From assembly GCF_000287675.1 (NCBI RefSeq), contig NZ_ALJL01000001.1, positions 1-64,000 on the forward strand: a stretch of DNA of 64,000 bases, written 5' to 3'. Under the pieces are notes generated by a model. The model was not told the origin of the DNA, made no database searches, and worked only from the letters and a program-made list of their open reading frames with translations. The translations under genes were made by a program, and so were the position numbers. The stretch comes from Lachnoanaerobaculum sp. ICM7 (GTDB lineage Bacteria; Bacillota; Clostridia; Lachnospirales; Lachnospiraceae). Shown piece after piece: positions 1 through 64,000 of this stretch (positions are counted from its first letter, which is position 1; every line of letters starts with the position of its first letter).

Positions 1-598
1 TTTAGTGTTTATAGTGATAGTTGGCATAGAGTATTTGAATGAAAAAAGAAGAGATAGAGCACTTAAATACTATAATGAAATATCTACTACAGTAATTTTA
101 GCAGGTACACTGGGAATGGACTTGGAATGCAGTGATAATAAAGGGAATACTTGGGTTATAAACGGGAGTGATATAAGTTTACTTGACATAGTTACTAAGG
201 ATATTACAGATTATATATCAGGGGAGAAGCAGAGTCTTTACAACTACAAAATTATAAAAAATGAATATATACAGAAATATATAGATAATTTTAATGACAA
301 TATGAAGCATATAAGAATAAGTGGAGAGAACGGAGCAGGAATTCCTATCCCACCAAAGACTATATCTGAGGGAGAGGGAATGGAGGAGTTTCAAGAAATA
401 AAGAATTTAGATGAACTGACAACATATATGCACAAATTAACAAAAAATGGTGAATATTATCTGTATGCTCTTTATGTGGTTGGATTAGACGGAACGGGAT
501 TTAGTGGTAGAATAACATATAAATCAGATACTGGAGAAGAAAAAATCATATATGAATATGGGGTATTGTATTTAGGAGATTTATTCGAAAAATATTAA
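1..598 (+). CDS. Membrane-anchored immunity-like protein, family A (5' cut by window edge)
   Basis: The reading frame is open to the left edge. Alignment with the next gene shows that its start and most of the N-terminal membrane segment lie outside the window; the first in-frame GTG here is internal. The visible part ends the membrane helix (FIVIVGI), then has a basic stretch and an extracytoplasmic-looking domain with the motif FNDNMKHIRI and the tail motif GLDGTG, both shared by all the tandem paralogs in this window and by the C-termini of the two DUF4280 effectors. I infer an immunity or decoy protein for a contact-delivered effector; the family is not one I can name. Confidence 0.6.
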   Translation, partial: LVFIVIVGIEYLNEKRRDRALKYYNEISTTVILAGTLGMDLECSDNKGNTWVINGSDISLLDIVTKDITDYISGEKQSLYNYKIIKNEYIQKYIDNFNDNMKHIRISGENGAGIPIPPKTISEGEGMEEFQEIKNLDELTTYMHKLTKNGEYYLYALYVVGLDGTGFSGRITYKSDTGEEKIIYEYGVLYLGDLFEKY

Positions 599-647
599 AA
601 TAATTTCGATTAAAGTATTATGGAAATATTTTAACTAAGGGGAATAT

Positions 648-1322
648 ATGAATGCGATTGAGAAGAATAAACTTAAGGTAATCCTAGTAATTACAAGTAT
701 ATTGACTTTAGTGTTTATAGTGATAGTTGGCATAGAGTATTTGAATGAAAAAAGAAGAGATAGAGCACTTAAATACTATAATGAGATATCTACTACAGTA
801 ATTCTGGCAGATACACTGGGAATGGACTTGGAATGCAGTGATAATAAAGGGAAAAGTTGGATAATTACGAATCAGAATGAAAGCTTTACTGATATAGTCA
901 GCCAAGATATTGCAGACTATATATCAGGGAAGAAAAGTAGCCTTTATAACTACAAAATCATAGAAAATGAAAATATGCAGAAATATATAGATAATTTTAA
1001 TGACAATATGAAACATATAAGGATAAGTGGAGAGAACGGAGCAGGAATTACAATTCCACCAAAGACTATATCAGAGAGCGAAGGAATGGAGAAGTTTGAA
1101 GAAATAAAGAATTTGGAGGAACTCATAGCATACATGCACAAACTAACAAAAAATGGTGAATATTATTTGTATGCTCTTTCAGTAATAGGATTAGATGGTT
1201 CAGGCTTAAATGGTAGGATAACATTTGATATGGGTGATGGAACGGAAAATGTTATACATGAGAGTGGAACAATAGGTATTAGAGAATTATTTACTATGAC
1301 ATATAGAACTTATGAATATTAG
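648..1322 (+). CDS. Membrane-anchored immunity-like protein, family A
   Basis: A 224-residue protein with AAGGGG nine bases before ATG. Residues about 9-28 form one hydrophobic helix with a basic N-terminus (MNAIEKNKLK), so the rest should face outward. It is nearly identical to the preceding partial gene from the helix onward, with a variable block around residues 55-75 and another at the C-terminus. FNDNMKHIRI and GLDGSG match the family signature seen in the downstream arrays. The tandem copy and the membrane anchor fit an immunity protein against a toxin arriving from outside. That role is inferred from context only. Confidence 0.6.
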   Translation: MNAIEKNKLKVILVITSILTLVFIVIVGIEYLNEKRRDRALKYYNEISTTVILADTLGMDLECSDNKGKSWIITNQNESFTDIVSQDIADYISGKKSSLYNYKIIENENMQKYIDNFNDNMKHIRISGENGAGITIPPKTISESEGMEKFEEIKNLEELIAYMHKLTKNGEYYLYALSVIGLDGSGLNGRITFDMGDGTENVIHESGTIGIRELFTMTYRTYEY

Positions 1323-1450
1323 AGAGGTGAAAAAGTTGGAGGTGAATGGTCCTATGTCAAGATTTAGCGCAAATTAAAATGAGAGGTTCTACCGGTTAAG
1401 ACGCCGGAAGAACATGTGCCTTATTATATAGCTTTTCAAACTCATTAGTA

Positions 1451-1499
1451 GATTAGTTTATTATATTTATTTAGAAAAAAATATAAAGATAAGATTTAA
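1451..1499 (+). pseudogene. 3' end remnant of a family B immunity-like gene
   Basis: These bases repeat, with few changes, the last codons of the gene that ends at 2181: ISLLYLFRKKYKDK followed by TAA and the same AAGGAGACAT spacer. Nothing upstream continues the frame, so only the tail of a former array member is left. The 120 bases before it (1323-1450) have no intact frame and I could not assign them. Confidence 0.7.
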
Positions 1500-1509
1500 G
1501 GAGACATCT

Positions 1510-2181
1510 ATGATAGGGGTAAAGGGTAAATTAAAGTCTAGATGGGTTTTATGTTTTATAATATTTTTCATAGTATTATTAATATATGGAAATCATTTAT
1601 TTAAGGAAAGAGCTAAAAAATTGGAAGATATGAGAAAAAAAGAATCATTAGAATTTATGGATGATGGCTGGAAAAAATACAGAATGATGCTGTATGCCGG
1701 TGCAAATATGGAGTATACAGATAGTGAAGGAAATATCAGAGTAATAGAAACAGAGCCTGTGCTTCTAGATGTATTTGATGAAGCTATAAATCCATATATT
1801 TTAGGCAAGACACCTTCCCTCGGCTCTTTTTGGATAACTGAGGGAGAAGAAACATCAGAACGGATAAAAAACTTCAATGATAATATGTTGCACTTAAAGA
1901 TATGGAATAATCGGGAGGGTAGATATATGACTATTGCTGAGAATGAGGGATTGGAAGAATTTAAAGATATAAATAGTTTTGAAGAACTGTGGGCTTATAT
2001 GAATAAGCGAAATGATGAAGGAGTTATATATATTAATGAACTTGACATAGTTGGGCATGACAGAACAGGTCGACCAGGAAAGTTTATATATGATTATGGG
2101 AATGGAGAAAGTAAAGAAATATCAGAGAATGTGATTAGTTTATTATATCTATTTAGAAAAAAATATAAAGATAAGCTTTAA
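1510..2181 (+). CDS. Membrane-anchored immunity-like protein, family B
   Basis: A 223-residue protein with AAGGAG placed seven bases before ATG. One membrane helix (about residues 13-30, FIIFFIVLLIYG) follows a basic start; next come a charged coiled stretch (ERAKKLEDMRKKE) and an outward domain. Residues from about 105 to the end match the C-terminus of the DUF4280 effector at 4308-6365: IKNFNDNMLHLKIWNNREG and FIYDYGNGESKE are common to both. The variable block is the NNREGRY type. The gene is almost identical in its first 60 codons to the copy at 6376. I infer immunity or decoy function; biochemical activity is unknown. Confidence 0.62.
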   Translation: MIGVKGKLKSRWVLCFIIFFIVLLIYGNHLFKERAKKLEDMRKKESLEFMDDGWKKYRMMLYAGANMEYTDSEGNIRVIETEPVLLDVFDEAINPYILGKTPSLGSFWITEGEETSERIKNFNDNMLHLKIWNNREGRYMTIAENEGLEEFKDINSFEELWAYMNKRNDEGVIYINELDIVGHDRTGRPGKFIYDYGNGESKEISENVISLLYLFRKKYKDKL

Positions 2182-2191
2182 GGAGACATTG

Positions 2192-2866
2192 ATGATAAGG
2201 GAAAAGGGTAAGTTAAAGTTTAGGTGGATTTTATGCTTCATAATATTTTCCTTTGTATTATTGATATATGGAAATCATTTATTTAAGGAAAGAGCTAAAA
2301 AATTGGAAGATATGAGAAAAAAAGAAGCATTGGAATTTATGGAAGATGGCTGGAAGAAATACAGAATGATGCTGTATGCCGGTGCAAATATGGAGTATAC
2401 AGATAGTAAAGGAAATATCAGAGTAATAGAAACTGAACCGGTACTGTTGTATATATATGATGAAGTTATAAAGCCATATATTTTAGGTAAGACACCTTCC
2501 CTCGGCTCTTTTCGGATAGCTGAAGGTAAAAGAACATCAGAATTTATAAAAAACTTTAATGATAATATGAAACATGTAAAGATATGGGGTGCACATAAGA
2601 ACAGGTATATATCAATTGCTGAAAATGAGGGATTGGAAGAGTTTAAAGATATAAATAGTTTTGAAGAACTGTGGGAATATATGAATAAACAAAATGACGA
2701 AGGAGTTATATATATTAATGAACTTGACATAGTTGGATATGACAGAACAGGACAAGATGCAAAGTTTATATATGATTATGGGAATGGAAAAATTAAAGAA
2801 TTATCAATCAATAGGATTAGCTTAGTTAATTTATTTGGCTTATTGAAGGAGGAATATAGGGAATAG
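2192..2866 (+). CDS. Membrane-anchored immunity-like protein, family B
   Basis: The ATG at 2192 is chosen over the TTG just before it because AGGAG at 2181-2185 is then six bases away. The 224-residue product has the family B layout: basic start, one membrane helix, charged linker, outward domain with FNDNMKHVKIW and YDYGNGK. It carries the GAHKNRY variable block instead of NNREGRY, so it is a mosaic of the same alleles found in the 6376-8751 array. It starts ten bases after the preceding stop and is probably co-transcribed. Confidence 0.6.
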   Translation: MIREKGKLKFRWILCFIIFSFVLLIYGNHLFKERAKKLEDMRKKEALEFMEDGWKKYRMMLYAGANMEYTDSKGNIRVIETEPVLLYIYDEVIKPYILGKTPSLGSFRIAEGKRTSEFIKNFNDNMKHVKIWGAHKNRYISIAENEGLEEFKDINSFEELWEYMNKQNDEGVIYINELDIVGYDRTGQDAKFIYDYGNGKIKELSINRISLVNLFGLLKEEYRE

Positions 2867-2889
2867 CTTTATAAGGAGTATTATTGTAA

Positions 2890-3122
2890 TGGGGAACAGC
2901 ATTTGATTTTTGTAGAAATGATGGGAATGATCCATATTATGATAAAGATGGATTCTTTAGTAAAGTTGGTGCAATAGGGAAATCTATAGGTCTTGAATGG
3001 GGTGGAGATTGGAAAACGCCGTAGATAAACACCATTTTCAACTACCTGATTGGGGAAGCACTACCAAAGAGTTGAAACAACAATATGGAACACCGGATGA
3101 ATTTGAAAAAATCTGGAATTAA
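2890..3122 (+). pseudogene. Frameshifted C-terminal fragment of an M15-type (VanY/L-Ala-D-Glu) peptidase toxin domain
   Basis: Read from 2890, the frame gives TAFDFCRND, then SKVGAIGKSIGLEWGGDWKT, then hits TAG; shifting by one base at about 3019 continues as VDKHHFQLPDWG to a stop at 3122. The pattern G/T-x-AFDF...GL-WGGDW...D-HHFQ is that of zinc D,L/D,D-peptidases of the M15 (Peptidase_M15_4) family, where the Asp and the final His bind zinc. The N-terminal half and any delivery domain are missing. With the lipoprotein gene 18 bases downstream it looks like a displaced polymorphic-toxin tip beside its immunity gene. Confidence 0.72.
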
Positions 3123-3140
3123 TAAGGGATAGAGATTGGC

Positions 3141-3665
3141 ATGAAGAGTAATATTAAAGTTCTAAGTTTATTTTTTGTATTATGTATATTAATAACAGGA
3201 TGCAAGAACTCCTCATTTAACAAAAAAATAAATATCAATAATATAAATAGTGATATAAGTGGATTTTATAAAAAATTTTCGACTGATTATTTAGATGAAG
3301 AGATAACAGTTGTTAATAAAGATATAATAGGCCGGGATGGGGAAGTAGTAGAATATATTGATGCAAATAATAAGGTGTCAAGATGTACTGTAATAATTTA
3401 CGGAGAAAATGAAAAATCGACTTCAGAATATTATTTTATAGATGGTTATATATATGTAACGACATTAAAAGAATACTATACATATCCTATATATTATTCA
3501 TATAATAGGCCTCTAGATATAATGTACAGAACATTTGATGAGGCAGTTAGTTATGATGGCATGATTTATGAGCTTGTAAATGGAGAATTTATTAAAAAAA
3601 ATATAGAAGATATAAAAATACCTTATACATCATTACAGGAGATAAATGAAGCAACAGGTGAGTGA
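3141..3665 (+). CDS. Lipoprotein, putative immunity to the adjacent peptidase toxin
   Basis: A 174-residue protein with a lipoprotein signal peptide ending in the lipobox ITGC (Cys at residue 21), so it should sit on the outer face of the membrane. The rest is polar, Tyr-rich and matches no family I recognise. It directly follows the broken M15 peptidase domain; a surface lipoprotein is the expected location for protection against a peptidoglycan-cutting toxin. Immunity is inferred from that placement. Confidence 0.6.
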   Translation: MKSNIKVLSLFFVLCILITGCKNSSFNKKININNINSDISGFYKKFSTDYLDEEITVVNKDIIGRDGEVVEYIDANNKVSRCTVIIYGENEKSTSEYYFIDGYIYVTTLKEYYTYPIYYSYNRPLDIMYRTFDEAVSYDGMIYELVNGEFIKKNIEDIKIPYTSLQEINEATGE

Positions 3666-3686
3666 GGTGAGAAAAGTTTAACTGAT

Positions 3687-4273
3687 ATTGAAAGTTTTTA
3701 ACAGAGATTAGAAATTATATTGTTACTTCATGCAATATAAAAAGTAACGGAGATGTTCACTATATGACTTTGGAAGTGAGTATAGATGATGATGAAAACA
3801 ATTCTGATGATAAGGCGTTCCTAAACTACGCTACAGTATATTCTTCACCTGAAGGAGGGAGTTGGTATTGTATGCCTGAAGTCGGAGATAGGGTAATAGT
3901 GAAATTTCCTGATGCAAATGAACAAAATGTATATGTACAAAATGCTTTTCATGTAGGCAGTGCAGGCGGTCGTGACAATCCTGAAATTAAATTTTTCAAA
4001 AATAAAGAAGGGAAGGAAATCAGATTGAGTCCTGAAAGTGTACTTATTACAGATAATAACGGTTCAAGTATAGAACTTAAAGATGATAAAGGAATAAGTA
4101 TAAAAAGTAGCGGAATGATATCAATAGTTGCAAAAACTGAAGTGTTTATAGAAAGCAGTAATGCAGGTATAAGTTTAATATCGCCGACATCAGTACAAAT
4201 AACACAAAACGGAACTCAGATAGAAATGAATGACGGGATAGCCAATAAAGGAAGTAAAGTATACTTAGGATAG
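3687..4273 (+). pseudogene. Deleted vgrG remnant (spike C-terminus only)
   Basis: From about 3770 this is nearly base-for-base the 3' third of the vgrG at 26424-27782. Upstream, 3687-3722 matches the spacer before that vgrG, including the last codons of its upstream neighbour, and 3726-3768 matches a stretch about 230 bases inside the gene. Two internal deletions therefore removed most of the gpD-like part. An open frame of 169 codons from ATG 3764 still encodes the OB/needle part (GGSWYCMPEVGDRV and the SIELKDDKG repeat region). It could be translated, but lacks the trimer base needed for a VgrG. Confidence 0.8.
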
Positions 4274-4307
4274 AATATTGATACGAGCTACATTGCGGGA
4301 GGTATGT

Positions 4308-6365
4308 ATGAAAGAAAAAAATCAGGCGGAATGGATATATGAAGTATTAGGTAAGAAAAAAGGGATTTTGGGGGCATCTATAAGGGAGCTTACAGATGCA
4401 GAAGAGAAAAAGATCAAAGACAAAATGTTGCAGTATTGGAAAGAACATAATGATGAAAGCACAGAATTTCTTGTTAACGGTGCAATACTTTGTTGTAGTC
4501 GTGGAAGTGATTATTCTACACTGAATAGTGCAGATCATGGTGTTTATACCGACAGCAGTGAAATCGGGGCTCTTGCAAATACCGATGATAAAAAATTTGA
4601 CGGATTTGTTTCATGTTCAAAATGGAATGAAGAACCGCTTGTAAGCAAACATATGTGCCGTTTTAAACTTGGAGAATGGAGAAATGTTAGAAAGAGTGTT
4701 ACCATAAACGGTAAATATGCCTTAGATACAAACTCATATTTACCATGCAAGCATGGAGGAATAATATCACCTGTAACATCGGGACAGGAGTATACACTAA
4801 GTACATCCTATAATAAGTATCCGAGATTTTTAAATGATGACGGCACATTGGATGAATTAATTATTAAAAAATTGTTGTTAAGAAATGTACAACATATGAA
4901 AGAGAATGAGATAGATGCCCTTATTAAGTTGGGAATATATTTATGTATATGTACAGATGTGGAGAAACTGAAAAAGATTGTTTGTTGTGCATATTTAAAG
5001 CAGTTTTATAGAAATGAAGTTGAAGAGCAGTTTTATCAATATACACTTCTTGATAACTTTATATATGTAGCATCTTGGGCTACTGCATATGCAAGATTTT
5101 GCAGCCTACGTAACAGGGTAGATATAAAGTTTCCTCCAACATGGGATAAACTTGGTAATACTGCTGCCAAGTTGAAGCGATATGTAAATGAGAAAATATT
5201 TTCTGACGCAAAGCCGGATGTGGACAGAACAGAGGTAGATGCTATAAAAATGCAAATTTTAAACGTAAAATTATTGGATACAATATTGCTGGCAGGGAAT
5301 ATATATACAACAGTATTGGATATAGATAGAGTTTATAATATTAAGTTTGATAGTGGGTCGAATACAGGAGTAATGGTATATAATTTACGCTATTACGAAG
5401 GAGAGCTTGAGAAAAGAAGAGTTACAGTACAAGACGGAATACATATGAGGGATGTAGATAAATATATAGTTACACCTATACTACAGGAGGCTTATATTTA
5501 TATAACCTCAGGGGATAATAAGTTCGACAGTATTGCTGAGATTTCAAATTTGGTAGTAGGGAGTGTGGATGCTAAAAAATCCGGAGAGACAACTGTAATA
5601 ACATGGGGAACTTCGGGAATTTCAGTAGCATTGTCAATAATACCTGCTTTAGCATCAGCACCTTTTGCAGCACCATTGGGAGTTGCCTGCACTGTAATAG
5701 GTCTGGCAGTAGGTGAGGCTGATGCAAAGAGAAGCAATAAGGAAAGTAAGACAAATAAACAATTGTATCTGGAGGCAAACTATGAAAATACAAATGTGAT
5801 AAGGTTGAGTGAGTGTATGTCATTGTATACAGCTATCACATTGAGAACTACACCGATACTGAAAAAGAACGAAAGCACGTGGTTATCGTATAAGAGAGAA
5901 CTTAACAATAGAAAAGTTAATTCTAAGAGTAGTGGTAAATTAACACCTGATGATAATATAACTGCGGGAGATATGCAGGTTAATACATTAGGAAATAATT
6001 ACAGTTATTATATCAGTGTATTTGACAGTTACGAGACAAATGAAATGATAAAAAACTTCAATGATAATATGTTGCACTTAAAGATATGGAATAATCGTGA
6101 GGGCAGATACAGGACTATTTCTGAGAATGAGGGATTGGAAGAGTTTCAGGAATTGAAAACTATATATGAAGTTTTTGAGTATATGAATAGGAGAAATGAT
6201 GAAAATATTTTATATATCAATGAACTTGAAACAATAGGATACGATAGAACGGGTCAATCCGGAAAGTTTATATATGATTATGGGAATGGAGAAAGTAAAA
6301 AAATGGCAGTTAGTACGATTAGCTTAGTATCTTTATTTAAAGTACAATATAAAGAACAGTTTTAA
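4308..6365 (+). CDS. DUF4280 PAAR-like tip effector with variable C-terminal region
   Basis: A 685-residue protein; ATG 4308 is preceded by GGGAGG. Residues about 45-170 form the DUF4280/PAAR-like module (GAILCCSRGSDYSTL, CSKW, YLPCKHGGIISPVTSGQ), which caps the spike of contractile injection systems. The first 200 residues are almost identical to the protein at 27817, after which the two diverge as polymorphic toxins do. Residues about 431-469 are a Gly/Ala-rich hydrophobic stretch broken by PAL and PFAAP, compatible with a membrane-inserting hairpin. Residues 565-685 copy the outward domain of the family B proteins encoded next. I infer a membrane-targeting effector; the toxic activity is unproven. 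Confidence 0.7.
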   Translation: MKEKNQAEWIYEVLGKKKGILGASIRELTDAEEKKIKDKMLQYWKEHNDESTEFLVNGAILCCSRGSDYSTLNSADHGVYTDSSEIGALANTDDKKFDGFVSCSKWNEEPLVSKHMCRFKLGEWRNVRKSVTINGKYALDTNSYLPCKHGGIISPVTSGQEYTLSTSYNKYPRFLNDDGTLDELIIKKLLLRNVQHMKENEIDALIKLGIYLCICTDVEKLKKIVCCAYLKQFYRNEVEEQFYQYTLLDNFIYVASWATAYARFCSLRNRVDIKFPPTWDKLGNTAAKLKRYVNEKIFSDAKPDVDRTEVDAIKMQILNVKLLDTILLAGNIYTTVLDIDRVYNIKFDSGSNTGVMVYNLRYYEGELEKRRVTVQDGIHMRDVDKYIVTPILQEAYIYITSGDNKFDSIAEISNLVVGSVDAKKSGETTVITWGTSGISVALSIIPALASAPFAAPLGVACTVIGLAVGEADAKRSNKESKTNKQLYLEANYENTNVIRLSECMSLYTAITLRTTPILKKNESTWLSYKRELNNRKVNSKSSGKLTPDDNITAGDMQVNTLGNNYSYYISVFDSYETNEMIKNFNDNMLHLKIWNNREGRYRTISENEGLEEFQELKTIYEVFEYMNRRNDENILYINELETIGYDRTGQSGKFIYDYGNGESKKMAVSTISLVSLFKVQYKEQF

Positions 6366-6375
6366 GGAGACATTT

Positions 6376-7047
6376 ATGATAGGGGTAAAGGGTAAATTAA
6401 AGTCTAGATGGGTTTTATGTTTTATAATATTTTCCTTAGCATTATTGATATATGGAAATCATTTATTTAAGGAAAGAGCTAAAAAACTGGAAGATATGAG
6501 AAAAAAAGAATCATTAGAATTTATGGAAGATGGCTGGAAGAAATACAGAATGATGTTGTATGCCGGTGCAAATATGGAGTATACAGATAGTGAAGGAAAT
6601 ATCAGAATAATAGAAACTGAACCCGCGCTTTTAGATATATATGATGAAGTTATAAAGCCATATATTTTAGGTGATTTACCCACCCTTGGCTCCTTTCAGA
6701 TAACTGAAGGTGAAGAAACATTAGAACTGATAAAAAATTTTAATGATAATATGTTGCATGTAAAGATATGGAGTGCACATAAGAACAGGTATATAACGAT
6801 TGCAGAGAACGAGGGGTTGGAAGAATTTGAGGATATAAATGGTTTTGAAGAACTATGGAAATATATGAATAAACGAAATGACGAAAATATTTTATATATG
6901 AATGAGCTTGATATAGTTGGAAACGACAGAACAGGTCGGTCCGGAAAGTTTATATATGATTATGGAAATGGAGAAAGTAAAGAAATATCAGTGAGTGTGA
7001 TTAGTTTATTTGAATTGTTTAATGACAAGTACAAAGATTGGTCATAA
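6376..7047 (+). CDS. Membrane-anchored immunity-like protein, family B
   Basis: First of four tandem copies behind the DUF4280 effector, starting ten bases after its stop with the same AAGGAGACAT spacer as at 1500. It has 223 residues: basic start, one membrane helix (about 13-30), charged linker, outward domain. The variable block is HVKIWSAHKNRY, unlike the effector's NNREGRY block, and the YILGDLPTLGSF segment is found only here and, as GNLSTLGSF, in the truncated copy at 8422. Position directly after the effector makes a protective role likely. Confidence 0.63.
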   Translation: MIGVKGKLKSRWVLCFIIFSLALLIYGNHLFKERAKKLEDMRKKESLEFMEDGWKKYRMMLYAGANMEYTDSEGNIRIIETEPALLDIYDEVIKPYILGDLPTLGSFQITEGEETLELIKNFNDNMLHVKIWSAHKNRYITIAENEGLEEFEDINGFEELWKYMNKRNDENILYMNELDIVGNDRTGRSGKFIYDYGNGESKEISVSVISLFELFNDKYKDWS

Positions 7048-7057
7048 GGAGAAACTT

Positions 7058-7729
7058 ATGGTTAGAATAAAGAGTAGACTAAAGTTTAGGTGGATTTTAT
7101 ACTTCGTAATATTTTCCCTAGCATTATTAATATATGGAAATCATTTATTTAGGGAAAGAGCTAAAAAACTGGAAGATATGAGAAAAAAAGAAGCATTGGA
7201 ATTTATGGAAGATGGCTGGAAGAAATACAGAATGATGCTGTATGCCGGTGCAAATATGGAGTATACAGATAGTGAAGGAAATATCAGAATAATAGAAACT
7301 GAACCCGTGCTTTTAGATATATATGATGAAGTTGTAAAACCTTATATTTTAGGTAAGATACCCAGCTTAGGCTCCTTTCAAATAACTGAGGGTGAAGAAA
7401 CATCAGAACTGATACAAAATTTTAATGATAATATGAAACATATAAAGATATGGAGTGCACATGAGAATAGATATATAACGATTGCTGAGAATGAGGGGTT
7501 GGAAGAGTTTGAGGATATAAATAGTTTTGAAGAACTGTGGGAGTATATGAATAGGCGAAATGACGAAAATATTTTATATATGAATGAGCTTGATATAGTT
7601 GGATATGACAGAACAGGTCAACCCGGAAAGTTTATATATGATTACGGAAATGGAGAAATTAAAGAAATATCAATTAATATAATAAGTTTATTTGATTTAT
7701 TTAAAGACAAGTATAAAGAATGGTCATAA
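7058..7729 (+). CDS. Membrane-anchored immunity-like protein, family B
   Basis: ATG 7058 (MVRIKSRLKFRW) is chosen because AAGGAG at 7046-7051 overlaps the previous stop and lies six bases upstream; longer in-frame starts would lie inside the previous gene. The 223-residue product has the common single-helix layout and the SAHENRY block. Its last codons and the following spacer recur after the next gene, showing that the repeat unit is about 682 bases including the ribosome site. Confidence 0.62.
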   Translation: MVRIKSRLKFRWILYFVIFSLALLIYGNHLFRERAKKLEDMRKKEALEFMEDGWKKYRMMLYAGANMEYTDSEGNIRIIETEPVLLDIYDEVVKPYILGKIPSLGSFQITEGEETSELIQNFNDNMKHIKIWSAHENRYITIAENEGLEEFEDINSFEELWEYMNRRNDENILYMNELDIVGYDRTGQPGKFIYDYGNGEIKEISINIISLFDLFKDKYKEWS

Positions 7730-7739
7730 GGAGAAGCTT

Positions 7740-8411
7740 ATGGTTAGAATAAAGAGAGGGTTAAAGTTTAGGTGGATTTTATGCTTCGTAATATTTTCCC
7801 TAGCATTATTAATATATGGAAATCATTTATTTAGGGAAAGAGCTAAAAAACTGGAAGATATGAGAAAAAAAGAAGCATTGGAATTTATGGATGATGGCTG
7901 GAAGAAATACAGAATGATGCAGTATGCAGGTGCAAATATGGAGTATACCGATAGTAAAGGAAATATCAAAGTAATAGAAACAGAACCTGTGCTTATAGAT
8001 ATATTTGATGAAGCTATAGACCCTTATATTTTAGGTAAGACACCTTCCCTCGGCTCTTTTCGGATAACTGAGGGAGAAGAAACTTTAGAACTGATACAAA
8101 ACTTCAATGATAATATGTCGCACTTAAAGATATGGAATAATCGTGAGGGCAGATATATGACTATTTCTGAGAATGAGGGATTGGAAGAGTTTAAAGATAT
8201 AAATAGTTTTGAAGAACTGTGGGAATATATGAATAAGCAAAATGATGAAGGAGTTATATATATAAATGAACTTGACATAGTTGGACATGACAGAACAGGT
8301 CGACCCGGAAAGTTTATATATGATTATGGTAATGGAGAGAGTAAAGAAATATCAGAGAATGTGATTATTTTATTTGAATTATTTAAGGACAAGTATAAAG
8401 ATTGGTCATAA
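7740..8411 (+). CDS. Membrane-anchored immunity-like protein, family B (effector-type block)
   Basis: ATG 7740 follows AAGGAG overlapping the stop at 7729. The 223-residue protein carries the block HLKIWNNREGRYMTISENEG, the closest match in the array to the effector at 4308; about 95 bases from 8096 differ from the effector gene at 6050 by only a few changes. It is therefore the best candidate for the cognate partner, or for the latest donor or recipient of gene conversion. Layout: basic start, one membrane helix, outward domain ending in YDYGNGESKE. Confidence 0.63.
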   Translation: MVRIKRGLKFRWILCFVIFSLALLIYGNHLFRERAKKLEDMRKKEALEFMDDGWKKYRMMQYAGANMEYTDSKGNIKVIETEPVLIDIFDEAIDPYILGKTPSLGSFRITEGEETLELIQNFNDNMSHLKIWNNREGRYMTISENEGLEEFKDINSFEELWEYMNKQNDEGVIYINELDIVGHDRTGRPGKFIYDYGNGESKEISENVIILFELFKDKYKDWS

Positions 8412-8421
8412 GGAGAAGCTT

Positions 8422-8751
8422 ATGGTTAGAATAAAGAGTAGATTAAAGTTTAGGTGGATTTTATGTTTCATAATATTTTCCTTAGCATTATTAATATATG
8501 GAAATCACTTATTTAAGCAAAGAGCTAAAAAACTGGAAGATATGAGAAAAAAAGAATCATTAGAATTTATGAAAGATGGCTGGAAGAAATACAGAATGAT
8601 GTTGTATGCCGGTGCAAATATGGAGTATATAGATAGTGAAGGAAATATCAGAATAATAGAAACTGAACCGGTACTGTTGAATATATATGATGAAGTTATA
8701 AAGCCATATATTTTAGGTAATTTATCTACCCTTGGCTCCTTTCAAATATAG
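8422..8751 (+). pseudogene. Truncated family B immunity-like gene
   Basis: ATG 8422 has AAGGAG overlapping the previous stop. The frame follows the family through the membrane helix to YILGNLSTLGSFQI and then ends at TAG 8751, giving 109 residues instead of 223. All of the conserved FNDNM and YDYGNG half is absent. Sequence after 8751 is unrelated, so this is the broken right edge of the array. A membrane-bound stub may still be made. Confidence 0.75.
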
Positions 8752-8762
8752 GTCATATTTTT

Positions 8763-8825
8763 TTAATCAAATTTAAAGATATAATAAGCATCATAAATGT
8801 CTAAAATTTTAGCTGGGTCGTTCAT
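8763..8825 (-). CDS. Possible 20-codon small ORF or gene start remnant
   Basis: On the minus strand a very strong GGAGGAGG is placed seven bases before ATG and the frame MNDPAKILDIYDAYYIFKFD ends in TAA. The ribosome site is much better than chance would give, yet the product has no family I recognise. It may be the 5' end of a gene cut by the rearrangement that also truncated the array at 8751, or a genuine small peptide. Confidence 0.35.
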   Translation of the reverse strand: MNDPAKILDIYDAYYIFKFD

Positions 8826-8836
8826 ATGAACACCTC

Positions 8837-8878
8837 CTCCAAGTGTAATTGTCATGAACCGGGGACTTGGAGTTTTTT
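8837..8878 (+). terminator. Hairpin with T-run (or RBS-masking stem for the minus-strand ORF)
   Basis: CTCCAAGT at 8837-8844 pairs with ACTTGGAG at 8865-8872 around a 20-base loop, followed by TTTTTT. Read rightward it could end transcription of the immunity array. Read leftward the same stem covers the AGGAGG of the small ORF at 8825. Eight base pairs and a large loop make it only moderately convincing. Confidence 0.4.
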
Positions 8879-9229
8879 ATCTATAGTAATAAAAAATGTT
8901 AAGATTGGCAAATACCAAACTCCAACATTAATTATACAACCGACAATACAAGGTGTTTTGATTTTGTGACTTTGTCAGGATATTTTCAACTCCGGAAAAT
9001 AAATTTTATATTATTAGTATTGAAAATATCGTTTTCATATGATAATATTAAACCACGAAAAAAAGTGTGAAGAAAAATATATAAAATGCAAATATTAGAA
9101 AATGTGGACGTAAAGTCTTGCACTTGATGTGATATTATAGGAGAAAATGAGGGGTATTTTTGTGCATTTTTAAGAGGGCAGTATTAGGTGCAAGTAAAAA
9201 ACTTAATATTTTTTAAAGGAGACGCAAGG
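8879..9229. promoter_or_regulatory. Gene-free leader of the injection-system core, with an imperfect palindrome
   Basis: No gene is visible between the array edge and the sheath gene. An imperfect inverted repeat spans 9008-9048 (left ATATTATTAG...GAAAA, right TTTTCATATGATAATAT) and could be an operator. An extended -10 box, TGATATTAT at 9130-9138, stands about 90 bases before the sheath gene without a clear -35. AAAGGAG at 9215-9221 is the ribosome site of that gene. A promoter for the core is expected here, but the exact site is uncertain. Confidence 0.4.
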
Positions 9230-11401
9230 ATGGCAGAGAGTATTATAAGGCAAACGAATCGTACTTTATTGATTGAAGAGATTAATCCGGAGAAACTTAA
9301 CTTACTTACTTTAGTAGGTGATGTAAGAGGGTTGGATAGTCTAAGTGATGATAAAGTAAAGGAAATCAATGAAGCACTTTTGGTTAAAGATTTTGATGAG
9401 TTTTTAGAAAAGTTTGACCCTACAGTATACTCTTTTTTTAATGCATCAACGGGGAAAATTGTATATTCAAAAGAGAAACCTGCAGGTGTTCCGGAGAATA
9501 TGCTAAGCATAGTTCATCTAAATGCACATAATGATTTTTTGAAAATGCTTATGACCTTGGTGGAGACAAAAAGAAGTCAGGGAATTATAAATGCGGATTT
9601 TAAATTTGAAAAGCTTACAGAGATGATTTCACCGTCAAAAGTAATGGACGATATCAAGCAGGTTAGAAAAGAACTTCAGTATACATATGCAGAGTATGCA
9701 AAGCTTGAAGACGGAGACCCTCATAAGCTTGATCTCGGGGATAAACTTAATTCAATGTTTGAAGAGGCAAGTGCAAATTATCAAAACTTGATGGCTATGA
9801 TTCCGTTAGCAATTTCCGATATAAAAACAAGACTTTTATTGGGGGAGTCAGAAGAGTCAAAGAGTAATGATGCATTAACATTAGGGCTTCTAACAATGTC
9901 TTCTGAGGGAGAACTTACAGTAATTGAAGCACCGAAAGTGGAAGAGAGCAGACTTGTTCTTGCAGATGATAACTCAAATGCCGGCTTGATAGAAGCCCTT
10001 GAGGAGGATTATGATGCACTTAATGCTGAAGGAAACAGCTATGTAAAGCAGCTGGTAGTAAGAACATTTTGTCCTTTAAATTCAACTATGCAAAGTCAGA
10101 TAGATGTCAAAAAAGAAGTGGCAAACTATAATACATATCTTGAATTTTATAAGAATGCAAAGGACGATTTTATAAAAGTTGTAAAACCTTTGGTTGAAAA
10201 AATTTTAGGTGTATGGGCATTTTTTGAGCAGTATCCAAAGCAGGTAAAAGGTATGAAACCGACACTGCTTATTGCAAATGTAAAAAATGAAGTTATGGCA
10301 AACAGTTTAAATGTACCAAAACTTTGTGCATATCTGAATACAGTGAATGAAAAAAATGATTACAGTAATACTGTATGGTATGCAATTGTTGCAGGTGTAT
10401 CTTTAGATGAAAAATCAAAGATGAATGTAACAAGAGAGAGATTTAAAGGTAATAAAGACAGTGTAAAATCAGAGAATATAAGCGTTGAGTCATTGGCAAG
10501 GATTGCGGATGCACTAAGGGACTATGGTGTACAGTGTTTTTATTCATATGAAACCGGAGATAAGACAACTTTTAACAGTATGGCAATGACCGGTGTAGGA
10601 TTTTTTGATGATAGATGTTCAGGTCTTAGCGGAAAGCCTTATTCAGAATATTTGATTCCATGTGTGCCTAACTTTACTATTATTCCAAAGGATAAGTCAG
10701 GGGTAAAGCTTGAAAGCAAGATGATAATCAATGAAAACGAGGCGGCAGAACTTTCTAAGGCAAAAGAAGATATTATGAAACTCTGGATAGATGGAGTATA
10801 TATAGGTGCAGCTTATGTGGCGGCCGGATTTGTGGCAAGTTATCAGTCTCCGGAGTATTTAAAAGAGTACTTTAAAAAAGATGTTGATACTGATTTACCG
10901 GGAGTGAGATTTGATATTGAGGCTAAGAACAATTCACTTAAGGTGCATACTACAATGTCTAAAGAGATAACCGGGTTTACTAATAGTGTTAAAGATGATA
11001 TTAACAAAAGGGGATTCGGATTTGTATTTTCTTCTGAGAATGCGGTATTGGATGGGGAAAATATCAGTCATATAATGGTTTATAAAGCAAGAAATTTAAA
11101 ACTGTCGGGTGGAAGTTATGAGCCGATTTATAAAACACAGACAGCGAATTATATTGAAAGAATTTTAAGACATGCAACAGGTGACTTCAAATCAGAGAAT
11201 ATAGGTAAGTTTTTCTCTAATAATCCTTCAAGTCAAAAGAGTGTTTGGCTTTCAAAGAGGTCAAATATAAACGCTATACTTGGTGCAGGTGATGATATTA
11301 CCTATGAAGCGGATGAAACAGCAGGTGTATGCACAATAGAAATAAGCTTCGGTAATGCAATAAAGAGACTTGAAGTACCGTTAAACCGTGCAGGAGAATA
11401 A
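9230..11401 (+). CDS. Candidate contractile sheath protein (TssB/TssC-like fusion in position and size)
   Basis: A 723-residue cytoplasmic protein with no signal or membrane segment; ATG 9230 lies eight bases after AAAGGAG. It directly precedes two Hcp-like tube genes, the normal sheath-tube order. Its length equals a small plus a large sheath subunit. Residues 30-215 contain FDPTVYSFFNASTGKI and a helical stretch; the second part has a central segment (ALRDYGVQCFYSYETG) and an Ala/Gly-rich helix (YIGAAYVAAGFVASYQ), reminiscent of TssC-type sheath folds. I do not see the canonical TssC motifs, so the call rests mainly on size and context. A structure prediction would decide. Confidence 0.5.
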   Translation: MAESIIRQTNRTLLIEEINPEKLNLLTLVGDVRGLDSLSDDKVKEINEALLVKDFDEFLEKFDPTVYSFFNASTGKIVYSKEKPAGVPENMLSIVHLNAHNDFLKMLMTLVETKRSQGIINADFKFEKLTEMISPSKVMDDIKQVRKELQYTYAEYAKLEDGDPHKLDLGDKLNSMFEEASANYQNLMAMIPLAISDIKTRLLLGESEESKSNDALTLGLLTMSSEGELTVIEAPKVEESRLVLADDNSNAGLIEALEEDYDALNAEGNSYVKQLVVRTFCPLNSTMQSQIDVKKEVANYNTYLEFYKNAKDDFIKVVKPLVEKILGVWAFFEQYPKQVKGMKPTLLIANVKNEVMANSLNVPKLCAYLNTVNEKNDYSNTVWYAIVAGVSLDEKSKMNVTRERFKGNKDSVKSENISVESLARIADALRDYGVQCFYSYETGDKTTFNSMAMTGVGFFDDRCSGLSGKPYSEYLIPCVPNFTIIPKDKSGVKLESKMIINENEAAELSKAKEDIMKLWIDGVYIGAAYVAAGFVASYQSPEYLKEYFKKDVDTDLPGVRFDIEAKNNSLKVHTTMSKEITGFTNSVKDDINKRGFGFVFSSENAVLDGENISHIMVYKARNLKLSGGSYEPIYKTQTANYIERILRHATGDFKSENIGKFFSNNPSSQKSVWLSKRSNINAILGAGDDITYEADETAGVCTIEISFGNAIKRLEVPLNRAGE

Positions 11402-11502
11402 ATTACATAAAGTAATATACCTGCAACTTTGTTAGTCGAAAAATATTTTTATAATATTTTAAGAGGTTTTACTATAATAATACTTTTATAGGAGGTAGCA
11501 CA

Positions 11503-11928
11503 ATGGGAATTAGATTCAGAGTAACCGGTTCAGAAGTAGCGGACTTTGATGAGAGAAGTATTGTAAATGCTGAATTTTTATCAGAGTCACCGAAAGATTC
11601 CAATGCTAAGGCGACAGATTATGGCTTAGGAGTCAAGGTATGGGGACGAGTTTTGTACAATGTCGGAGCTGACAGTGATGACGTATTAAAGCTTGCAAAA
11701 TGGTCTCAAATACCATCTGAAAATGCAGATTGTTACAGAGTGGCAGAGGTTACAGTAGTTTCAGCAGGAGCTGTTGTAAGGAAGTATGTCATTCCAAATG
11801 CTTTTGTTGTAGAGTATTCTGAGAGGGCAGATGATGTGAACGGAACAGGAGAGTTTTACATTCATATCCGTCAAAAGAAGGATAATAATGCGAAAGTGAC
11901 TGTAGAAGGCGGATATGCCGGAGAATAA
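11503..11928 (+). CDS. Hcp-like tube protein, copy 1
   Basis: A 141-residue soluble protein without signal peptide, start fixed by GGAGGT before ATG. The alternating beta pattern, the VIPNAFVVEYSER motif and the C-terminal FYIHIRQKKDN strand recall Hcp/phage tail-tube barrels, in which six subunits make a ring. It lies between the candidate sheath and a second homologous copy. The family name is inferred from size, pattern and neighbours. About 100 untranslated bases separate it from the sheath gene, so it may have extra promoter input to reach tube stoichiometry. Confidence 0.6.
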   Translation: MGIRFRVTGSEVADFDERSIVNAEFLSESPKDSNAKATDYGLGVKVWGRVLYNVGADSDDVLKLAKWSQIPSENADCYRVAEVTVVSAGAVVRKYVIPNAFVVEYSERADDVNGTGEFYIHIRQKKDNNAKVTVEGGYAGE

Positions 11929-11947
11929 GGAATAGGAGGGTTTAAGC

Positions 11948-12376
11948 ATGGCATATAAAGTAAAAATTGAGGGTAATGAAAGTTTTGAACTGGCAAAGGA
12001 ATGCGTAAACAGTGTGTTTTTATCTACTGATATTCCGATTGATTCAAATGCACGTACCAATGATGCCGGTGCTACCATGGAAATCACAGGAAAGATTCTG
12101 ACTGCGGTAGATGGAGATCCTTTTGATTCTACAAAAAACATGGCACTTTGGTCAATGGTTCCTGCACAGAGCAAAGATTGCTACAGAAAGGTTACTGTAG
12201 AGCAGATTGTAGCAGGAATTACAAAAAGAAAATATGTATTTCCTAATGCATTTGTAGTTGCTTATACAGAGAGGCATGGAGATGAGGAAGGTGTTGGAAA
12301 CTTTACTCTTGTAATAAAACAGAAAAAAGATAAAATGGCAGGTCTGGTAGTGGAAGGCGGTTATGCAGCCGAATAA
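11948..12376 (+). CDS. Hcp-like tube protein, copy 2
   Basis: A 142-residue paralog of the preceding protein: both share the layout SVFLS.D-SNA near residue 25-40, K-x-ALWSMVP versus K-x-AKWSQIP near 80, FPNAFVVAYTER near 105 and end in VEGGYA-E. Two different tube subunits in tandem suggest a tube of mixed composition, a tail-completion or initiator ring, or an effector-loaded variant. A strong terminator follows at 12401, separating the sheath-tube unit from the FHA operon. Confidence 0.6.
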   Translation: MAYKVKIEGNESFELAKECVNSVFLSTDIPIDSNARTNDAGATMEITGKILTAVDGDPFDSTKNMALWSMVPAQSKDCYRKVTVEQIVAGITKRKYVFPNAFVVAYTERHGDEEGVGNFTLVIKQKKDKMAGLVVEGGYAAE

Positions 12377-12400
12377 CAGATAATCAGCCGTTAGAAATGT

Positions 12401-12437
12401 AGGCTGTATGACTTGTCATGCAGCCTTGTTTTTTTAT
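12401..12437 (+). terminator. Rho-independent terminator after the tube genes
   Basis: AGGCTGTATGAC (12401-12412) pairs with GTCATGCAGCCT (12415-12426), one G-T wobble, two-base loop, followed by TGTTTTTTT. It should end or reduce read-through from the sheath-tube unit into the FHA and baseplate genes. Confidence 0.85.
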
Positions 12438-12508
12438 AGTGTTGGCGTTAGGGAATTATCGCCTTGCGACAAGTACCGCCATGCTGACGAGTAGGGAGAA
12501 TAAATCAC

Positions 12509-12532
12509 CCCCTACTTGAATAAAAGTAGGGG
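12509..12532 (+). promoter_or_regulatory. GC-rich hairpin adjoining the ribosome site of the first FHA gene
   Basis: CCCCTACTT (12509-12517) pairs perfectly with AAGTAGGGG (12524-12532) around GAATAA. The right arm ends in the GGGGAGAG that is the likely ribosome site of the ATG at 12541, so the stem can hide it. It could set a low translation level or respond to a factor. Bases 12438-12508 upstream show no gene. Confidence 0.5.
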
Positions 12533-12540
12533 AGAGATAT

Positions 12541-13068
12541 ATGAATAAAAAATGTTTAATTGATATTTTAGGTATAACTATGGCCATATTGTGCGCCATA
12601 ATTACAGGGATCTTTGGAAGGGCATGGAATGGCGGATATATATTTTATATGTTTTCTTTTTTAGTTTCAGGTTCTTTGATCTATTTTTTGATAAAGGACT
12701 TTTCTTTAAAAAGAGAAAAGACACAAGATACATTTTTGTCAGAACTTGTACTTTTAAGCGAGGAAAATACAGTTATAAGAAGTTGGAGTATATTAGGGAA
12801 GAATTCGGTTGTAATAGGAAAGAAAAATAGTGAGGAAGATATAGATATAGACCTGTGCGATACTGCTTTTGGTGGAACGGTAAGTGATATTCATGCAGTA
12901 CTTAATTATGTGGAGGGGCTCTGGTATATAGAAGATATGCAGAGTAAAAACGGAACACAGATTAAAGGTTTTTTAGAGGATAAACTTTATAATATAAGAG
13001 ACGGACAAAGTAGACTTGTAAAAAACGACTATATTTTTATTGGACTGAATAAATTACAGATAAGGTAA
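12541..13068 (+). CDS. Membrane-anchored FHA domain protein
   Basis: A 175-residue protein with two hydrophobic helices (about residues 8-25 and 31-50) and then a cytoplasmic FHA domain from about 75: SVVIGKKNSEEDI, SDIHAVLNY, and the strongly conserved DMQSKNGTQIKG turn (consensus S-x-x-H and NG). FHA domains bind phosphothreonine; T6SS uses one (Fha) to start assembly. Here it would recruit a phosphorylated component to the membrane. The first usual Gly-Arg is replaced by GKK, so phospho-binding needs testing. It starts an operon that continues six bases later. Confidence 0.8.
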   Translation: MNKKCLIDILGITMAILCAIITGIFGRAWNGGYIFYMFSFLVSGSLIYFLIKDFSLKREKTQDTFLSELVLLSEENTVIRSWSILGKNSVVIGKKNSEEDIDIDLCDTAFGGTVSDIHAVLNYVEGLWYIEDMQSKNGTQIKGFLEDKLYNIRDGQSRLVKNDYIFIGLNKLQIR

Positions 13069-13073
13069 AAGTT

Positions 13074-13565
13074 ATGGGGAATTTAATACGATGCAAAAAT
13101 GGACATATGTTTTCAAAGAGAAGATATGGAAATATATGTCCATACTGTAACATGGATATGACTGAAAGAAAAGAAATTGAGGAATCTTTTGATGACGAGG
13201 AACTTGAAGAAAGCTTAATCAGAATAAAAACAAAGCCTGTGTGTGCATGGTTGGTATGCATTAAAGGACCGAGGTATGGAAAGGATTATAGAGTAGTATT
13301 TGGGAAAAACTATATAGGAAGAACAGATGCTATGGATATTCAAATTATAGGTGATAATGCAATAAAACAGGAGAATCATGCAATTTTATCATTTGATGAA
13401 AGAGATATGGAAGGCACCTTGATTTGTACAGAAGGAGGAGGAATTACATACCTAAATGGTAAGGCTGTGTATACACCTCAGGTTTTGGAAACATATGATG
13501 TAATTACCATGGGGGAGAGTGAGTTTTTATATATTGCCTTGTGTGGTAAGCAGTTTTCATGGTAG
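13074..13565 (+). CDS. Zinc-ribbon plus FHA domain protein
   Basis: A 163-residue soluble protein. Residues 7-26 hold C-x3-H-x-FSKRRYGN-x-CPYC, a likely zinc site. The FHA domain spans about 60-160: CAWLVCIKGPRYGKDY, NYIGRTDAMDIQI, ENHAILSF, YLNGK. Its GR turn and NH pair keep the usual phosphothreonine-binding pattern. The same zinc motif followed by CAWLVCI occurs in the double-FHA protein at 21789, so the two share one ancestor. It probably acts as a phospho-dependent adaptor in the injection machine. Confidence 0.75.
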   Translation: MGNLIRCKNGHMFSKRRYGNICPYCNMDMTERKEIEESFDDEELEESLIRIKTKPVCAWLVCIKGPRYGKDYRVVFGKNYIGRTDAMDIQIIGDNAIKQENHAILSFDERDMEGTLICTEGGGITYLNGKAVYTPQVLETYDVITMGESEFLYIALCGKQFSW

Positions 13566-13594
13566 AAACTAAGGACAATAAGAGGTAAATAAAT

Positions 13595-14410
13595 ATGGGA
13601 ACTGCTTTTTGGGCAGATGTGATCTGCATTATAATTGCTTTTGGAATTTTAATCGTGAGAATATGTATAAAAATTACGGAAGAACAAAAACGGATATTTG
13701 ATGCAGAGGCTGTGCTTGATATAGGAAAAAGACAGATTCAGGCAAATGCATATGGACTTAAAAGAATGAATACAGGTATGATGGCGATTCTTACAGCAGG
13801 AGAAGGAAGAGATTATGTCGGAAAAGTTGCAGCACTGACAACCGTCAGGACTTTTACTAAACTATATAATCAATATGACAGTACACAAAGTTCGGATAAT
13901 TTCTTTGAAAAGGCATTTAAATTAGCTAATACAAATGTTTTAAATACACTGGAGACGGGAAAAGCATATGCAGGTTGTCTTATACTTAATAGAAATATAC
14001 TGAAGTATGGTATTGTCGGACATATGAATGTTTATGTATTTCGTGGTAAGGAGCTGATACTTCTTAGTAAGGGACAGATTATGGAGGAACTTATAAAAGA
14101 AAAAGTAAATAAGGGACTTTTAAGTAAAGAGGCGGCACTTAGAATTTCAGATATAAACAGGGCATATAACTTTGTAGGAAGAGATGATTATATGTCTCCT
14201 CTTGTAAGTGGTAGCGAGATAAAATTAAAGAAAAAAGATATAGTTGTTATGATAACTGAAAGTGTACAAAACAATATTTCAGTTAGGGAAATGGAAGAAG
14301 TTCTTGTAAAAAAGAACTCATGTAAAGAAAAAGCAAGAGAGATTATAGAGGTTATCAAGAATAAAGATAAAGAAACGGCTAATCTTGGACTTATACTTAT
14401 TGGAATGTAG
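13595..14410 (+). CDS. Membrane-anchored PP2C-like protein, probably catalytically dead
   Basis: A 271-residue protein with one N-terminal membrane helix (about 4-23) and a cytoplasmic domain whose order of motifs recalls PP2C phosphatases: GMMAILTAGEGRDYVGK (usual -ADGMGG-), YGIVGHMNVYVFRGKEL (usual GDSRAYLYR), LLSKGQ and a final ANLGLILIG. The metal-binding Asp of the DG motif and the closing Asp-Asn are absent, so I infer a pseudo-phosphatase that binds rather than dephosphorylates. It lies ten bases before a second PP2C-like gene and may be its partner. Confidence 0.6.
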   Translation: MGTAFWADVICIIIAFGILIVRICIKITEEQKRIFDAEAVLDIGKRQIQANAYGLKRMNTGMMAILTAGEGRDYVGKVAALTTVRTFTKLYNQYDSTQSSDNFFEKAFKLANTNVLNTLETGKAYAGCLILNRNILKYGIVGHMNVYVFRGKELILLSKGQIMEELIKEKVNKGLLSKEAALRISDINRAYNFVGRDDYMSPLVSGSEIKLKKKDIVVMITESVQNNISVREMEEVLVKKNSCKEKAREIIEVIKNKDKETANLGLILIGM

Positions 14411-14419
14411 GAGGAGACA

Positions 14420-16258
14420 ATGCGTAAGCAAAACAGCAGATTTAATACAAACTTTATTTCAGAAGAAGGCAGTGCACTCAAAAACAGTGATTATTTTGCT
14501 TATGCAGAGCTTGATAATTTTGCCTGTTATGTATTGGCAGACGGTATCGAAGATATAGCAGATACCGAGTCGGCAAAGGAAGCGGTTGAAAGTATAATTG
14601 CAAAATTTCAGGAAAAACCGTCAATGTCAAAGGCAAGTATACATAAGTATCTAAAATATGCCAATGAAGTACTTTTAAAGGCTGAAAAGTACATGAGACT
14701 AAAGGCATCAATAGTGGTTGCAGTAACCGATTATGAGAATTTGCGTTTAGCATACGCCGGAAACGCAAGAATAAGATTATATAGAAATAATAAAGTTTTT
14801 TATAAAAGTACTGATACATCTTTAAGCAGTGAGATGGTGTCAAATGAACTGCTTAGTGAAGATGCCTTATCAAGACATGAACAAAGAAGCAATTTATATT
14901 CATACTTGGGCCAGAAGGATTTTTCTCCCGTAATATCAGGAAAAATAAAACTTTTTGATACAGATATTTTAATTCTCTATACAAAGGGCATTTGGGAGAA
15001 TGTGTCCGAGGGAGAAATTGATAAGATTTTTGAAAACAGTGGAAAAGATCCGAGCGAATGTCTTGGAGAAGTGGAAACCGCTCTACTCGATAAAAACAGA
15101 AAATATATTGACAATTATACAATTGCAGGGATTTATATTGATAAAGTATTTATTGAGTCGGACACGAAGAAGAAAAAAAGAAGAAGGCTTATTTTAATCG
15201 GTTCGATTGTTGCTGTAGTTTTAATATTAGCTACAGTTATTGCTATATATTTTTATACTCGATATAGAAAAGAGTTAAAAGAAGATATGGATACACATTA
15301 TGATAAGATGCTTAAATTTATTGAAATGGAAAATTATAAAAAAGCGGATACAGAATGTGAAGAGTCAATAAAGAAGGCTGAAGGTCTTAGAGATAAGGAT
15401 ATGAAAGAGTTGCTTTATCACTATGAACAAGTTATTGAAGGAATACTTGAGGCAGATGAAAAATACAATACAGAAAGTTACAGTGAAGCAAAATCTTTAT
15501 ATAAACTTGTATTGGATGAAATTCCATATGCAGATAATGCCGGGCTTTCTTATGTAAAAGGAAAACTTGATTTTATTTCGGGATATGAAAGCGTAAATCT
15601 GAGTTTGGATAACGGAGATATACTTTTTGACTCTGAAATATACGAAAGGGCAAGAGAACGATACAATGACGCAAAAAATGAGTCAAGAAAGATAGGTTAT
15701 GAAGAGGGAAAGTTAAAGGCGGAGGCCAAACTCTTAGCAGTAGATCAAGCTATTGCAAAAGATCAGGAAGGAAAACAGGCTGAAGCAGACAAACAGTCAA
15801 AAAACTTTCAATCGGCAAATGATATGTTAAGTGCAGGAGACGAGGCATTAAGTAAAGGAGATTTTTTGTCAGCAAGAGCAAATTATAATACAGCAAAAGA
15901 TTTGTTGGAAAAATCAGGTGAAAGCGCCGGGCTTGCTGAAATAGAGGAGAAAATCTCTACAGCAGATAAGAAAATCAGTGAAAGTGAAGAGGAAAAAAAT
16001 ACTGCAAGCGGCTATGCGATTACAGGAGATGAAGCCTTTTTAAGGGGTGATTTTGAAACAGCCAGAGAAAATTATGAGTATGCAAGAAGACTTTATGTAA
16101 AGCTTAATGATGAGATAAATACAATACAGATGGATAAAAAGCTTAATGATGTACAAAAAAGGATTGACGAAATAAAGCAGAAAGAAGCAGTACCTTCTAC
16201 AGCAACTAATGAATCCACAGTACAGCAAACAAGCGAGTCGGAGTCTTCGTCAAACTGA
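14420..16258 (+). CDS. PP2C-like domain / membrane helix / long outer helical domain protein
   Basis: A 612-residue protein in three parts. Residues 1-250 are PP2C-like: CYVLADGIED, LAYAGNARIRLYRN, KGIWENVSEGE and a final IDNYTIAGIYID that keeps the DG and DN metal motifs, although GD is GN. One membrane helix follows a Lys/Arg patch (about 254-276). The last 330 residues are helical, acidic, with three TPR-like repeats built on GDEAL-KGDFLSARANY, and a Ser/Thr/Gln tail; topology puts them outside. It could link cytoplasmic phospho-signalling to the cell envelope, in the role that TssL/TssM anchors play in T6SS. That role is inference. Confidence 0.65.
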   Translation: MRKQNSRFNTNFISEEGSALKNSDYFAYAELDNFACYVLADGIEDIADTESAKEAVESIIAKFQEKPSMSKASIHKYLKYANEVLLKAEKYMRLKASIVVAVTDYENLRLAYAGNARIRLYRNNKVFYKSTDTSLSSEMVSNELLSEDALSRHEQRSNLYSYLGQKDFSPVISGKIKLFDTDILILYTKGIWENVSEGEIDKIFENSGKDPSECLGEVETALLDKNRKYIDNYTIAGIYIDKVFIESDTKKKKRRRLILIGSIVAVVLILATVIAIYFYTRYRKELKEDMDTHYDKMLKFIEMENYKKADTECEESIKKAEGLRDKDMKELLYHYEQVIEGILEADEKYNTESYSEAKSLYKLVLDEIPYADNAGLSYVKGKLDFISGYESVNLSLDNGDILFDSEIYERARERYNDAKNESRKIGYEEGKLKAEAKLLAVDQAIAKDQEGKQAEADKQSKNFQSANDMLSAGDEALSKGDFLSARANYNTAKDLLEKSGESAGLAEIEEKISTADKKISESEEEKNTASGYAITGDEAFLRGDFETARENYEYARRLYVKLNDEINTIQMDKKLNDVQKRIDEIKQKEAVPSTATNESTVQQTSESESSSN

Positions 16259-16280
16259 TATTGGAGGAGTTTATAAGGGT

Positions 16281-17564
16281 ATGGGATATTTAGATGAATT
16301 TGACGTAAAAAAATACGTTAAGGACAGACTTTCCGAGATAAAAGATAAAGATGAATATGCTCTTGCAAAAAGTGTTTTATACGAAGGCCTATATAAGATG
16401 AGTGAAGTATTTGAAGAAAGATATAAGGCTTTGCACAATAAGGTTTACGAGGAGCTTGAGCGAAAAGAGGAAAGCTATGAAATCGCGATACTTTTACTTT
16501 CAAAAAATGAAAATAAATTTTTAAGGATGTTTTTTCCTATATCCGATTTAGATGTAATAGAGGATAAAGGATCCGATATTAAAAGAGATTCCAAGGAGGA
16601 CAAAAAATCAATAAAAACTATTTACCTTGACGCAACCGACAGTATGTGCAAGGCTTTTTTACAAGAAAATATAAGATTAAGTTTTACAAATAACGGTGAA
16701 AAACACACAATTTTAGTACAACCGAAAAGAGCTCTTCGGTACAGAAAAGAATTAGGCAAACTTTACGAAACATTTTCTTATAACGGACTTAGGTGGAATA
16801 CCGTTAATACTGTGTACCTGGATCGTTTTTTTGATATAGACCTTTCAGAGATTCCCGAAAGTGCGATAGATGTTGAAGTAGTATATGGGAAATATGCTGA
16901 TATGATAAAAGAAGAACTTTATCCTATATGGAACATAGAAAGAAATGTATTTAAGAGCAGCACATTTTTAAGTCCAAGTAAAGACGGATTATACTATGAA
17001 CGTGAAATGGTTAAGCAAAGTAATAAGGAGATTATCTTAAGACTGGTACTAAAGACGGAAGGTATGGTAGGAATAAGACATGAAGAAGAAAAGATTATAG
17101 TAAAATCCTATGAAGAAAGCTATTCCGATTTAGAGGGCTATAATATCTTTGATATAAGATATACAAAGGAAGAATTGCCGATTGGATTAATAAGCAACAA
17201 AAGAAAAGAGGGAATGCTTGGACGACTTTTAAATAAAAATGGAGAAGAAATACACACTGAGGCGGAAATAGAAAGGATTATTGATGAACTTAATATTGAA
17301 GATTATGTATCACTTAAATCCTGCGAAAGAGTACCGGTAAGAAGTGAAGTTTTAGATGAAAGTATAATACTTCCTGATATGAACAATTTTTCAAGTAGAG
17401 AATTCTTGATAAAAGATGGGTGTCCCGGACTTGTTTTAAGGTTTTTAAGAACCGGTGACAGCAACCTTTGTGAAGCAATGGTAAGATATGCCGTTTCGCA
17501 ACTACAGATAAGCTTCGATGAATATATCTGTATAGGAGTTTTAGAAAACAGTTACAGTCTATAA
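16281..17564 (+). CDS. Unrecognised protein, candidate baseplate component
   Basis: ATG 16281 (MGYLDEFDVKKYV) is preferred; the longer frame from 16209 would overlap the previous gene by 50 bases. The 427-residue product has no signal or membrane helix. Residues 1-80 are helical, 130-370 predominantly beta, with YLDRFFDIDLSEIPESAIDVEVVYG and a repeat-poor C-terminus. I know no family for it. Its place between PP2C and Hsp70-like genes in an injection-system operon suggests a baseplate or platform subunit. Confidence 0.45.
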   Translation: MGYLDEFDVKKYVKDRLSEIKDKDEYALAKSVLYEGLYKMSEVFEERYKALHNKVYEELERKEESYEIAILLLSKNENKFLRMFFPISDLDVIEDKGSDIKRDSKEDKKSIKTIYLDATDSMCKAFLQENIRLSFTNNGEKHTILVQPKRALRYRKELGKLYETFSYNGLRWNTVNTVYLDRFFDIDLSEIPESAIDVEVVYGKYADMIKEELYPIWNIERNVFKSSTFLSPSKDGLYYEREMVKQSNKEIILRLVLKTEGMVGIRHEEEKIIVKSYEESYSDLEGYNIFDIRYTKEELPIGLISNKRKEGMLGRLLNKNGEEIHTEAEIERIIDELNIEDYVSLKSCERVPVRSEVLDESIILPDMNNFSSREFLIKDGCPGLVLRFLRTGDSNLCEAMVRYAVSQLQISFDEYICIGVLENSYSL

Positions 17565-17591
17565 TAGTGATAGATAAGAGGGGAAAAGCCT

Positions 17592-17639
17592 ATGTCAGAT
17601 AATATGAAAAAGATATTAATTAGCAGGAGCAACGTATGA
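17592..17639 (+). CDS. Fifteen-codon leader ORF coupled to the next gene
   Basis: GAGGGG at 17578-17583 stands eight bases before ATG 17592. The frame MSDNMKKILISRSNV ends at TGA 17637-17639, which overlaps the ATG of the next gene as ATGA. Such an arrangement can couple translation. It may also be chance, because the next gene has its own AGGAG. Confidence 0.35.
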   Translation: MSDNMKKILISRSNV

Positions 17640-18328
17640 ACTGCATATGGGAAATTGCATTGAAAGCACAAAAAAGCGGATATAACTTAGAAGATCTCAG
17701 ATTTATAAACAGTGAGAATCCAAGTCCGTATACTGAAAGTACATTTGACTTCCTGAATGCCGATATGATTGAAAACAGTATTGTGGAGGTAAATCCGATA
17801 TATCGTTTTGCCAATGAACTTGGGGAAGTATTCCTTCCGGATGTAAAGGGATATGAAAAGGTAAGAGAAATATTCTTAGATGTAATAATGCATTATATAG
17901 CAGTATGGGATCTTAGGAGCGGAACGGATAAAAAGGAGCTTATGGCAATGTATATATTAAAAGAGATAGAAGAGGGAAAGTTTCTAAAAAGTATAAGAAA
18001 GACCTTGTTTTCTCTCGGCTTTGAAAAGTCTAAAAGAATTGTTTTTTGTCTGCTTGATTTATACGAATGTAAAGATTACATCACAATTTTTAGAAAGGCA
18101 CTGAGAGAGCTTTATCCTAAAGCAAACCTTTACAACCACTCTGAAAATTTAAGGAAATTTACTATATTTACAGGGGTCGATAAGACAAAAGAAGATATGG
18201 AGAGGATGGAAATGCTGAAAAAACTTTTTTTGCCGATATCTTATGAAACGGAAATTTTTTGGAAACATCACTTTGGCATTATAGGAGTGGATGAAAGCAT
18301 GAGAATTGGAGAGACAGCAATATATTAG
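17636..18328 (+). CDS. Unrecognised protein, candidate baseplate component
   Basis: A 230-residue soluble protein; AGGAG at 17624-17628 lies seven bases before ATG 17636. The first half is acidic with FLNADMIENSIVEVNPIYRF, the second helical, ending in LPISYETEIFWKHHFGIIGVDESMRIG, an aromatic tail. I do not recognise the family. Tight packing inside the injection-system operon (start overlapping a mini-ORF stop, next gene 41 bases on) argues for a structural or assembly role. Confidence 0.45.
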   Translation: MNCIWEIALKAQKSGYNLEDLRFINSENPSPYTESTFDFLNADMIENSIVEVNPIYRFANELGEVFLPDVKGYEKVREIFLDVIMHYIAVWDLRSGTDKKELMAMYILKEIEEGKFLKSIRKTLFSLGFEKSKRIVFCLLDLYECKDYITIFRKALRELYPKANLYNHSENLRKFTIFTGVDKTKEDMERMEMLKKLFLPISYETEIFWKHHFGIIGVDESMRIGETAIY

Positions 18329-18369
18329 GCTAGTGTTAAAAAATAAATGTATAGGACGGTAGGAATACT

Positions 18370-20973
18370 ATGGGCTATAAGCTTAACAGGAATATAACTA
18401 AAGAAGAGCAGGCGGCGACATATACAAGAAGCGAGCTTGAGTTAATGAGTGAATACAGACTGAGGGAAGTTTGCCGTAGGGAACATATAGTAAAGGGACT
18501 TGATAAGAACCTGACAAATGAAGAGCTTATAGAGATGATTCTTTCATATTGCCAAAGCTTTGAAGATGAATTGATAAGAAAAGAGATTCCGGGTGGAAGA
18601 GAGCGTATAGAGCAAATCCTTGATAAGTTCAGTATAAGAGAGCCTGAGAAAGAAGAACTTCGAATATCCGGGAAAATCAGTATTTATGAAGGTGCTGCGT
18701 TAAACTTTTTAGATGATTATAAAATTGAGTACAAAGATAAATTCTTAAATACAAATGCCCTGATTGTAAGTGGGGACAAAAAGGTGTGTGCCGTATTTAA
18801 TGTTGTATCAATGGGAGATAAAAAGGATTCTTTATATTTGGTAAAAGAGGCTGATCTTTCATGCATTGTTACCGAAACAAAGGATTACAGCCTTTATCTT
18901 ATGGAAAGGGATGCTTCAGAGTTTATATATCATACATATATAGGAGATAAAGAAGCAAATGCATCACTTCTAAAATATAAAGCCTATAAACTTCCTATAA
19001 TGGACTTTGAAGTACTTCCACTTATAGAGTTACACATGCCGATAGCTGTAGATTTGGGTTCTACCAATACAACTGTTGCTATGTATGCTGACAGCAGCTA
19101 TTACAGGCAGATAAACACTGCGAAGCAAAGAGGCATAAAGGAGAATACCATCTGTCATACTGTTTTTTTCGAATCTGTCGGTGGAGAAAACTTTATGGAG
19201 ATGATGATCCCCACAGTTGTGGCAGTAACAGAGGTTAAAGAAGATAGTATAGAGTACGCTTTTGGAAGAAAAGCTTTGTGGTATGCCAATCTAAGCTATA
19301 CTGATAAAGGTTTTTCAGTCTTTTATGATATTAAAAGATGGGTAGGAGATTTTGAGAGGAAGGAAGAACTCACTGACTCAAAGGGAAGGTACAGATATGT
19401 ACAAAGAATAGAGATTATAGGGGCATACCTAAGGCATGTATTGGACATTACCAGAGACAGTTTTAAATGCTGTATAAAAGAGGTGTATATTACAGTACCC
19501 GTAAAGCAAAAGCATGTGTATGAGCAAATGCTCGGCATTTTGTCAGAAATGCTTTCGTTAGAAATAAAGGTGACTTTAGATGAGAGCACAGCAGTACTTT
19601 ATAGTTTTATAAGTAAGATGAGGGAGAAAAATCGCTTAAAAGACGGTGAAAGCTATAAGGCACTGATAATGGACTGTGGAGGAGGAACCACGGATCTTAG
19701 TGCATGTAAGTTTAAGGTACATGCAAAGGGTGATATACAGACCTATATCATGGAAAACAGCTACAAAAACGGTAATACGGATTTTGGGGGAAACAATATT
19801 ACCTACAGAATAATGCAACTTCTAAAACTGAAAATTGTATCCAAACTTCTTAAACTTGAGAAAGATCTTGGAAGTGAAGTGATTGAGGAGCTGCCGGGTG
19901 ATCCTTACAGATATATTGATGAAGAAAGTGTGGAAAGCTTCTATGAGGGCTTGCAGAAAGCTTATGAAAGTGTGGAAGAAATTTTACCTACTGCGTTTAA
20001 ACATTTTGAAACGTACGGCAAGGAAGGGTATTACAGAGTAAGAAATAATTACTTCTTTTTATTTACTCTTGCAGATGAAATAAAACAAGGACTTTTTTCA
20101 GGAAATGACATAGTTATAGAAGTACCTGAGGATAAAAATATAAAATCAGGACTTCTAAGGCTTGAGGCGGATCGTTATAAGCTTTCTATATTTAAAGAAG
20201 ATAAACTTGATATATTGGAAGAAATGCCAAAGATAAATTTTAACCGTTATGAAGTTGAAAAACTTATTGCCGGTGAAATATATGCGGTTATGAAAGCATT
20301 TATGGAAAGATTGTATACAAACGGAGAACTTTATAACTTTGACATGATAAGACTTACAGGGCAGTCCTGCAAGATCGGTTTGTTTAGGGATGCGCTAAAA
20401 GAATTTGTACCCGGCAATATGATGCAAAGCGGTGGGAGCGTTAAAAAGGAAGAGTTAAAACTTGCCTGTGTGGACGGACTTATGAGGTATCTTTATGATA
20501 AAAGAACCGGATATGCGGGATTTGATATAAGAGATGAGGAGGCTCTGATTCCTTATAAAATAAAAGCATTGTCATACTCAGGCAGACAAGAGGTCCTTAT
20601 TGACGGTTTTGAAAGCAATAAGATGACCGGAAGTTTACTTAGAAGCCTTGAAGATATATTGCTTAGAATGTATTTGTATGACGCTTCTGAAAACGTACGA
20701 TTCGAGTATCTTTTCCATTTCAAAAAAGATGAAGCAAGAGAGACTGACAGAATGGAGCTTGCAGGAAGATATAGCGGATATATTAAGCAGGAAGACACGG
20801 ATGATATACAAAATGGAGAACTGAAGATATTTGCCTTTGTAGACTATAAAAAATGGGGATTTCAGATAGTACCGGTATATAGGTTGAAAGATATATTATA
20901 TGCAGGAGAGGGGCAGGAGTATAAGTTTGAAACCGACGAATGGATTTGTGATTTCTTTGATGGAGAGCACTAA
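18370..20973 (+). CDS. Hsp70/actin-fold ATPase with N-terminal SAP-like segment
   Basis: An 867-residue soluble protein. Residues 15-60 resemble a SAP motif (LMSEYRLREVCRREHI and LTNEELIEMIL). The ATPase core begins at about 225: IAVDLGSTNTTVAMY is the phosphate-1 loop, ALIMDCGGGTTDLSACK at about 435 the phosphate-2 loop, and MIRLTGQSCKIGLFRDAL at about 660 the adenosine motif. The peptide-binding half of DnaK is replaced by a unique C-terminal region. It is thus a diverged Hsp70 relative and the only clear ATPase of the locus. It may assemble or recycle the machine in place of ClpV, which is absent here; that is inference. Confidence 0.75.
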   Translation: MGYKLNRNITKEEQAATYTRSELELMSEYRLREVCRREHIVKGLDKNLTNEELIEMILSYCQSFEDELIRKEIPGGRERIEQILDKFSIREPEKEELRISGKISIYEGAALNFLDDYKIEYKDKFLNTNALIVSGDKKVCAVFNVVSMGDKKDSLYLVKEADLSCIVTETKDYSLYLMERDASEFIYHTYIGDKEANASLLKYKAYKLPIMDFEVLPLIELHMPIAVDLGSTNTTVAMYADSSYYRQINTAKQRGIKENTICHTVFFESVGGENFMEMMIPTVVAVTEVKEDSIEYAFGRKALWYANLSYTDKGFSVFYDIKRWVGDFERKEELTDSKGRYRYVQRIEIIGAYLRHVLDITRDSFKCCIKEVYITVPVKQKHVYEQMLGILSEMLSLEIKVTLDESTAVLYSFISKMREKNRLKDGESYKALIMDCGGGTTDLSACKFKVHAKGDIQTYIMENSYKNGNTDFGGNNITYRIMQLLKLKIVSKLLKLEKDLGSEVIEELPGDPYRYIDEESVESFYEGLQKAYESVEEILPTAFKHFETYGKEGYYRVRNNYFFLFTLADEIKQGLFSGNDIVIEVPEDKNIKSGLLRLEADRYKLSIFKEDKLDILEEMPKINFNRYEVEKLIAGEIYAVMKAFMERLYTNGELYNFDMIRLTGQSCKIGLFRDALKEFVPGNMMQSGGSVKKEELKLACVDGLMRYLYDKRTGYAGFDIRDEEALIPYKIKALSYSGRQEVLIDGFESNKMTGSLLRSLEDILLRMYLYDASENVRFEYLFHFKKDEARETDRMELAGRYSGYIKQEDTDDIQNGELKIFAFVDYKKWGFQIVPVYRLKDILYAGEGQEYKFETDEWICDFFDGEH

Positions 20974-20992
20974 ATACGTAAAGGAGATGCTG

Positions 20993-21769
20993 ATGGAAAA
21001 TAGATACCCTTTGTTTGAGACCGGAAGGATCTTAAAAAAAGAAGCACTTGAAATACTAAGAGACTACCCAAGAGATCTGCTATCAATTCTTTATGACGGA
21101 TATACAGACGGAGTTATAAGAGGATTAAGATTAAGCTCAGACCATGAGAATAAATATATTATCATCGGAAAGGGACTTGTAAAACTGAAAGGTGAGGTAT
21201 ATCAGATACATAAAGAAATAAAAGTAGCATACACCAATACCGAGCAAAGGGAGTATTTAAAGTTAAAGTGTAAAGAGGTAAGGGATAAAGACTTTATAAT
21301 AAGTGAAATAGAGGCTTTTCTGTCTGAAGAGAAAGAAAGTAGTGATGGAGAGATTTTACTTTGTGACTTTTTGCTTAAGTCGGGGTTTATATTAAGGGAT
21401 ACTTATCTTGACTTTGCTGACATGAGATCTGAGTACGATACTATACATCTGATGAATGCAGATTATGCAGGTTATGGTGATAAGTCATTTAATATAAATG
21501 TATTAAAAGCATATGCTAAAGAATACCTTAATACAAAAAAATGTGAAGAAACTGACAGAATCTTTTGCTATATGGTCATAAACAGTAAGGAAGGAATAGA
21601 CAGAAATATTATAGAAAACTATATAGCATTTAAGGGAGGAAAGCTAAAGGGAAGCCGGCTAAGCAATACAGAAATTTATACCGGACTTTTGGATATATTA
21701 AACAGTGCAAAAGATCCGGACGGACAAAAATACACAGGCTTTATGCAAAGAAGGATTTTGGTGGATTAG
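20993..21769 (+). CDS. Unrecognised protein, candidate baseplate or tail-adaptor component
   Basis: ATG 20993 is chosen because AAGGAG at 20981-20986 is six bases away; the longer frame would overlap the ATPase gene. The 258-residue protein has LFETGRILKKEALEILRDY and then a beta segment IIIGKGLVKLKGEVYQI, a pattern that resembles phage baseplate or tail proteins with a glycine-rich turn, but no family is certain. The C-terminal half is helical. Position between the ATPase and the double-FHA gene suggests a baseplate wedge or adaptor. Confidence 0.42.
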   Translation: MENRYPLFETGRILKKEALEILRDYPRDLLSILYDGYTDGVIRGLRLSSDHENKYIIIGKGLVKLKGEVYQIHKEIKVAYTNTEQREYLKLKCKEVRDKDFIISEIEAFLSEEKESSDGEILLCDFLLKSGFILRDTYLDFADMRSEYDTIHLMNADYAGYGDKSFNINVLKAYAKEYLNTKKCEETDRIFCYMVINSKEGIDRNIIENYIAFKGGKLKGSRLSNTEIYTGLLDILNSAKDPDGQKYTGFMQRRILVD

Positions 21770-21788
21770 CAGCAGTTAGGAGGAAAAG

Positions 21789-22796
21789 ATGTCAAACATA
21801 ATGGACTGCCCTTACGGACACAGGTTTTCAAAAACAAGATATGGAACAATATGTCCACACTGTGGTTTTGATCTGGACACTCCTGAAAAAGTTTATGTAA
21901 GTTTAAGGAAAGAATGTGGACTTTCCCTAAAGGAAGAGAGACCGGTATGTGCATGGCTTGTATGTATAGAGGGTGCAAGAAGAGGAAAGTGTTATGTAAT
22001 AAGCTTCGGAGAAAACTTTATAGGTACTGACAGAGACAATGATATACAGATACTTGGGGATGAGAAGATAAAGAAAAAACATACCCTTATATGCTTTGAC
22101 GAGAATGAAAATAAGGGAGTGCTGTTACCTGCAAGAGCGGACGGGATAGTATACATTAAGGATAAACCTCAATATGATAAATATGTATTGGAAGATAAAA
22201 ATATTTTAGAGATTGGAAACAGCAAATTTTTATATAAAGAATTTTTATCAAAACATGAAGAACTGTTGGATAAATGGAAATATAAAGAAATAGGTACCAA
22301 AGAAGATGTGTTATTAAAAAACAGGAAATATAGAACTTTAAAAATGGAAAAGCCTACTTTCGAGGAAAAGTACAAAGATAAGAGATTTTTGAAAAGACTT
22401 TCACTTGAAGAAGAGTTTCCTATTTGTGCATGGCTGGTTTGTATAGAGGGAGTTAGACAGGGATGTTCGTATAACATAATTGAAGGGAAAAACTATATAG
22501 GTAGAAACGATACTATGACTATACAAATTCTTGGCGATGATGATATAAGGGATAATAGACATGCTGTAATAGCTTTTGATATGAGAGTACTTAAGGGTAC
22601 ACTGTTAGGAGAAGAGTGTATGGGATTTGTAAGATTAAACGAAACGGCCATATATACTTCTGTAGAGCTGAAAGATGGAGATATTTTAGAAATCGGAACG
22701 GGAAAATTCATGTATATTGATTATGCAGGAAATCATTATGGATGGGAAGAAAAAGGAGAGGAAGCTAAAACATCCGGTTATGATGAAGTGGAGTAA
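21789..22796 (+). CDS. Zinc-ribbon protein with two FHA domains
   Basis: A 335-residue soluble protein. Residues 7-28 carry C-x3-H-x-FSKTRYGT-x-CPHC. FHA 1 covers about 55-155 (CAWLVCIEGARRGKCY, FIGTDRDNDIQI, KKKHTLICF) and FHA 2 about 215-320 (CAWLVCIEGVRQGCSY, YIGRNDTMTIQI, DNRHAVIAF, RLNETAIY). FHA 2 keeps the GR-x-D and RH pair; FHA 1 has GTD in place of GR, so the two may bind different partners. Both descend from the same unit as the protein at 13074. A scaffold that bridges phosphorylated components is the likely job. Confidence 0.75.
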   Translation: MSNIMDCPYGHRFSKTRYGTICPHCGFDLDTPEKVYVSLRKECGLSLKEERPVCAWLVCIEGARRGKCYVISFGENFIGTDRDNDIQILGDEKIKKKHTLICFDENENKGVLLPARADGIVYIKDKPQYDKYVLEDKNILEIGNSKFLYKEFLSKHEELLDKWKYKEIGTKEDVLLKNRKYRTLKMEKPTFEEKYKDKRFLKRLSLEEEFPICAWLVCIEGVRQGCSYNIIEGKNYIGRNDTMTIQILGDDDIRDNRHAVIAFDMRVLKGTLLGEECMGFVRLNETAIYTSVELKDGDILEIGTGKFMYIDYAGNHYGWEEKGEEAKTSGYDEVE

Positions 22797-22879
22797 GAAA
22801 TTGAAGATGTAGTATTAGAGTAATATAGGTAATACTTCTTTGTACATATATTTGTATTTGAGATATTGGGAGGTGGCAT

Positions 22880-24367
22880 ATGGGATCATCTGTAAAAATA
22901 AATAACCGTGTAGATATGAGCGGAAAAAAGGTGTCATTTAATGCTAAGGAAATAGAGAATAAAACACCAAATAAAAGAGCCGGTAACAGAAAATTCAACA
23001 TGGAAAAAATGGCAAAAAACGCATTAGGCTCGATTCCATCCCGAGTTTTAATAAATGGAAATTTGGAACAAAGAGTAGAAATGGATTTTTTGAAAATGGG
23101 ACAAGGCTCTATTCCTACAGTAGCAGGAAACCTGATTAAAACAGAGTTAAATAAATCAGGAGAAAAGGCTATGGGAATAAAAGATATAAATTATGTGCTG
23201 TATCATGATACAACAGGAGTGCGTACAGTGGCAAAAGCAACTGCTAGGAATGGAAATAGTTTATCAAGTAATATAAAGAAGGCAGAGAGTAACGGGTGGG
23301 TTAAAACCGAGATGGGCTGGATGTACAAAGAAAATGGAAAACTTGTAACAGGCTGGAAGCAGATAGACGGCAAGTGGTATTACTTTGAGTCTATCGGAGT
23401 TATGCAAACAGGCTGGAAACAGGTATCCGGAAAATGGTATTACTTGCATACAGACGGAGCCATGAGAACAAATTGGAAACAGATAGGTGGCAAGTGGTAC
23501 TATTTCCATACAGACGGAGCTATGAGAACAGACTGGAAACAGATAGATGGCAAGTGGTACTATTTCCATACAGACGGAGCTATGAGAACAGGTTGGAAAC
23601 AGATAGGTGATAAATGGTACTATTTATATGAAGACGGTCATATGGCAAAGTCTGAAAAAATACAAGGGAAAGACGGGAAGGTTTATGATATTGATGAAAA
23701 TGGGGTTTGCAGCAATAATTCTAACTCAGCAGAGGATGAGTTGAGTAGAAAGATAGATGATTTTATAAATATTGCACTTAATGAAAGAGTTGAAAATACC
23801 GGGTTTGTTGAGAATCAAGTAAAGAAAAAGAAAAGAAATAAAAATGGAGAGATAGTAGAAGTAATAGAAGGGGATAATATAAACAGATATGGAAAATGGT
23901 ATGGTGATAATGGCGTGCCATGGTGTGCAATATATGTTTCGTGGTGTGCTAATGAGGCAGGAATATTAAATAATAGAGGTATTGCAGGAGATGCAGGAAA
24001 ACCGGTTCCGAAATTTGAATCTTGTCAAACCGGAAAAAGTTTATATGAAGAAGCCCAAAAATATCATAATGTAGATAGTGGTTATGAACCTAAAAAGGGA
24101 GATTTATTTATACATTTAAATAGAAATAAAAAAGGCGAATTAGATGGGACGGGGCATACAGGAATTGTTATAGCTTATAATAGTGCAGATAAAACTGTAT
24201 ATACGGTTGAAGGAAATTCTAATGATAGAGTATCTGTGAAAAAAACACATATTTATTATACTACGAAGGGACATAAATACTTTGATGGATTTTGTAGTAA
24301 CGGAGGAACTGATTATGGTGTAGCTCCGGATAGACCGTTATTGAGAGGAGGGGAAAGTGATAGATAA
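22880..24367 (+). CDS. Signal-less CHAP cell-wall hydrolase with wall-binding repeats, predicted injected effector
   Basis: A 495-residue protein; GGGAGG precedes ATG 22880. It starts MGSSVKINNRVDMSG and has no signal peptide or membrane helix. Residues about 1-135 are unrecognised and could be the loading domain. Residues 140-260 contain five or six GW-KQI-GKWYYF wall-binding repeats. Residues 320-480 form a CHAP domain: catalytic Cys in PWCAIYVSWCA and His in GTGHTGIVI, which cut peptide bonds or amide bonds of peptidoglycan. A lysin with no export signal inside an injection-system operon, followed by exported proteins, fits an effector against other Gram-positive cells. It may alternatively open the producer's own wall. 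Confidence 0.7.
   Translation: MGSSVKINNRVDMSGKKVSFNAKEIENKTPNKRAGNRKFNMEKMAKNALGSIPSRVLINGNLEQRVEMDFLKMGQGSIPTVAGNLIKTELNKSGEKAMGIKDINYVLYHDTTGVRTVAKATARNGNSLSSNIKKAESNGWVKTEMGWMYKENGKLVTGWKQIDGKWYYFESIGVMQTGWKQVSGKWYYLHTDGAMRTNWKQIGGKWYYFHTDGAMRTDWKQIDGKWYYFHTDGAMRTGWKQIGDKWYYLYEDGHMAKSEKIQGKDGKVYDIDENGVCSNNSNSAEDELSRKIDDFINIALNERVENTGFVENQVKKKKRNKNGEIVEVIEGDNINRYGKWYGDNGVPWCAIYVSWCANEAGILNNRGIAGDAGKPVPKFESCQTGKSLYEEAQKYHNVDSGYEPKKGDLFIHLNRNKKGELDGTGHTGIVIAYNSADKTVYTVEGNSNDRVSVKKTHIYYTTKGHKYFDGFCSNGGTDYGVAPDRPLLRGGESDR
23342..23640 (+). repeat. Five 60-bp tandem repeats encoding wall-binding modules
   Basis: The sequence repeats with a period of exactly 60 bases, for example TGGAAACAGATAG-TGGCAAG followed by TGGTACTATTTCCATACAGA. 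The central copies are almost identical at DNA level, indicating recent expansion. Each codes for one 20-residue GW-x-YYF repeat. Confidence 0.9.
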
Positions 24368-25361
24368 AAAAATACATATATTCACAATAATACTCTTGCT
24401 GATGTGTTTTGTTTATGGATGCGGGATAAATAAATATTCAAAAACAGAAAAATTCATTGATAATAATTATGGTGTAGAAAATCTTTCAGATGAAGATGCA
24501 ATAAAGCTTGTAAAAGAAATAGTATCTTTTATGGATACAGGTATAGAAACGGGTGAAGCTGTCGAAGGTATTAACGGGGAAAACTTTGCCTATTTTAAGA
24601 ACAAAGAAGATGAAGATAAATTAGAAATCTATCATAGAAATTATATAAAAGATAGTGCTTATAATTATTTGACTGCAATGTATAAAATTACAAGGTTTAA
24701 TTCCGGCATGGGAAAGGCAAAAACAGGATTTGACGGTGGAACCATCAGGTATAAATTGGAAGCTGAAGAAGATTACAACATTCTGTCGAGAAGAAATAAT
24801 GAAATATGTATTGAAGCTTTTTTTTATAAAGACAGCAGTCTTGGAGATGGGATGCCGGATACAGATAAGGGTCAGATATTTCTCACTTTGTGTGATGACA
24901 ATAAATGGAGAATTTCTAAGATCTCTCAATGGTATGATGATTTAGTGTTTTATGAATTGGAAGAATATATAGAAGAATTTTTTGACAGTCAAAATAATGT
25001 AAAAGAGGATTATGATACTTTTATTAGGGATTATGGGTATGACAAAAATGGAAATAGAATATCTATGCAGATGTTAAGATATTCTTTAAAGGACGCGATC
25101 TTGGCGAGCAGCAGTTTTGATGTGTTGGAGAATTTAGATGACAGTTATATATTGGAACATCTTTCTAAACTTGCAACCCATATTGCTTATGAAGAGATAT
25201 ATGCCAGGCATGGGAAAATGTATCCGAAATATTCTATAGAATATAATTATTTCAATGGATTGAGCTGGTATAAAGAGAATAAAGAATTCAGTGAGGATGA
25301 TTTAAGTGATATTGAAAGGCATAATTTAGAGATTATAAAGTCACATTTGGAAGAGTTTTAG
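24357..25361 (+). CDS. YARHG-domain lipoprotein, putative immunity to the CHAP effector
   Basis: GTG 24357 is the start: GAGAGGAGGGG lies directly upstream and the gene overlaps the CHAP gene by 11 bases, so translation is probably coupled. The 334-residue product has a lipoprotein signal ending FVYGC. Residues 270-334 hold a YARHG domain (EEIYARHGKMY, then WYKENKEFSEDDLSDIERHN), a module of exported proteins thought to act at the cell wall. A lipid-anchored outer protein beside a wall hydrolase is what immunity would need. Function is inferred. Confidence 0.65.
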   Translation: MIDKKIHIFTIILLLMCFVYGCGINKYSKTEKFIDNNYGVENLSDEDAIKLVKEIVSFMDTGIETGEAVEGINGENFAYFKNKEDEDKLEIYHRNYIKDSAYNYLTAMYKITRFNSGMGKAKTGFDGGTIRYKLEAEEDYNILSRRNNEICIEAFFYKDSSLGDGMPDTDKGQIFLTLCDDNKWRISKISQWYDDLVFYELEEYIEEFFDSQNNVKEDYDTFIRDYGYDKNGNRISMQMLRYSLKDAILASSSFDVLENLDDSYILEHLSKLATHIAYEEIYARHGKMYPKYSIEYNYFNGLSWYKENKEFSEDDLSDIERHNLEIIKSHLEEF

Positions 25362-25372
25362 GAGAAAAGAGT

Positions 25373-26362
25373 ATGAAACATAAATTATTAAGTGTAATTA
25401 GCATAAGTTTTATATTACTTCTGTTATTCAATGTCAAAACCGTTGCCATTGAAAATAAAGATAACAATCCTGAAATGACGGATGAAAGAGTTATAGAGAT
25501 TATTAAAGAGATTGCCGATTTTATGGATTCAGGAGAAAAGATTGGTGATGAGATATCTTGCAGAGAGTCTGACGGATATAATGATTACTATTTTAAAAAT
25601 GAGGATGATGATGAAAAGTTGTACATATACCACAGAGATTATATTAAAGATGCCGCTTATGATTATCTGTGTGAAATGTATGATATAAGGTTTTATAGAG
25701 GGAGATGTACACAGTCAAGAACATCAAGGAGCAGTTTAAGTAGCTGCTTATACTATAAAATTTATACAGATGGTGAGTTTAGTGTAAAGAGTAGAAGTAA
25801 AAAGAGTATATGTGTTCAAATTCAATTTGTAAAAAAGGTAATATTGGCTGAGGATATGCCGGAAATCAGTGACGGCGAGGTGTATTTGGAACTGTGTGAG
25901 GACAATAAATGGAGAATATCTAAAGTTTCTCAATGGCTTAATGATTTGGCATACTATGATTTGGGAAATGAAATGAAGGTGTTTTTTGATCCGGAATATA
26001 GTTCACTACCTGAGTATGAAGAATTTTTGAAAAAATATGGCTATGATTCAAGAGGTAATAGAATCAGTATGTATATAAGTACAGATGATAATGATGAGAT
26101 TTTTACGGGAAGTGATACGGATATTATCAGCAGCAAATCAAATTTAGAAAAGCTGAAAAAACTTTCCAAGTTGGCGGCATGTATGGCTCGTGAAGAGATA
26201 TATGCCAGACATGGGAAGATGTATACTAAAAACAGTCCGGAATATAATTATTTTATAAGAAAAAGCTGGTATGAGGAAAATGAAAGTTTTAAAGAGAGCG
26301 ATTTAAATGACATTGAAAAAGAAAATATAAAGATAATCTCTGATTATATTGAAAGTTTTTAA
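25373..26362 (+). CDS. Exported YARHG-domain protein, paralog of the preceding lipoprotein
   Basis: A 329-residue protein with an N-terminal signal peptide (LLSVISISFILLLLFNV) but no lipobox Cys, so it is either released or held by the uncleaved helix. It matches its neighbour throughout: an early IIKEIADFMDSGE segment, YIYHRDYIKDAAYDY, CEDNKWRISKVSQW, and a C-terminal YARHG domain with EEIYARHGKMY. The last codons (YIESF, stop) also occur at 3687-3702 before the vgrG remnant, showing that a YARHG gene once stood there as well. Second immunity copy is the likely role. Confidence 0.62.
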   Translation: MKHKLLSVISISFILLLLFNVKTVAIENKDNNPEMTDERVIEIIKEIADFMDSGEKIGDEISCRESDGYNDYYFKNEDDDEKLYIYHRDYIKDAAYDYLCEMYDIRFYRGRCTQSRTSRSSLSSCLYYKIYTDGEFSVKSRSKKSICVQIQFVKKVILAEDMPEISDGEVYLELCEDNKWRISKVSQWLNDLAYYDLGNEMKVFFDPEYSSLPEYEEFLKKYGYDSRGNRISMYISTDDNDEIFTGSDTDIISSKSNLEKLKKLSKLAACMAREEIYARHGKMYTKNSPEYNYFIRKSWYEENESFKESDLNDIEKENIKIISDYIESF

Positions 26363-26423
26363 CAGAGATTAGAAACTATCTTGTTATTTAATGGAATAAA
26401 AGATAAATACATGGAGGTGTGTT

Positions 26424-27782
26424 ATGAGGGCGGAACTTTTAGAAATATACGGTTTTGATTTTATTGATATACAGGAATTTTATTCAGAGCTTAAGCCCAA
26501 TAAACATGGGAAGGCATTTATTGGAGGTACTATAAGAGGGGATAAAAAAGAAGAATATTTATCATCCGGAGGAAAGGTGACACAAATAATTGCTAAAACA
26601 TATGAGGGTAATAGTATAGTGCTGTTTTGTGGAATTATCACTTCCTGTAATATAAAAAGTAACGGAGATGTTCACTATATGACTCTGGGCTTGATGACAC
26701 AAAGTGTACTTATGGATGGAAAAGAGCATATAAGAACATTTCAAAATGCAGGAGTTAGCTACAGAGATATTATTGATATTATCATAGAAGGTTATAATAA
26801 CAGCGCATTTATAATGACTTCAGGTGATGATAAGAAAACTCAGGGGTTTATGTGCCAGTATAAAGAAACTGATTGGGAGTATCTGAAAAGGTTGGCATTT
26901 TCTGCTAATACAGTGATATACCCTGACTATAGTGTAGAGGGCGTTAAGTTTTTTGTGGGACTTCCATGTAGACAGGAAAAGCTGTTGAGATCGGAATATT
27001 ATGAGCTTGGAGTTGACAGTGGTGATGAGTCTTTACTTAATTCAGACAAGGCATATTATAAGGTTGCTGTAAGAGAACATTATGAAATAGGGGAAAGATT
27101 AACATTTTTTGGCGAAACACAGGCTGTTGTAGCAAGAGTCAGCAGACTGGAACATAGAGAAGTGATTAATGAGTACATATTAATGAAAGAAAGTGATGTA
27201 AAGACTAAGGCGTATCAGAATGAAAAACTTATAGGTGCGGCATTATTTGCAAAGGTGTGTCAAGTCGAAAATGAACTTGTAAGAGTGAGTATAGATGATG
27301 ATGAAAACGATTCTGATGATAAGGCGTTCCTAAACTACGCTACAGTATATTCTTCACCTGAAGGAGGGAGTTGGTATTGTATGCCTGAAGTCGGAGATAG
27401 GGTAATAGTGAAATTTCCTAATGCAAATGAACAAAATGTATATGTACAAAATGCTTTTCATGTAGGCAGTGCAGGCGGTCGTGACAATCCTGAAATCAAA
27501 TTTTTTAAGAATAAAGAGGGAAAGGAAATCAGATTAAGTCCTGAAAGTGTACTTATTACAGATAATAACGGTTCAAGTATAGAACTTAAAGATGATAAAG
27601 GAATAAGTATAAAAAGTAGCGGGATGATATCAATAGCTGCAAAAACTGAAGTGTTGATAGAAAGCAGTAATGCAGGTATAAGTTTAATATCGCCGACATC
27701 AGTACAAATAACGCAAAACGGAACTCAGATAGAAATGAATGACGGGATAACCCATCAGGGAAGCAAAGTGTACCTGGGGTAA
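26424..27782 (+). CDS. vgrG: VgrG/gpD-like spike protein
   Basis: A 452-residue protein; GGAGGTG precedes ATG 26424. The N-terminal 240 residues look like the gpD/phage late-control fold (FMCQYKETDWEYLKRLAFSANTVIYPDY is typical). Then comes an OB-fold part with SPEGGSWYCMPEVGDRVIVKFP and a glycine-and-polar repeat tail (SIELKDDKGISIKSSGMISI, VQITQNGTQIEMNDG) expected to form the beta-helical needle. It should trimerise at the tip of the tube and carry the DUF4280 protein encoded 34 bases downstream. Confidence 0.85.
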   Translation: MRAELLEIYGFDFIDIQEFYSELKPNKHGKAFIGGTIRGDKKEEYLSSGGKVTQIIAKTYEGNSIVLFCGIITSCNIKSNGDVHYMTLGLMTQSVLMDGKEHIRTFQNAGVSYRDIIDIIIEGYNNSAFIMTSGDDKKTQGFMCQYKETDWEYLKRLAFSANTVIYPDYSVEGVKFFVGLPCRQEKLLRSEYYELGVDSGDESLLNSDKAYYKVAVREHYEIGERLTFFGETQAVVARVSRLEHREVINEYILMKESDVKTKAYQNEKLIGAALFAKVCQVENELVRVSIDDDENDSDDKAFLNYATVYSSPEGGSWYCMPEVGDRVIVKFPNANEQNVYVQNAFHVGSAGGRDNPEIKFFKNKEGKEIRLSPESVLITDNNGSSIELKDDKGISIKSSGMISIAAKTEVLIESSNAGISLISPTSVQITQNGTQIEMNDGITHQGSKVYLG

Positions 27783-27816
27783 AATACTAATTAGCTATAT
27801 TGCATAGGGGGTGTAT

Positions 27817-29856
27817 ATGGCAGAAAAGAATCAGGCTGAATGGATATATGAAGTATTAGGTAAGAAAAAAGGCGCTTTTGGGGCATCTATAAGGGAGCTT
27901 ACAGATGCAGAAGAGAAAAAGATCAAAGATAAAATGTTGCAGTATTGGAAAGAACATAATGATGAAAGCACAGAATTTCTTGTTAACGGTGCAATACTTT
28001 GTTGTAGTCGCGGAAGTGATTATTCTACACTGAATAGTGCTGATCATGGTGTCTATACCGACAGCAGTGAAACCGGAGCACTTGCAAATACAGATGATAA
28101 AAAGTTTGACGGATTTGTTGCATGTTCAAAATGGAATGATGAACCGCTTGTAAGCAAACATATTTGCCGTTTTAAGCTTGGAGAATGGAGAAATGTTAGA
28201 AAGAGTGTCACCATAAACGGTAAGTATGCCTTAGATACAAACTCATATTTGCCATGCAAACATGGAGGAATAATATCACCTGTAACATCAGGGCAGGAAT
28301 ATACACTAAGTAAGTCCTATAATAAATATCCTAAATTTTTAAATGATGACGGCACTGTGGATGAATTAATTGTAAAAAAGCTGTTGCTAAGAAATATTCA
28401 TCAGATGAAAGAGAATGAGATAGATGCCCTGATTAAGTTGGGAATATATTTATGTGTATGTGAAGATGTAAATATAATAAAAAAGATTATTTGTTGTGGA
28501 TATATAACTACAATGGCTAATAAAGATATATCTGCTTTACCGCTCTATCAACATACACTTCTTGATAATTTTATTTATGTATCCGGGTGGGTAACAACAT
28601 ATGCTAAATTTTGTAGTTTTACCAATAAGCTATATACATCATCAAGATGCTCATGGGAGAAACTTAATGATATATGCCAAAAAATAAAAGAATTTGTTTT
28701 GAATATAAAAATGGCATCAGAAGAGCTACCGCAAAATGAAGAAGAGCAAAGAAGAATAAGAAGACAGTTTTTAAATGTTAAATTGTTAGATACAATATTA
28801 TTAGCTGGGAATCTTTATAATAGGGCATCTCATGAGTACTTGATAGAAAAACTCGAAGTTAAAGAGGATATCAACTTTATAGTATATACATTAAAATATT
28901 ATGATGGAGAGCTTGATTATGTTCATTCAGGAGCATTCTCAGGGGAAACAACAAGAAAAGGTATAAATATTTCATTACAGACGGTTTATGTATTTTCAAG
29001 AGGATCTGGAGATATTTTCAGTAGTAATAAGGCTTTTTCAGAAATACTATCAGAGAGTATTGGAGGAGAAACATCGAAGGGAGCTGCGGCACTTTCATGT
29101 GGAACAACAGCAATAGCTTATCTATTGTTGATACCGGCAGTGGCTTCCGCTCCATTTGCAATCCCTCTAGGTTTTATATGTACAACTTCAGGATTGGTAG
29201 GTGGAGGGCTTGATTCCATCAGAGCTAATAATGAATCTAAAAAAAGCAAAGAGTTATACTTAGATTCGGTAGATGAAAGTTTATTTATGTTAAGGATGGA
29301 GGATTACTTATCATTATATTTTACATTCTCTCTTAGAGTTAGTAGTTTACTTGAGCATAATGAAAGTATTTGGAATGATTACGAGAAAACTCACCCATCT
29401 GTTAGCGGACAAAAAGCGAGAAATTCAGGACACCTTACAAAAGATGAACATAGAATAGTGAATGATTCATCATACAAAATACTAGGTAAAGGTCATATAT
29501 ATAGTATTGATTATTTTTCCAGTTATTTAACTATGAAAAAAATTAAAAATTTTAATGAAAATATGAAACATATTAAACTTTGGAACTACGAAGAAAAAAA
29601 ATATAAATCTATAGCTGAAAATGAAAGAATGGAAGAATTTGCTGAAATAGAAAGTATTGAAGAAATGTTTAGCTATATGAAGAAAAAAAATCAAGTAGGT
29701 ATTGATTATATCAATGAATTAAATGTGGTAGGGTATGATAGAACAAATCAGCCCACAAAAATTATATATGATTATGGAAATGGAGAAGAGAAGATTTTGG
29801 CAGAAAACGATGCTATTGGAATAATGGAATTGTTTAAAGATAACTCTTTGAGGTAG
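27817..29856 (+). CDS. DUF4280 PAAR-like tip effector with a second C-terminal type
   Basis: ATG 27817 is chosen because AGGGGG stands five bases upstream; GTG 27811 lies inside that site. The 679-residue protein shares a near-identical first 200 residues, including the CCSRGSDYSTL and YLPCKHGGIISPVTSGQ motifs, with the protein at 4308. The middle part differs strongly. A hydrophobic stretch (about 426-465, AYLLLIPAVASAPFAIPLGF) is conserved in character. The last 120 residues copy the following gene: both end in YDYGNGEEKILAE and IMELFK-NSLR. Tip-borne membrane-active effector is the working model. Confidence 0.7.
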   Translation: MAEKNQAEWIYEVLGKKKGAFGASIRELTDAEEKKIKDKMLQYWKEHNDESTEFLVNGAILCCSRGSDYSTLNSADHGVYTDSSETGALANTDDKKFDGFVACSKWNDEPLVSKHICRFKLGEWRNVRKSVTINGKYALDTNSYLPCKHGGIISPVTSGQEYTLSKSYNKYPKFLNDDGTVDELIVKKLLLRNIHQMKENEIDALIKLGIYLCVCEDVNIIKKIICCGYITTMANKDISALPLYQHTLLDNFIYVSGWVTTYAKFCSFTNKLYTSSRCSWEKLNDICQKIKEFVLNIKMASEELPQNEEEQRRIRRQFLNVKLLDTILLAGNLYNRASHEYLIEKLEVKEDINFIVYTLKYYDGELDYVHSGAFSGETTRKGINISLQTVYVFSRGSGDIFSSNKAFSEILSESIGGETSKGAAALSCGTTAIAYLLLIPAVASAPFAIPLGFICTTSGLVGGGLDSIRANNESKKSKELYLDSVDESLFMLRMEDYLSLYFTFSLRVSSLLEHNESIWNDYEKTHPSVSGQKARNSGHLTKDEHRIVNDSSYKILGKGHIYSIDYFSSYLTMKKIKNFNENMKHIKLWNYEEKKYKSIAENERMEEFAEIESIEEMFSYMKKKNQVGIDYINELNVVGYDRTNQPTKIIYDYGNGEEKILAENDAIGIMELFKDNSLR

Positions 29857-29863
29857 ATGATAT

Positions 29864-30532
29864 ATGGATGCAGAAGTTAAAAGAAAATTAAGGAATATAA
29901 TTTTTATATATTTATTTTTTATTCTTGCAGGTATTTTGATATTGGGAGTACAGAAATTAAAAGCATATATTGAACAAGTAAAATTTGATAGAGAACAAAA
30001 GGCTTATAATTTTAGAAGTGAAGGTTTTTTGAGATATAGGCTTTCAGAATTTGTGTATGCAAAATTAGAGTTTACAAATCATAAAGGTGAGGTATTTATA
30101 ATAGAAGATGAAAATGATATGAAAAGTATATATGTAGAGGAGGAAGAATATATTGCCGGGGAAACTGATAAATTTGGCAGCTATCGTTTTATAGAAGGAG
30201 AGTACACACAGGAAAGAATAAATAATTTTAATGATAATATGCATCATATTAGGTTATGGGATTATTCAGAAAAAAAATATGTAACGATAACCGAGAATGA
30301 GAAAATGGAAGAATTTAATGAAGTGAAAAATATAGATGATTTATATGAATATATGATCACAGAGGTTCCTGATGGTATATCAAATATGGGTAAGCTGGAC
30401 ATAATTGGTTATGACGGAACCAATCAGCCGACAAAGATTGTATATGATTATGGAAATGGAGAAGAGAAGATTTTGGCAGAAAAAGATGTTATTGGAATAA
30501 TGGAATTGTTTAAAAATAACTCTTTGAGGTAG
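29864..30532 (+). CDS. Membrane-anchored immunity-like protein, family C
   Basis: A 222-residue protein that starts eight bases after the effector stop. Layout as in families A and B: basic start (MDAEVKRKLRN), one helix (IIFIYLFFILAGILILG), charged linker, outward domain with FNDNMHHIRLW. Its last 40 residues differ from the effector's C-terminus by only a few substitutions, down to the terminal NSLR, whereas its N-terminal part has no counterpart in the effector. Probably the cognate partner of the effector at 27817. Confidence 0.65.
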   Translation: MDAEVKRKLRNIIFIYLFFILAGILILGVQKLKAYIEQVKFDREQKAYNFRSEGFLRYRLSEFVYAKLEFTNHKGEVFIIEDENDMKSIYVEEEEYIAGETDKFGSYRFIEGEYTQERINNFNDNMHHIRLWDYSEKKYVTITENEKMEEFNEVKNIDDLYEYMITEVPDGISNMGKLDIIGYDGTNQPTKIVYDYGNGEEKILAEKDVIGIMELFKNNSLR

Positions 30533-30539
30533 ATGATAT

Positions 30540-31211
30540 ATGGATGCAGAAGTTAAAAGAAAATTAAGAAATATAATATTTATATATTTATTTTTTATTC
30601 TTGCAGGTATTTTGATATTGGGAGTACAGAAATTAAAAGCATATATTGAACAAGTAAAATTTGATAGAGAACAAAAGGCTTATAATTTTAGAAGTGAAGG
30701 TTTTTTGAGATATGGACTTTCAGAATTTGTGTGTGGAAAATTAGAGTTTACAAATCATAAAGGCGAAGTATTTATAATAGAAGATGAAAATGATATGAAA
30801 AGTATAGATACAGAGGAGGAAGAATATATTGCCGGGAAAACGGATAAATTTGGAAGTTATCGTTTTATAGAAGGAGAATACACACAGGAAAGAATAAATA
30901 ACTTTAATGATAATATGAAACATATAAGGTTATGGAATTATGCTGAAGAAGAATACAAGAAAATAACTGAAACTGAAAGAATAGCAGAATTTGCTGATGT
31001 GAAAAACATAAATGAATTGTGGGAATATTTAAGTCATGAAAAGGTTGAAGGGGTATCTAATATGGGAGCATTAGATACGATAGGATATGATGGGACGGAA
31101 CAACCAACAAAAATAATATATGATTATGGAAATGGAAAGATTAATATTATAACAGAGTCAGGTACTTTATCACTTGGGATATTATTTGAGAATTATCTTA
31201 AAGACATATAA
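30540..31211 (+). CDS. Membrane-anchored immunity-like protein, family C
   Basis: A 223-residue tandem copy of the preceding gene. The first 110 codons are almost identical, then the sequences separate: this copy has EEEYKKITETERIAEF and ends in YDYGNGKINIITESGTLSLGILFENYL. A conserved anchor with a changed C-terminal domain suggests specificity against another effector allele. The upstream spacer (AACTCTTTGAGGTAGATGATAT) is also duplicated, so the repeat unit includes the end of the previous gene. Confidence 0.63.
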   Translation: MDAEVKRKLRNIIFIYLFFILAGILILGVQKLKAYIEQVKFDREQKAYNFRSEGFLRYGLSEFVCGKLEFTNHKGEVFIIEDENDMKSIDTEEEEYIAGKTDKFGSYRFIEGEYTQERINNFNDNMKHIRLWNYAEEEYKKITETERIAEFADVKNINELWEYLSHEKVEGVSNMGALDTIGYDGTEQPTKIIYDYGNGKINIITESGTLSLGILFENYLKDI

Positions 31212-31213
31212 AT

Positions 31214-31280
31214 ATGGATAAAGAAGTAAAGCAAAAACTTTAGAATATAGAGTTTATTTAAAATAATAGTAAGCAATGTT
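31214..31280 (+). pseudogene. 5' remnant of a third family C gene
   Basis: ATGGATAAAGAAGTAAAGC begins two bases after the preceding stop and corresponds to the first codons of family C (MDKEVKQKL against MDAEVKRKL), but TAG follows at once. The next 35 bases still resemble the helix-coding part. Only the beginning of a former array member survives. Confidence 0.65.
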
Positions 31281-31339
31281 TAAATATGACTTCTTGATAA
31301 GGCAATTTAAACACTATATTTTTATGGGGTAATGTGATA

Positions 31340-31882
31340 ATGGACATTGAAAGTATACAAAATCAGTTATTTATTGAAAGAAGTGAAGAGTTTTTAAAAG
31401 AGTTTCATCTGAAAAAAGATGATTATAAACAATGTGTTTTTAAGGACTTGGAGGAACTTTTGGGAGAAAAAAATTCTAAATATATTGTGATTTCGCCGCT
31501 CTACAGCAGCTTTGTTACACAATCATATGAATATAGACTGGGGGTATATGGTAAGGATCTATACTTGAGCAATCTCGATAAAAGTATATACAGGGAACTT
31601 CCTTTAATGAAAAGGTATATAACAGAGGACTTTGCTACAATAGATAAATATATGCTTAATCATATGGAAATTGAAAAAGTTACAGATTTTCAAAAAAAGG
31701 ATATAAAGTATCAATATAGCCTTAGATATTTGATGACCGGAAGGCTGATATGGAGGGAACTAATAGAGTGCTTTGTTGAACATATTAATAAGAAAGATGG
31801 AGCTGCCTTAAATGATTTTAATATAGTATATGGCCTGTATATGGAGAGGGGAGAACACTTTTTTAGTGGGAATATTGTATGA
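31340..31882 (+). CDS. Unrecognised soluble protein of the injection locus
   Basis: ATG 31340 is taken as start; GTG 31334 is possible. The 180-residue product is largely helical and acidic with no signal peptide. Motifs visible are YIVISPLYSSFVTQSYEYRLG and YSLRYLMTGRLIWRELIECF. It ends in ATGA overlap with the next gene. It opens a four-gene group ending in a second spike and a chaperone-like protein, so an adaptor or loading role is plausible. I know no family. Confidence 0.45.
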   Translation: MDIESIQNQLFIERSEEFLKEFHLKKDDYKQCVFKDLEELLGEKNSKYIVISPLYSSFVTQSYEYRLGVYGKDLYLSNLDKSIYRELPLMKRYITEDFATIDKYMLNHMEIEKVTDFQKKDIKYQYSLRYLMTGRLIWRELIECFVEHINKKDGAALNDFNIVYGLYMERGEHFFSGNIV

Positions 31883-32412
31883 GTGAAAGATATTTTCTTA
31901 TAGGTACTGACGAAAGTTATGAGCCTTTACCTTTAATGATTGATGTGAGAAAGAGCATAAAAGAAGAATATCTTGAAGAAGGAGAAAGTTATAAGCAAGC
32001 GGGGATATCTTTGGTGAATATAAGGGACTCCTTTGACGTGCATACTAAATATCCGGATATAATGGATCAGGGAATATTTATGTTGTCTGATGAAGCATAC
32101 AGGATATTTAAGCTTTATGAGCCGTCAACAGTAATAAAAAGGGTTCTTTTGATGGGAGAAAGCAGCGATGAAGCATATGAGTATATCATCCCGATTCTTA
32201 AAAGAATAGATTGTCTGTCGGGCAGAACTACATTCAGGCGTGGACGATATATAGATAAGGGAATACTTATAGGTAAAAATATACCGGATATAGCTTTATT
32301 TAAGATACCGAATGTTGACGGCATGTCTACTGTTGCAAGGCTTGATTTTGTGGAAAGCCTATTAAAACGAGGCATGAAAGGAATTTGCCTACAGGCTTTG
32401 GAGATTGAGTAG
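31879..32412 (+). CDS. Unrecognised protein, possible Imm11/DUF1629-like
   Basis: A 177-residue soluble protein whose ATG overlaps the previous stop (ATGA), so the two are translationally coupled. Late in the protein, SGRTTFRRGRYIDKGILIGKN and FVESLLKRGMKGICLQALE resemble the pattern of the DUF1629/Imm11 family, in which a final S-RL-ell...GL-F stretch is typical. The resemblance is weak. If right, it would be an immunity protein; otherwise an adaptor of the following spike. Confidence 0.4.
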   Translation: MSERYFLIGTDESYEPLPLMIDVRKSIKEEYLEEGESYKQAGISLVNIRDSFDVHTKYPDIMDQGIFMLSDEAYRIFKLYEPSTVIKRVLLMGESSDEAYEYIIPILKRIDCLSGRTTFRRGRYIDKGILIGKNIPDIALFKIPNVDGMSTVARLDFVESLLKRGMKGICLQALEIE

Positions 32413-32441
32413 TAAAAATACTTGTAAAGGAGCATTTTAAA

Positions 32442-33737
32442 ATGATTGGCTTAGGAAATGTAAAAGTACATAGTTTGTTGGAAGTAGAAAGTTTAGCTGA
32501 TTTATATTTTACAGTAAAGCCATGTAGTCATGCATGCGTAAAACTGAAGGTTAATATCAGTTATAGTTTTATTAATCAAATTAAAAACATAATAAATAAG
32601 ATAAAAGGCTCCGATATCGGCATAGAGTATACCGATGTAGCAGATAACAAAACTAAGATTTTGTTCAAAGGAATAATCGAAAGTTTTAGATTTAGTAATG
32701 ATTTAGGTGTCTGCGTATGCCATATAGAAGCATTCAGCAAAAGTTTGTTGATTGATAAAGAAAGAAATGACAGGCTGTTTCAAAATAAGGAAGATAATAT
32801 AAAGTCCGTTATCGAAAATATATCTTCAAAAGTTGAAATGAGGGCGATTTATAATACAGAAATTAAAAAGTTTGGAAAGCTGTTTTTACAATATAAGGAA
32901 ACGGATTGGGAGTTTATAAAGAGAATTGCAAGTAACTTTGGAGAAGTGCTTATGGCTGATTATAAATCAGGAGTAACAGCTTTTTATTATGGTATGCCAT
33001 ATAGTGAAGATATGGTACATTTCCATCCGGATCATTATGAATCAGGGTTTGAAATAGATATTTATGAAAAAAATGATTTATCAAAAGTAGACCATAGTAT
33101 GCCTGTCAGGGATAGATACTATAAAATATCAGACTATAATGACTATGAACTTGGAAATAAGACGGAGTTTATGGGCAAAATCTTTTATATAAAAGAGAAA
33201 AAAATAGAAACTCGAGAAGGGTATTTGGTTTTTACATATAAAATTTGTGATAAACAATATATAAAATCAACACCAAAATTTAATGAGAATATTACAGGGC
33301 TTGTAATCGGTGGGAAGGTTGTAGATGTGAAAGAAGAGCATATCTATGTCAAAAGTGATATTGACTGTTCAAAAAGTACTTTTCCGGTTGTATGGTTGCC
33401 GATTACAGGAAATGTTATGTATTGCATGCCTGAGGTAAATAGTAGAGTGCAGTTATATTTTGGAGACAGTGAAGAAAGTAAGATTGTCTTTGCCTCTGAT
33501 ATAATTGATTATCTTAAAAAGAGCGATAGGGGGCTTGTCACAGAGGATAAAAAGGAAATGTCAGTGGATGAAACTTCTGTTAAATGCGGAGGGTCAAGTA
33601 TGTTAAGCCTTTCATCAGCATTAACAAACTTTGGAAGTATCGAAAAACTTCATATAAATGCAAAAGGAAAAATAAAAATAGAGGCACAGATGATTTCTAT
33701 TGAATCAAATGATGAGATAACAGTGTTAAAAAGATAA
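32442..33737 (+). CDS. Second VgrG/gpD-like spike protein
   Basis: A 431-residue protein. FLQYKETDWEFIKRIASNFGEVLMADY matches the same place in the VgrG at 26424, and GNVMYCMPEVNSRVQLYF the OB-fold part, so both are one family. The needle-forming tail is shorter. It has no DUF4280 gene next to it but is followed by a DcrB-like protein, suggesting that it carries different cargo or is the basal hub while the other copy is an effector-specific tip. Confidence 0.75.
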   Translation: MIGLGNVKVHSLLEVESLADLYFTVKPCSHACVKLKVNISYSFINQIKNIINKIKGSDIGIEYTDVADNKTKILFKGIIESFRFSNDLGVCVCHIEAFSKSLLIDKERNDRLFQNKEDNIKSVIENISSKVEMRAIYNTEIKKFGKLFLQYKETDWEFIKRIASNFGEVLMADYKSGVTAFYYGMPYSEDMVHFHPDHYESGFEIDIYEKNDLSKVDHSMPVRDRYYKISDYNDYELGNKTEFMGKIFYIKEKKIETREGYLVFTYKICDKQYIKSTPKFNENITGLVIGGKVVDVKEEHIYVKSDIDCSKSTFPVVWLPITGNVMYCMPEVNSRVQLYFGDSEESKIVFASDIIDYLKKSDRGLVTEDKKEMSVDETSVKCGGSSMLSLSSALTNFGSIEKLHINAKGKIKIEAQMISIESNDEITVLKR

Positions 33738-33751
33738 GAGAGGATATAGGC

Positions 33752-34321
33752 ATGGAATACTTTGATGAAGAGGTAATAAGTGCAAAGCACATAAAAAGAC
33801 GTGATGAATACGGAAGTATAGAAGAGGGGCTATATATACAAAACTCACTTACATTATTTCATAAAGAACTGTTGTTTGAAGAAAAGTTGTCTGTAATGAT
33901 GCCGAATGAATTTGTAATTATGTTACCTGAACTTGTAGACACTAAGTACATATCTGAGAAAAAGCCTGATGTTATATATACAAATCTTGATGGGAGCATA
34001 AATTTCTCATTTAATTTATTAGTGACTTCATCTGGCGAAAGGAATATGAGTTATGCCATAAACATGTTAAAAACAATGATAAAAAACATGAATCCGGCAT
34101 ATGTCTTTTTTGAAGATAAAACAATTGAAAGTGTTGCAAGGAACAGTATAAGTTTAATACAATTTAAAAGCTATGGAATTGATGAAGCTGCTTATAACAT
34201 AATATATCTAGTCAGCATAGATAAATATATTATTCAGGGAGCATTTAACTGTAAGTATAATGATATGGATGAGTGGAAAAGAGCAGCTCTTGAAATAATA
34301 AAGTCAATAAAGTTAGAATAA
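33752..34321 (+). CDS. DcrB/DUF1795-like protein, putative effector chaperone
   Basis: A 189-residue soluble protein without signal peptide. It shows the DUF1795-type order: a short beta start, an MPNEFVIMLPEL segment, a strand pair SINFSFNLLVTSSGE, a helix and a closing IQGAFNCKYNDMDEWKRAALEIIKSI. Cytoplasmic members of this fold (EagR/EagT6) are chaperones that shield membrane segments of T6SS effectors bearing PAAR-type tips. That fits the hydrophobic stretches of the DUF4280 proteins here. Assignment is by pattern only. Confidence 0.55.
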   Translation: MEYFDEEVISAKHIKRRDEYGSIEEGLYIQNSLTLFHKELLFEEKLSVMMPNEFVIMLPELVDTKYISEKKPDVIYTNLDGSINFSFNLLVTSSGERNMSYAINMLKTMIKNMNPAYVFFEDKTIESVARNSISLIQFKSYGIDEAAYNIIYLVSIDKYIIQGAFNCKYNDMDEWKRAALEIIKSIKLE

Positions 34322-34384
34322 AGAAAGAAATGATAACTTGAATCGTGGTAGTATTGATTGGTAGAGGGATGGTAAAATAAAATT

Positions 34385-34426
34385 TAGGGAGTGTGAGACT
34401 AAAACGAGTCTCACACTCCCTATTTT
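34385..34426. terminator. Strong bidirectional terminator closing the injection locus
   Basis: TAGGGAGTGTGAGACT (34385-34400) pairs perfectly with AGTCTCACACTCCCTA (34407-34422) around AAAACG, with T-rich flanks on both sides. It separates the + strand injection operon from the convergent purine-related operon. Confidence 0.93.
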
Positions 34427-34468
34427 GAAGTTATATATTTTCGGATAACTCCTTTTTAGATTTATAAT

Positions 34469-35815
34469 TTATTTTTTAAGATCTGTTTTATCTTTTGGAA
34501 GGACTACATTCAATAGTACAGCCATGATAGTTGCAACAACTACAGGGCTCTTTCCGAAGATAGTAGTAAATATTTGTGGGAATGCGGCAAGTGAACCCTG
34601 TGCCTGTGAAATACCTACACCGAGAGCTACTGAAAGTCCGACAATAGATGTGTTTCTAAAGTCCATCTTCTCTGTGAAGATAAGCTTGATACCTGTCATT
34701 GCTATTGAAGCAAATACTGATATTGTAGCACCACCGAGTACACATAACGGAATAGTTGTAAGGAGTGCTGAGAACTTAGGTATAAGTCCCGCTATAAGGA
34801 TTATAATACCTGCAAGTCCGAGAACCGCTCTGTTTATAACCTTTGTTGTTGTTACAATACCCACGTTCTGTGAGAATGTAGCTGTAGGAAGTCCACCAAG
34901 TGCGGCACCGAGTATATTTGAGATACCGTATCCTATGATACCGCTTCTAAGCTCATCACCTGTAGGAAGTCTGTCCATAGAACCGCTTGTTGTGGCTGAT
35001 AAATCTCCGATAGCCTGAATAGAGTTTATAGCAAATAAAAGTCCGATTGCTATACAAGCTCCCGTGTCAAACTTTACACCGAAGTGAAATATCTGAGGCA
35101 GTGAGAATACACCTGCACTTGCTACTGATGAGAAGTTGACCATACCAAGCACCAATGCAAGAATATAACCGCAAATCATTGCCACCAATATTGAAGCAAG
35201 TTTTAAGATACCTGTAGCAAAGTTGTTAAGTACTATAACAATAATAAGTGTAAAAATAGCCACCGCCCAGTTCTTTACAGAACCGTAGTCATCCTTTCCG
35301 ATACCGCCTGCCATATAGTTTACAGCAACAGAGTAAAGTGAAAGACCTATAGTAAATACTACAGTACCTGTTACAAGAGGTGGGAAAAGCTTCTGAATTT
35401 TCTTAACAAAGAGACCTACCAGTATTGCAACAACACCGCCGACTATCTGGGCACCAAGTATAGAAGCTACACCTGAAGTTCCTGCAATATCCTGCATAGT
35501 AGGAACGTATGCAAAGCTTATTCCCATGATAACAGGAAGTTTTGCACCGATTCTAAATGTCTTTGTACCTATACCAAACAGCTGTAAAAGTGTAGATAAT
35601 GCGGCAACTACTAAAGCTGCCTGAACCATAAGTACTCTGTCAGGATCTGAAAGCTTTGCAACATTTGCTACGATAATAGCAGGTGTGATACATCCTACAA
35701 TCATTGCCACAACGTGCTGAAGTGCAAGTGGAAGAGCATCTGAAAACTTTGGGAAACCGTCCATTTCAAATATAGAAGCATACTGCTTCTGGCCTGCATT
35801 TGCTGAATTACTCAT
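34469..35815 (-). CDS. NCS2-family nucleobase (xanthine/uric acid type) permease
   Basis: A 448-residue membrane protein with about 12-14 helices. AIGDLSATTSG and ATFSQNVGIVTTTKV are the two substrate-site motifs of nucleobase:cation symporter-2 proteins. It imports a purine or related base with H+ or Na+. As last gene of the YgeWXY operon, it probably supplies the purine or uric acid that the operon breaks down. Which base is transported cannot be read from the sequence. Confidence 0.9.
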   Translation of the reverse strand: MSNSANAGQKQYASIFEMDGFPKFSDALPLALQHVVAMIVGCITPAIIVANVAKLSDPDRVLMVQAALVVAALSTLLQLFGIGTKTFRIGAKLPVIMGISFAYVPTMQDIAGTSGVASILGAQIVGGVVAILVGLFVKKIQKLFPPLVTGTVVFTIGLSLYSVAVNYMAGGIGKDDYGSVKNWAVAIFTLIIVIVLNNFATGILKLASILVAMICGYILALVLGMVNFSSVASAGVFSLPQIFHFGVKFDTGACIAIGLLFAINSIQAIGDLSATTSGSMDRLPTGDELRSGIIGYGISNILGAALGGLPTATFSQNVGIVTTTKVINRAVLGLAGIIILIAGLIPKFSALLTTIPLCVLGGATISVFASIAMTGIKLIFTEKMDFRNTSIVGLSVALGVGISQAQGSLAAFPQIFTTIFGKSPVVVATIMAVLLNVVLPKDKTDLKK

Positions 35816-35831
35816 ATTAATACCTCCCTGA

Positions 35832-36773
35832 TCAATCTACAATTCTTGTACCTGTCTTACCGTTAATAGCATCTTTGGCTTTTTCAAGCAATGTTATCAT
35901 TGCAGTTTTGTTTTCACCTGAAGCAGCGAAATCCACTGCGGCAAGTACTTTTGGAAGCATTGATCCCGGAGCGAATTCTCCGTCATCAGCATACTTTAAA
36001 GCTTCAGCTGTGCTGAGCTTATCTAACCATTTTTCATTTTCTGTGCCATATCCGATGGCAACCTTTTCAACAGCGGTAAGGATGATAAGTGTATCTGCAC
36101 CTACATTCTTTGCAAGAAGAGCGGCAGCCGCATCCTTATCGATTACTGCAGGAGCACCTGAGAGATGCTTTCCGTTTGATACTACAGGGATTCCGCCACC
36201 ACCGCAGCAGATTACAACCTGTCCGTTGTCAGCCATTGACTTAATAGCGGACAACTCAATAATTTCCTGTGGAGCAGGAGAAGCAACAACTCTTCTGTAA
36301 CCTCTTCCGGCATCCTCTTTTACAATCCAGCCTCTGTTTCCTGCAGCTTCAAGAGCTTCATCCTTGCCCATGAACTTTCCGATAGGCTTTGTAGGATTTT
36401 CAAATGCTTTATCATTCTCATCTACTCTGATCTGAGTAACAACTGTAGCTATCGGAGGAACTTCAAGATTTCTGTTTAAGAATTCCTCACGAAGAGCGTT
36501 CTGTATATCATATCCGATATAAGCCTGGCTCATTGCCACACACACTGAAAGTGGTGTTGAATCAGAGTCGGTATTATGTGCATACTCTGTCATGGCATTG
36601 TTTATTACACCAACCTGTGGACCGTTTCCGTGAACGATAAGAACCTCATGGCCATCTTCGATTAAATCTACGATAGCCTTAGCAGTAGTTTTCACAGCTA
36701 CCATCTGCTCTTTTAAATTATTACCTAGGGCATTACCACCAAGAGCTATAACAATCTTGCTTTTGAATTTCAT
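35832..36773 (-). CDS. arcC: Carbamate kinase
   Basis: A 313-residue cytoplasmic enzyme of the amino acid kinase fold: IALGGNAL at the start, VHGNGPQVG, CCGGGGIPVV and VIDKDAAAALLA are the carbamate kinase signatures. It makes ATP from carbamoyl phosphate and ADP, releasing ammonia and CO2. Seventeen bases separate it from the permease gene. With YgeW upstream, the carbamoyl phosphate probably comes from a ureido intermediate of purine breakdown rather than from arginine; E. coli yqeA holds the same position. Confidence 0.95.
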   Translation of the reverse strand: MKFKSKIVIALGGNALGNNLKEQMVAVKTTAKAIVDLIEDGHEVLIVHGNGPQVGVINNAMTEYAHNTDSDSTPLSVCVAMSQAYIGYDIQNALREEFLNRNLEVPPIATVVTQIRVDENDKAFENPTKPIGKFMGKDEALEAAGNRGWIVKEDAGRGYRRVVASPAPQEIIELSAIKSMADNGQVVICCGGGGIPVVSNGKHLSGAPAVIDKDAAAALLAKNVGADTLIILTAVEKVAIGYGTENEKWLDKLSTAEALKYADDGEFAPGSMLPKVLAAVDFAASGENKTAMITLLEKAKDAINGKTGTRIVD

Positions 36774-36813
36774 ATAAATTTCCCCTTAATGTTAGGATAT
36801 AGTTTATAAAGAC

Positions 36814-36846
36814 AAAGGGGCAGCCATACATAGCCGCCCCCCTTTT
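36814..36846 (-). terminator. Hairpin between ygeW and arcC, possible attenuator
   Basis: AAAGGGG and CAGCC at 36814-36825 pair with GGCTG-like and CCCCTTT sequence at 36832-36845. In the direction of transcription it is followed by TTTGTCTTTA, weak for a full terminator. It may lower expression of arcC and the permease relative to ygeW. Confidence 0.55.
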
Positions 36847-36898
36847 GTATAGGCGATAGATTATCTACCACCTTATTTACTAAGACTCACTGGCCTCT

Positions 36899-38098
36899 TT
36901 ATTTTTCTGAAAAGATTCTGTCCTGTCCACGTGCCTCAAGCTGCTCTAAAACCTTAGCAGGATCTTTGAACTTCTCAAGTAAGATCATAGCAGCAATAAC
37001 ATATGGCTTGAAGCTTGCTTCTTTGTAAAGCGGATCTCTGTATCTGTCAAATACTGAACCGTCAACCTCGCCTTCCTTGCAAGAAACGCCTGTGATATCA
37101 GCTGGTAAGCAGTGAAGATAAAGAGCCTTACCGTCCTTTGTAAGCTTCATCATCTCTTCTGTACATGCCCAATCCTTGTGGTTAGCATTCTGAGCTAAAA
37201 GCTCCTTCTCTAAAGCCTTGATTCCTTCTGAATCACCCTCTGCATAAAGATTTGTTCTCTTCTCCATTGCAGCAAATGGTGCCCATGACTTAGGATAAAC
37301 GATATCTGCATCCTTGAATGCTTCCTTCATATCGTTTGTGATAGTGAACTTACCGCCGCACTCAGCTGCCTGCTTCTTAGCAACCTCAGCAACCTCAGGC
37401 ATTACCTCATAACCTTCCGGATGAGCTAAAACAACATCCATACCAAGTCTTGTGAAAAGACCGATAACACCCTGTGGAACTGAAAGAGGCTTACCGTAAG
37501 ATGGTGAGTAAGCCCAGCTCATAGCAATCTTCTTACCCTTAAGGTTCTCAAGACCGCCGAACTCATGGATTACATGAAGAGCATCAGCCATACACTGTGT
37601 AGGGTGATCGATATCGCACTGAAGGTTTACAAGAGTAGGTCTCTGCTCAAGAACGCCGTCCTTGTATCCTGCCTCAACAGAATCTGCAACTTCGTGCATA
37701 TATGCATTACCCTTACCGATGTACATATCATCTCTGATACCGATAACGTCAGCCATGAATGAGATCATGTTAGCTGTCTCACGAACTGTCTCACCGTGAG
37801 CGATCTGTGACTTACCTTCATCAAGATCCTGAACCTCAAGACCTAAAAGGTTACAAGCTGAAGCGAAAGAGAATCTTGTTCTTGTTGAGTTATCACGGAA
37901 GAGTGATATTCCAAGTCCTGAATCGAAAACCTTTGTAGAGATGTTTCTCTGTCTGAGGTCACGAAGTGCATCAGCAACTGTCCATACAGCATTAAGCTCA
38001 TCATCTGTCTTTTCCCATGTAAGGAAGAAGTCGTTCATGAACATATCCTGTGTTTTGAGGTTCTTTAACTTTTCAACTAAACTCTTGAAATTTGACAT
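36899..38098 (-). CDS. ygeW: YgeW-type knotted carbamoyltransferase
   Basis: A 399-residue cytoplasmic enzyme, as long as E. coli YgeW and longer than ornithine carbamoyltransferase. LFRDNSTRTRFSF is the carbamoyl-phosphate loop, and LHCLPADITG corresponds to the HCLP motif. Known family members use a ureido substrate near purine catabolism; the true acceptor is reported as unlike ornithine. Here it would form carbamoyl phosphate for ArcC. YgeX and YgeY genes are upstream in the same operon. Confidence 0.93.
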   Translation of the reverse strand: MSNFKSLVEKLKNLKTQDMFMNDFFLTWEKTDDELNAVWTVADALRDLRQRNISTKVFDSGLGISLFRDNSTRTRFSFASACNLLGLEVQDLDEGKSQIAHGETVRETANMISFMADVIGIRDDMYIGKGNAYMHEVADSVEAGYKDGVLEQRPTLVNLQCDIDHPTQCMADALHVIHEFGGLENLKGKKIAMSWAYSPSYGKPLSVPQGVIGLFTRLGMDVVLAHPEGYEVMPEVAEVAKKQAAECGGKFTITNDMKEAFKDADIVYPKSWAPFAAMEKRTNLYAEGDSEGIKALEKELLAQNANHKDWACTEEMMKLTKDGKALYLHCLPADITGVSCKEGEVDGSVFDRYRDPLYKEASFKPYVIAAMILLEKFKDPAKVLEQLEARGQDRIFSEK

Positions 38099-38165
38099 TT
38101 TTTATTACTCCTTATTTTTAAAGCGCTTTGCGCTTAAAGTTTATATATTAATCGTTTGTACACAA

Positions 38166-38201
38166 GTTTAACCCTCCGGGCAAAAGCCCGGAACGTTAAA
38201 C
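38166..38201 (-). promoter_or_regulatory. Stable hairpin between ygeY and ygeW
   Basis: GTTTAAC at 38166 pairs with GTTAAAC at 38195-38201, and inside it CCGGGC pairs with GCCCGG around AAAA. No T-run follows in the transcribed direction, so it is more likely an mRNA processing or stability element, or a weak pause site, than a terminator. Confidence 0.6.
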
Positions 38202-38217
38202 ATAAATATTATTTTAA

Positions 38218-39546
38218 TTAGTCACAGTAGTAAGCAGGAAGAGCTGCATAGAATGCCGCACAAGTTACAAGGTCTTTCTTCCATGTAATCTCGTTTGGAG
38301 CATGAGCCTGTGCCTCTGCACCCGGACCGAATCCGATTACAGGGATACCGTTTCTACCCATGATAGAAACACCGTTTGTAGAGAATGTCCACTTGTCAAG
38401 AAGCGGTCTTACCTCACGCTCAGGTGTAGTCTTGGCATTACCGATTCTCTTATCACCGAAGAGATCCTTGTAAGCTGCAACAGCACTTGTACAAACTTTG
38501 TGATCCTCAGGAAGTACCCAAGTAGGGAAGTAGCACTCGATAGGATATACAACACCTGTAAATGAAGGTCTGTCATAGTTGTACATGCTTACAACTACAT
38601 CATCACCGTACTTCTTAACTGCAGGAAGCTGTCTGATCTCCTCAAGACATGACTCCCAAGTCTCACCTACAGTCATTCTTCTGTCAAGAGATACTGCACA
38701 AGAGTCAGCAACTGCACAACGAGAAGGAGATGTATAGAAGATCTGTGAAGCTGTAACAGTTCCTCTACCAAGGAATCTTGCTTCTTTCCACTGATCATTG
38801 TACTTAGGGTTAAGCATCTTTACAAGACCTCTGATGTCTGTAGACTCTGCATCACCGTTGTTGTTAAGTGCACGAACGTCTCTTAAGATATCAGCCATCT
38901 TGTAGAGAGCATTGTCACCTCTGTCAGGAGCGGAACCGTGGCAAGAAACACCCTTAACATCGATTCTGATCTCCATACGTCCTCTTTGTCCTCTGTAAAG
39001 ACCGCCGTCTGTAGGCTCTGAAGATACAACGAACTCAGGTCTGATCTTATCCTCATGGTAGATGTACTCCCAGCAAAGACCGTCACAGTCCTCTTCCTGA
39101 ACTGTACCTACAACCATTACACGATACTTATCGTTAAGAAGACCGAGATCCTTCATAATCTTTGCAGCATATACTGCAGAAACTGTTCCACCAAGCTGAT
39201 CTGAAACACCACGACCGCCGATCTCTTCATCATCCTCGAATCCCTCATAAGGATCGAAGTTCCAGTTGTCGATGTTTCCGATACCTACTGTATCAATATG
39301 TCCGTCAAAAGCGATAAGAGTCTTACCTGATCCCATGAATCCCATAACATTTCCCTGTGGATCAACCTTAACTTCATCAAAGCCTACCTTCTCCATCTCA
39401 GCCTTAATTGTAGCAACGTGAGCAGCCTCGTCAGATGACTCGCCCGGATTGGCAACTATAGCACGAAGGAAAGCTGTCATATCAGCCTTGTAGCCTTCAG
39501 CTAAAGCTTTGATCTTCTCTAACTCTTCACTTGATAATTTACCCAT
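38218..39546 (-). CDS. ygeY: YgeY-family metal-dependent hydrolase (M20 peptidase family)
   Basis: A 442-residue cytoplasmic enzyme. [14 protein letters not shown] holds the first metal His and Asp, [12 protein letters not shown] the bridging Asp, and [11 protein letters not shown] the catalytic Glu pair of the M20 family. This branch is found with YgeX and selenium-linked purine clusters and is thought to open an amide or ureido bond in a purine-derived intermediate. Gene order ygeX-ygeY-ygeW differs from E. coli (W-X-Y). Confidence 0.92.
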
Positions 39547-39577
39547 TGTATTGTTCCTCCTTCAATATATAACTATC

Positions 39578-40771
39578 TTATCTTTCCTTAGCTTCCCAGA
39601 TAATATTTCTCCAACGCTGTGGATCAGTGTCACCCTCAGTTGAGAAGAGTAATACCTTAGAATCCTTGGTTAAGTTTAGTTTCTCTCTAAGCTCCTTGTA
39701 CTCATCATCCATCATGATAGTAGCGAGTGCACCGAACGGAGCGGCTCCCGACTCACCTGAAAGAACCTGAGTATCTCCCTTTAAAGGAGCGTTAAGCATA
39801 CGCATACCTCTTGCAGCCACGATATCCTCAGCAGCTATAAAGCATGTCACATGATTCTTTAATATGTCCCAAGATGTGATATTCGGCTCACCGCAAGCAA
39901 GACCTGCCATGATTGTATCCATATCTCCATCTACTATTCTTATATCACCGTCAGCAGCCTTTGCACCCTTGTAAAGACAAGCTGCAGCCTCAGCCTCAAC
40001 AACTACCATTACAGGTGGGTTCTCTTTGTACTTGTTAGCAAAGTAACCGACCATTGCACCTGCAAGTGAACCTACACCTGCCTGAACAAATACATGAGTA
40101 GGTCTCTCGGCAAACTGAGCATCAGCCTCAAGCGCCATAGTACCGTATCCTTGCATGATCCATGCAGGAATCTTCTCATAGCCTTCCCAAGCTGTATCCT
40201 GAACCACAACACCGTGCTCAACACCGGCAGCAAGCTTTGCAGCCTCACGAACGCACTCATCATAGTTTACATCTGAAATCCAAGCATCAGCACCCTCAGC
40301 CTTGATGTTATTGAGTCTTGTCTCAGTTGAACCCTTAGGCATGATAATTACCGATTTTTGATGCAACTTATTTGCTGCCCAAGCTACTCCACGACCATGG
40401 TTACCATCTGTAGCAGAGAAGAATGTAGCAGGTTTGAATTTCTTTGCAAACTCGTCGGATGTAAGGACTGAATAAGGTAGTTCAGATACATCTACATTCA
40501 TTTCATCAGCTATGTACTTAGCGATAGCATATGAACCGCCAAGAACCTTAAATGCGTTCAAACCGAATCTGTAAGACTCATCCTTTACCTTTACTGTTCC
40601 TAATCCAAGGAATTCAGCCATTTCCTTTAAATCAGCCAATGGTGTTTGAGTATACTGAGGAAAGCTCTCATGGAATGCTTTCGCTTTTGTTACTTCTTCC
40701 ACAGACATTATCGGAAGATTGGCATCCTCTGTTTTGGGCATATTATTTAAGACCCATTTTAGTTGTGACAT
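39578..40771 (-). CDS. ygeX: Diaminopropionate ammonia-lyase
   Basis: A 397-residue PLP enzyme of fold type II. The pyridoxal Lys is in SYRFGLNAFKVLGGSYA, the phosphate loop is FVQAGVGSLAGAMVG, and ATDGNHGRGVAWAA is typical of the family. It converts 2,3-diaminopropionate to pyruvate and two ammonia. AGGAGG precedes ATG at good distance. In anaerobic uric acid degradation clusters it is a marker gene; here it lies directly after the regulator gene. Confidence 0.95.
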   Translation of the reverse strand: MSQLKWVLNNMPKTEDANLPIMSVEEVTKAKAFHESFPQYTQTPLADLKEMAEFLGLGTVKVKDESYRFGLNAFKVLGGSYAIAKYIADEMNVDVSELPYSVLTSDEFAKKFKPATFFSATDGNHGRGVAWAANKLHQKSVIIMPKGSTETRLNNIKAEGADAWISDVNYDECVREAAKLAAGVEHGVVVQDTAWEGYEKIPAWIMQGYGTMALEADAQFAERPTHVFVQAGVGSLAGAMVGYFANKYKENPPVMVVVEAEAAACLYKGAKAADGDIRIVDGDMDTIMAGLACGEPNITSWDILKNHVTCFIAAEDIVAARGMRMLNAPLKGDTQVLSGESGAAPFGALATIMMDDEYKELREKLNLTKDSKVLLFSTEGDTDPQRWRNIIWEAKER

Positions 40772-40810
40772 GAAATTTTAAACCTCCTAAATTGTTTAGC
40801 AAAAATGCTA

Positions 40811-41491
40811 TTATTCATTAACTGTCTTAGCCTGTTCAATGTAGCTATACAGTGTGAATTTACTAATTCCAAAAAATTGAGAAATCTTGTCCCCTGACTT
40901 AGTGATGAGAAAAGCACCGGCATCCTGTAAAAATTTAATAGCCTTAATCTTTTCATCCTTTGTCATAAGGGCAGGTGTCTTTCCTACAATCCTTACGCTT
41001 TGTTCTATCAGATTTTCAAGCAAATCATTTACACTAAGTGGGATTTGTCCATAAACGTCTTCTTCGGCAGCTTCAAAATTCTCAACTATACTTGAGAGTG
41101 TTGCCTGAGCATTTATGAAATTTGTCATATCATGGTTTATACCAAGAATAAATCTGTATTTACCGGTTTCATCCTTTAAGAATACGGAGGAAGATTTTAA
41201 TATCCTGCCGTCGGTGGTATGAGTCTTATATCCGAGGTGATCACTTACGTTTTCTCCTTTTTTTAAGGCTTCAAGAGTTCCGAGAACTATCTTTGAAGCA
41301 CCGTCACCGATTTTTCTTCCTGTTACATGACCATTGATGATATAGCAAATAGTGTGTTCCAGATCGTCAGCTTGTAAATCATGAATACAGACTTCACAGT
41401 CATTGCCGAAATGTCTGGCGATACCATGAGCAATCATTACTAAAGATTCTAAAGTCAAATCATCTCTTTTCATAAAATTCACTATTGCCAT
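40811..41491 (-). CDS. YheO/DauR-type transcriptional regulator
   Basis: A 226-residue cytoplasmic protein with an N-terminal PAS-like YheO domain (residues 15-125: IARHFGNDCEVCIHDL, TTDGRILKSSSVFL, FILGINHDMT) and a C-terminal helix-turn-helix (DAGAFLITKSGDKISQFFGISKFTLYSYIEQ). Family members regulate amino-acid or nucleobase degradation in response to a small ligand. AAGGA lies right before the annotated ATG; GTG at codon 4 would have better spacing. It heads the operon and probably controls it through the palindromes at 41507 and 41570. Confidence 0.88.
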   Translation of the reverse strand: MAIVNFMKRDDLTLESLVMIAHGIARHFGNDCEVCIHDLQADDLEHTICYIINGHVTGRKIGDGASKIVLGTLEALKKGENVSDHLGYKTHTTDGRILKSSSVFLKDETGKYRFILGINHDMTNFINAQATLSSIVENFEAAEEDVYGQIPLSVNDLLENLIEQSVRIVGKTPALMTKDEKIKAIKFLQDAGAFLITKSGDKISQFFGISKFTLYSYIEQAKTVNE

Positions 41492-41506
41492 TCCTTTATT
41501 ATTTGA

Positions 41507-41584
41507 ATACCTAAAATTTTTTTAGGTATCTATAATATAGCACCTTTAACAAAGCAAATCAATAGCAAACTAAAAAAAATTTAG
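41507..41584 (-). promoter_or_regulatory. Promoter of the ygeXYW operon bracketed by two palindromic operators
   Basis: On the minus strand TTGATT (41562-41557), 17 bases, TATATT (41539-41534) make a sigma-A promoter. Palindrome 1, ATACCTAAAA-TTT-TTTTAGGTAT (41507-41529), covers the expected start site. Palindrome 2, CTAAA-N5-TTTAG (41570-41584), lies just before the -35. The shared CTAAA/TTTAG half-site suggests one dimeric regulator, most simply the YheO/DauR-type protein encoded first. Confidence 0.7.
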
Positions 41585-41716
41585 GTCAACAAAAACATTG
41601 TAAGAATACATAAAAAACAAAGTATTTAGTTGAATTTATACAGTGGAATAGGTTTGATAATTAATTAATAAAAAATAAGCAACAATTATTTAAAAAAACA
41701 GTATATAAATTTTAAC

Positions 41717-41745
41717 TGTACATATTTAGATGAAGAAAATATAAT
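41717..41745 (+). promoter_or_regulatory. Promoter of the lipoprotein gene
   Basis: TGTACA (41717-41722), 17 bases, TATAAT (41740-41745). The -10 is perfect, the -35 moderate. Nearest + strand gene is the lipoprotein at 41778. The rest of 41585-41716 is AT-rich with no gene. Confidence 0.55.
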
Positions 41746-41777
41746 AATAGACATAATAAACAAAGGAGGAAATACTT

Positions 41778-42293
41778 ACGAAGAGGTTTATAATAGTGCT
41801 TTCCTGCCTTTTCCTGGCCGGGTGCGGCAGTGCAGGTAAAGCTGATAATGAAAAGACAGTTGCTGAAAGCAAAATAGCAAATGAGAGTAATACAAATGAG
41901 AACAGTACAGAGGCAGAGAGTGAATCTGTAAAGAAAGATGGAGAAGTAGACTACGATTTGACCGTTATGGGTGCGGATATGGTATACGCTACAGTATATC
42001 AGATGATGATAGATCCCAAGTCATATATAGGCAAGAGCTTTAAAATAAGAGGAAACTATTATTCTTCATACAGCAAGGATAAGGATGTATATTATCATTT
42101 CTGTATGATAAAGGATGCGGCGGCATGTTGTGCGCAGGGTTTGGAACTGCTTTGGGCTGATGAAAAAATGAACAGACATGAAAACTGTCCTGAAGAAGAT
42201 GCTCTTGTCACTGTGGAAGGTGTATTTGAGACTTATGAAGAAGGCCCTAATACATATGGAAGAATAAAAGATGCGAAGATAGTGGAAGAGTAA
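41778..42293 (+). CDS. Lipoprotein whose best start codon is ACG
   Basis: An optimal AAAGGAGG stands eight bases before ACG 41778. Reading from there gives (T/M)KRFIIVLSCLFLAGC, a textbook lipoprotein signal with two basic residues and lipobox LAGC. The first ordinary start is GTG 41796, which would drop the basic residues and has no ribosome site. The mature part has a Ser/Glu/Asn linker and a beta-rich domain (YIGKSFKIRGNYYSS, ALVTVEGVFETYEEG) resembling OB-like exported proteins. Either ACG is used, or the ATG was lost by mutation or a base-call error. Function unknown. Confidence 0.7.
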   Translation, partial: TKRFIIVLSCLFLAGCGSAGKADNEKTVAESKIANESNTNENSTEAESESVKKDGEVDYDLTVMGADMVYATVYQMMIDPKSYIGKSFKIRGNYYSSYSKDKDVYYHFCMIKDAAACCAQGLELLWADEKMNRHENCPEEDALVTVEGVFETYEEGPNTYGRIKDAKIVEE

Positions 42294-42301
42294 GTATAAA
42301 A

Positions 42302-42340
42302 CCGGGACTGTCAATATAGTTTGACTCTCCCGGCCATTTT
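42302..42340. terminator. Bidirectional terminator between the lipoprotein and tadA
   Basis: CCGGGA and TGTCAA at 42302-42314 pair with TTTGAC and TCCCGG at 42320-42333, followed by CCATTTTTAT. The genes on both sides converge on it. Confidence 0.75.
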
Positions 42341-42807
42341 TATGACTTGCTCTGTCTTAACGATTTAAAAAAGGAGGTAAGCATACCGGAACATTCGTTA
42401 TGAAGAGGGCCGGATATAAGCTCTACTTCCGTTTTGTGGTTGAAGCCGTCTGTTTGTAAAATATTTATAATGGAACCGGCACATCCGGCTTTCGGATTCA
42501 TGGCGCCGAGAACTACCTTTTTTATTCTGGACTGGACTATTGCACCTGCACACATCGGACAGGGCTCGAGCGTTATATACATGGTACAATCCTCAAGTCT
42601 CCAATCTCCAAGCTTTTTACATGCTTTTTTTATTGCAATAATTTCAGCATGAGAGAGTGTACTCTTGTCCTTGTTTCTTCTATTATATCCTCTTGCTATT
42701 ATCTTATCTTCAAAAACAATCACACAGCCTATAGGAACATCACCTATATCTCCGGCTTTTTTTGCCTGCTTTATGGCTTCTTTTAAAAAAAATTCATCTC
42801 TATTCAT
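42340..42807 (-). CDS. tadA: tRNA-specific adenosine deaminase
   Basis: A 155-residue zinc enzyme of the cytidine deaminase fold: HAEIIAI carries the zinc His and catalytic Glu, and PCPMCAGAIV the two zinc Cys. It deaminates A34 of tRNA-Arg(ACG) to inosine. The length is normal for bacterial TadA and the final KSLRQSK tail is basic. It is transcribed alone, away from the two-component genes. Confidence 0.93.
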   Translation of the reverse strand: MNRDEFFLKEAIKQAKKAGDIGDVPIGCVIVFEDKIIARGYNRRNKDKSTLSHAEIIAIKKACKKLGDWRLEDCTMYITLEPCPMCAGAIVQSRIKKVVLGAMNPKAGCAGSIINILQTDGFNHKTEVELISGPLHNECSGMLTSFFKSLRQSKS

Positions 42808-42906
42808 ATATTTCCTTTATAAGACACAAAAAATTAACACTTTAGGTTTATAATTATAAAACTACAAAACTGTTAGAAAATATTCATTTTTTTATATTAA
42901 AACAAA

Positions 42907-42915
42907 TGGTATAAT
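42907..42915 (+). promoter_or_regulatory. Extended -10 promoter of the two-component operon
   Basis: TGGTATAAT: a perfect -10 (42910-42915) with the TG extension, which can replace a -35. The response regulator gene starts 64 bases downstream. Confidence 0.6.
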
Positions 42916-42978
42916 GTAAACAGTTATAATTTAAACTAAATCAAAATAAAAATCAAATCAAGATATAAAGGTGGAACA

Positions 42979-43674
42979 ATGGAATTAATATTGGTATGTG
43001 ATGACGACAGAGAGATAGTAGATGCAATAAAAATCTATCTTTCAGGGGAGGGCTTTGAAGTGCTTACAGCCTATGATGGTGAAGAAGCGGTAAAATTGAT
43101 GGCAAAACACAGAGTTGATTTGCTTATAATAGATATTATGATGCCTGTACTGGACGGAATAAGAGCTACGATGAAGATAAGGGAGAACAGCACTGTGCCT
43201 ATTATAATGCTTTCGGCAAAATCTGAGGATGCAGATAAGATTTTAGGACTGAATATCGGTGCGGATGATTATCTTACAAAGCCTTTTAATCCTCTTGAGC
43301 TTGTTGCAAGAGTAAAGAGTCAACTTAGAAGATATAAAAAACTTGGAAATATGTCTGTGCCTGAGTCACAAAAGGTTGTTGTAGGTGACCTTGAAATTGA
43401 CGATGAGACCAAGGAAGTTACAATCGCAGGAGAACTTATAAAGCTTACACCTATAGAGTACAATATACTCTTGCTTCTTGCAAAGAATGCGGGAAAGGTG
43501 TTCTCAATTGATGAAATATATGAGCAGATTTGGAATGAAGAGGCTATCGGAGCAGACAATACAGTGGCTGTACATATAAGACATATAAGAGAAAAAATAG
43601 AGTTAAATCCTAAGGAACCAAGATATTTGAAAGTTGTATGGGGAGTAGGATACAAGATTGAAAAACAAAGCTGA
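42979..43674 (+). CDS. OmpR/PhoB-family response regulator
   Basis: A 231-residue protein. The receiver domain (1-120) has the acidic pair VCDDDRE, the phospho-Asp in LLIIDIMMPV and the Lys in DYLTKPFNPLEL. The winged-helix part (130-231) ends in PRYLKVVWGVGYKIE, typical of OmpR proteins. It overlaps or adjoins the sensor kinase gene. Target genes are not evident; no operator was seen. Confidence 0.93.
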   Translation: MELILVCDDDREIVDAIKIYLSGEGFEVLTAYDGEEAVKLMAKHRVDLLIIDIMMPVLDGIRATMKIRENSTVPIIMLSAKSEDADKILGLNIGADDYLTKPFNPLELVARVKSQLRRYKKLGNMSVPESQKVVVGDLEIDDETKEVTIAGELIKLTPIEYNILLLLAKNAGKVFSIDEIYEQIWNEEAIGADNTVAVHIRHIREKIELNPKEPRYLKVVWGVGYKIEKQS

Positions 43675-45958
43675 TATGGATAAGAATACATTTTTATCAA
43701 AAAGCAGGATGAAAGTATGGGTAACCATATTACATATAGCGGCTTTCATAGTTTTTGTTATAGGTATTTCAATTATTTATTGTAATGAAAATTTCAATAG
43801 GGGTCTGCTGTGGATAAATGCGGAGAAATATGATGATTCTCCTGCATTCAGAACACAGTTTGACTCCGATGTTTCATTGCTTTTTTCGTATGCGAATTTA
43901 AAGGATATCTTTGAAACAGACGGCAAATTTGACATAAATAAGGATGTTTTCGGTCTGAATATGGGCCCAAGCAATGATGTGGATTTTACTGTAGGTGCAA
44001 TAATAGAATATGCCAAGAGACATGGATTTTATATAGATGAGCATTTTCAGGTCAGCATTGTAGATCAAAGTCTGGTAAATCAGATAGAAGATACATCATA
44101 TTTTGTTAATTACAGAACATATGCGGATACTTCAGGTCTTGTTGAACCGGGTGATGCATATATAAGTATGAAGACAATTATAACAGAGAGTCTTGTCTTG
44201 CTTTCAAAATATTACAATGCCTATGAAAGATTTATTCTTACCCCTTCAAATTTCAGGTACAGACTTGAGTATGGAGATATTGTATATACAAATGACAGAA
44301 CACTTAATATTAAGAGTGTTTATGGATACGGAAAGTACGCCATAACGTCTTCGCAGGGAATGATGGTGGACACGAACTTGAGTGAGATACCGAAAGAGTT
44401 GTCGTATCAGGCGGAAAAACTTACAGATAAACTGCCGAAACCTTATAAAGTATATATCGCAGTGAATACCGTATATACCGCTACAGATGCATATGCTTTA
44501 GCAAATGTGGATTATTTGAGGCAGAGGAGAGCATATTCCATAGGATTGGTAGCGGCTACTGTAGGACTTATTTTGATATCTTTAAGTATGGCCTATCTTC
44601 TTATCTTCAGCGGTCACAGCGAGGGTAAAAAGGGCATAAAAATAAATAAGCTTTTTGATATTATTCCGGTTGAAGTGAAAATACTGTTACTGACCTTTGG
44701 AATAGTTTTAGTTTTTGCCGCAAACAATTTTATAGGGCAGAAAGTATTACATATTTATATAGAAAAAAAGCATTGGAATTTTGCAAATCAGATGCTGAAT
44801 TATGCTTCTGTTTATATTGTTGCATTACCGATAGTATTTTCAATTGTAAGAGAGTATAAGGCCGGACTTTTGTGGAAAAACTCATACACAAAAGTGATTA
44901 AGGAAAGTTTTTCCGTATATATGTTAAAAAGAAGTTTTAAGAAAAAATGGGGATCAAACTTTCTTGTTTTGATGCTTGTGGATTTTATTGCGGTTACATT
45001 ATTCCTTGTAACAACTATAAATGAAAAGAGACTTCTTGGAAGATTGATGATATTTATCTGCTTTATTATATTTTTAGTTATAAATTTTATTATATTTAAT
45101 AAGATTTATAAAACGGCTATAGCTTTTGACAGTATTGCGGAAGCTATAAAAGAGATTGCAAGCGGAGATACAAGATACAGACTCAATGAGGATGAGTTTG
45201 CCGGAAGAGAGGCAAGTGTTGTAAAGGATCTCAACAATATAAGTAAGGGATTTCAGGGGGCGATAAACGATCAGGTAAAGAGTGAGAGATTAAAAGCCGA
45301 TTTGATAACAAATGTGTCACATGATATCAAAACACCGCTCACTTCAATAATAAATTATGTCGATCTTATAAAGAGAGAAAAACCTGAAAATGCCAAAATA
45401 CAGGAGTATCTGGATATACTCTCCGTAAAGTCACAGCATTTAAAGAACCTGACTGAGGATCTGGTTGAGGCAAGTAAGGTTTCAAGCGGAAATATATCGG
45501 TAGATCTAAGAGATATTGATCTGGTTGAAATGATAAATCAAACAAACGGAGAGTTTGAAGAAAAGTTCAGTGAGAAAGGGCTTTCAATTATTTCAAATAC
45601 TCCTTCAAGTGGAGTAATGATAAAGGCCGACGGAAGACATCTTTGGAGAGTTTTGGAAAACCTTTACAATAATGCATTTAAATATGCCGCAAAGAACTCG
45701 AGAATTTATATTGATGTTATTTCGGAAAATACGGGAGCAACATTTGTTATAAAAAATATATCCGAAAATCCGTTAAATATAAGACCTGATGAGCTTACAG
45801 AAAGATTTGTAAGAGGTGATGTATCAAGAACCACTGAAGGCAGCGGACTTGGGCTTTCTATAGCAAAGTCTTTGACCATACTGCAAGGCGGAAAGTTTGA
45901 GATAATTATAGACGGTGATCTTTTCAAGGTTGAGATAAAATTTGAAAAGGTAGCATAA
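43658..45958 (+). CDS. Membrane sensor histidine kinase
   Basis: A 766-residue protein; TTG 43658 with AGGA seven bases upstream, or ATG 43676, are the possible starts. One helix at about 20-40, an outer sensor region to about 290, then a group of five or so helices (300-500) and a HAMP-like linker. HisKA: VSHDIKTPLTSIINYVDLI with the phospho-His. ATPase: LENLYNNAFKYA and GSGLGLSIAKS. The mid-protein helices resemble a group of Lachnospiraceae kinases of unknown signal. Confidence 0.9.
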   Translation: MKNKADMDKNTFLSKSRMKVWVTILHIAAFIVFVIGISIIYCNENFNRGLLWINAEKYDDSPAFRTQFDSDVSLLFSYANLKDIFETDGKFDINKDVFGLNMGPSNDVDFTVGAIIEYAKRHGFYIDEHFQVSIVDQSLVNQIEDTSYFVNYRTYADTSGLVEPGDAYISMKTIITESLVLLSKYYNAYERFILTPSNFRYRLEYGDIVYTNDRTLNIKSVYGYGKYAITSSQGMMVDTNLSEIPKELSYQAEKLTDKLPKPYKVYIAVNTVYTATDAYALANVDYLRQRRAYSIGLVAATVGLILISLSMAYLLIFSGHSEGKKGIKINKLFDIIPVEVKILLLTFGIVLVFAANNFIGQKVLHIYIEKKHWNFANQMLNYASVYIVALPIVFSIVREYKAGLLWKNSYTKVIKESFSVYMLKRSFKKKWGSNFLVLMLVDFIAVTLFLVTTINEKRLLGRLMIFICFIIFLVINFIIFNKIYKTAIAFDSIAEAIKEIASGDTRYRLNEDEFAGREASVVKDLNNISKGFQGAINDQVKSERLKADLITNVSHDIKTPLTSIINYVDLIKREKPENAKIQEYLDILSVKSQHLKNLTEDLVEASKVSSGNISVDLRDIDLVEMINQTNGEFEEKFSEKGLSIISNTPSSGVMIKADGRHLWRVLENLYNNAFKYAAKNSRIYIDVISENTGATFVIKNISENPLNIRPDELTERFVRGDVSRTTEGSGLGLSIAKSLTILQGGKFEIIIDGDLFKVEIKFEKVA

Positions 45959-45964
45959 AGATTG

Positions 45965-46000
45965 ATATATGGTTAGATTGAATACAATCTAACCATATAT
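45965..46000. terminator. Terminator after the two-component operon
   Basis: ATATATGGTTAGATTG (45965-45980) pairs perfectly with CAATCTAACCATATAT (45985-46000), loop AATA, followed by TTTAC. Sixteen perfect pairs; the T-run is short. Confidence 0.75.
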
Positions 46001-46005
46001 TTACA

Positions 46006-46039
46006 TTGACAGTTGGCACTCGAGATGATATAGTGCTAA
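46006..46039 (+). promoter_or_regulatory. Sigma-A promoter overlapped by a CIRCE (HrcA) operator, upstream of ftsH
   Basis: TTGACA (46006-46011), 17 bases, TATAGT (46029-46034). TTGGCACTC-N9-TAGTGCTAA (46013-46039) matches the CIRCE consensus TTAGCACTC-N9-GAGTGCTAA at 16 of 18 arm positions with exact 9-9-9 geometry. HrcA bound here would block the promoter until heat or misfolding stress. CIRCE normally stands before groESL and dnaK operons. Confidence 0.88.
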
Positions 46040-46108
46040 CAACAACCTTTAAAAAAGGTTGGATAACAGTAAATAAGGTTGATTATATTATCAAAAAAAG
46101 GAGGTAAT

Positions 46109-47920
46109 ATGATAGATGATCCCAAAAACAGAAGGCCTTTCATATATTATTATGTAATAGTATTAATAATAATGACGGCAATAAACTTTATGGTACTTCC
46201 GTTTATAAAGGAAGGGCAGATAAAGCAGGTAGACTATGGTACATTTATGACCATGACTGAGAATAAAGAAATTTCAAAAGTTGATATACAGACAAATCAA
46301 ATTCTTTTTACAGGAACCAATGATAAGACGGTATATAAGACAGGGCTTATGAATGATCCGGGACTTACAGACAGACTGCATAATGCAGGAGTACAGTTTT
46401 CAAGTGAAATAGTCAGAAAAGATTCACCCTTTGTGGATGCACTTTTGAGTTGGGTTCTTCCGCTGGTATTATTCTATTTCCTTTGGAACAGAATTTCAAA
46501 GAGAATGTTTGATAAAAACAGTGCAAACTCTTTGATGTTTGGAAATATGGGCAAATCCGGTGCCAAAGTATATGTTAAGTCTTCCGAAGGAATCAAATTT
46601 GAAGATGTGGCAGGTGAGGATGAAGCTAAGGAAAATCTTACAGAGATAGTGGATTACTTACATGATCCGAGTAAGTACAGGGATATCGGTGCTTCAATGC
46701 CTAAAGGAATACTTCTTGTAGGACCTCCGGGAACAGGTAAGACTATGCTTGCAAAGGCTGTAGCAGGTGAGGCAAATGTTCCTTTCTTCTCAATGTCGGG
46801 TTCCGAGTTTGTTGAGATGTTTGTAGGTATGGGGGCTTCAAAGGTAAGAGACCTTTTCAAACAGGCAAAGGAAAAAGCGCCATGTATAGTTTTTATTGAT
46901 GAGATAGATGCTATAGGTAAGAAAAGAGACGGTCAAATAGGCGGAAATGATGAGAGAGAGCAGACTCTCAACCAGCTTTTAACAGAGATGGACGGCTTTG
47001 AGGGAAATTCAGGTGTTATGATTTTGGCGGCTACAAACAGACCTGACGCACTTGACCCGGCGCTTACAAGACCGGGAAGATTTGACAGAAGAGTACCTGT
47101 AGAACTCCCTGATTTAAAGGGTAGAGAGGAAATACTCAAGGTTCATGCCAAAAAGATAAAGATTGCAGATGATGTTGACTTTAAGCTGATTGCAAGAATG
47201 GCTTCCGGTGCCTCTGGTGCGGAGCTTGCAAATATTATAAATGAGGCTGCACTAAGAGCGGTTAGAGACAACAGAAAGTTTGCAAATCAGTCCGATCTTG
47301 AAGAGAGTATTGAGGTTGTTATCGCAGGGTATCAAAAGAAAAATTCTATATTGACTGATGCAGAGAAGTGGAGAGTGTCATATCATGAAGTAGGCCATGC
47401 ACTTGTAGCTGCAAAGCAGACCAATTCGGCGCCGGTTACAAAGATTACCATTATTCCGAGAACTTCAGGAGCACTCGGATACACCATGCAGGTGGATGAA
47501 GGTAATCATTATCTGATGACAAAGAGTGAGCTTGAAAATAAGATTGCCACTCTTACAGGCGGAAGAGCAGCAGAGGAAGTGGTATTCGGAGATGTTTCCA
47601 CAGGAGCTTCAAATGATATAGAACAGGCTACCAAACTTGCAAGAGCTATGATTACCAGATACGGAATGAGTAAGGACTTTGATATGGTTGCACTTGAGAC
47701 AGTTAACAACAGGTATCTCGGAGGTGATACTTCTTTGGCGGCTTCGGCTGAGACTGCGGCGGTTATAGACAAACAGGTCGTGGCTTTGGTAAAAGCTCAG
47801 CACGAGAAAGCTGCGCAGATACTTTTGGAAAACCGAGATAAGCTTGAAGAAATATCTCATTTCCTGTATGAGAAGGAAACGATCACAGGTGATGAGTTTA
47901 TGGAGATATTAAACAGATAA
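46109..47920 (+). CDS. ftsH: ATP-dependent zinc metalloprotease FtsH
   Basis: ATG 46109 follows AAAGGAGG by five bases and gives 603 residues. Two membrane helices (about 10-27 and 100-125) enclose a short outer part. AAA+ module: [10 protein letters not shown] (Walker A), [12 protein letters not shown] (Walker B), [13 protein letters not shown] and the arginine-finger region PGRFDRR. Protease: [11 protein letters not shown] (HExxH zinc site). It degrades misfolded membrane and some soluble proteins. CIRCE control puts it in the HrcA stress regulon here. Confidence 0.97.
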
Positions 47921-47922
47921 TG

Positions 47923-47951
47923 TTTACATAATCCCTAAACTTTAATATAAT
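47923..47951 (+). promoter_or_regulatory. Promoter of prfB
   Basis: TTTACA (47923-47928), exactly 17 bases, TATAAT (47946-47951), directly after the ftsH stop and about 50 bases before the prfB ATG. Confidence 0.75.
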
Positions 47952-48002
47952 GTCGTTGATATTCAATTGGATATTTAGAAAAAAATGAAAGTGGGTGAGC
48001 AA

Positions 48003-49137
48003 ATGGTAGAATTAGACGGTTTTAAAACCACACTACAATCCTACGAAAAAATATTGCTGGAAGTGAGGGATTCACTTTGACTTAGACAGTAAGGAAAAAA
48101 AGATAATTGAGCTTGATCGTGCAATGGAAGAGCCTACATTTTGGGATGATCCGAAGGAAAGTACCAAGATAGTGAGAGAGGCAAAACAGCTCAAGGATAC
48201 TGTCGAAAAATATAATAAGTTAAAGTCCGAATACGAAGATATCGGAGTCCTTATAGAGATGGGCTATGAGGAAAATGATGAGAGCCTTATACCTGAGATA
48301 GAAGGTATGCTTGAAGCATTTACAAAAGAAATAGACGAACTGAAGATAGCTACACTTCTTACAGGTGAATATGACTCTTCAAATGCCATCATGAAACTTA
48401 ATGCAGGTGCAGGCGGAACCGAGTCCTGTGACTGGTGTTCAATGCTTTACAGAATGTATACAAGATGGGCCGCCGCAGAGGGATATAGCGTTGAGATCCT
48501 TGATATGCTTGAAGGTGATGAGGCAGGTATAAAATCAGTCACATTGCAGATAAACGGTTTAAATGCCTACGGTTATCTTAGAAGTGAGCATGGTGTGCAC
48601 AGACTTGTTCGTATCTCGCCTTTTAATGCGGCGGGAAAGCGCCAGACATCATTTGTGTCCTGTGATATCATGCCGGATATTGAAGAAGACCTTGATGTGG
48701 ATATCAATCCTGATGATTTGAGAATAGATACCTATCGTTCATCAGGTGCCGGAGGTCAGCATATCAATAAGACTTCTTCAGCTATAAGAATCACACATAT
48801 ACCTACAGGTGTGGTAGTACAATGTCAGAATGAAAGAAGTCAGTTCCAAAACAAGGACAGGGCTATGCAGATGCTTAAAGCTAAGCTCTTTATGTTAAAA
48901 CAGCAGGCAAATGTTGAAAAACTTTCAGATATCAGAGGTGATGTAAAGGACATAGGCTGGGGAAATCAGATCCGTTCCTATGTAATGCAGCCGTATACAA
49001 TGGTAAAAGATCACAGAACCGGAGCTGAAAGCGGAAATGTAAGTGCCGTTATGGATGGAGATATAGATAAGTTTATTATTGCATACCTTACATGGCAGAG
49101 CCTAGGTTGCCCTGCAAGAAATGCGGGGGATGAATAG
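48003..49137 (+). CDS. prfB: Peptide chain release factor 2, with programmed +1 frameshift
   Basis: The gene starts at ATG 48003 (MVELDGFKTTL) and reaches an in-frame TGA at codon 26 (48078-48080) in the classical CTT TGA C context, with an SD-like GAGGG five bases upstream. Slipping one base yields L-DLDSKEKK and then the full frame to 49137, 377 residues in all. GGQHINKTSSAIR is the catalytic GGQ loop; SPFNAAGKRQTSF and the SPF-type recognition loop follow the RF2 pattern for UGA/UAA. Low RF2 favours the shift, so the protein regulates itself. Confidence 0.96.
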
Positions 49138-49151
49138 TGTAGAAAATAAAG

Positions 49152-49190
49152 AAACCGACTGTGAAAAAAAGTTTTCATGGTCGGTTTTTT
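49152..49190 (+). terminator. Rho-independent terminator of prfB
   Basis: AAACCGAC-x-GTGAAAA pairs with TTTTCAT-GTCGGTTT and runs into TTTTTT at 49185-49190. The loop is A-rich. Confidence 0.88.
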
Positions 49191-49200
49191 AATATTGTAT

Positions 49201-49866
49201 TTAAGTTGTTGGATAGATATTAGGGAACTTTTCTATAAGCTTATATACATCCGTGTATGGGGATACATCTAATCCAAATGGAAGACTATACCCATTATTA
49301 ATATGACTCTTTTCTATTCGCTTTGCATGTTCGGTTGCTTTGCCGGTATAAGGTGATAACTGAGAATATATATCTTTGGACTTTTCATAGTTTGGTATAT
49401 ATTTATTTAGCTCCGCTTGGACTGACCTATAGTCGTTAAAATGTTTTGTACTATACATAAAGTGTAATAAATACCAAAACTCAAAGCAGGGGTTTGAAAT
49501 TATGATTTCAATATCCTTAGAACGAGCTTTTTCTCTGGCATGTAACAGCTTCTTGTTTTTTGTATCTAAAGCACCTTGTGTTTTAAAATCAATATCACCG
49601 TCGGCAACAATCCAGGTACTGTCACTATATTCAATGGAGATTTGCTCTTCTTTTTTGTATGCAACGGCTTTGTCCAGAAGATGATCATAATCAGTTTTTG
49701 CTCCGTCAGATTTATTTCCTACTATACGAACATCTATGTTGTTTTGTCGTGTACGAAAGTTATCAAAGTACATTGGTTCAGTTTTTGAACCCTCTGTTAT
49801 AATCAATATAACCGGCTTAATTTTGCGTTTCTGTTGCCCTCTTTTTTCAAGTTTTATTCTTGGCAT
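49201..49866 (-). CDS. RloB-like TOPRIM-type nuclease of an abortive-infection pair
   Basis: A 221-residue soluble protein. LIITEGSKTEPMYF provides the conserved Glu and WIVADGDIDF the Asp pair expected in TOPRIM-like nucleases; ISNPCFEFWYLLHF is the RloB-family signature. It starts directly at the stop of the ATPase gene, so the two are coupled. Such pairs (RloA/RloB, lactococcal AbiLi/AbiLii) stop phage by harming the infected cell. Function here is inferred from the family. Confidence 0.82.
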   Translation of the reverse strand: MPRIKLEKRGQQKRKIKPVILIITEGSKTEPMYFDNFRTRQNNIDVRIVGNKSDGAKTDYDHLLDKAVAYKKEEQISIEYSDSTWIVADGDIDFKTQGALDTKNKKLLHAREKARSKDIEIIISNPCFEFWYLLHFMYSTKHFNDYRSVQAELNKYIPNYEKSKDIYSQLSPYTGKATEHAKRIEKSHINNGYSLPFGLDVSPYTDVYKLIEKFPNIYPTT

Positions 49867-51051
49867 TTATTCACCTCTTTTTATAAATGGAATGGCACCA
49901 TATCTGCCTAATAGATACCCCTTTTCTATTTCGGTTCCCTTTTTTATAGGAAAATCATACAGCGAAAAGAGATTAGTAACCGCAGTTTCTTCTTCTTTTT
50001 CTGTAAACCAAATTTGATCTCTTCTTAGAGTGTCGGAATCTAATAACATAGTACTGTGAGAAGTGAAAATCAACTGTGCATTCTTTGCATTAGATTCGTT
50101 GCTGTTAAAAAGCGATATAAGATGCTTTGTAAGTAGCGGATGCAAATGTGCATCTATTTCATCAGCTATAAATACCGTACCTTCATCCAGAGCCTTTTTG
50201 GCAAAACAAATCACTTCCAGATATGCTCTTGTGCCGTCAGATTCTTCACCTATATTCAAATCATAATAAGAAGGTTGCCCGTTATTATCATATACACGGT
50301 GAACAGTTTTTAAATTATCTGTAGGAAATACGGAATCGATGTAATTCAAATCACCGGAGTTTTTTAAAATCAAGTCATTTATACCAAAATCAGCAACTTT
50401 CAGCATAGATAAAATACTGTTTTTAAAATCGATATTTTCAAATTTTGAAGAAGTTGTTCTAATGTCTTTTGTAAAAAATTGACATGATGCAAACCATTCA
50501 AAAGCAGGAATAACTTCAGAATAATTCCAATTTGCAGCAACAGAAAGATATAATTTATTTGCAGATGTACGTTCTTTAAATGAATTTTGTTTAGATACAT
50601 CTTTGACAAAACGGAAATCTCTTGTATTACTGCGTTCGAATATTATAGCCTGTCTTCCTTTTGGATAATGATAAAGATATTCATCTATAACCTCATCATC
50701 GTTTATGGAAAAACCGTAGGCATAGCAGATACCGTTTGATATAAAAATAACTTCGAATTTACCGGGAAGATGTTGGGTATCTTTATCAAACTGAAACGGA
50801 TAGCGTGGTATCTTTTTATGTAGTTGTAAATTATGAGAATTTAATACAAAATCAACCATAAAAGAAAAAGCTCTGATTATATTAGACTTACCTGAAGCAT
50901 TAGCACCATATATAACAGCGGATTTCAAATATTTTTCATTCGCATATGAGATTAAATGTTCAGGGTGCTCCTTTACATTACCTGCAAGCATGGATAATGT
51001 GACTTTATCCTTTATAGAGCGAAAATTGGTGACACTAAACTGTATTAACAT
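49867..51051 (-). CDS. RloA/AbiLi-like AAA ATPase, partner of RloB
   Basis: The start is placed at ATG 51051 (MLIQFSVTNFRSIKD), preceded by AGGAGC; the longer frame adds an unlikely hydrophobic tail. The 394-residue protein is a SMC/ABC-like AAA ATPase: IYGANASGKSNIIRA (Walker A), TVFIADEIDAHLHPLL (Walker B) and IFTSHSTMLLD (switch). It probably senses phage and restrains or activates the RloB nuclease. The pair sits as an accessory island between prfB and an ABC transporter operon. Confidence 0.82.
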   Translation of the reverse strand: MLIQFSVTNFRSIKDKVTLSMLAGNVKEHPEHLISYANEKYLKSAVIYGANASGKSNIIRAFSFMVDFVLNSHNLQLHKKIPRYPFQFDKDTQHLPGKFEVIFISNGICYAYGFSINDDEVIDEYLYHYPKGRQAIIFERSNTRDFRFVKDVSKQNSFKERTSANKLYLSVAANWNYSEVIPAFEWFASCQFFTKDIRTTSSKFENIDFKNSILSMLKVADFGINDLILKNSGDLNYIDSVFPTDNLKTVHRVYDNNGQPSYYDLNIGEESDGTRAYLEVICFAKKALDEGTVFIADEIDAHLHPLLTKHLISLFNSNESNAKNAQLIFTSHSTMLLDSDTLRRDQIWFTEKEEETAVTNLFSLYDFPIKKGTEIEKGYLLGRYGAIPFIKRGE

Positions 51052-51210
51052 AGTAATGCTCCTAAAAACTTTATTTGTATAAATTATTATAATGAAAAAC
51101 AGTCGATAAAACAATGCAGAAAAATTTCAAAAGAAGCATCTGTGGATAAGAAGTTCAGAATTTTGGATATATCGACTTATTATTAGGTTTATTTTACTTT
51201 TTTATAAAGA

Positions 51211-51216
51211 TATAAT
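51211..51216 (+). promoter_or_regulatory. -10 box of the ABC importer operon
   Basis: TATAAT at 51211-51216, 35 bases before the ATG. A clear -35 is lacking (TTTATT at 17 bases), which fits dependence on an activator such as the AraC-type regulator encoded downstream. Confidence 0.45.
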
Positions 51217-51250
51217 CACTATATAAATTTTACGTGACGGAGGAATATTT

Positions 51251-52318
51251 ATGAAAAAGCAAGTAATTGCAATATCTTTGGCAGCTATGACAGCTTTAAG
51301 TCTTATGGCTTGTTCAGGTCAAAAGAGTGAGGGAACGGCAAGTTCCGATGCTAAGGTTGAAAGCAAGGATACAAAGGACGGGGATCTTAAAGAAACAGGA
51401 AAACTTGTTATATACAGTCCTTTGACCGAATCTATGATCGATGAGATGATCACAAAGTTTGAAGAGGAAACCGGAATAGAGGCGGAGTGCCTTGCAATGG
51501 GAACCGGAGATGCTCTTAAAAGAATCGAGACAGAGGCTGATAACCCACAGGCTGATGTACTGTGGTCGGGAACAATAGGTACAGTAAAGAATAAGAGTGA
51601 GTATTTTGCAGATTACAAATGTGTAAATGAAGATGCATTCTATGATGAGTACAAGAATAAAGAGGGTAATCTTACAAGATTTGATACAATACCTTCTGTA
51701 ATCATGGTAAACACAGATTTGATAGGAGATATCAAAGTTGAAGGCTATGAGGATTTATTAAATCCTGAACTCAAAGGAAAGATAGCTTTTGCAGAGCCGT
51801 CAGCGTCATCTTCATCATTTGAGCACCTTGTTAATATGCTGTACGCTATGGGTAACGGTGATCCTGATAAGGGATGGGACTATGTAGAGAAGCTTGTAGA
51901 CCAGCTGGACGGAAAGCTTCTTGGAGGTTCATCAGCAGTTTATAAGGGAGTAGCGGACGGTGAGTATACAGTAGGTCTTACATTTGAGCAGGGTGCTGCA
52001 CAGTATGTAGGAGCGGGTTCACCTGTAAAAGTTGTATATATGAACGAAGGAGTCATCTTTAGAGGAGACGGTGCATATATAATAAAGAACTGTGCAAATG
52101 AGAGAAGCGCTCAGATTTTCCTTGACTGGTTGACAGATAAAGAGACGCAGGAATTTATGAACAATACACAGTATCGTAGAAGTATCAGAAAAGACGTTGA
52201 AGCAGGCGATGCTATGAAGCCTATGAGTGAAATCAAGGTTATCACTGACGACGAGACCAACACAGCTGAGCATAAGTCGGAGTGGTTGGACAAATTCAAA
52301 GAAATATTTACAAAATAA
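51251..52318 (+). CDS. Substrate-binding lipoprotein of an Fbp/Afu-type ABC importer
   Basis: A 355-residue lipoprotein: signal MKKQVIAISLAAMTALSLMAC with lipobox LMAC. The fold is that of family 1 binding proteins for iron(III), phosphonate or sugar phosphates: KLVIYSPLTESMIDEMITKF, ADVLWSG, KGKIAFAEPSASSSSFEHL. The usual iron-binding Tyr pair is not evident to me. With a fused permease and a YesMN-type two-component pair, hexose-phosphate or another organophosphate is as likely as iron. Confidence 0.88.
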   Translation: MKKQVIAISLAAMTALSLMACSGQKSEGTASSDAKVESKDTKDGDLKETGKLVIYSPLTESMIDEMITKFEEETGIEAECLAMGTGDALKRIETEADNPQADVLWSGTIGTVKNKSEYFADYKCVNEDAFYDEYKNKEGNLTRFDTIPSVIMVNTDLIGDIKVEGYEDLLNPELKGKIAFAEPSASSSSFEHLVNMLYAMGNGDPDKGWDYVEKLVDQLDGKLLGGSSAVYKGVADGEYTVGLTFEQGAAQYVGAGSPVKVVYMNEGVIFRGDGAYIIKNCANERSAQIFLDWLTDKETQEFMNNTQYRRSIRKDVEAGDAMKPMSEIKVITDDETNTAEHKSEWLDKFKEIFTK

Positions 52319-52328
52319 ATTATGAAAA

Positions 52329-52418
52329 AGCTGCCGCATAATACAGGACGGTACAAGTAAAAGCTAAAGTGATTTAGATATAACTTGTAAGAGTTGTGTT
52401 GGCGGCAGCTCTTTCTTT
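52329..52418 (+). promoter_or_regulatory. Long-range hairpin between binding-protein and ATPase genes
   Basis: AGCTGCCGC (52329-52337) pairs with GCGGCAGCT (52402-52410), and inside it ACAAGT (52353) with ACTTGT (52383); CTTTCTTT follows. It probably acts as a partial terminator or RNA stabiliser so that the binding protein is made in excess over the transporter. Confidence 0.65.
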
Positions 52419-52453
52419 AATCGGAAAGAATAATTATATATCGGGAGAAAAAT

Positions 52454-53575
52454 ATGAGCGTTAGTATAAATGTAAAAGATGTTGTAAAAAAATATGGTGA
52501 TATAACGATAATACCGGATTTGTCCACTACCATTAAAAACGGAGAGTTCTTCACATTGCTTGGACCTTCAGGCTGCGGAAAGACAACATTACTCAGAATG
52601 ATAGCAGGATTTAATTCAATAGAGGGCGGTACAATAGCATTTGATGATAAAATTATAAATGATACACCGGCACAAAACAGAAACATAGGAATGGTTTTCC
52701 AAAGTTATGCGATCTTCCCGCATCTTACAGTAAGACAGAATGTAGAGTACGGGCTTAAGATAAGAAAAGTACCTAAGGCAGAGATGAAACAAAGAGTGGA
52801 TGAGATACTCAAGATAGTAAAGATAGAAGAGTATCAGGACAGGCTGCCTGAGAGGTTGTCAGGCGGACAGCAACAAAGAGTTGCACTTGCAAGAGCGATT
52901 GTTATACATCCGCAGGTGCTCTTAATGGATGAGCCACTCTCAAATCTTGATGCAAAGCTTAGAATAGAAATGAGAAGTGCCATAAGAGATGTACAAAAGC
53001 AGATAGGAATAACTACAGTATATGTAACTCATGATCAGGAAGAGGCGCTTGCGATATCGGACAGAATAGCTGTAATGAAAGACGGTATTATCAGACAGAT
53101 AGGCAGTCCGCAGGATATCTATGCCAGACCTTATGATGCATTTGTTTCAACATTTATCGGACATTCAAATCTTTTCCACGGAACTCTAAAGAGTGCAGAT
53201 GGAGGCTACAAAGTAGTATTTAATGACGGATACAGTATATTTATGGATAATATATCAAGTGAAGCTAAGGACGGAGAAGAAGTGGTAATATCTGTAAGAC
53301 CTGAAGAATTTTCCATTTCTGAAAACGGGATTGATTGTAAGATTTTAAGCAGAGTTTTCCTTGGAAAATATACCAATTATTTCCTTAAGTTTGAACCGGG
53401 AATGGTACTTGATGATCAGCCAAGTATTGAATACTCTCAAGACCTTGGTCAGGCGGACAGGATATTTGATGAGGGAGAGAGTATAAAACTGCTTCCGAAC
53501 AAGAAGAAAATCAATATATTTACAAAGGATATGGAAAAGAGTCTTATAAAGGATGTGGTAAAGTATGCTGAATAA
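52454..53575 (+). CDS. ABC importer ATP-binding subunit
   Basis: A 373-residue protein. LLGPSGCGKTTLLRM (Walker A), RLSGGQQQRVALARA (signature) and QVLLMDEPLSNLDAKL (Walker B) are complete, with YVTHDQEEAL as the His switch. The C-terminal 130 residues form the regulatory TOBE-type extension seen in PotA/FbpC. It overlaps the permease gene by 11 bases. Confidence 0.93.
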   Translation: MSVSINVKDVVKKYGDITIIPDLSTTIKNGEFFTLLGPSGCGKTTLLRMIAGFNSIEGGTIAFDDKIINDTPAQNRNIGMVFQSYAIFPHLTVRQNVEYGLKIRKVPKAEMKQRVDEILKIVKIEEYQDRLPERLSGGQQQRVALARAIVIHPQVLLMDEPLSNLDAKLRIEMRSAIRDVQKQIGITTVYVTHDQEEALAISDRIAVMKDGIIRQIGSPQDIYARPYDAFVSTFIGHSNLFHGTLKSADGGYKVVFNDGYSIFMDNISSEAKDGEEVVISVRPEEFSISENGIDCKILSRVFLGKYTNYFLKFEPGMVLDDQPSIEYSQDLGQADRIFDEGESIKLLPNKKKINIFTKDMEKSLIKDVVKYAE

Positions 53576-55220
53576 GAAAATTAAATTAGATTTCTGGAAT
53601 ATAGTTACGTTTTTAATAATTATAGTTTTTGCGATTTTCCTTATTTATCCTTTACTAAGCCTGTTTTTAGACGGCTTTAAAGACAGTAAAAGCGGTGTAT
53701 GGTCTTTGATGAACTACATTCAGTTCTTTTCAAAGAAATATTATACAAGTGCACTTGTGAATTCTTTTAAGCTTACAATAAGTGTAACTGTAATAGCTGT
53801 TTTGATAGGAGTTCCTTTGGCATATTTTATGTCTTTTTATAAGATAAAGGGAAAGGGAGTCTTGGAGGTGTTGTTTATTATATCAATGATGAGCCCGAAC
53901 TTTATCGGTGCTTATTCATGGATACTTTTGCTTGGAAGAAACGGAAGTGTTACAAAGTTTTTGGAAAAAGTACTTGGAATAAACATGCCTTCAATATACG
54001 GCTTTGCAGGAATGCTTTTGGTGTTTTCACTTAAGCTATATCCGTTTATCTATATCTATGTATCAGGTGCATTAAAAAAGATAGACGTTGCACTTTCCGA
54101 GGCTGCAGAGAGTTTAGGCTGTGGTGGACTTAAAAAAGTATTTACGGTTATTATGCCTCTTATAACCCCGACACTTGTTGCAGCGGCACTTTTGGTTTTT
54201 ATGAACTGTATGGCGGATTTTGGAACACCTGCTCTTATAGGTGAGGGATACAGGGTTATGCCTACTCTTGTTTATTCAGAGTTCGTAGGTGAGTCGGGAG
54301 GATCTGCAAACTTTGCGGCTTGTATGGCTACTATAATGATAATTATAACCGCTTTAGTATTCTTCCTACAAAAGTGGTATATAAACACAAAATCATTTAC
54401 AATGAGTTCAATAAGGCCTATACAGCCGAAGGAACCGAAGGGAATCTTCAAAGTACTTATTTACATATACATATATATGCTTGCAGGTCTTTCTATAATT
54501 CCACAGGCTATGGTAGTATATACATCATTTAAGGCTACAAAGATGCAGGTGTTTGTGGACGGATTCTCTTTGGGAAGCTACAAAAAAGTTGCCGATAAAG
54601 CATTGGCGGCAGTTACAAACACATATGTATTCTGCTTCTTTGCAATTGTAATCATTATAACTTTGGGAATGTTGATAGCATATCTTACAGTCAGAAGAAG
54701 AAGTGTACTCACATCAGCTATAGACAGTATTGCAATGTTCCCGTATATAGTACCGGGTTCGGTTCTGGGTATCACTCTTTTGATAGCATTTAATCATCAG
54801 CCTTTGATGCTTGCAGGTACTGCGTTTATAATAATTATATCTTTGGTAATAAGAAGATTGGCATATACATTGAGGTCAAGCTCTGCTATACTTTATCAGA
54901 TAAGCCCAAGTATGGAAGAGGCTGCTGTAAGTTTGGGAGATACTCCTGCAAAATCTTTTGTAAAGGTTACAGCAAAGATGATGCTTCCGGGAGTGGCATC
55001 AGGTGCTATTTTGAGTTGGATCACAATAATAAATGAGTTAAGCTCTTCTGTGATGTTGTATACTTCAAAGACTAAGACAATGTCTGTAGCTATTTACAAT
55101 GAAGTAATAAGAGCAAGCTACGGCCCTGCTGCTGCGCTTGCAAGTATATTGACATTGACAACAGTAATATCACTTCTGGTATTCTTCAAGGTATCGGGAA
55201 GCAAGGATGTTACAATGTAA
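53565..55220 (+). CDS. ABC importer permease, two permease halves fused
   Basis: A 551-residue membrane protein with about twelve helices and two coupling (EAA) loops: LSEAAESLGCGGLKKVF in the first half and EEAAVSLGDTPAKSFV in the second. Fusion of both halves is common in FbpB/AfuB-type importers. It forms the channel with two copies of the ATPase. Confidence 0.92.
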   Translation: MLNKKIKLDFWNIVTFLIIIVFAIFLIYPLLSLFLDGFKDSKSGVWSLMNYIQFFSKKYYTSALVNSFKLTISVTVIAVLIGVPLAYFMSFYKIKGKGVLEVLFIISMMSPNFIGAYSWILLLGRNGSVTKFLEKVLGINMPSIYGFAGMLLVFSLKLYPFIYIYVSGALKKIDVALSEAAESLGCGGLKKVFTVIMPLITPTLVAAALLVFMNCMADFGTPALIGEGYRVMPTLVYSEFVGESGGSANFAACMATIMIIITALVFFLQKWYINTKSFTMSSIRPIQPKEPKGIFKVLIYIYIYMLAGLSIIPQAMVVYTSFKATKMQVFVDGFSLGSYKKVADKALAAVTNTYVFCFFAIVIIITLGMLIAYLTVRRRSVLTSAIDSIAMFPYIVPGSVLGITLLIAFNHQPLMLAGTAFIIIISLVIRRLAYTLRSSSAILYQISPSMEEAAVSLGDTPAKSFVKVTAKMMLPGVASGAILSWITIINELSSSVMLYTSKTKTMSVAIYNEVIRASYGPAAALASILTLTTVISLLVFFKVSGSKDVTM

Positions 55221-55254
55221 TAAAATATAATATGGGATATAAAGGGTGTAAGCT

Positions 55255-56958
55255 ATGAATAAAAAGATAAGTTTTAAAGAAGAGTTAAAAAGAAGTCTTA
55301 TAGTTCATGCGCTTACACCCTGTTTTATTTTGTGCATAATATGTGTACTTGGATTTATTTTAATTGCATCTGTAAATATCTATAGGAATAATAATATATA
55401 TGCTCTAAATTCAAGAGAAAAGCTTGAAAGGGAATTAAACAGTTATATTGAAAATACAAGCCACATTGCAAAGGATATAAATATAGGAAATTTTCAAAGA
55501 AACAAGCAGTACAAAGTTGATGTAATAGAAGGAGTGTATAATTTTCTGAATCAAAAGAATATAAAGGCACAATTTTATATTTTTAATAATGATTTTGATA
55601 TACTCTACAGTACAGAACGAAGTGAAGATAAAAAGAATTTCATAAAATATCAGGTAACCGGAAGTGAAATGAAATTTATAGGAGAGGGTTCAAATATAAT
55701 ATATATTTATGGTGGAAACGGAGTGGAAAATACACCGATATCATCATATCTTATAGTAAAGCCGATTATAAGAGATAATGAATTTGCAGGACTTTGTATA
55801 TATGAGTTGGAGCTTAAAAATCTTGATGTCGTTTTTAACAATGCAAACAGTACGGTTTTACTTGTAAACAAATTTCATAGAGTTGTATACAGTAATTCAA
55901 GGAGATTTGTAGATGACAGGAATAAAATTATTAAAAATTTCAGAGACAGAAGTGGGATAATCTTTAATGATGGAGACTTGATCTATATTTCAAGCAATAA
56001 GGTTGATTATACAGATACGTGGATATATGTGATTACAGATTGCAGCACTTATATGAATATAAGCATAATAATGTTGCTGTTGATAATTGCCGTAGCAATT
56101 ATAATGGCAGCGGCAATTTCTTCAAGTGCAGGTAAGTTCTCGGCAAAAAAGACCGCTATAATATATCAGCTTATAGATGCTTTAAAGCAGGTAGAGGATG
56201 GAAAACTTGATATAAATCTAGATATAGAATCCGATGATGAATTTAAGTCTATAGGACATTCTTTCAATATGATGCTTGGCAGTATAAGGCATCTTATAGA
56301 AAGACATGATAAAATGGCTCTGGAAAATAATATGGCGATAGTTCAAATGATGGAGTCGCAGTTCAATCCGCATTTTTTATTTAATACACTGGAGTCTGTA
56401 AGATACTTGGTAAAATTTAATCCAAAGGTAGCCGACAAAACGGTTGTAAACCTGTCAAAGCTTTTAAGATACAGTATACAAAATACTGTGGACACAGTTA
56501 AATTCAAGGAGGAATTTGATTTCGCAAAAAGATATATAGAGATCATGAAAGTTAGATTTGGAGACAGACTTGAGTTTAATGATAATACTTCATATGAAGT
56601 CAAAGAGGTAAGCGTGCCGAAGATGATAATACAGCCAATCGTAGAGAATGCAGTTAAATATGGATTCGGAGAAAATGTGGAAGTACTGAAGGTTGAAATA
56701 TCAGCCTATATAGAATCGGAAAAAGTATATATAACAGTAAGAGATGACGGAGTCGGTATAGATAAAGAGCTTTTAAAAGAGTTGGTTGTAAATTTGAAGG
56801 AGAAGTATAACCTTTCAGATCATATAGGGCTTTACAATGTGCATAAGAGAATAGAGCTTCTCTACGGTACTGAATATGGACTTGAAATCAACAGTGAAAT
56901 ATGCAGGGGTACGGAAGTTGTTTTGGTATTGCCGAAAATTTTCAGACAGGGGGAATGA
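55255..56958 (+). CDS. YesM/LytS-family sensor histidine kinase
   Basis: A 567-residue protein with helices at about 15-40 and 265-285 enclosing an outer sensor part, then a HAMP-like segment, a His_kinase phospho-acceptor (MESQFNPHFLFNTLESVRYL) and a degenerate ATPase (PIVENAVKYGFG, DDGVGI). Such kinases sense extracytoplasmic sugars or sugar phosphates, often through the neighbouring binding protein. It stands 34 bases after the permease and four bases before its regulator. Confidence 0.9.
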   Translation: MNKKISFKEELKRSLIVHALTPCFILCIICVLGFILIASVNIYRNNNIYALNSREKLERELNSYIENTSHIAKDINIGNFQRNKQYKVDVIEGVYNFLNQKNIKAQFYIFNNDFDILYSTERSEDKKNFIKYQVTGSEMKFIGEGSNIIYIYGGNGVENTPISSYLIVKPIIRDNEFAGLCIYELELKNLDVVFNNANSTVLLVNKFHRVVYSNSRRFVDDRNKIIKNFRDRSGIIFNDGDLIYISSNKVDYTDTWIYVITDCSTYMNISIIMLLLIIAVAIIMAAAISSSAGKFSAKKTAIIYQLIDALKQVEDGKLDINLDIESDDEFKSIGHSFNMMLGSIRHLIERHDKMALENNMAIVQMMESQFNPHFLFNTLESVRYLVKFNPKVADKTVVNLSKLLRYSIQNTVDTVKFKEEFDFAKRYIEIMKVRFGDRLEFNDNTSYEVKEVSVPKMIIQPIVENAVKYGFGENVEVLKVEISAYIESEKVYITVRDDGVGIDKELLKELVVNLKEKYNLSDHIGLYNVHKRIELLYGTEYGLEINSEICRGTEVVLVLPKIFRQGE

Positions 56959-56961
56959 GAT

Positions 56962-57756
56962 ATGCATAAGATTATTATAGTTGAAGATGAGGAGATTATA
57001 AGAAACGGTCTTGCTATTTCCTTTGATTGGATGGATTACGGATGCAATATAGTGGGACTGGCAAAGGACGGCAAGGAAGGGCTTGATATGATAATGGAGC
57101 TTGAACCGGACATAGTGATCAGTGATATTAAGATGCCGAAGATGACAGGAATAGAAATGATACAAAATGCCAAAAAGCAAGGCAAGGATTTTTTTAGTAT
57201 AATTCTTACCAGCTATGCGGAATTCGGTTATGCCAAAAGTGCAATAGAATTCGGGGCATCGGGATATTTATTAAAGCCTGTAGACGAGGACGAGCTTGTA
57301 GAATTGTTAAAATCAATAACAGATAAAATAAATAAAAAGAACAGGCAAAAAAAGATAGAGGAAAGTGTAAAGGACAAGATAATAGAAAAAGAAGATGACT
57401 GGAAAATATTTTTAAAAGCCGGAGAAAGCTCGGATTCTATTATAAGATCTGTTTATGAAATTATACAGAATAAATACAGTGAAAGACTCGGTATAAATGA
57501 TATTGCAGAAGAATTAAAGGTAAGCAACAGTTATATCAGTAGGAAGTTAAAGACAAAGCTTAGTACAAGTTTTGTGGATTTGTTAAGTCAATACAGAATA
57601 AAAAAGGCGATATCCTATCTTGAAAAAACAGATCTAATGATATACGAAATATCATGTAAAGTAGGGTTTAGTGATTACAAGTATTTTTGTACCGTATTTA
57701 AAAAATACACTTCTTTAAGTCCTTCGGAATATCAGAAAAACAGAGCAAAAAGATAA
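56962..57756 (+). CDS. YesN/AraC-family response regulator
   Basis: A 264-residue protein. Receiver domain: IVEDEEIIRNGL, phospho-Asp in DIVISDIKMPKMTGIEM, Lys in GYLLKPVDEDEL. A short linker leads to an AraC-type double helix-turn-helix (INDIAEELKVSNSYISRKLK and YEISCKVGFSDYKYFCTVFKKY, ending SPSEYQK). It probably activates the ABC operon that starts at 51251. Confidence 0.92.
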   Translation: MHKIIIVEDEEIIRNGLAISFDWMDYGCNIVGLAKDGKEGLDMIMELEPDIVISDIKMPKMTGIEMIQNAKKQGKDFFSIILTSYAEFGYAKSAIEFGASGYLLKPVDEDELVELLKSITDKINKKNRQKKIEESVKDKIIEKEDDWKIFLKAGESSDSIIRSVYEIIQNKYSERLGINDIAEELKVSNSYISRKLKTKLSTSFVDLLSQYRIKKAISYLEKTDLMIYEISCKVGFSDYKYFCTVFKKYTSLSPSEYQKNRAKR

Positions 57757-57767
57757 TGATTTATCGC

Positions 57768-57843
57768 TTGCAATAAAAAATAAACTATGATATTATTAAG
57801 TACTGTGACACATAATCCTTGCTTTTGATATCAGTATCAAAGG
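57768..57843 (+). promoter_or_regulatory. Promoter and leader hairpin of rpsF-ssb-rpsR
   Basis: TTGCAA (57768-57773), 17 bases, TATTAT (57791-57796). In the leader CTTTTGATA (57822-57830) pairs with TATCAAAGG (57835-57843) around TCAG. rpsF leaders often bind the S6:S18 dimer for feedback; I do not see enough of that motif to claim it. Confidence 0.65.
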
Positions 57844-57867
57844 CCAGAGACCAAGAGGAGGTAAGAA

Positions 57868-58155
57868 ATGACAAGTACATATGAATTAGCATTAGTGCTT
57901 AATGGTAAGCTTGAAGATGATGCAAGAGCGGAAGCTCTGGAGAAAGTTCAAAACTACATCACAAGATTTGGTGGAAGCATTGTAAATGTCGATGATTGGG
58001 GTAAGAAGAGATTTGCCTATGACATTAACAAACAAAAAGAAGGATTCTACTATTTCATTAAGTTCCAGTCAGAGGATAACAATTGTCCTAACGAGTTAGA
58101 GGCAAATGTTCGTATCATGGAATCAGTTGTGAGATACCTAGTCGTTAAGCAGTAA
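57868..58155 (+). CDS. rpsF: 30S ribosomal protein S6
   Basis: A 95-residue protein with the S6 features: YELALVLNGKLEDDARAE, VDDWGKKRFAYDINKQKEGFYYFIKF, and VVRYLVVK at the end. Excellent AGAGGAGG before ATG. First gene of the classical rpsF-ssb-rpsR operon; S6 pairs with S18 on the 30S platform. Confidence 0.97.
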   Translation: MTSTYELALVLNGKLEDDARAEALEKVQNYITRFGGSIVNVDDWGKKRFAYDINKQKEGFYYFIKFQSEDNNCPNELEANVRIMESVVRYLVVKQ

Positions 58156-58178
58156 GCTTAATATAAAGGAGAGATTGT

Positions 58179-58625
58179 ATGAACAGAGCCATATTAATGG
58201 GCAGACTAACAAGAGACCCGGAAGTAAGATATTCAAGTGGTGAGAGATCTATGGCAATTGCAAGATATACTCTTGCAGTAGACAGAGGTTTCAAACGTGG
58301 AGACTCATCTGAACAGAACGCAGACTTTATACCATGTGTTGCATTTGATAAAGCCGGCGAGTTTGCAGAGAGATATTTTAGACAGGGAATGAGAGTATTG
58401 GTTTCAGGTCGTATTCAGACAGGAAGTTATACCAACAAAGAAGGTCAAAAAGTTTATACAACTGAGGTCATTATAGATACTCAGGAATTTGCAGACAGTA
58501 AGGGAGCAAGCGATGGTTCAAGCAGCTATCAGGCTTCTACAAGACCGTCACCGGCATCAGCGAGTACAGACGGATTTATGAATATTCCGGACGGAGTTGA
58601 TGACGAGGGTCTACCATTTAACTAG
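58179..58625 (+). CDS. ssb: Single-stranded DNA-binding protein
   Basis: A 148-residue OB-fold protein: MNRAILMGRLTRDPEVRYS at the start, RYTLAVDRGF, FIPCVAFDKAGEFAERYFRQG, and a Ser/Ala-rich linker leading to the acidic partner-binding tip DDEGLPFN, which has one extra Asn after the usual Phe. It coats single-stranded DNA during replication and repair. Confidence 0.96.
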   Translation: MNRAILMGRLTRDPEVRYSSGERSMAIARYTLAVDRGFKRGDSSEQNADFIPCVAFDKAGEFAERYFRQGMRVLVSGRIQTGSYTNKEGQKVYTTEVIIDTQEFADSKGASDGSSSYQASTRPSPASASTDGFMNIPDGVDDEGLPFN

Positions 58626-58652
58626 GTTAAAATTAAGAAAGGGGACTTTATC

Positions 58653-58922
58653 ATGGCATTTAACAAGGCTGACAGAGCAGAAGGCTCTAGAAGAAGACCT
58701 GCTAACGGATTACGCAGGAGAAAGAAAGTTTGTGCATTCTGTAGTGATAAGGAAAAGGCTATTGATTATAAAGATGTGGCAACTCTTAGAAAATATATTT
58801 CAGAGAGAGGAAAAATCCTTCCAAGAAGAATTTCAGGAAGCTGTGCTAAGCATCAGAGAGAAATCACAGTAGCTATCAAGAAGGCTAGACATATAGCTCT
58901 TCTTCCTTACGTTGTAGAATAA
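58653..58922 (+). CDS. rpsR: 30S ribosomal protein S18
   Basis: An 89-residue basic protein with CAFCSDK (a Cys-x2-Cys form of S18), [23 protein letters not shown], and [25 protein letters not shown]. The Cys-containing N-terminus is that of a zinc-binding (C+) S18. Last gene of the operon. Confidence 0.97.
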
Positions 58923-58941
58923 AATTTACAAAAATATAACA

Positions 58942-58978
58942 AAACCCGTTTTTGTCGAAGACAGAGACGGGTTTTTTG
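58942..58978 (+). terminator. Terminator of rpsF-ssb-rpsR
   Basis: AAACCCGT at 58942 pairs with ACGGGTTT (58967-58974), with TGTC/GACA stacked inside, followed by TTTT. Confidence 0.92.
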
Positions 58979-59093
58979 CGTTAGTTAAGGTAAATGTAAT
59001 GAAAAATACAACCTTGTAGTGTATAATATATGATACAAAAGAGTGCATGGAATTAAATAAACTTTAACGAGCATAAACGATATGGAGTAGGAT

Positions 59094-60440
59094 ATGAAAA
59101 AGAGAATACTTTTACCGGTTTTTACTTTCAGTTTACTTTTAGCAACGCCTTTAAGCGCATATGCAGAAGGTTGGGCAAAATCAGGTTCAGACTGGACTTA
59201 CTTGGACAGTAATAATAATAAAATAACAAATGAGTGGAGAAAAGGTGCCGATGACAAATGGCGTTATCTAAATGATGCAGGTGTTATGGCAACCGACAGC
59301 TGGGTGGACGATGACAAATACTATGTCGACAATCAGGGACTTATAGTAGAAGGTTGGAGAAAGTTAAAGGACAGAGGTGAAGATTACTGGGCTTATTTTC
59401 AGGCCGGAGGTAAGGCGGTCAAAGGAAATTGGAAGAGCATAAACAATCAATACTATTACTTTGATGAAGACGGAAAGATGCTTACCGGGTGGATACTTGA
59501 TGACAACTACTATATAAAAAGTGACGGAACTATGGTGACCGGCTGGTACAAACTTATGCCGCCAAATGATGAGGGAGAAAGAAGAACAGGACCGAATTCA
59601 TCCTCGAATGAAAAGTGGTTCTACTTTACAAATACAGGAAAGAAGTTTAAGCCGGTACTTACAAACGGATCAAAATACGGAGAGAAGAAGATAGACGGTG
59701 TAAGATATGCTTTCAATGAGAACGGAGAACTTGTTACAGGTTGGGTACAGACTTCCGGAGGTTCAAATCCTACTATCAAAAATTTCAAGTATATGAATGA
59801 GGACGGAACTCTAAGAACAGGCTGGTATTCCACGGAACCGCCTGAGGAGCTCCTAGGAGAGTACAATCATACTGTTGAATGGTTCTACTTTTCATCTACA
59901 GGGGAGCCTGTTGCATCAAAGAATGAAAAATTGTATGCGAGTGATTTGCAAAAAATAAAGGGAAATCAGTATCTCTTTAATAAAAACGGTACACCGGTAT
60001 ACGGTATTCAAAAGGTTTACCAGGGAAATACTTATTCGGCATACTATTTCGGAAATGAGTCACAATGCTATCTAATGAAGGGTAAGCAAACAATAAAGGA
60101 CGGAACCGGCAAGTCGGAGGAGTATTTTTTCCAGACTTCAACAGGTAAGGGACTGACAGGTACAAAGGATCACAAGCTTTATTATAAGGGCAGACTTGTA
60201 AAAGCAAATGAGTCCTTAAAGTATCAGGTTTTTGCAGTGCCGAATGAGAGCGGAAGCGGTACTACGAACTATGTAGTGAACTCGTCAGGTAAGATAGTAT
60301 CAAACGGCAAAGTAAAAGATGCAGACAAGGTGGAGTATAAGACCAATTCGTCAGGAGTGCTTGTTGCAATAGACGGTGATACAAATATAAAGGGAACTTT
60401 TGAAACACCGCAGGAACCTGAGTGGACTGATAATGATTAA
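59094..60440 (+). CDS. Secreted cell-wall-binding repeat protein
   Basis: A 448-residue protein with signal peptide (FTFSLLLATPLSAYA-EG). The mature part consists almost wholly of degenerate GW...W-Y-x-D/N-G repeats of the choline/glucan-binding type (WTYLDSNNN, YYFDEDGKMLTGW, WFYFTNTGKKF), and a short acidic tail. No catalytic domain is visible. It is probably a surface adhesin or wall-remodelling partner. Repeats here are far more diverged than the near-identical units of the CHAP protein at 22880. Confidence 0.85.
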   Translation: MKKRILLPVFTFSLLLATPLSAYAEGWAKSGSDWTYLDSNNNKITNEWRKGADDKWRYLNDAGVMATDSWVDDDKYYVDNQGLIVEGWRKLKDRGEDYWAYFQAGGKAVKGNWKSINNQYYYFDEDGKMLTGWILDDNYYIKSDGTMVTGWYKLMPPNDEGERRTGPNSSSNEKWFYFTNTGKKFKPVLTNGSKYGEKKIDGVRYAFNENGELVTGWVQTSGGSNPTIKNFKYMNEDGTLRTGWYSTEPPEELLGEYNHTVEWFYFSSTGEPVASKNEKLYASDLQKIKGNQYLFNKNGTPVYGIQKVYQGNTYSAYYFGNESQCYLMKGKQTIKDGTGKSEEYFFQTSTGKGLTGTKDHKLYYKGRLVKANESLKYQVFAVPNESGSGTTNYVVNSSGKIVSNGKVKDADKVEYKTNSSGVLVAIDGDTNIKGTFETPQEPEWTDND

Positions 60441-60452
60441 AGAGAGGTAAAT

Positions 60453-60863
60453 ATGGATTGTATTTTTTGTAAAATAGCAAACGGAGAGATTCCTTCAGAT
60501 ACAGTTTTTGAAGACGACAATTTTAAGGTAATACTTGATTTATCACCTGCAAGCAAGGGACATATGCTTATATTACCGAAGACACATGCAAGAGATATTA
60601 CGGAACTTGGTGAGGATATAGCCGGAAAGGCAATTGTTTTGGCTGCAAAACTGGGTAAGGCATCTATGGCGGCTCTTGGAGCTACAGGATTTAACACACT
60701 CGCAAATACAGGGGAGAGTGCAGGTCAGACGGTTTTCCACTGCCATATACATGTAATACCGAGATATGACGATGCTTCAAGTATTGTAAGTTGGGTACCG
60801 GGACAGTCGGATAAGGAATTACAAAAAGAGACAGCAAAGAAAATAGCAGAGTGTATAAGATAA
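60453..60863 (+). CDS. HIT-family nucleotide hydrolase
   Basis: A 136-residue protein of HinT type: IFCKIANGEIPSDTVFEDD at the start, TGFNTLANTGESAGQTVFHCHIHVIPRY with the His triad HCHIHV. It hydrolyses phosphoramidates of AMP or similar. The length and motif are standard. It overlaps the rhomboid gene by one base. Confidence 0.93.
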   Translation: MDCIFCKIANGEIPSDTVFEDDNFKVILDLSPASKGHMLILPKTHARDITELGEDIAGKAIVLAAKLGKASMAALGATGFNTLANTGESAGQTVFHCHIHVIPRYDDASSIVSWVPGQSDKELQKETAKKIAECIR

Positions 60864-61492
60864 TGGAACTTGGAATAGGTAAGAAAAATTATGTTGCAAT
60901 CAGCATAATCATTGTAAATATTATATATTTTATTTTCCTTGAAACCCATGGAGGCTCTGAAAGTACCATGGTAATGCTCAAATACGGTGCGGCTTTTCCT
61001 GAAAATATAAAAAACGGTGAATATTACAGGCTTGTAACTTCCATGTTTATGCACTTCGGAATAGAACATATAGTCAACAATATGCTTATTTTGGTACTGC
61101 TTGGAGGAAAGCTTGAAGATATACTTGGCCATGTGAGATTCTTCATTATATATATGCTTTCAGGTATAATTGCAAATATAGGTTCGGATTGGTTTCAGAC
61201 CTACACAGGTGATGTGGCTGTAAGTGCCGGTGCTTCAGGTGCGATATTCGGTATAGTGGGAGCGCTTTTATATGCTTTACTTGTAAACAGAGGAAGAATA
61301 AAGGATTTAAGTGTACAACAGATAGCAATCTCTCTTGCACTTATGCTTTATACAGGATTTAGGACTACAGGTGTGGACAATGCCGCGCATGTGGCAGGTG
61401 CTGCTGCGGGATTTATATTATGTCTTATTTTGTATCATGGCAATAAAAAAGAAGAGTTGCAATATGATGAATATTATGATAATATTTTATAG
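60863..61492 (+). CDS. Rhomboid-family intramembrane serine protease
   Basis: ATG 60863 overlaps the HIT stop (TAATG); GTG 60851 is an alternative. The 209-residue protein has six helices, LVTSMFMHFGIEHIVNNM in loop 1/helix 2, the catalytic Ser in AGASGAIFGIVG and His in NAAHVAGAAAGF. It cuts membrane proteins within the bilayer; substrates are unknown. Confidence 0.92.
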   Translation: MELGIGKKNYVAISIIIVNIIYFIFLETHGGSESTMVMLKYGAAFPENIKNGEYYRLVTSMFMHFGIEHIVNNMLILVLLGGKLEDILGHVRFFIIYMLSGIIANIGSDWFQTYTGDVAVSAGASGAIFGIVGALLYALLVNRGRIKDLSVQQIAISLALMLYTGFRTTGVDNAAHVAGAAAGFILCLILYHGNKKEELQYDEYYDNIL

Positions 61493-61503
61493 CTAAATAA
61501 GCA

Positions 61504-61555
61504 CATCAAGTGAATAGGGAAAGAGGTGCCATAGGTCCTTTTCTTAAGCTTGATG
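61504..61555 (+). promoter_or_regulatory. Structured leader of rpsB
   Basis: CATCAAG (61504-61510) pairs with CTTGATG (61549-61555), and inside AAGAGG pairs with CCTTTT. The element ends 25 bases before the rpsB ATG. It may bind S2 for feedback control, as leaders of rpsB do in several bacteria; this is inference. Confidence 0.5.
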
Positions 61556-61580
61556 GAAGAAAAACCAAAGGAGAAAAACA

Positions 61581-62357
61581 ATGAGTGTTATTTCAATGAA
61601 GCAGTTACTTGAGGCAGGTGTTCACTTCGGACATCAGACAAGAAGATGGAACCCTAAGATGGCTCCATATATCTACACAGAGAGAAACGGTATTCACATT
61701 ATCGATCTTCAGCAGAGTGTAGGTATGGTTGATACAGCATACAATGCTATGTCAGACATAGCTAAGGATGGTGGAAAGATCCTTTTCGTAGGAACAAAGA
61801 AGCAGGCACAGGACGCTATCAAGGAAGAGGCTGAGCGTTGCGGAATGTACTATGTTAACGAGAGATGGCTTGGAGGAATGCTTACAAACTTTAAGACAAT
61901 CCAGTCAAGAATCAAGAGACTTCGTCAGTTGGAAGAGATGAGCGAAGACGGTACATTTGATTTACTTCCAAAGAAGGAAGTTATTCAGTTAAAGAAGGAA
62001 TGGGAGAAGCTTGAGAAGAACCTCGGCGGTATCAAGGATATGAAGAACATTCCTGACGCTATATTTATTATAGATCCAAAGAAGGAGAGAATCTGTGTTC
62101 AGGAGGCTCATACTTTAGGTATTCCGCTTATCGGTATCTGTGATACAAACTGTGATCCTGACGAGCTTGATTACCTTATCCCGGGAAATGATGATGCTAT
62201 CCGTGCCGTAAAGCTTATCGTAGCTAAGATGGCAGATGCTGTTATCGAGGCAAATCAGGGTGAGATTCTTTCAACATCAGAAGACGTTGCCGATGATTCA
62301 CTTGAGGGTGAGACATTTGCACCTGATAAGGAAGAATTGGACGACAGACAGTTCTAA
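61581..62357 (+). CDS. rpsB: 30S ribosomal protein S2
   Basis: A 258-residue protein: [67 protein letters not shown] and IPGNDDA are all S2 signatures. AAAGGAG precedes ATG. It ends in an acidic tail typical of Firmicutes and is followed by tsf as usual. Confidence 0.98.
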
Positions 62358-62384
62358 TTTTAAAGAGATTTGAGTTATAGACGG

Positions 62385-62414
62385 GTTGCAAAGAGGGTTT
62401 TACCGCTTTGCAAC
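62385..62414 (+). promoter_or_regulatory. Hairpin between rpsB and tsf
   Basis: GTTGCAAAG (62385-62393) pairs perfectly with CTTTGCAAC (62406-62414), then TTGTCATATTT. It probably is a partial terminator or processing site that separates S2 from EF-Ts levels. Confidence 0.65.
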
Positions 62415-62448
62415 TTGTCATATTTATAAATGTTTAGGAGGTTTTACA

Positions 62449-63393
62449 ATGGCAGCAGTAACAGCAGCAATGGTAAAAGAGTTAAGAGAGATGACAGGCG
62501 CAGGAATGATGGACTGTAAGAAGGCCCTCGCTGCAACTGATGGAGATATGGATGCGGCAGTTGACTTCCTTCGTGAGAAGGGACTTGCAGGAGCACAGAA
62601 GAAAGCAGGTCGTATAGCAGCTGAAGGTATCGTAGATGTTTGTGTAAGCGATGATGCTAAGAAAGCGGTTGTACTTGAGGTTAATGCAGAGACAGACTTC
62701 GTTGCAAAGAATGAGAAGTTCAGAACTTATGTTGCAGAGGTTGCAGCACAGGCATTAAAGACAACTGCAAGCAATACAGAAGAGTTCTTGAATGAGAAGT
62801 GGGATCTTGATACAAGTCTTACAGTAGGTGAGAAGCTTTCAAGCATGATCTCAATCATCGGTGAGAACATGTCAATCAGAAGATTTGAGAAGATAGAAGA
62901 GAATGCCGGTTGTGTAGTTTCATACATTCATGCCGGTGGAAAGATCGGTGTTCTTGTAGATGTTACAACTGATGTTGTAAACGATGAAATCAAGGAGATG
63001 GCTAAGAATGTTGCAATGCAGGTTGCGGCACTTCATCCGAAGTATACTTCAGATAAGGAAGTTGATGCAGAGTACCTTGCAAAGGAGAGAGAGATTCTCT
63101 TGGCTCAGATCAAGAACGATCCTAAGGAGGCTTCAAAGCCTGAGAAGGTTATCATGGGAATGATCGAGGGTAGAATTAAGAAGGAGCTTAAAGAGATTTG
63201 TCTTCTTGACCAGCAGTATGTTAAGGCGGCAGACGGCAAGCAGTCTGTAGCTGCTTATGTTGCAGAAGTTGCTAAGGCAAACAATGCAAACATTTCTATC
63301 AAGGGATTTGTCAGATTCGAGACAGGTGAAGGCCTTGAGAAGAAGAGCGAGAACTTTGCAGAAGAAGTTGCAAAGCAGATGTCAGGAAACTAA
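62449..63393 (+). CDS. tsf: Elongation factor Ts
   Basis: ATG 62449 follows TAGGAGG by eight bases; the longer frame reaches into the hairpin. The 314-residue protein has VKELREMTGAGMMDCKKAL, AVDFLREKGL, and VLEVNAETDFVAKNE, the core contacts with EF-Tu. It acts as the nucleotide exchange factor for EF-Tu. Confidence 0.98.
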   Translation: MAAVTAAMVKELREMTGAGMMDCKKALAATDGDMDAAVDFLREKGLAGAQKKAGRIAAEGIVDVCVSDDAKKAVVLEVNAETDFVAKNEKFRTYVAEVAAQALKTTASNTEEFLNEKWDLDTSLTVGEKLSSMISIIGENMSIRRFEKIEENAGCVVSYIHAGGKIGVLVDVTTDVVNDEIKEMAKNVAMQVAALHPKYTSDKEVDAEYLAKEREILLAQIKNDPKEASKPEKVIMGMIEGRIKKELKEICLLDQQYVKAADGKQSVAAYVAEVAKANNANISIKGFVRFETGEGLEKKSENFAEEVAKQMSGN

Positions 63394-63419
63394 TATAAAT
63401 CAATAATATATTTAACCGG

Positions 63420-63450
63420 AGCCAAGATACTTTATATAGTCTTGGCTTTA
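63420..63450 (+). terminator. Terminator of tsf
   Basis: AGCCAAGA (63420-63427) pairs with TCTTGGCT (63440-63447), followed by TTAGTTG. The T-run is weak. Confidence 0.65.
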
Positions 63451-63472
63451 GTTGTACAAAAAAGGAGAAAAT

Positions 63473-63697
63473 ATGGATATCACAAAAATAGTAACAGATA
63501 TAATAAATAAGGCAAAGGCGGATCCTGCACTTTTATCAAATCTTGCAAAGGATCCTGAGAAGACAATAGAAGGACTTACAGGTATTGATATTCCTGACGG
63601 TCAGCTTGATTCAGTTGTTGAAGGTGTAAAGACACAGATAGCTAAGGTCGGTATTTCAAACGCTATGGATAAGTTGGGAGATCTTTTCAAGAATTAA
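63473..63697 (+). CDS. Small helical protein of unknown function
   Basis: AAAGGAG precedes ATG 63473, giving 74 residues (MDITKIVTDIINKAKADPALL). It is helical, with alternating acidic and basic residues, and includes LAKDPEKTIEGLTGIDIPDGQ, a pattern seen in short proteins such as NHLP/nif11-type leader peptides (helix, then D-x-L). There is no Gly-Gly and no modification enzyme nearby, so I do not call it a bacteriocin precursor. Confidence 0.65.
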   Translation: MDITKIVTDIINKAKADPALLSNLAKDPEKTIEGLTGIDIPDGQLDSVVEGVKTQIAKVGISNAMDKLGDLFKN

Positions 63698-63698
63698 T

Positions 63699-64000
63699 AT
63701 GGATTTTTTATTTGATTTGCATACACATACAATAGCCAGCGGTCATGCATATTCCACATTGAAAGAAAATATGGAAGAAGCGTCTGCAAAAGGACTTTTG
63801 GCGTATGGTTTTTCAGATCACAGTGAGGCTGTACCGGGTTCATGCAAAAATATCTACTTTATGAATTTCAAAGTTATTCCGAGAAGGTTTAAGGATGTCT
63901 TGATTTTAAGAGGAGTGGAGGCAAATATAATAGATTTTAAGGGCAATCTTGATATAGATAACAATGTTCTGGGAAGACTTGACTATGTTATAGCCAGTCT
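63699..64000 (+). CDS. PHP-family phosphoesterase, 3' cut by window edge
   Basis: ATG 63699 begins one base after the preceding stop and the frame is open to the right edge. MDFLFDLHTHTIASGHAYST carries the HTH metal site, and GFSDHSEAVPG plus RGVEANIIDFKGNLD the next metal residues of the YcdX-type PHP phosphatase branch. About 100 residues are visible of an expected 240. Confidence 0.85.
   Translation, partial: MDFLFDLHTHTIASGHAYSTLKENMEEASAKGLLAYGFSDHSEAVPGSCKNIYFMNFKVIPRRFKDVLILRGVEANIIDFKGNLDIDNNVLGRLDYVIAS

Follow-up and report, generated by a model that had tools for sequence, protein, structure and literature searches.

A predicted pseudophosphatase-TM-TPR protein as candidate membrane dock of a T6SS-like machine in monoderm Bacillota

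In a 64,000-nucleotide stretch of the Lachnoanaerobaculum sp. ICM7 genome (contig NZ_ALJL01000001.1, positions 1 to 64,000; hereafter the window) we find a gene whose 612-residue product, here called T, would best be explained as a bitopic scaffold tethering a T6SS-like machine of monoderm Bacillota and perhaps also gating it; we give this reading a probability of about one half. T belongs to a conserved four-gene cassette, FHAtm-FHAzn-U-T, and combines a cytoplasmic domain of PP2C fold, very probably catalytically dead, with a single membrane helix and a TPR-like rod that is predicted to lie outside the cell. The features on which the analysis rests are collected in Table 1.

Table 1. Coordinates in the window of T, its parts, its cassette partners and the neighbouring machine genes.
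Feature	Coordinates	Strand	Basis
Sheath candidate, 723 aa	9230..11401	+	synteny only
Hcp-like tube protein 1	11503..11928	+	weak matches
Hcp-like tube protein 2	11948..12376	+	weak matches
FHAtm: FHA protein, two N-terminal TM segments	12541..13068	+	domain matches, synteny, hydropathy
FHAzn: Zn-ribbon-like plus FHA protein	13074..13565	+	domain matches, synteny
U: PP2C-like protein, N-terminal TM	13595..14410	+	NCBIfam, motif alignment, hydropathy
T: pseudophosphatase-TM-TPR protein, 612 aa	14420..16258	+	ORF, fold model, motif alignment
PP2C-fold cytoplasmic domain of T, residues 1-245	14420..15154	+	NCBIfam, AF2, VIA-align
Codon of Lys189 (PP2C TDG metal-binding Asp replaced)	14984..14986	+	motif alignment
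Single TM segment of T, residues 253-282	15176..15265	+	hydropathy, charge
Predicted extracytoplasmic helical rod of T, residues 286-590	15275..16189	+	AF2, conservation
TPR-like unit 1 of T (290-323)	15287..15388	+	repeat comparison
TPR-like unit 2 of T (338-371)	15431..15532	+	repeat comparison
TPR-like unit 3 of T (392-425)	15593..15694	+	repeat comparison
TPR-like unit 4 of T (466-499)	15815..15916	+	repeat comparison
TPR-like unit 5 of T (529-562)	16004..16105	+	repeat comparison
Conserved core protein, baseplate candidate by position only, overlaps T 3' end	16218..17564	+	synteny
Conserved core protein, 230 aa	17636..18328	+	synteny
Hsp70/actin-fold-like core protein, 867 aa	18370..20973	+	weak DnaK matches, synteny
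Conserved core protein, 289 aa	20900..21769	+	synteny
VgrG-like hub/spike	26424..27782	+	Phage_GPD, Phage_base_V over cut-off
DUF4280 (PAAR-like) protein	27811..29856	+	DUF4280 over cut-off

The open reading frame fills exactly the interval given for T and starts with ATG. An AF2 model (mean pLDDT 81.4, pTM 0.42) together with the hydropathy profile bears out the order of parts proposed in the initial annotation, namely a phosphatase fold (residues 1-243), one transmembrane helix and a long helical rod of about 330 residues; since the pTM is 0.42, the placing of these domains relative to one another is unsure. A second copy of T, 81% identical and with the same neighbours, lies on contig C21 of the same genome. 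The nearest named records to this genome are L. sp. OBRC5-5 (98% identity) and L. gingivalis (95%), followed by Lachnospiraceae oral taxon 107 (95% and 81%) and L. saburreum (82%). The 41 aligned relatives of T do not amount to 41 independent cases because several near-identical congeners are among them. Of the 31 rows used to train the T profile, one (L063) is an intact 251-aa PP2C and no T; it is left out of the motif counts for T given below.

The structural likeness of the N-terminal domain to PP2C phosphatases is strong. In the VIA-align structure list, which for T covers residues 1-243, T aligns with tPphA over 212 residues (Z 23.9, rmsd 2.5) and with the T6SS phosphatase PppA at Z 21.8. 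The NCBIfam model Stp1/IreP matches residues 21-215 with E=7e-20, the 71.5 bits being far under its cut-off of 230. Pfam PP2C gave no match to window T at E<=0.05, and Pfam PP2C_2 matched two of nine aligned T members.

The catalytic residues have fared differently from the fold. Loss of the TDG aspartate abolishes catalysis in PP2C enzymes. This residue is Lys189 in window T, and none of the 41 aligned relatives has Asp at the position (K18, R15, E2, P2, S2, C1, A1), nor does any of four further relatives read singly (S, S, S and A; Asp 0/4). The GD motif has become GN in 39/41 relatives, and the DN Asp is retained in 22/41. The phosphate-binding Arg of motif 1 is Ala19 in window T and is present in just one of the 37 relatives readable there; four rows, trimmed at their start, show gaps at two motif positions. 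Among the readable rows NxD is kept throughout (37/37) and ADG nearly so (36/37), and window T itself retains D24, D41 and D231. Ordinary PP2Cs from related genomes keep the TDG Asp and every other checked motif residue, including the Arg, in 10/10 cases. These comparison sequences are 10 of the 12 loci L034-L045 (L039, with a broken frame, and L044 were left out) and are assumed to be housekeeping enzymes; one of them, L034, adjoins an FHAzn relative. To judge from these substitutions, the inner domain of T is very probably a pseudophosphatase and catalytically dead. Of the earlier description of T as a PP2C-like protein, the fold stands, by its VIA-align score against tPphA, and the phosphatase activity is very probably gone. 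That T might still work in the system as a membrane-bound Ser/Thr phosphatase is very improbable: its fold and the three retained aspartates would fit such a role, but the TDG Asp is replaced in 41/41 aligned and 4/4 further relatives, mostly by Lys or Arg, the Arg position is lost as well, and U offers a plausible enzyme in other lineages. With the TDG Asp and the phosphate-binding Arg gone, active catalysis by T is unsupported.

T was also said to span the membrane, and its sequence agrees: it contains one hydrophobic segment, residues 253-282, with a run of Lys/Arg just before it, and a single such segment is predicted in all 41 relatives. Net charge is higher before the segment than after it in 40/41 relatives, with one tie, which predicts an N-in/C-out topology. 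The PP2C domain is thus predicted to lie inside and the rod outside, on the basis of hydropathy and charge only. An Omp85 search gave no match in the ICM7 genome and was positive in 7/14 control genomes, in line with the proposal of a cell without an outer membrane. Among the conserved core proteins TM-like segments occur only in FHAtm, U and T, and T alone has a large predicted outer part, the domains of U and FHAtm being taken as inside.

The outer region had been described as a TPR-like domain of about 330 residues with GDEAL-KGDF repeats, and the repeat analysis upholds this, its location outside the membrane being predicted. In the AF2 model the rod is helical throughout (306-590, block pLDDT 74-96), and its five TPR-like units are joined by long helices; some helices of the rod are longer than in a canonical TPR. 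The five units have a mean pairwise BLOSUM62 score of 11.0; none of 400 register-optimised shuffles exceeded 6.3, so that 0/400 were as good. The segments GDEALSKGDF (473-482) and GDEAFLRGDF (536-545) are parts of two of these units. The signature A-x3-[YF]-x2-A occurs on average 4.46 times per T relative and 0.40 times in shuffles, and three of the five units of window T meet it strictly. The best-conserved outer residues include A309, A357/Y361, A411/Y415/A418 and A485/Y489/A492, which we take to be TPR positions 20/24/27. Pfam TPR_2 matches 2/9 T members, with a best E of 4.4e-7, and window T alone gives E 0.02 with TPR_11, under the cut-off. Rod length varies strongly among relatives, given that the T relative of G1106 (L123) shows ten strict TPR-like signatures in an open frame of 957 aa; the T relative of G813 shows clear TPRs by eye. 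The rods run from about five to about ten units, and the PP2C domain looks dead without exception in the 45 relatives read. TPR arrays are protein-binding rods.

T does not stand alone. U lies immediately 5' of T in 40/41 loci, and upstream of T the same set has FHAzn in 40 cases and FHAtm in 39, the FHA genes having been sought in 20-kb stretches around the loci. Two loci depart from this pattern: L013 lies on a short contig that begins after FHAtm, and L048 (G111) has T followed by core genes and lacks U, FHA, tube and sheath in the stretch read; G111 also bears a full locus, L049. All five checked PP2C positions are altered in window U (N, A, H, E and A; row L001u), among them all three aspartates of the ADG, TDG and DN motifs. 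This Asp set is intact in half of the U relatives (20/40). In Lachnoanaerobaculum and oral taxon 107 the ADG and TDG Asp of U are lost in 6/6 loci and the DN Asp in 3/6. In many lineages IGR and the Ser of ISRRNH are conserved in FHAzn; of the 40 loci in which it was set beside U, 23 keep both the R and the S, and the same six Lachnoanaerobaculum/oral taxon 107 loci all have Lys in place of that Ser. The pThr-binding positions of FHAtm are more variable than those of FHAzn.

We considered whether the key residues of U and FHAzn were lost together. In the raw counts (n=40), in which L046 and L047, with their split or cut U, were entered as not intact, both proteins are intact in 19 loci, both have lost their residues in 16, and 4 + 1 loci are discordant. 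On the sheath tree U changes five times and FHAzn four times, and an independent-pairs comparison (L046 set intact by hand, L047 unknown, L013 without a sheath row) gave 1.0 pairs changing the same way, 0.1 the other way and 2.9 with no difference. On the tree the joint pattern stems from few events and is not significant, and we do not retain it. In the window U and FHAzn have each lost key residues, so both sides of the phospho-switch look dead there, and by these substitutions the switch appears to have been lost in this genus while T stays.

These data also bear on the possibility that T is mainly a sensor or checkpoint, its rod detecting contact or the state of the wall and its pseudophosphatase domain relaying this to U, so that the phosphorylation read by the FHA protein would change and firing be licensed. 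In the T6SS Ppk/Ppp/Fha pathway phosphorylation licenses firing, which provides a parallel. The position of U directly upstream of T in nearly every locus and the retention of the U Asp set in 20/40 relatives and of the FHAzn R and S in 23/40 loci fit this reading, and the authors of the CisA work, in the portion of their paper available, propose sensing by the CisA outer domain (PMC12237407). T nevertheless stays where the key residues of U and FHAzn are lost, as in this genus, and the kinase search found no match on the window's contig, the two clear kinases of the genome lying on contigs C17 and C15, and a weak match, under the cut-off, on C21. We regard a mainly sensory role as possible though somewhat unlikely. 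It can be combined with that of an anchor.

The cassette sits among genes that recur in a widespread order: sheath candidate, tube(s), FHAtm, FHAzn, U, T and core genes. There are variants: the Hsp70-like gene precedes the 16209-type gene in L052, L057, L059 and L062, the Hsp70-like and 20900-type genes precede the sheath candidate in L095, and a tube gene does so in L080. We use the term contractile on the strength of synteny, the VgrG- and PAAR-like genes and the tubes, which are weakly Hcp-like. The tube proteins gave weak TssD/Hcp matches in 9/18 members (best E 0.0011) and a weak match to Hcp1 in the PDB (E 0.002). The 723-aa protein is retained as a candidate sheath on synteny and size only, and may be a very diverged one. 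No sheath was retrieved for it by phmmer or profile searches of the PDB or by tblastn against phages; no sheath model in Pfam or NCBIfam matched its 22 members, nor any in Pfam its three distant members; hhalign gave probabilities under 1% against seven phage-type sheaths, chosen from 15 fetched loci; and an AF2 model of low confidence (pLDDT 32.6) did not show one either. Within the ICM7 genome Phage_sheath_1 had 0 matches and VipB (TssC) none. The candidate's sole matches in the PDB, to NS1 of the parvovirus kind (E 0.0017-0.0029 over about 40 residues), were taken as chance. The IcmF-related model PF06761 (TssM/IcmF) had 0 matches in this genome, the E. coli control being positive.

Several further features of the region are recorded here. 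In the gap between tube 2 and FHAtm, positions 12401-12426 form a terminator-like stem of 11 pairs followed by T-rich sequence; read-through would give much sheath and tube and little FHA-U-T. A promoter scan gave no clear excess (71 found, 62.5 expected, sd 6.8). The Hsp70/actin-fold-like 867-aa protein is retained together with the core and has relatives in distant loci too. Within 1510-8751 and 29864-31211 lie tandem paralogous ORFs, each of about 220 aa and with a hydrophobic stretch near its N-terminus; they adjoin DUF4280 proteins that carry, at their C-termini, an FN[DE]NM segment also present in the ORFs, and are perhaps an immunity or orphan-tip array. A protein with CHAP and choline-binding repeats is encoded in the cluster at 22880-24367, a candidate wall hydrolase or effector.

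Such a hydrolase could be taken to suggest that T organises the wall, its TPR scaffold recruiting an enzyme of this sort to open a path and not holding the machine. TPR arrays do bind proteins and the CHAP gene does lie in the window's cluster; yet a CHAP relative was found in a single one of 32 loci searched (L005; 0/7 and 0/14 in two sets), many of the stretches ending short, and the neighbours of T are FHA and U genes in 40/41 loci. We consider this role unlikely.

The distribution of T across genomes follows that of the sheath candidate. Among 397 genomes of the family, in each of which at most three candidates were scored, a strong T match (E below 1e-60) was found in 18/20 genomes with the sheath candidate and in 0/377 without it. 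Another 154 family genomes gave weaker T matches only, the best at 3e-17, which we took to be ordinary PP2Cs. In other families T is present in all 15 genomes with a close sheath candidate (6 + 9). T and the sheath candidate lie on different contigs in G1144 and G1078. Loci L096, L099 and L104 look T-less in the stretches around the sheath candidate, and yet their genomes carry T: G813 on contig C14, about 20 kb from the sheath candidate and as a fragmented match; G1106 on C3, at a distance of about 16 kb from the sheath candidate and about 7 kb from U; and G251 in another locus, on C3. L104 looks decayed, with only about 70 residues of its Hsp70-like gene matching.

The final list of genomes in which no T was detected comprises the distant G068, G1016 and G1142, plus G016. 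G016 has a close sheath candidate, is 87% complete, and its sheath contig ends just past FHAzn. G068 has a distant sheath candidate of 27% identity, and G1016 and G1142 have homologs of the sheath candidate, the tube and VgrG. The three distant loci, L100, L101 and L103, whose sheath candidates are 25-27% identical to that of the window, contain sheath, tube and VgrG homologs; no FHA/PP2C/T cassette was seen in the 20 kb read around them and no T in their genomes, which places T outside the widest core of the system. The absence of T from G068, G1016 and G1142 ties the cassette to one large branch. The suggestion in the initial annotation that T could be the physical anchor of the machine names the best-supported role, because T tracks the sheath candidate and is the only core protein with a large predicted outer part.

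In the anchoring model the PP2C-fold domain would serve in the cytoplasm as a protein-binding platform devoid of catalysis. It would dock FHAtm, FHAzn and U and, through them, the baseplate, a contact that we infer, as we do any role of T in assembly or firing. The single helix would cross the membrane, and the TPR rod would extend outside, presumably into or across the wall, and fix the firing site. Where the catalytic residues of U and the pThr-binding residues of FHAzn are intact, the platform might also be phospho-gated; in this genus the switch would have been lost and T left as structure. More tentatively, the two FHA proteins, the phosphatase and T could together make up the envelope module of a cell-tethered T6SS-like machine of monoderm Bacillota, with a dead PP2C as its dock and a TPR rod that spans or grips the wall.

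The gene set, with its candidate membrane dock, is conserved across several families of Bacillota. If T is the dock, it would offer a testable account of how a contractile machine stays in place in a cell lacking an outer membrane and passes a thick wall. It would then also be a third kind of pseudo-enzyme-TM-rod hub, built on a phosphatase fold in contrast to the kinase fold employed by T7SSb and a T4SS, and would mean that dead signalling enzymes, whether kinases or phosphatases, are recruited by secretion machines for one scaffold job.

Comparison with known systems places T beside several proteins and within none of their families. It shares the PP2C fold with PppA (Z 21.8), which is a separate soluble enzyme with FHA partners in the T6SS threonine-phosphorylation pathway; unlike PppA, T lacks the TDG Asp and spans the membrane, and U is the closer counterpart. 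Among the matches listed in an open-access literature search, which took in no preprints and few subscription papers, we found no description of this locus or of a pseudophosphatase in a secretion machine. The available accounts of Firmicutes DUF4280/Phage_GPD gene sets do not describe a sheath/tube/FHA/PP2C locus or a membrane component (PMC8651086).

Two proteins of contractile systems in cells without an outer membrane resemble T in their presumed position. CisA, an adaptor without which, by the excerpted account, the Streptomyces contractile injection system neither contracts nor functions, is bitopic and N-in/C-out (PMC12237407), as predicted for T. Its N-terminus is described there as largely unstructured and its C-terminal domain as solute-binding-like, whereas T has an ordered PP2C fold and a helical rod; the same excerpts (PMC12237407) mention no FHA/PP2C cassette for CisA such as T has. 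Hbor_38620 is the putative anchor by which the haloarchaeal T6SS, a contractile system tethered to the cell, would be fixed in the membrane. As far as the accessible text goes, it has six predicted TM helices and a cytoplasmic domain of about 150 residues, and its authors see no complex outside the membrane (PMC11566945).

The nearest working parallel appears to be YukC/EssB, the hub of T7SSb, which in the passages available combines a cytoplasmic pseudo-enzyme domain, one TM segment and an all-helical outer domain (PMC9600267), the plan predicted for T. The same plan is reported for TraF of a Gram-positive T4SS, again from a partial text (PMC13037476). According to those passages, the pseudokinase domain of YukC copurifies with the FHA region of the ATPase YukB, and the authors take this binding to be phosphorylation-independent (PMC9600267). 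The differences are that T has a PP2C fold and YukC/EssB a kinase fold, that the rod of T is a TPR array, that the machine of T is T6SS-like in contrast to the T7SS of YukC/EssB and the T4SS of TraF, and that YukC binds an FHA region whereas T is linked to FHA proteins by gene adjacency. By analogy, T would work like YukC/EssB, CisA and Hbor_38620 while being a member of none of these families.
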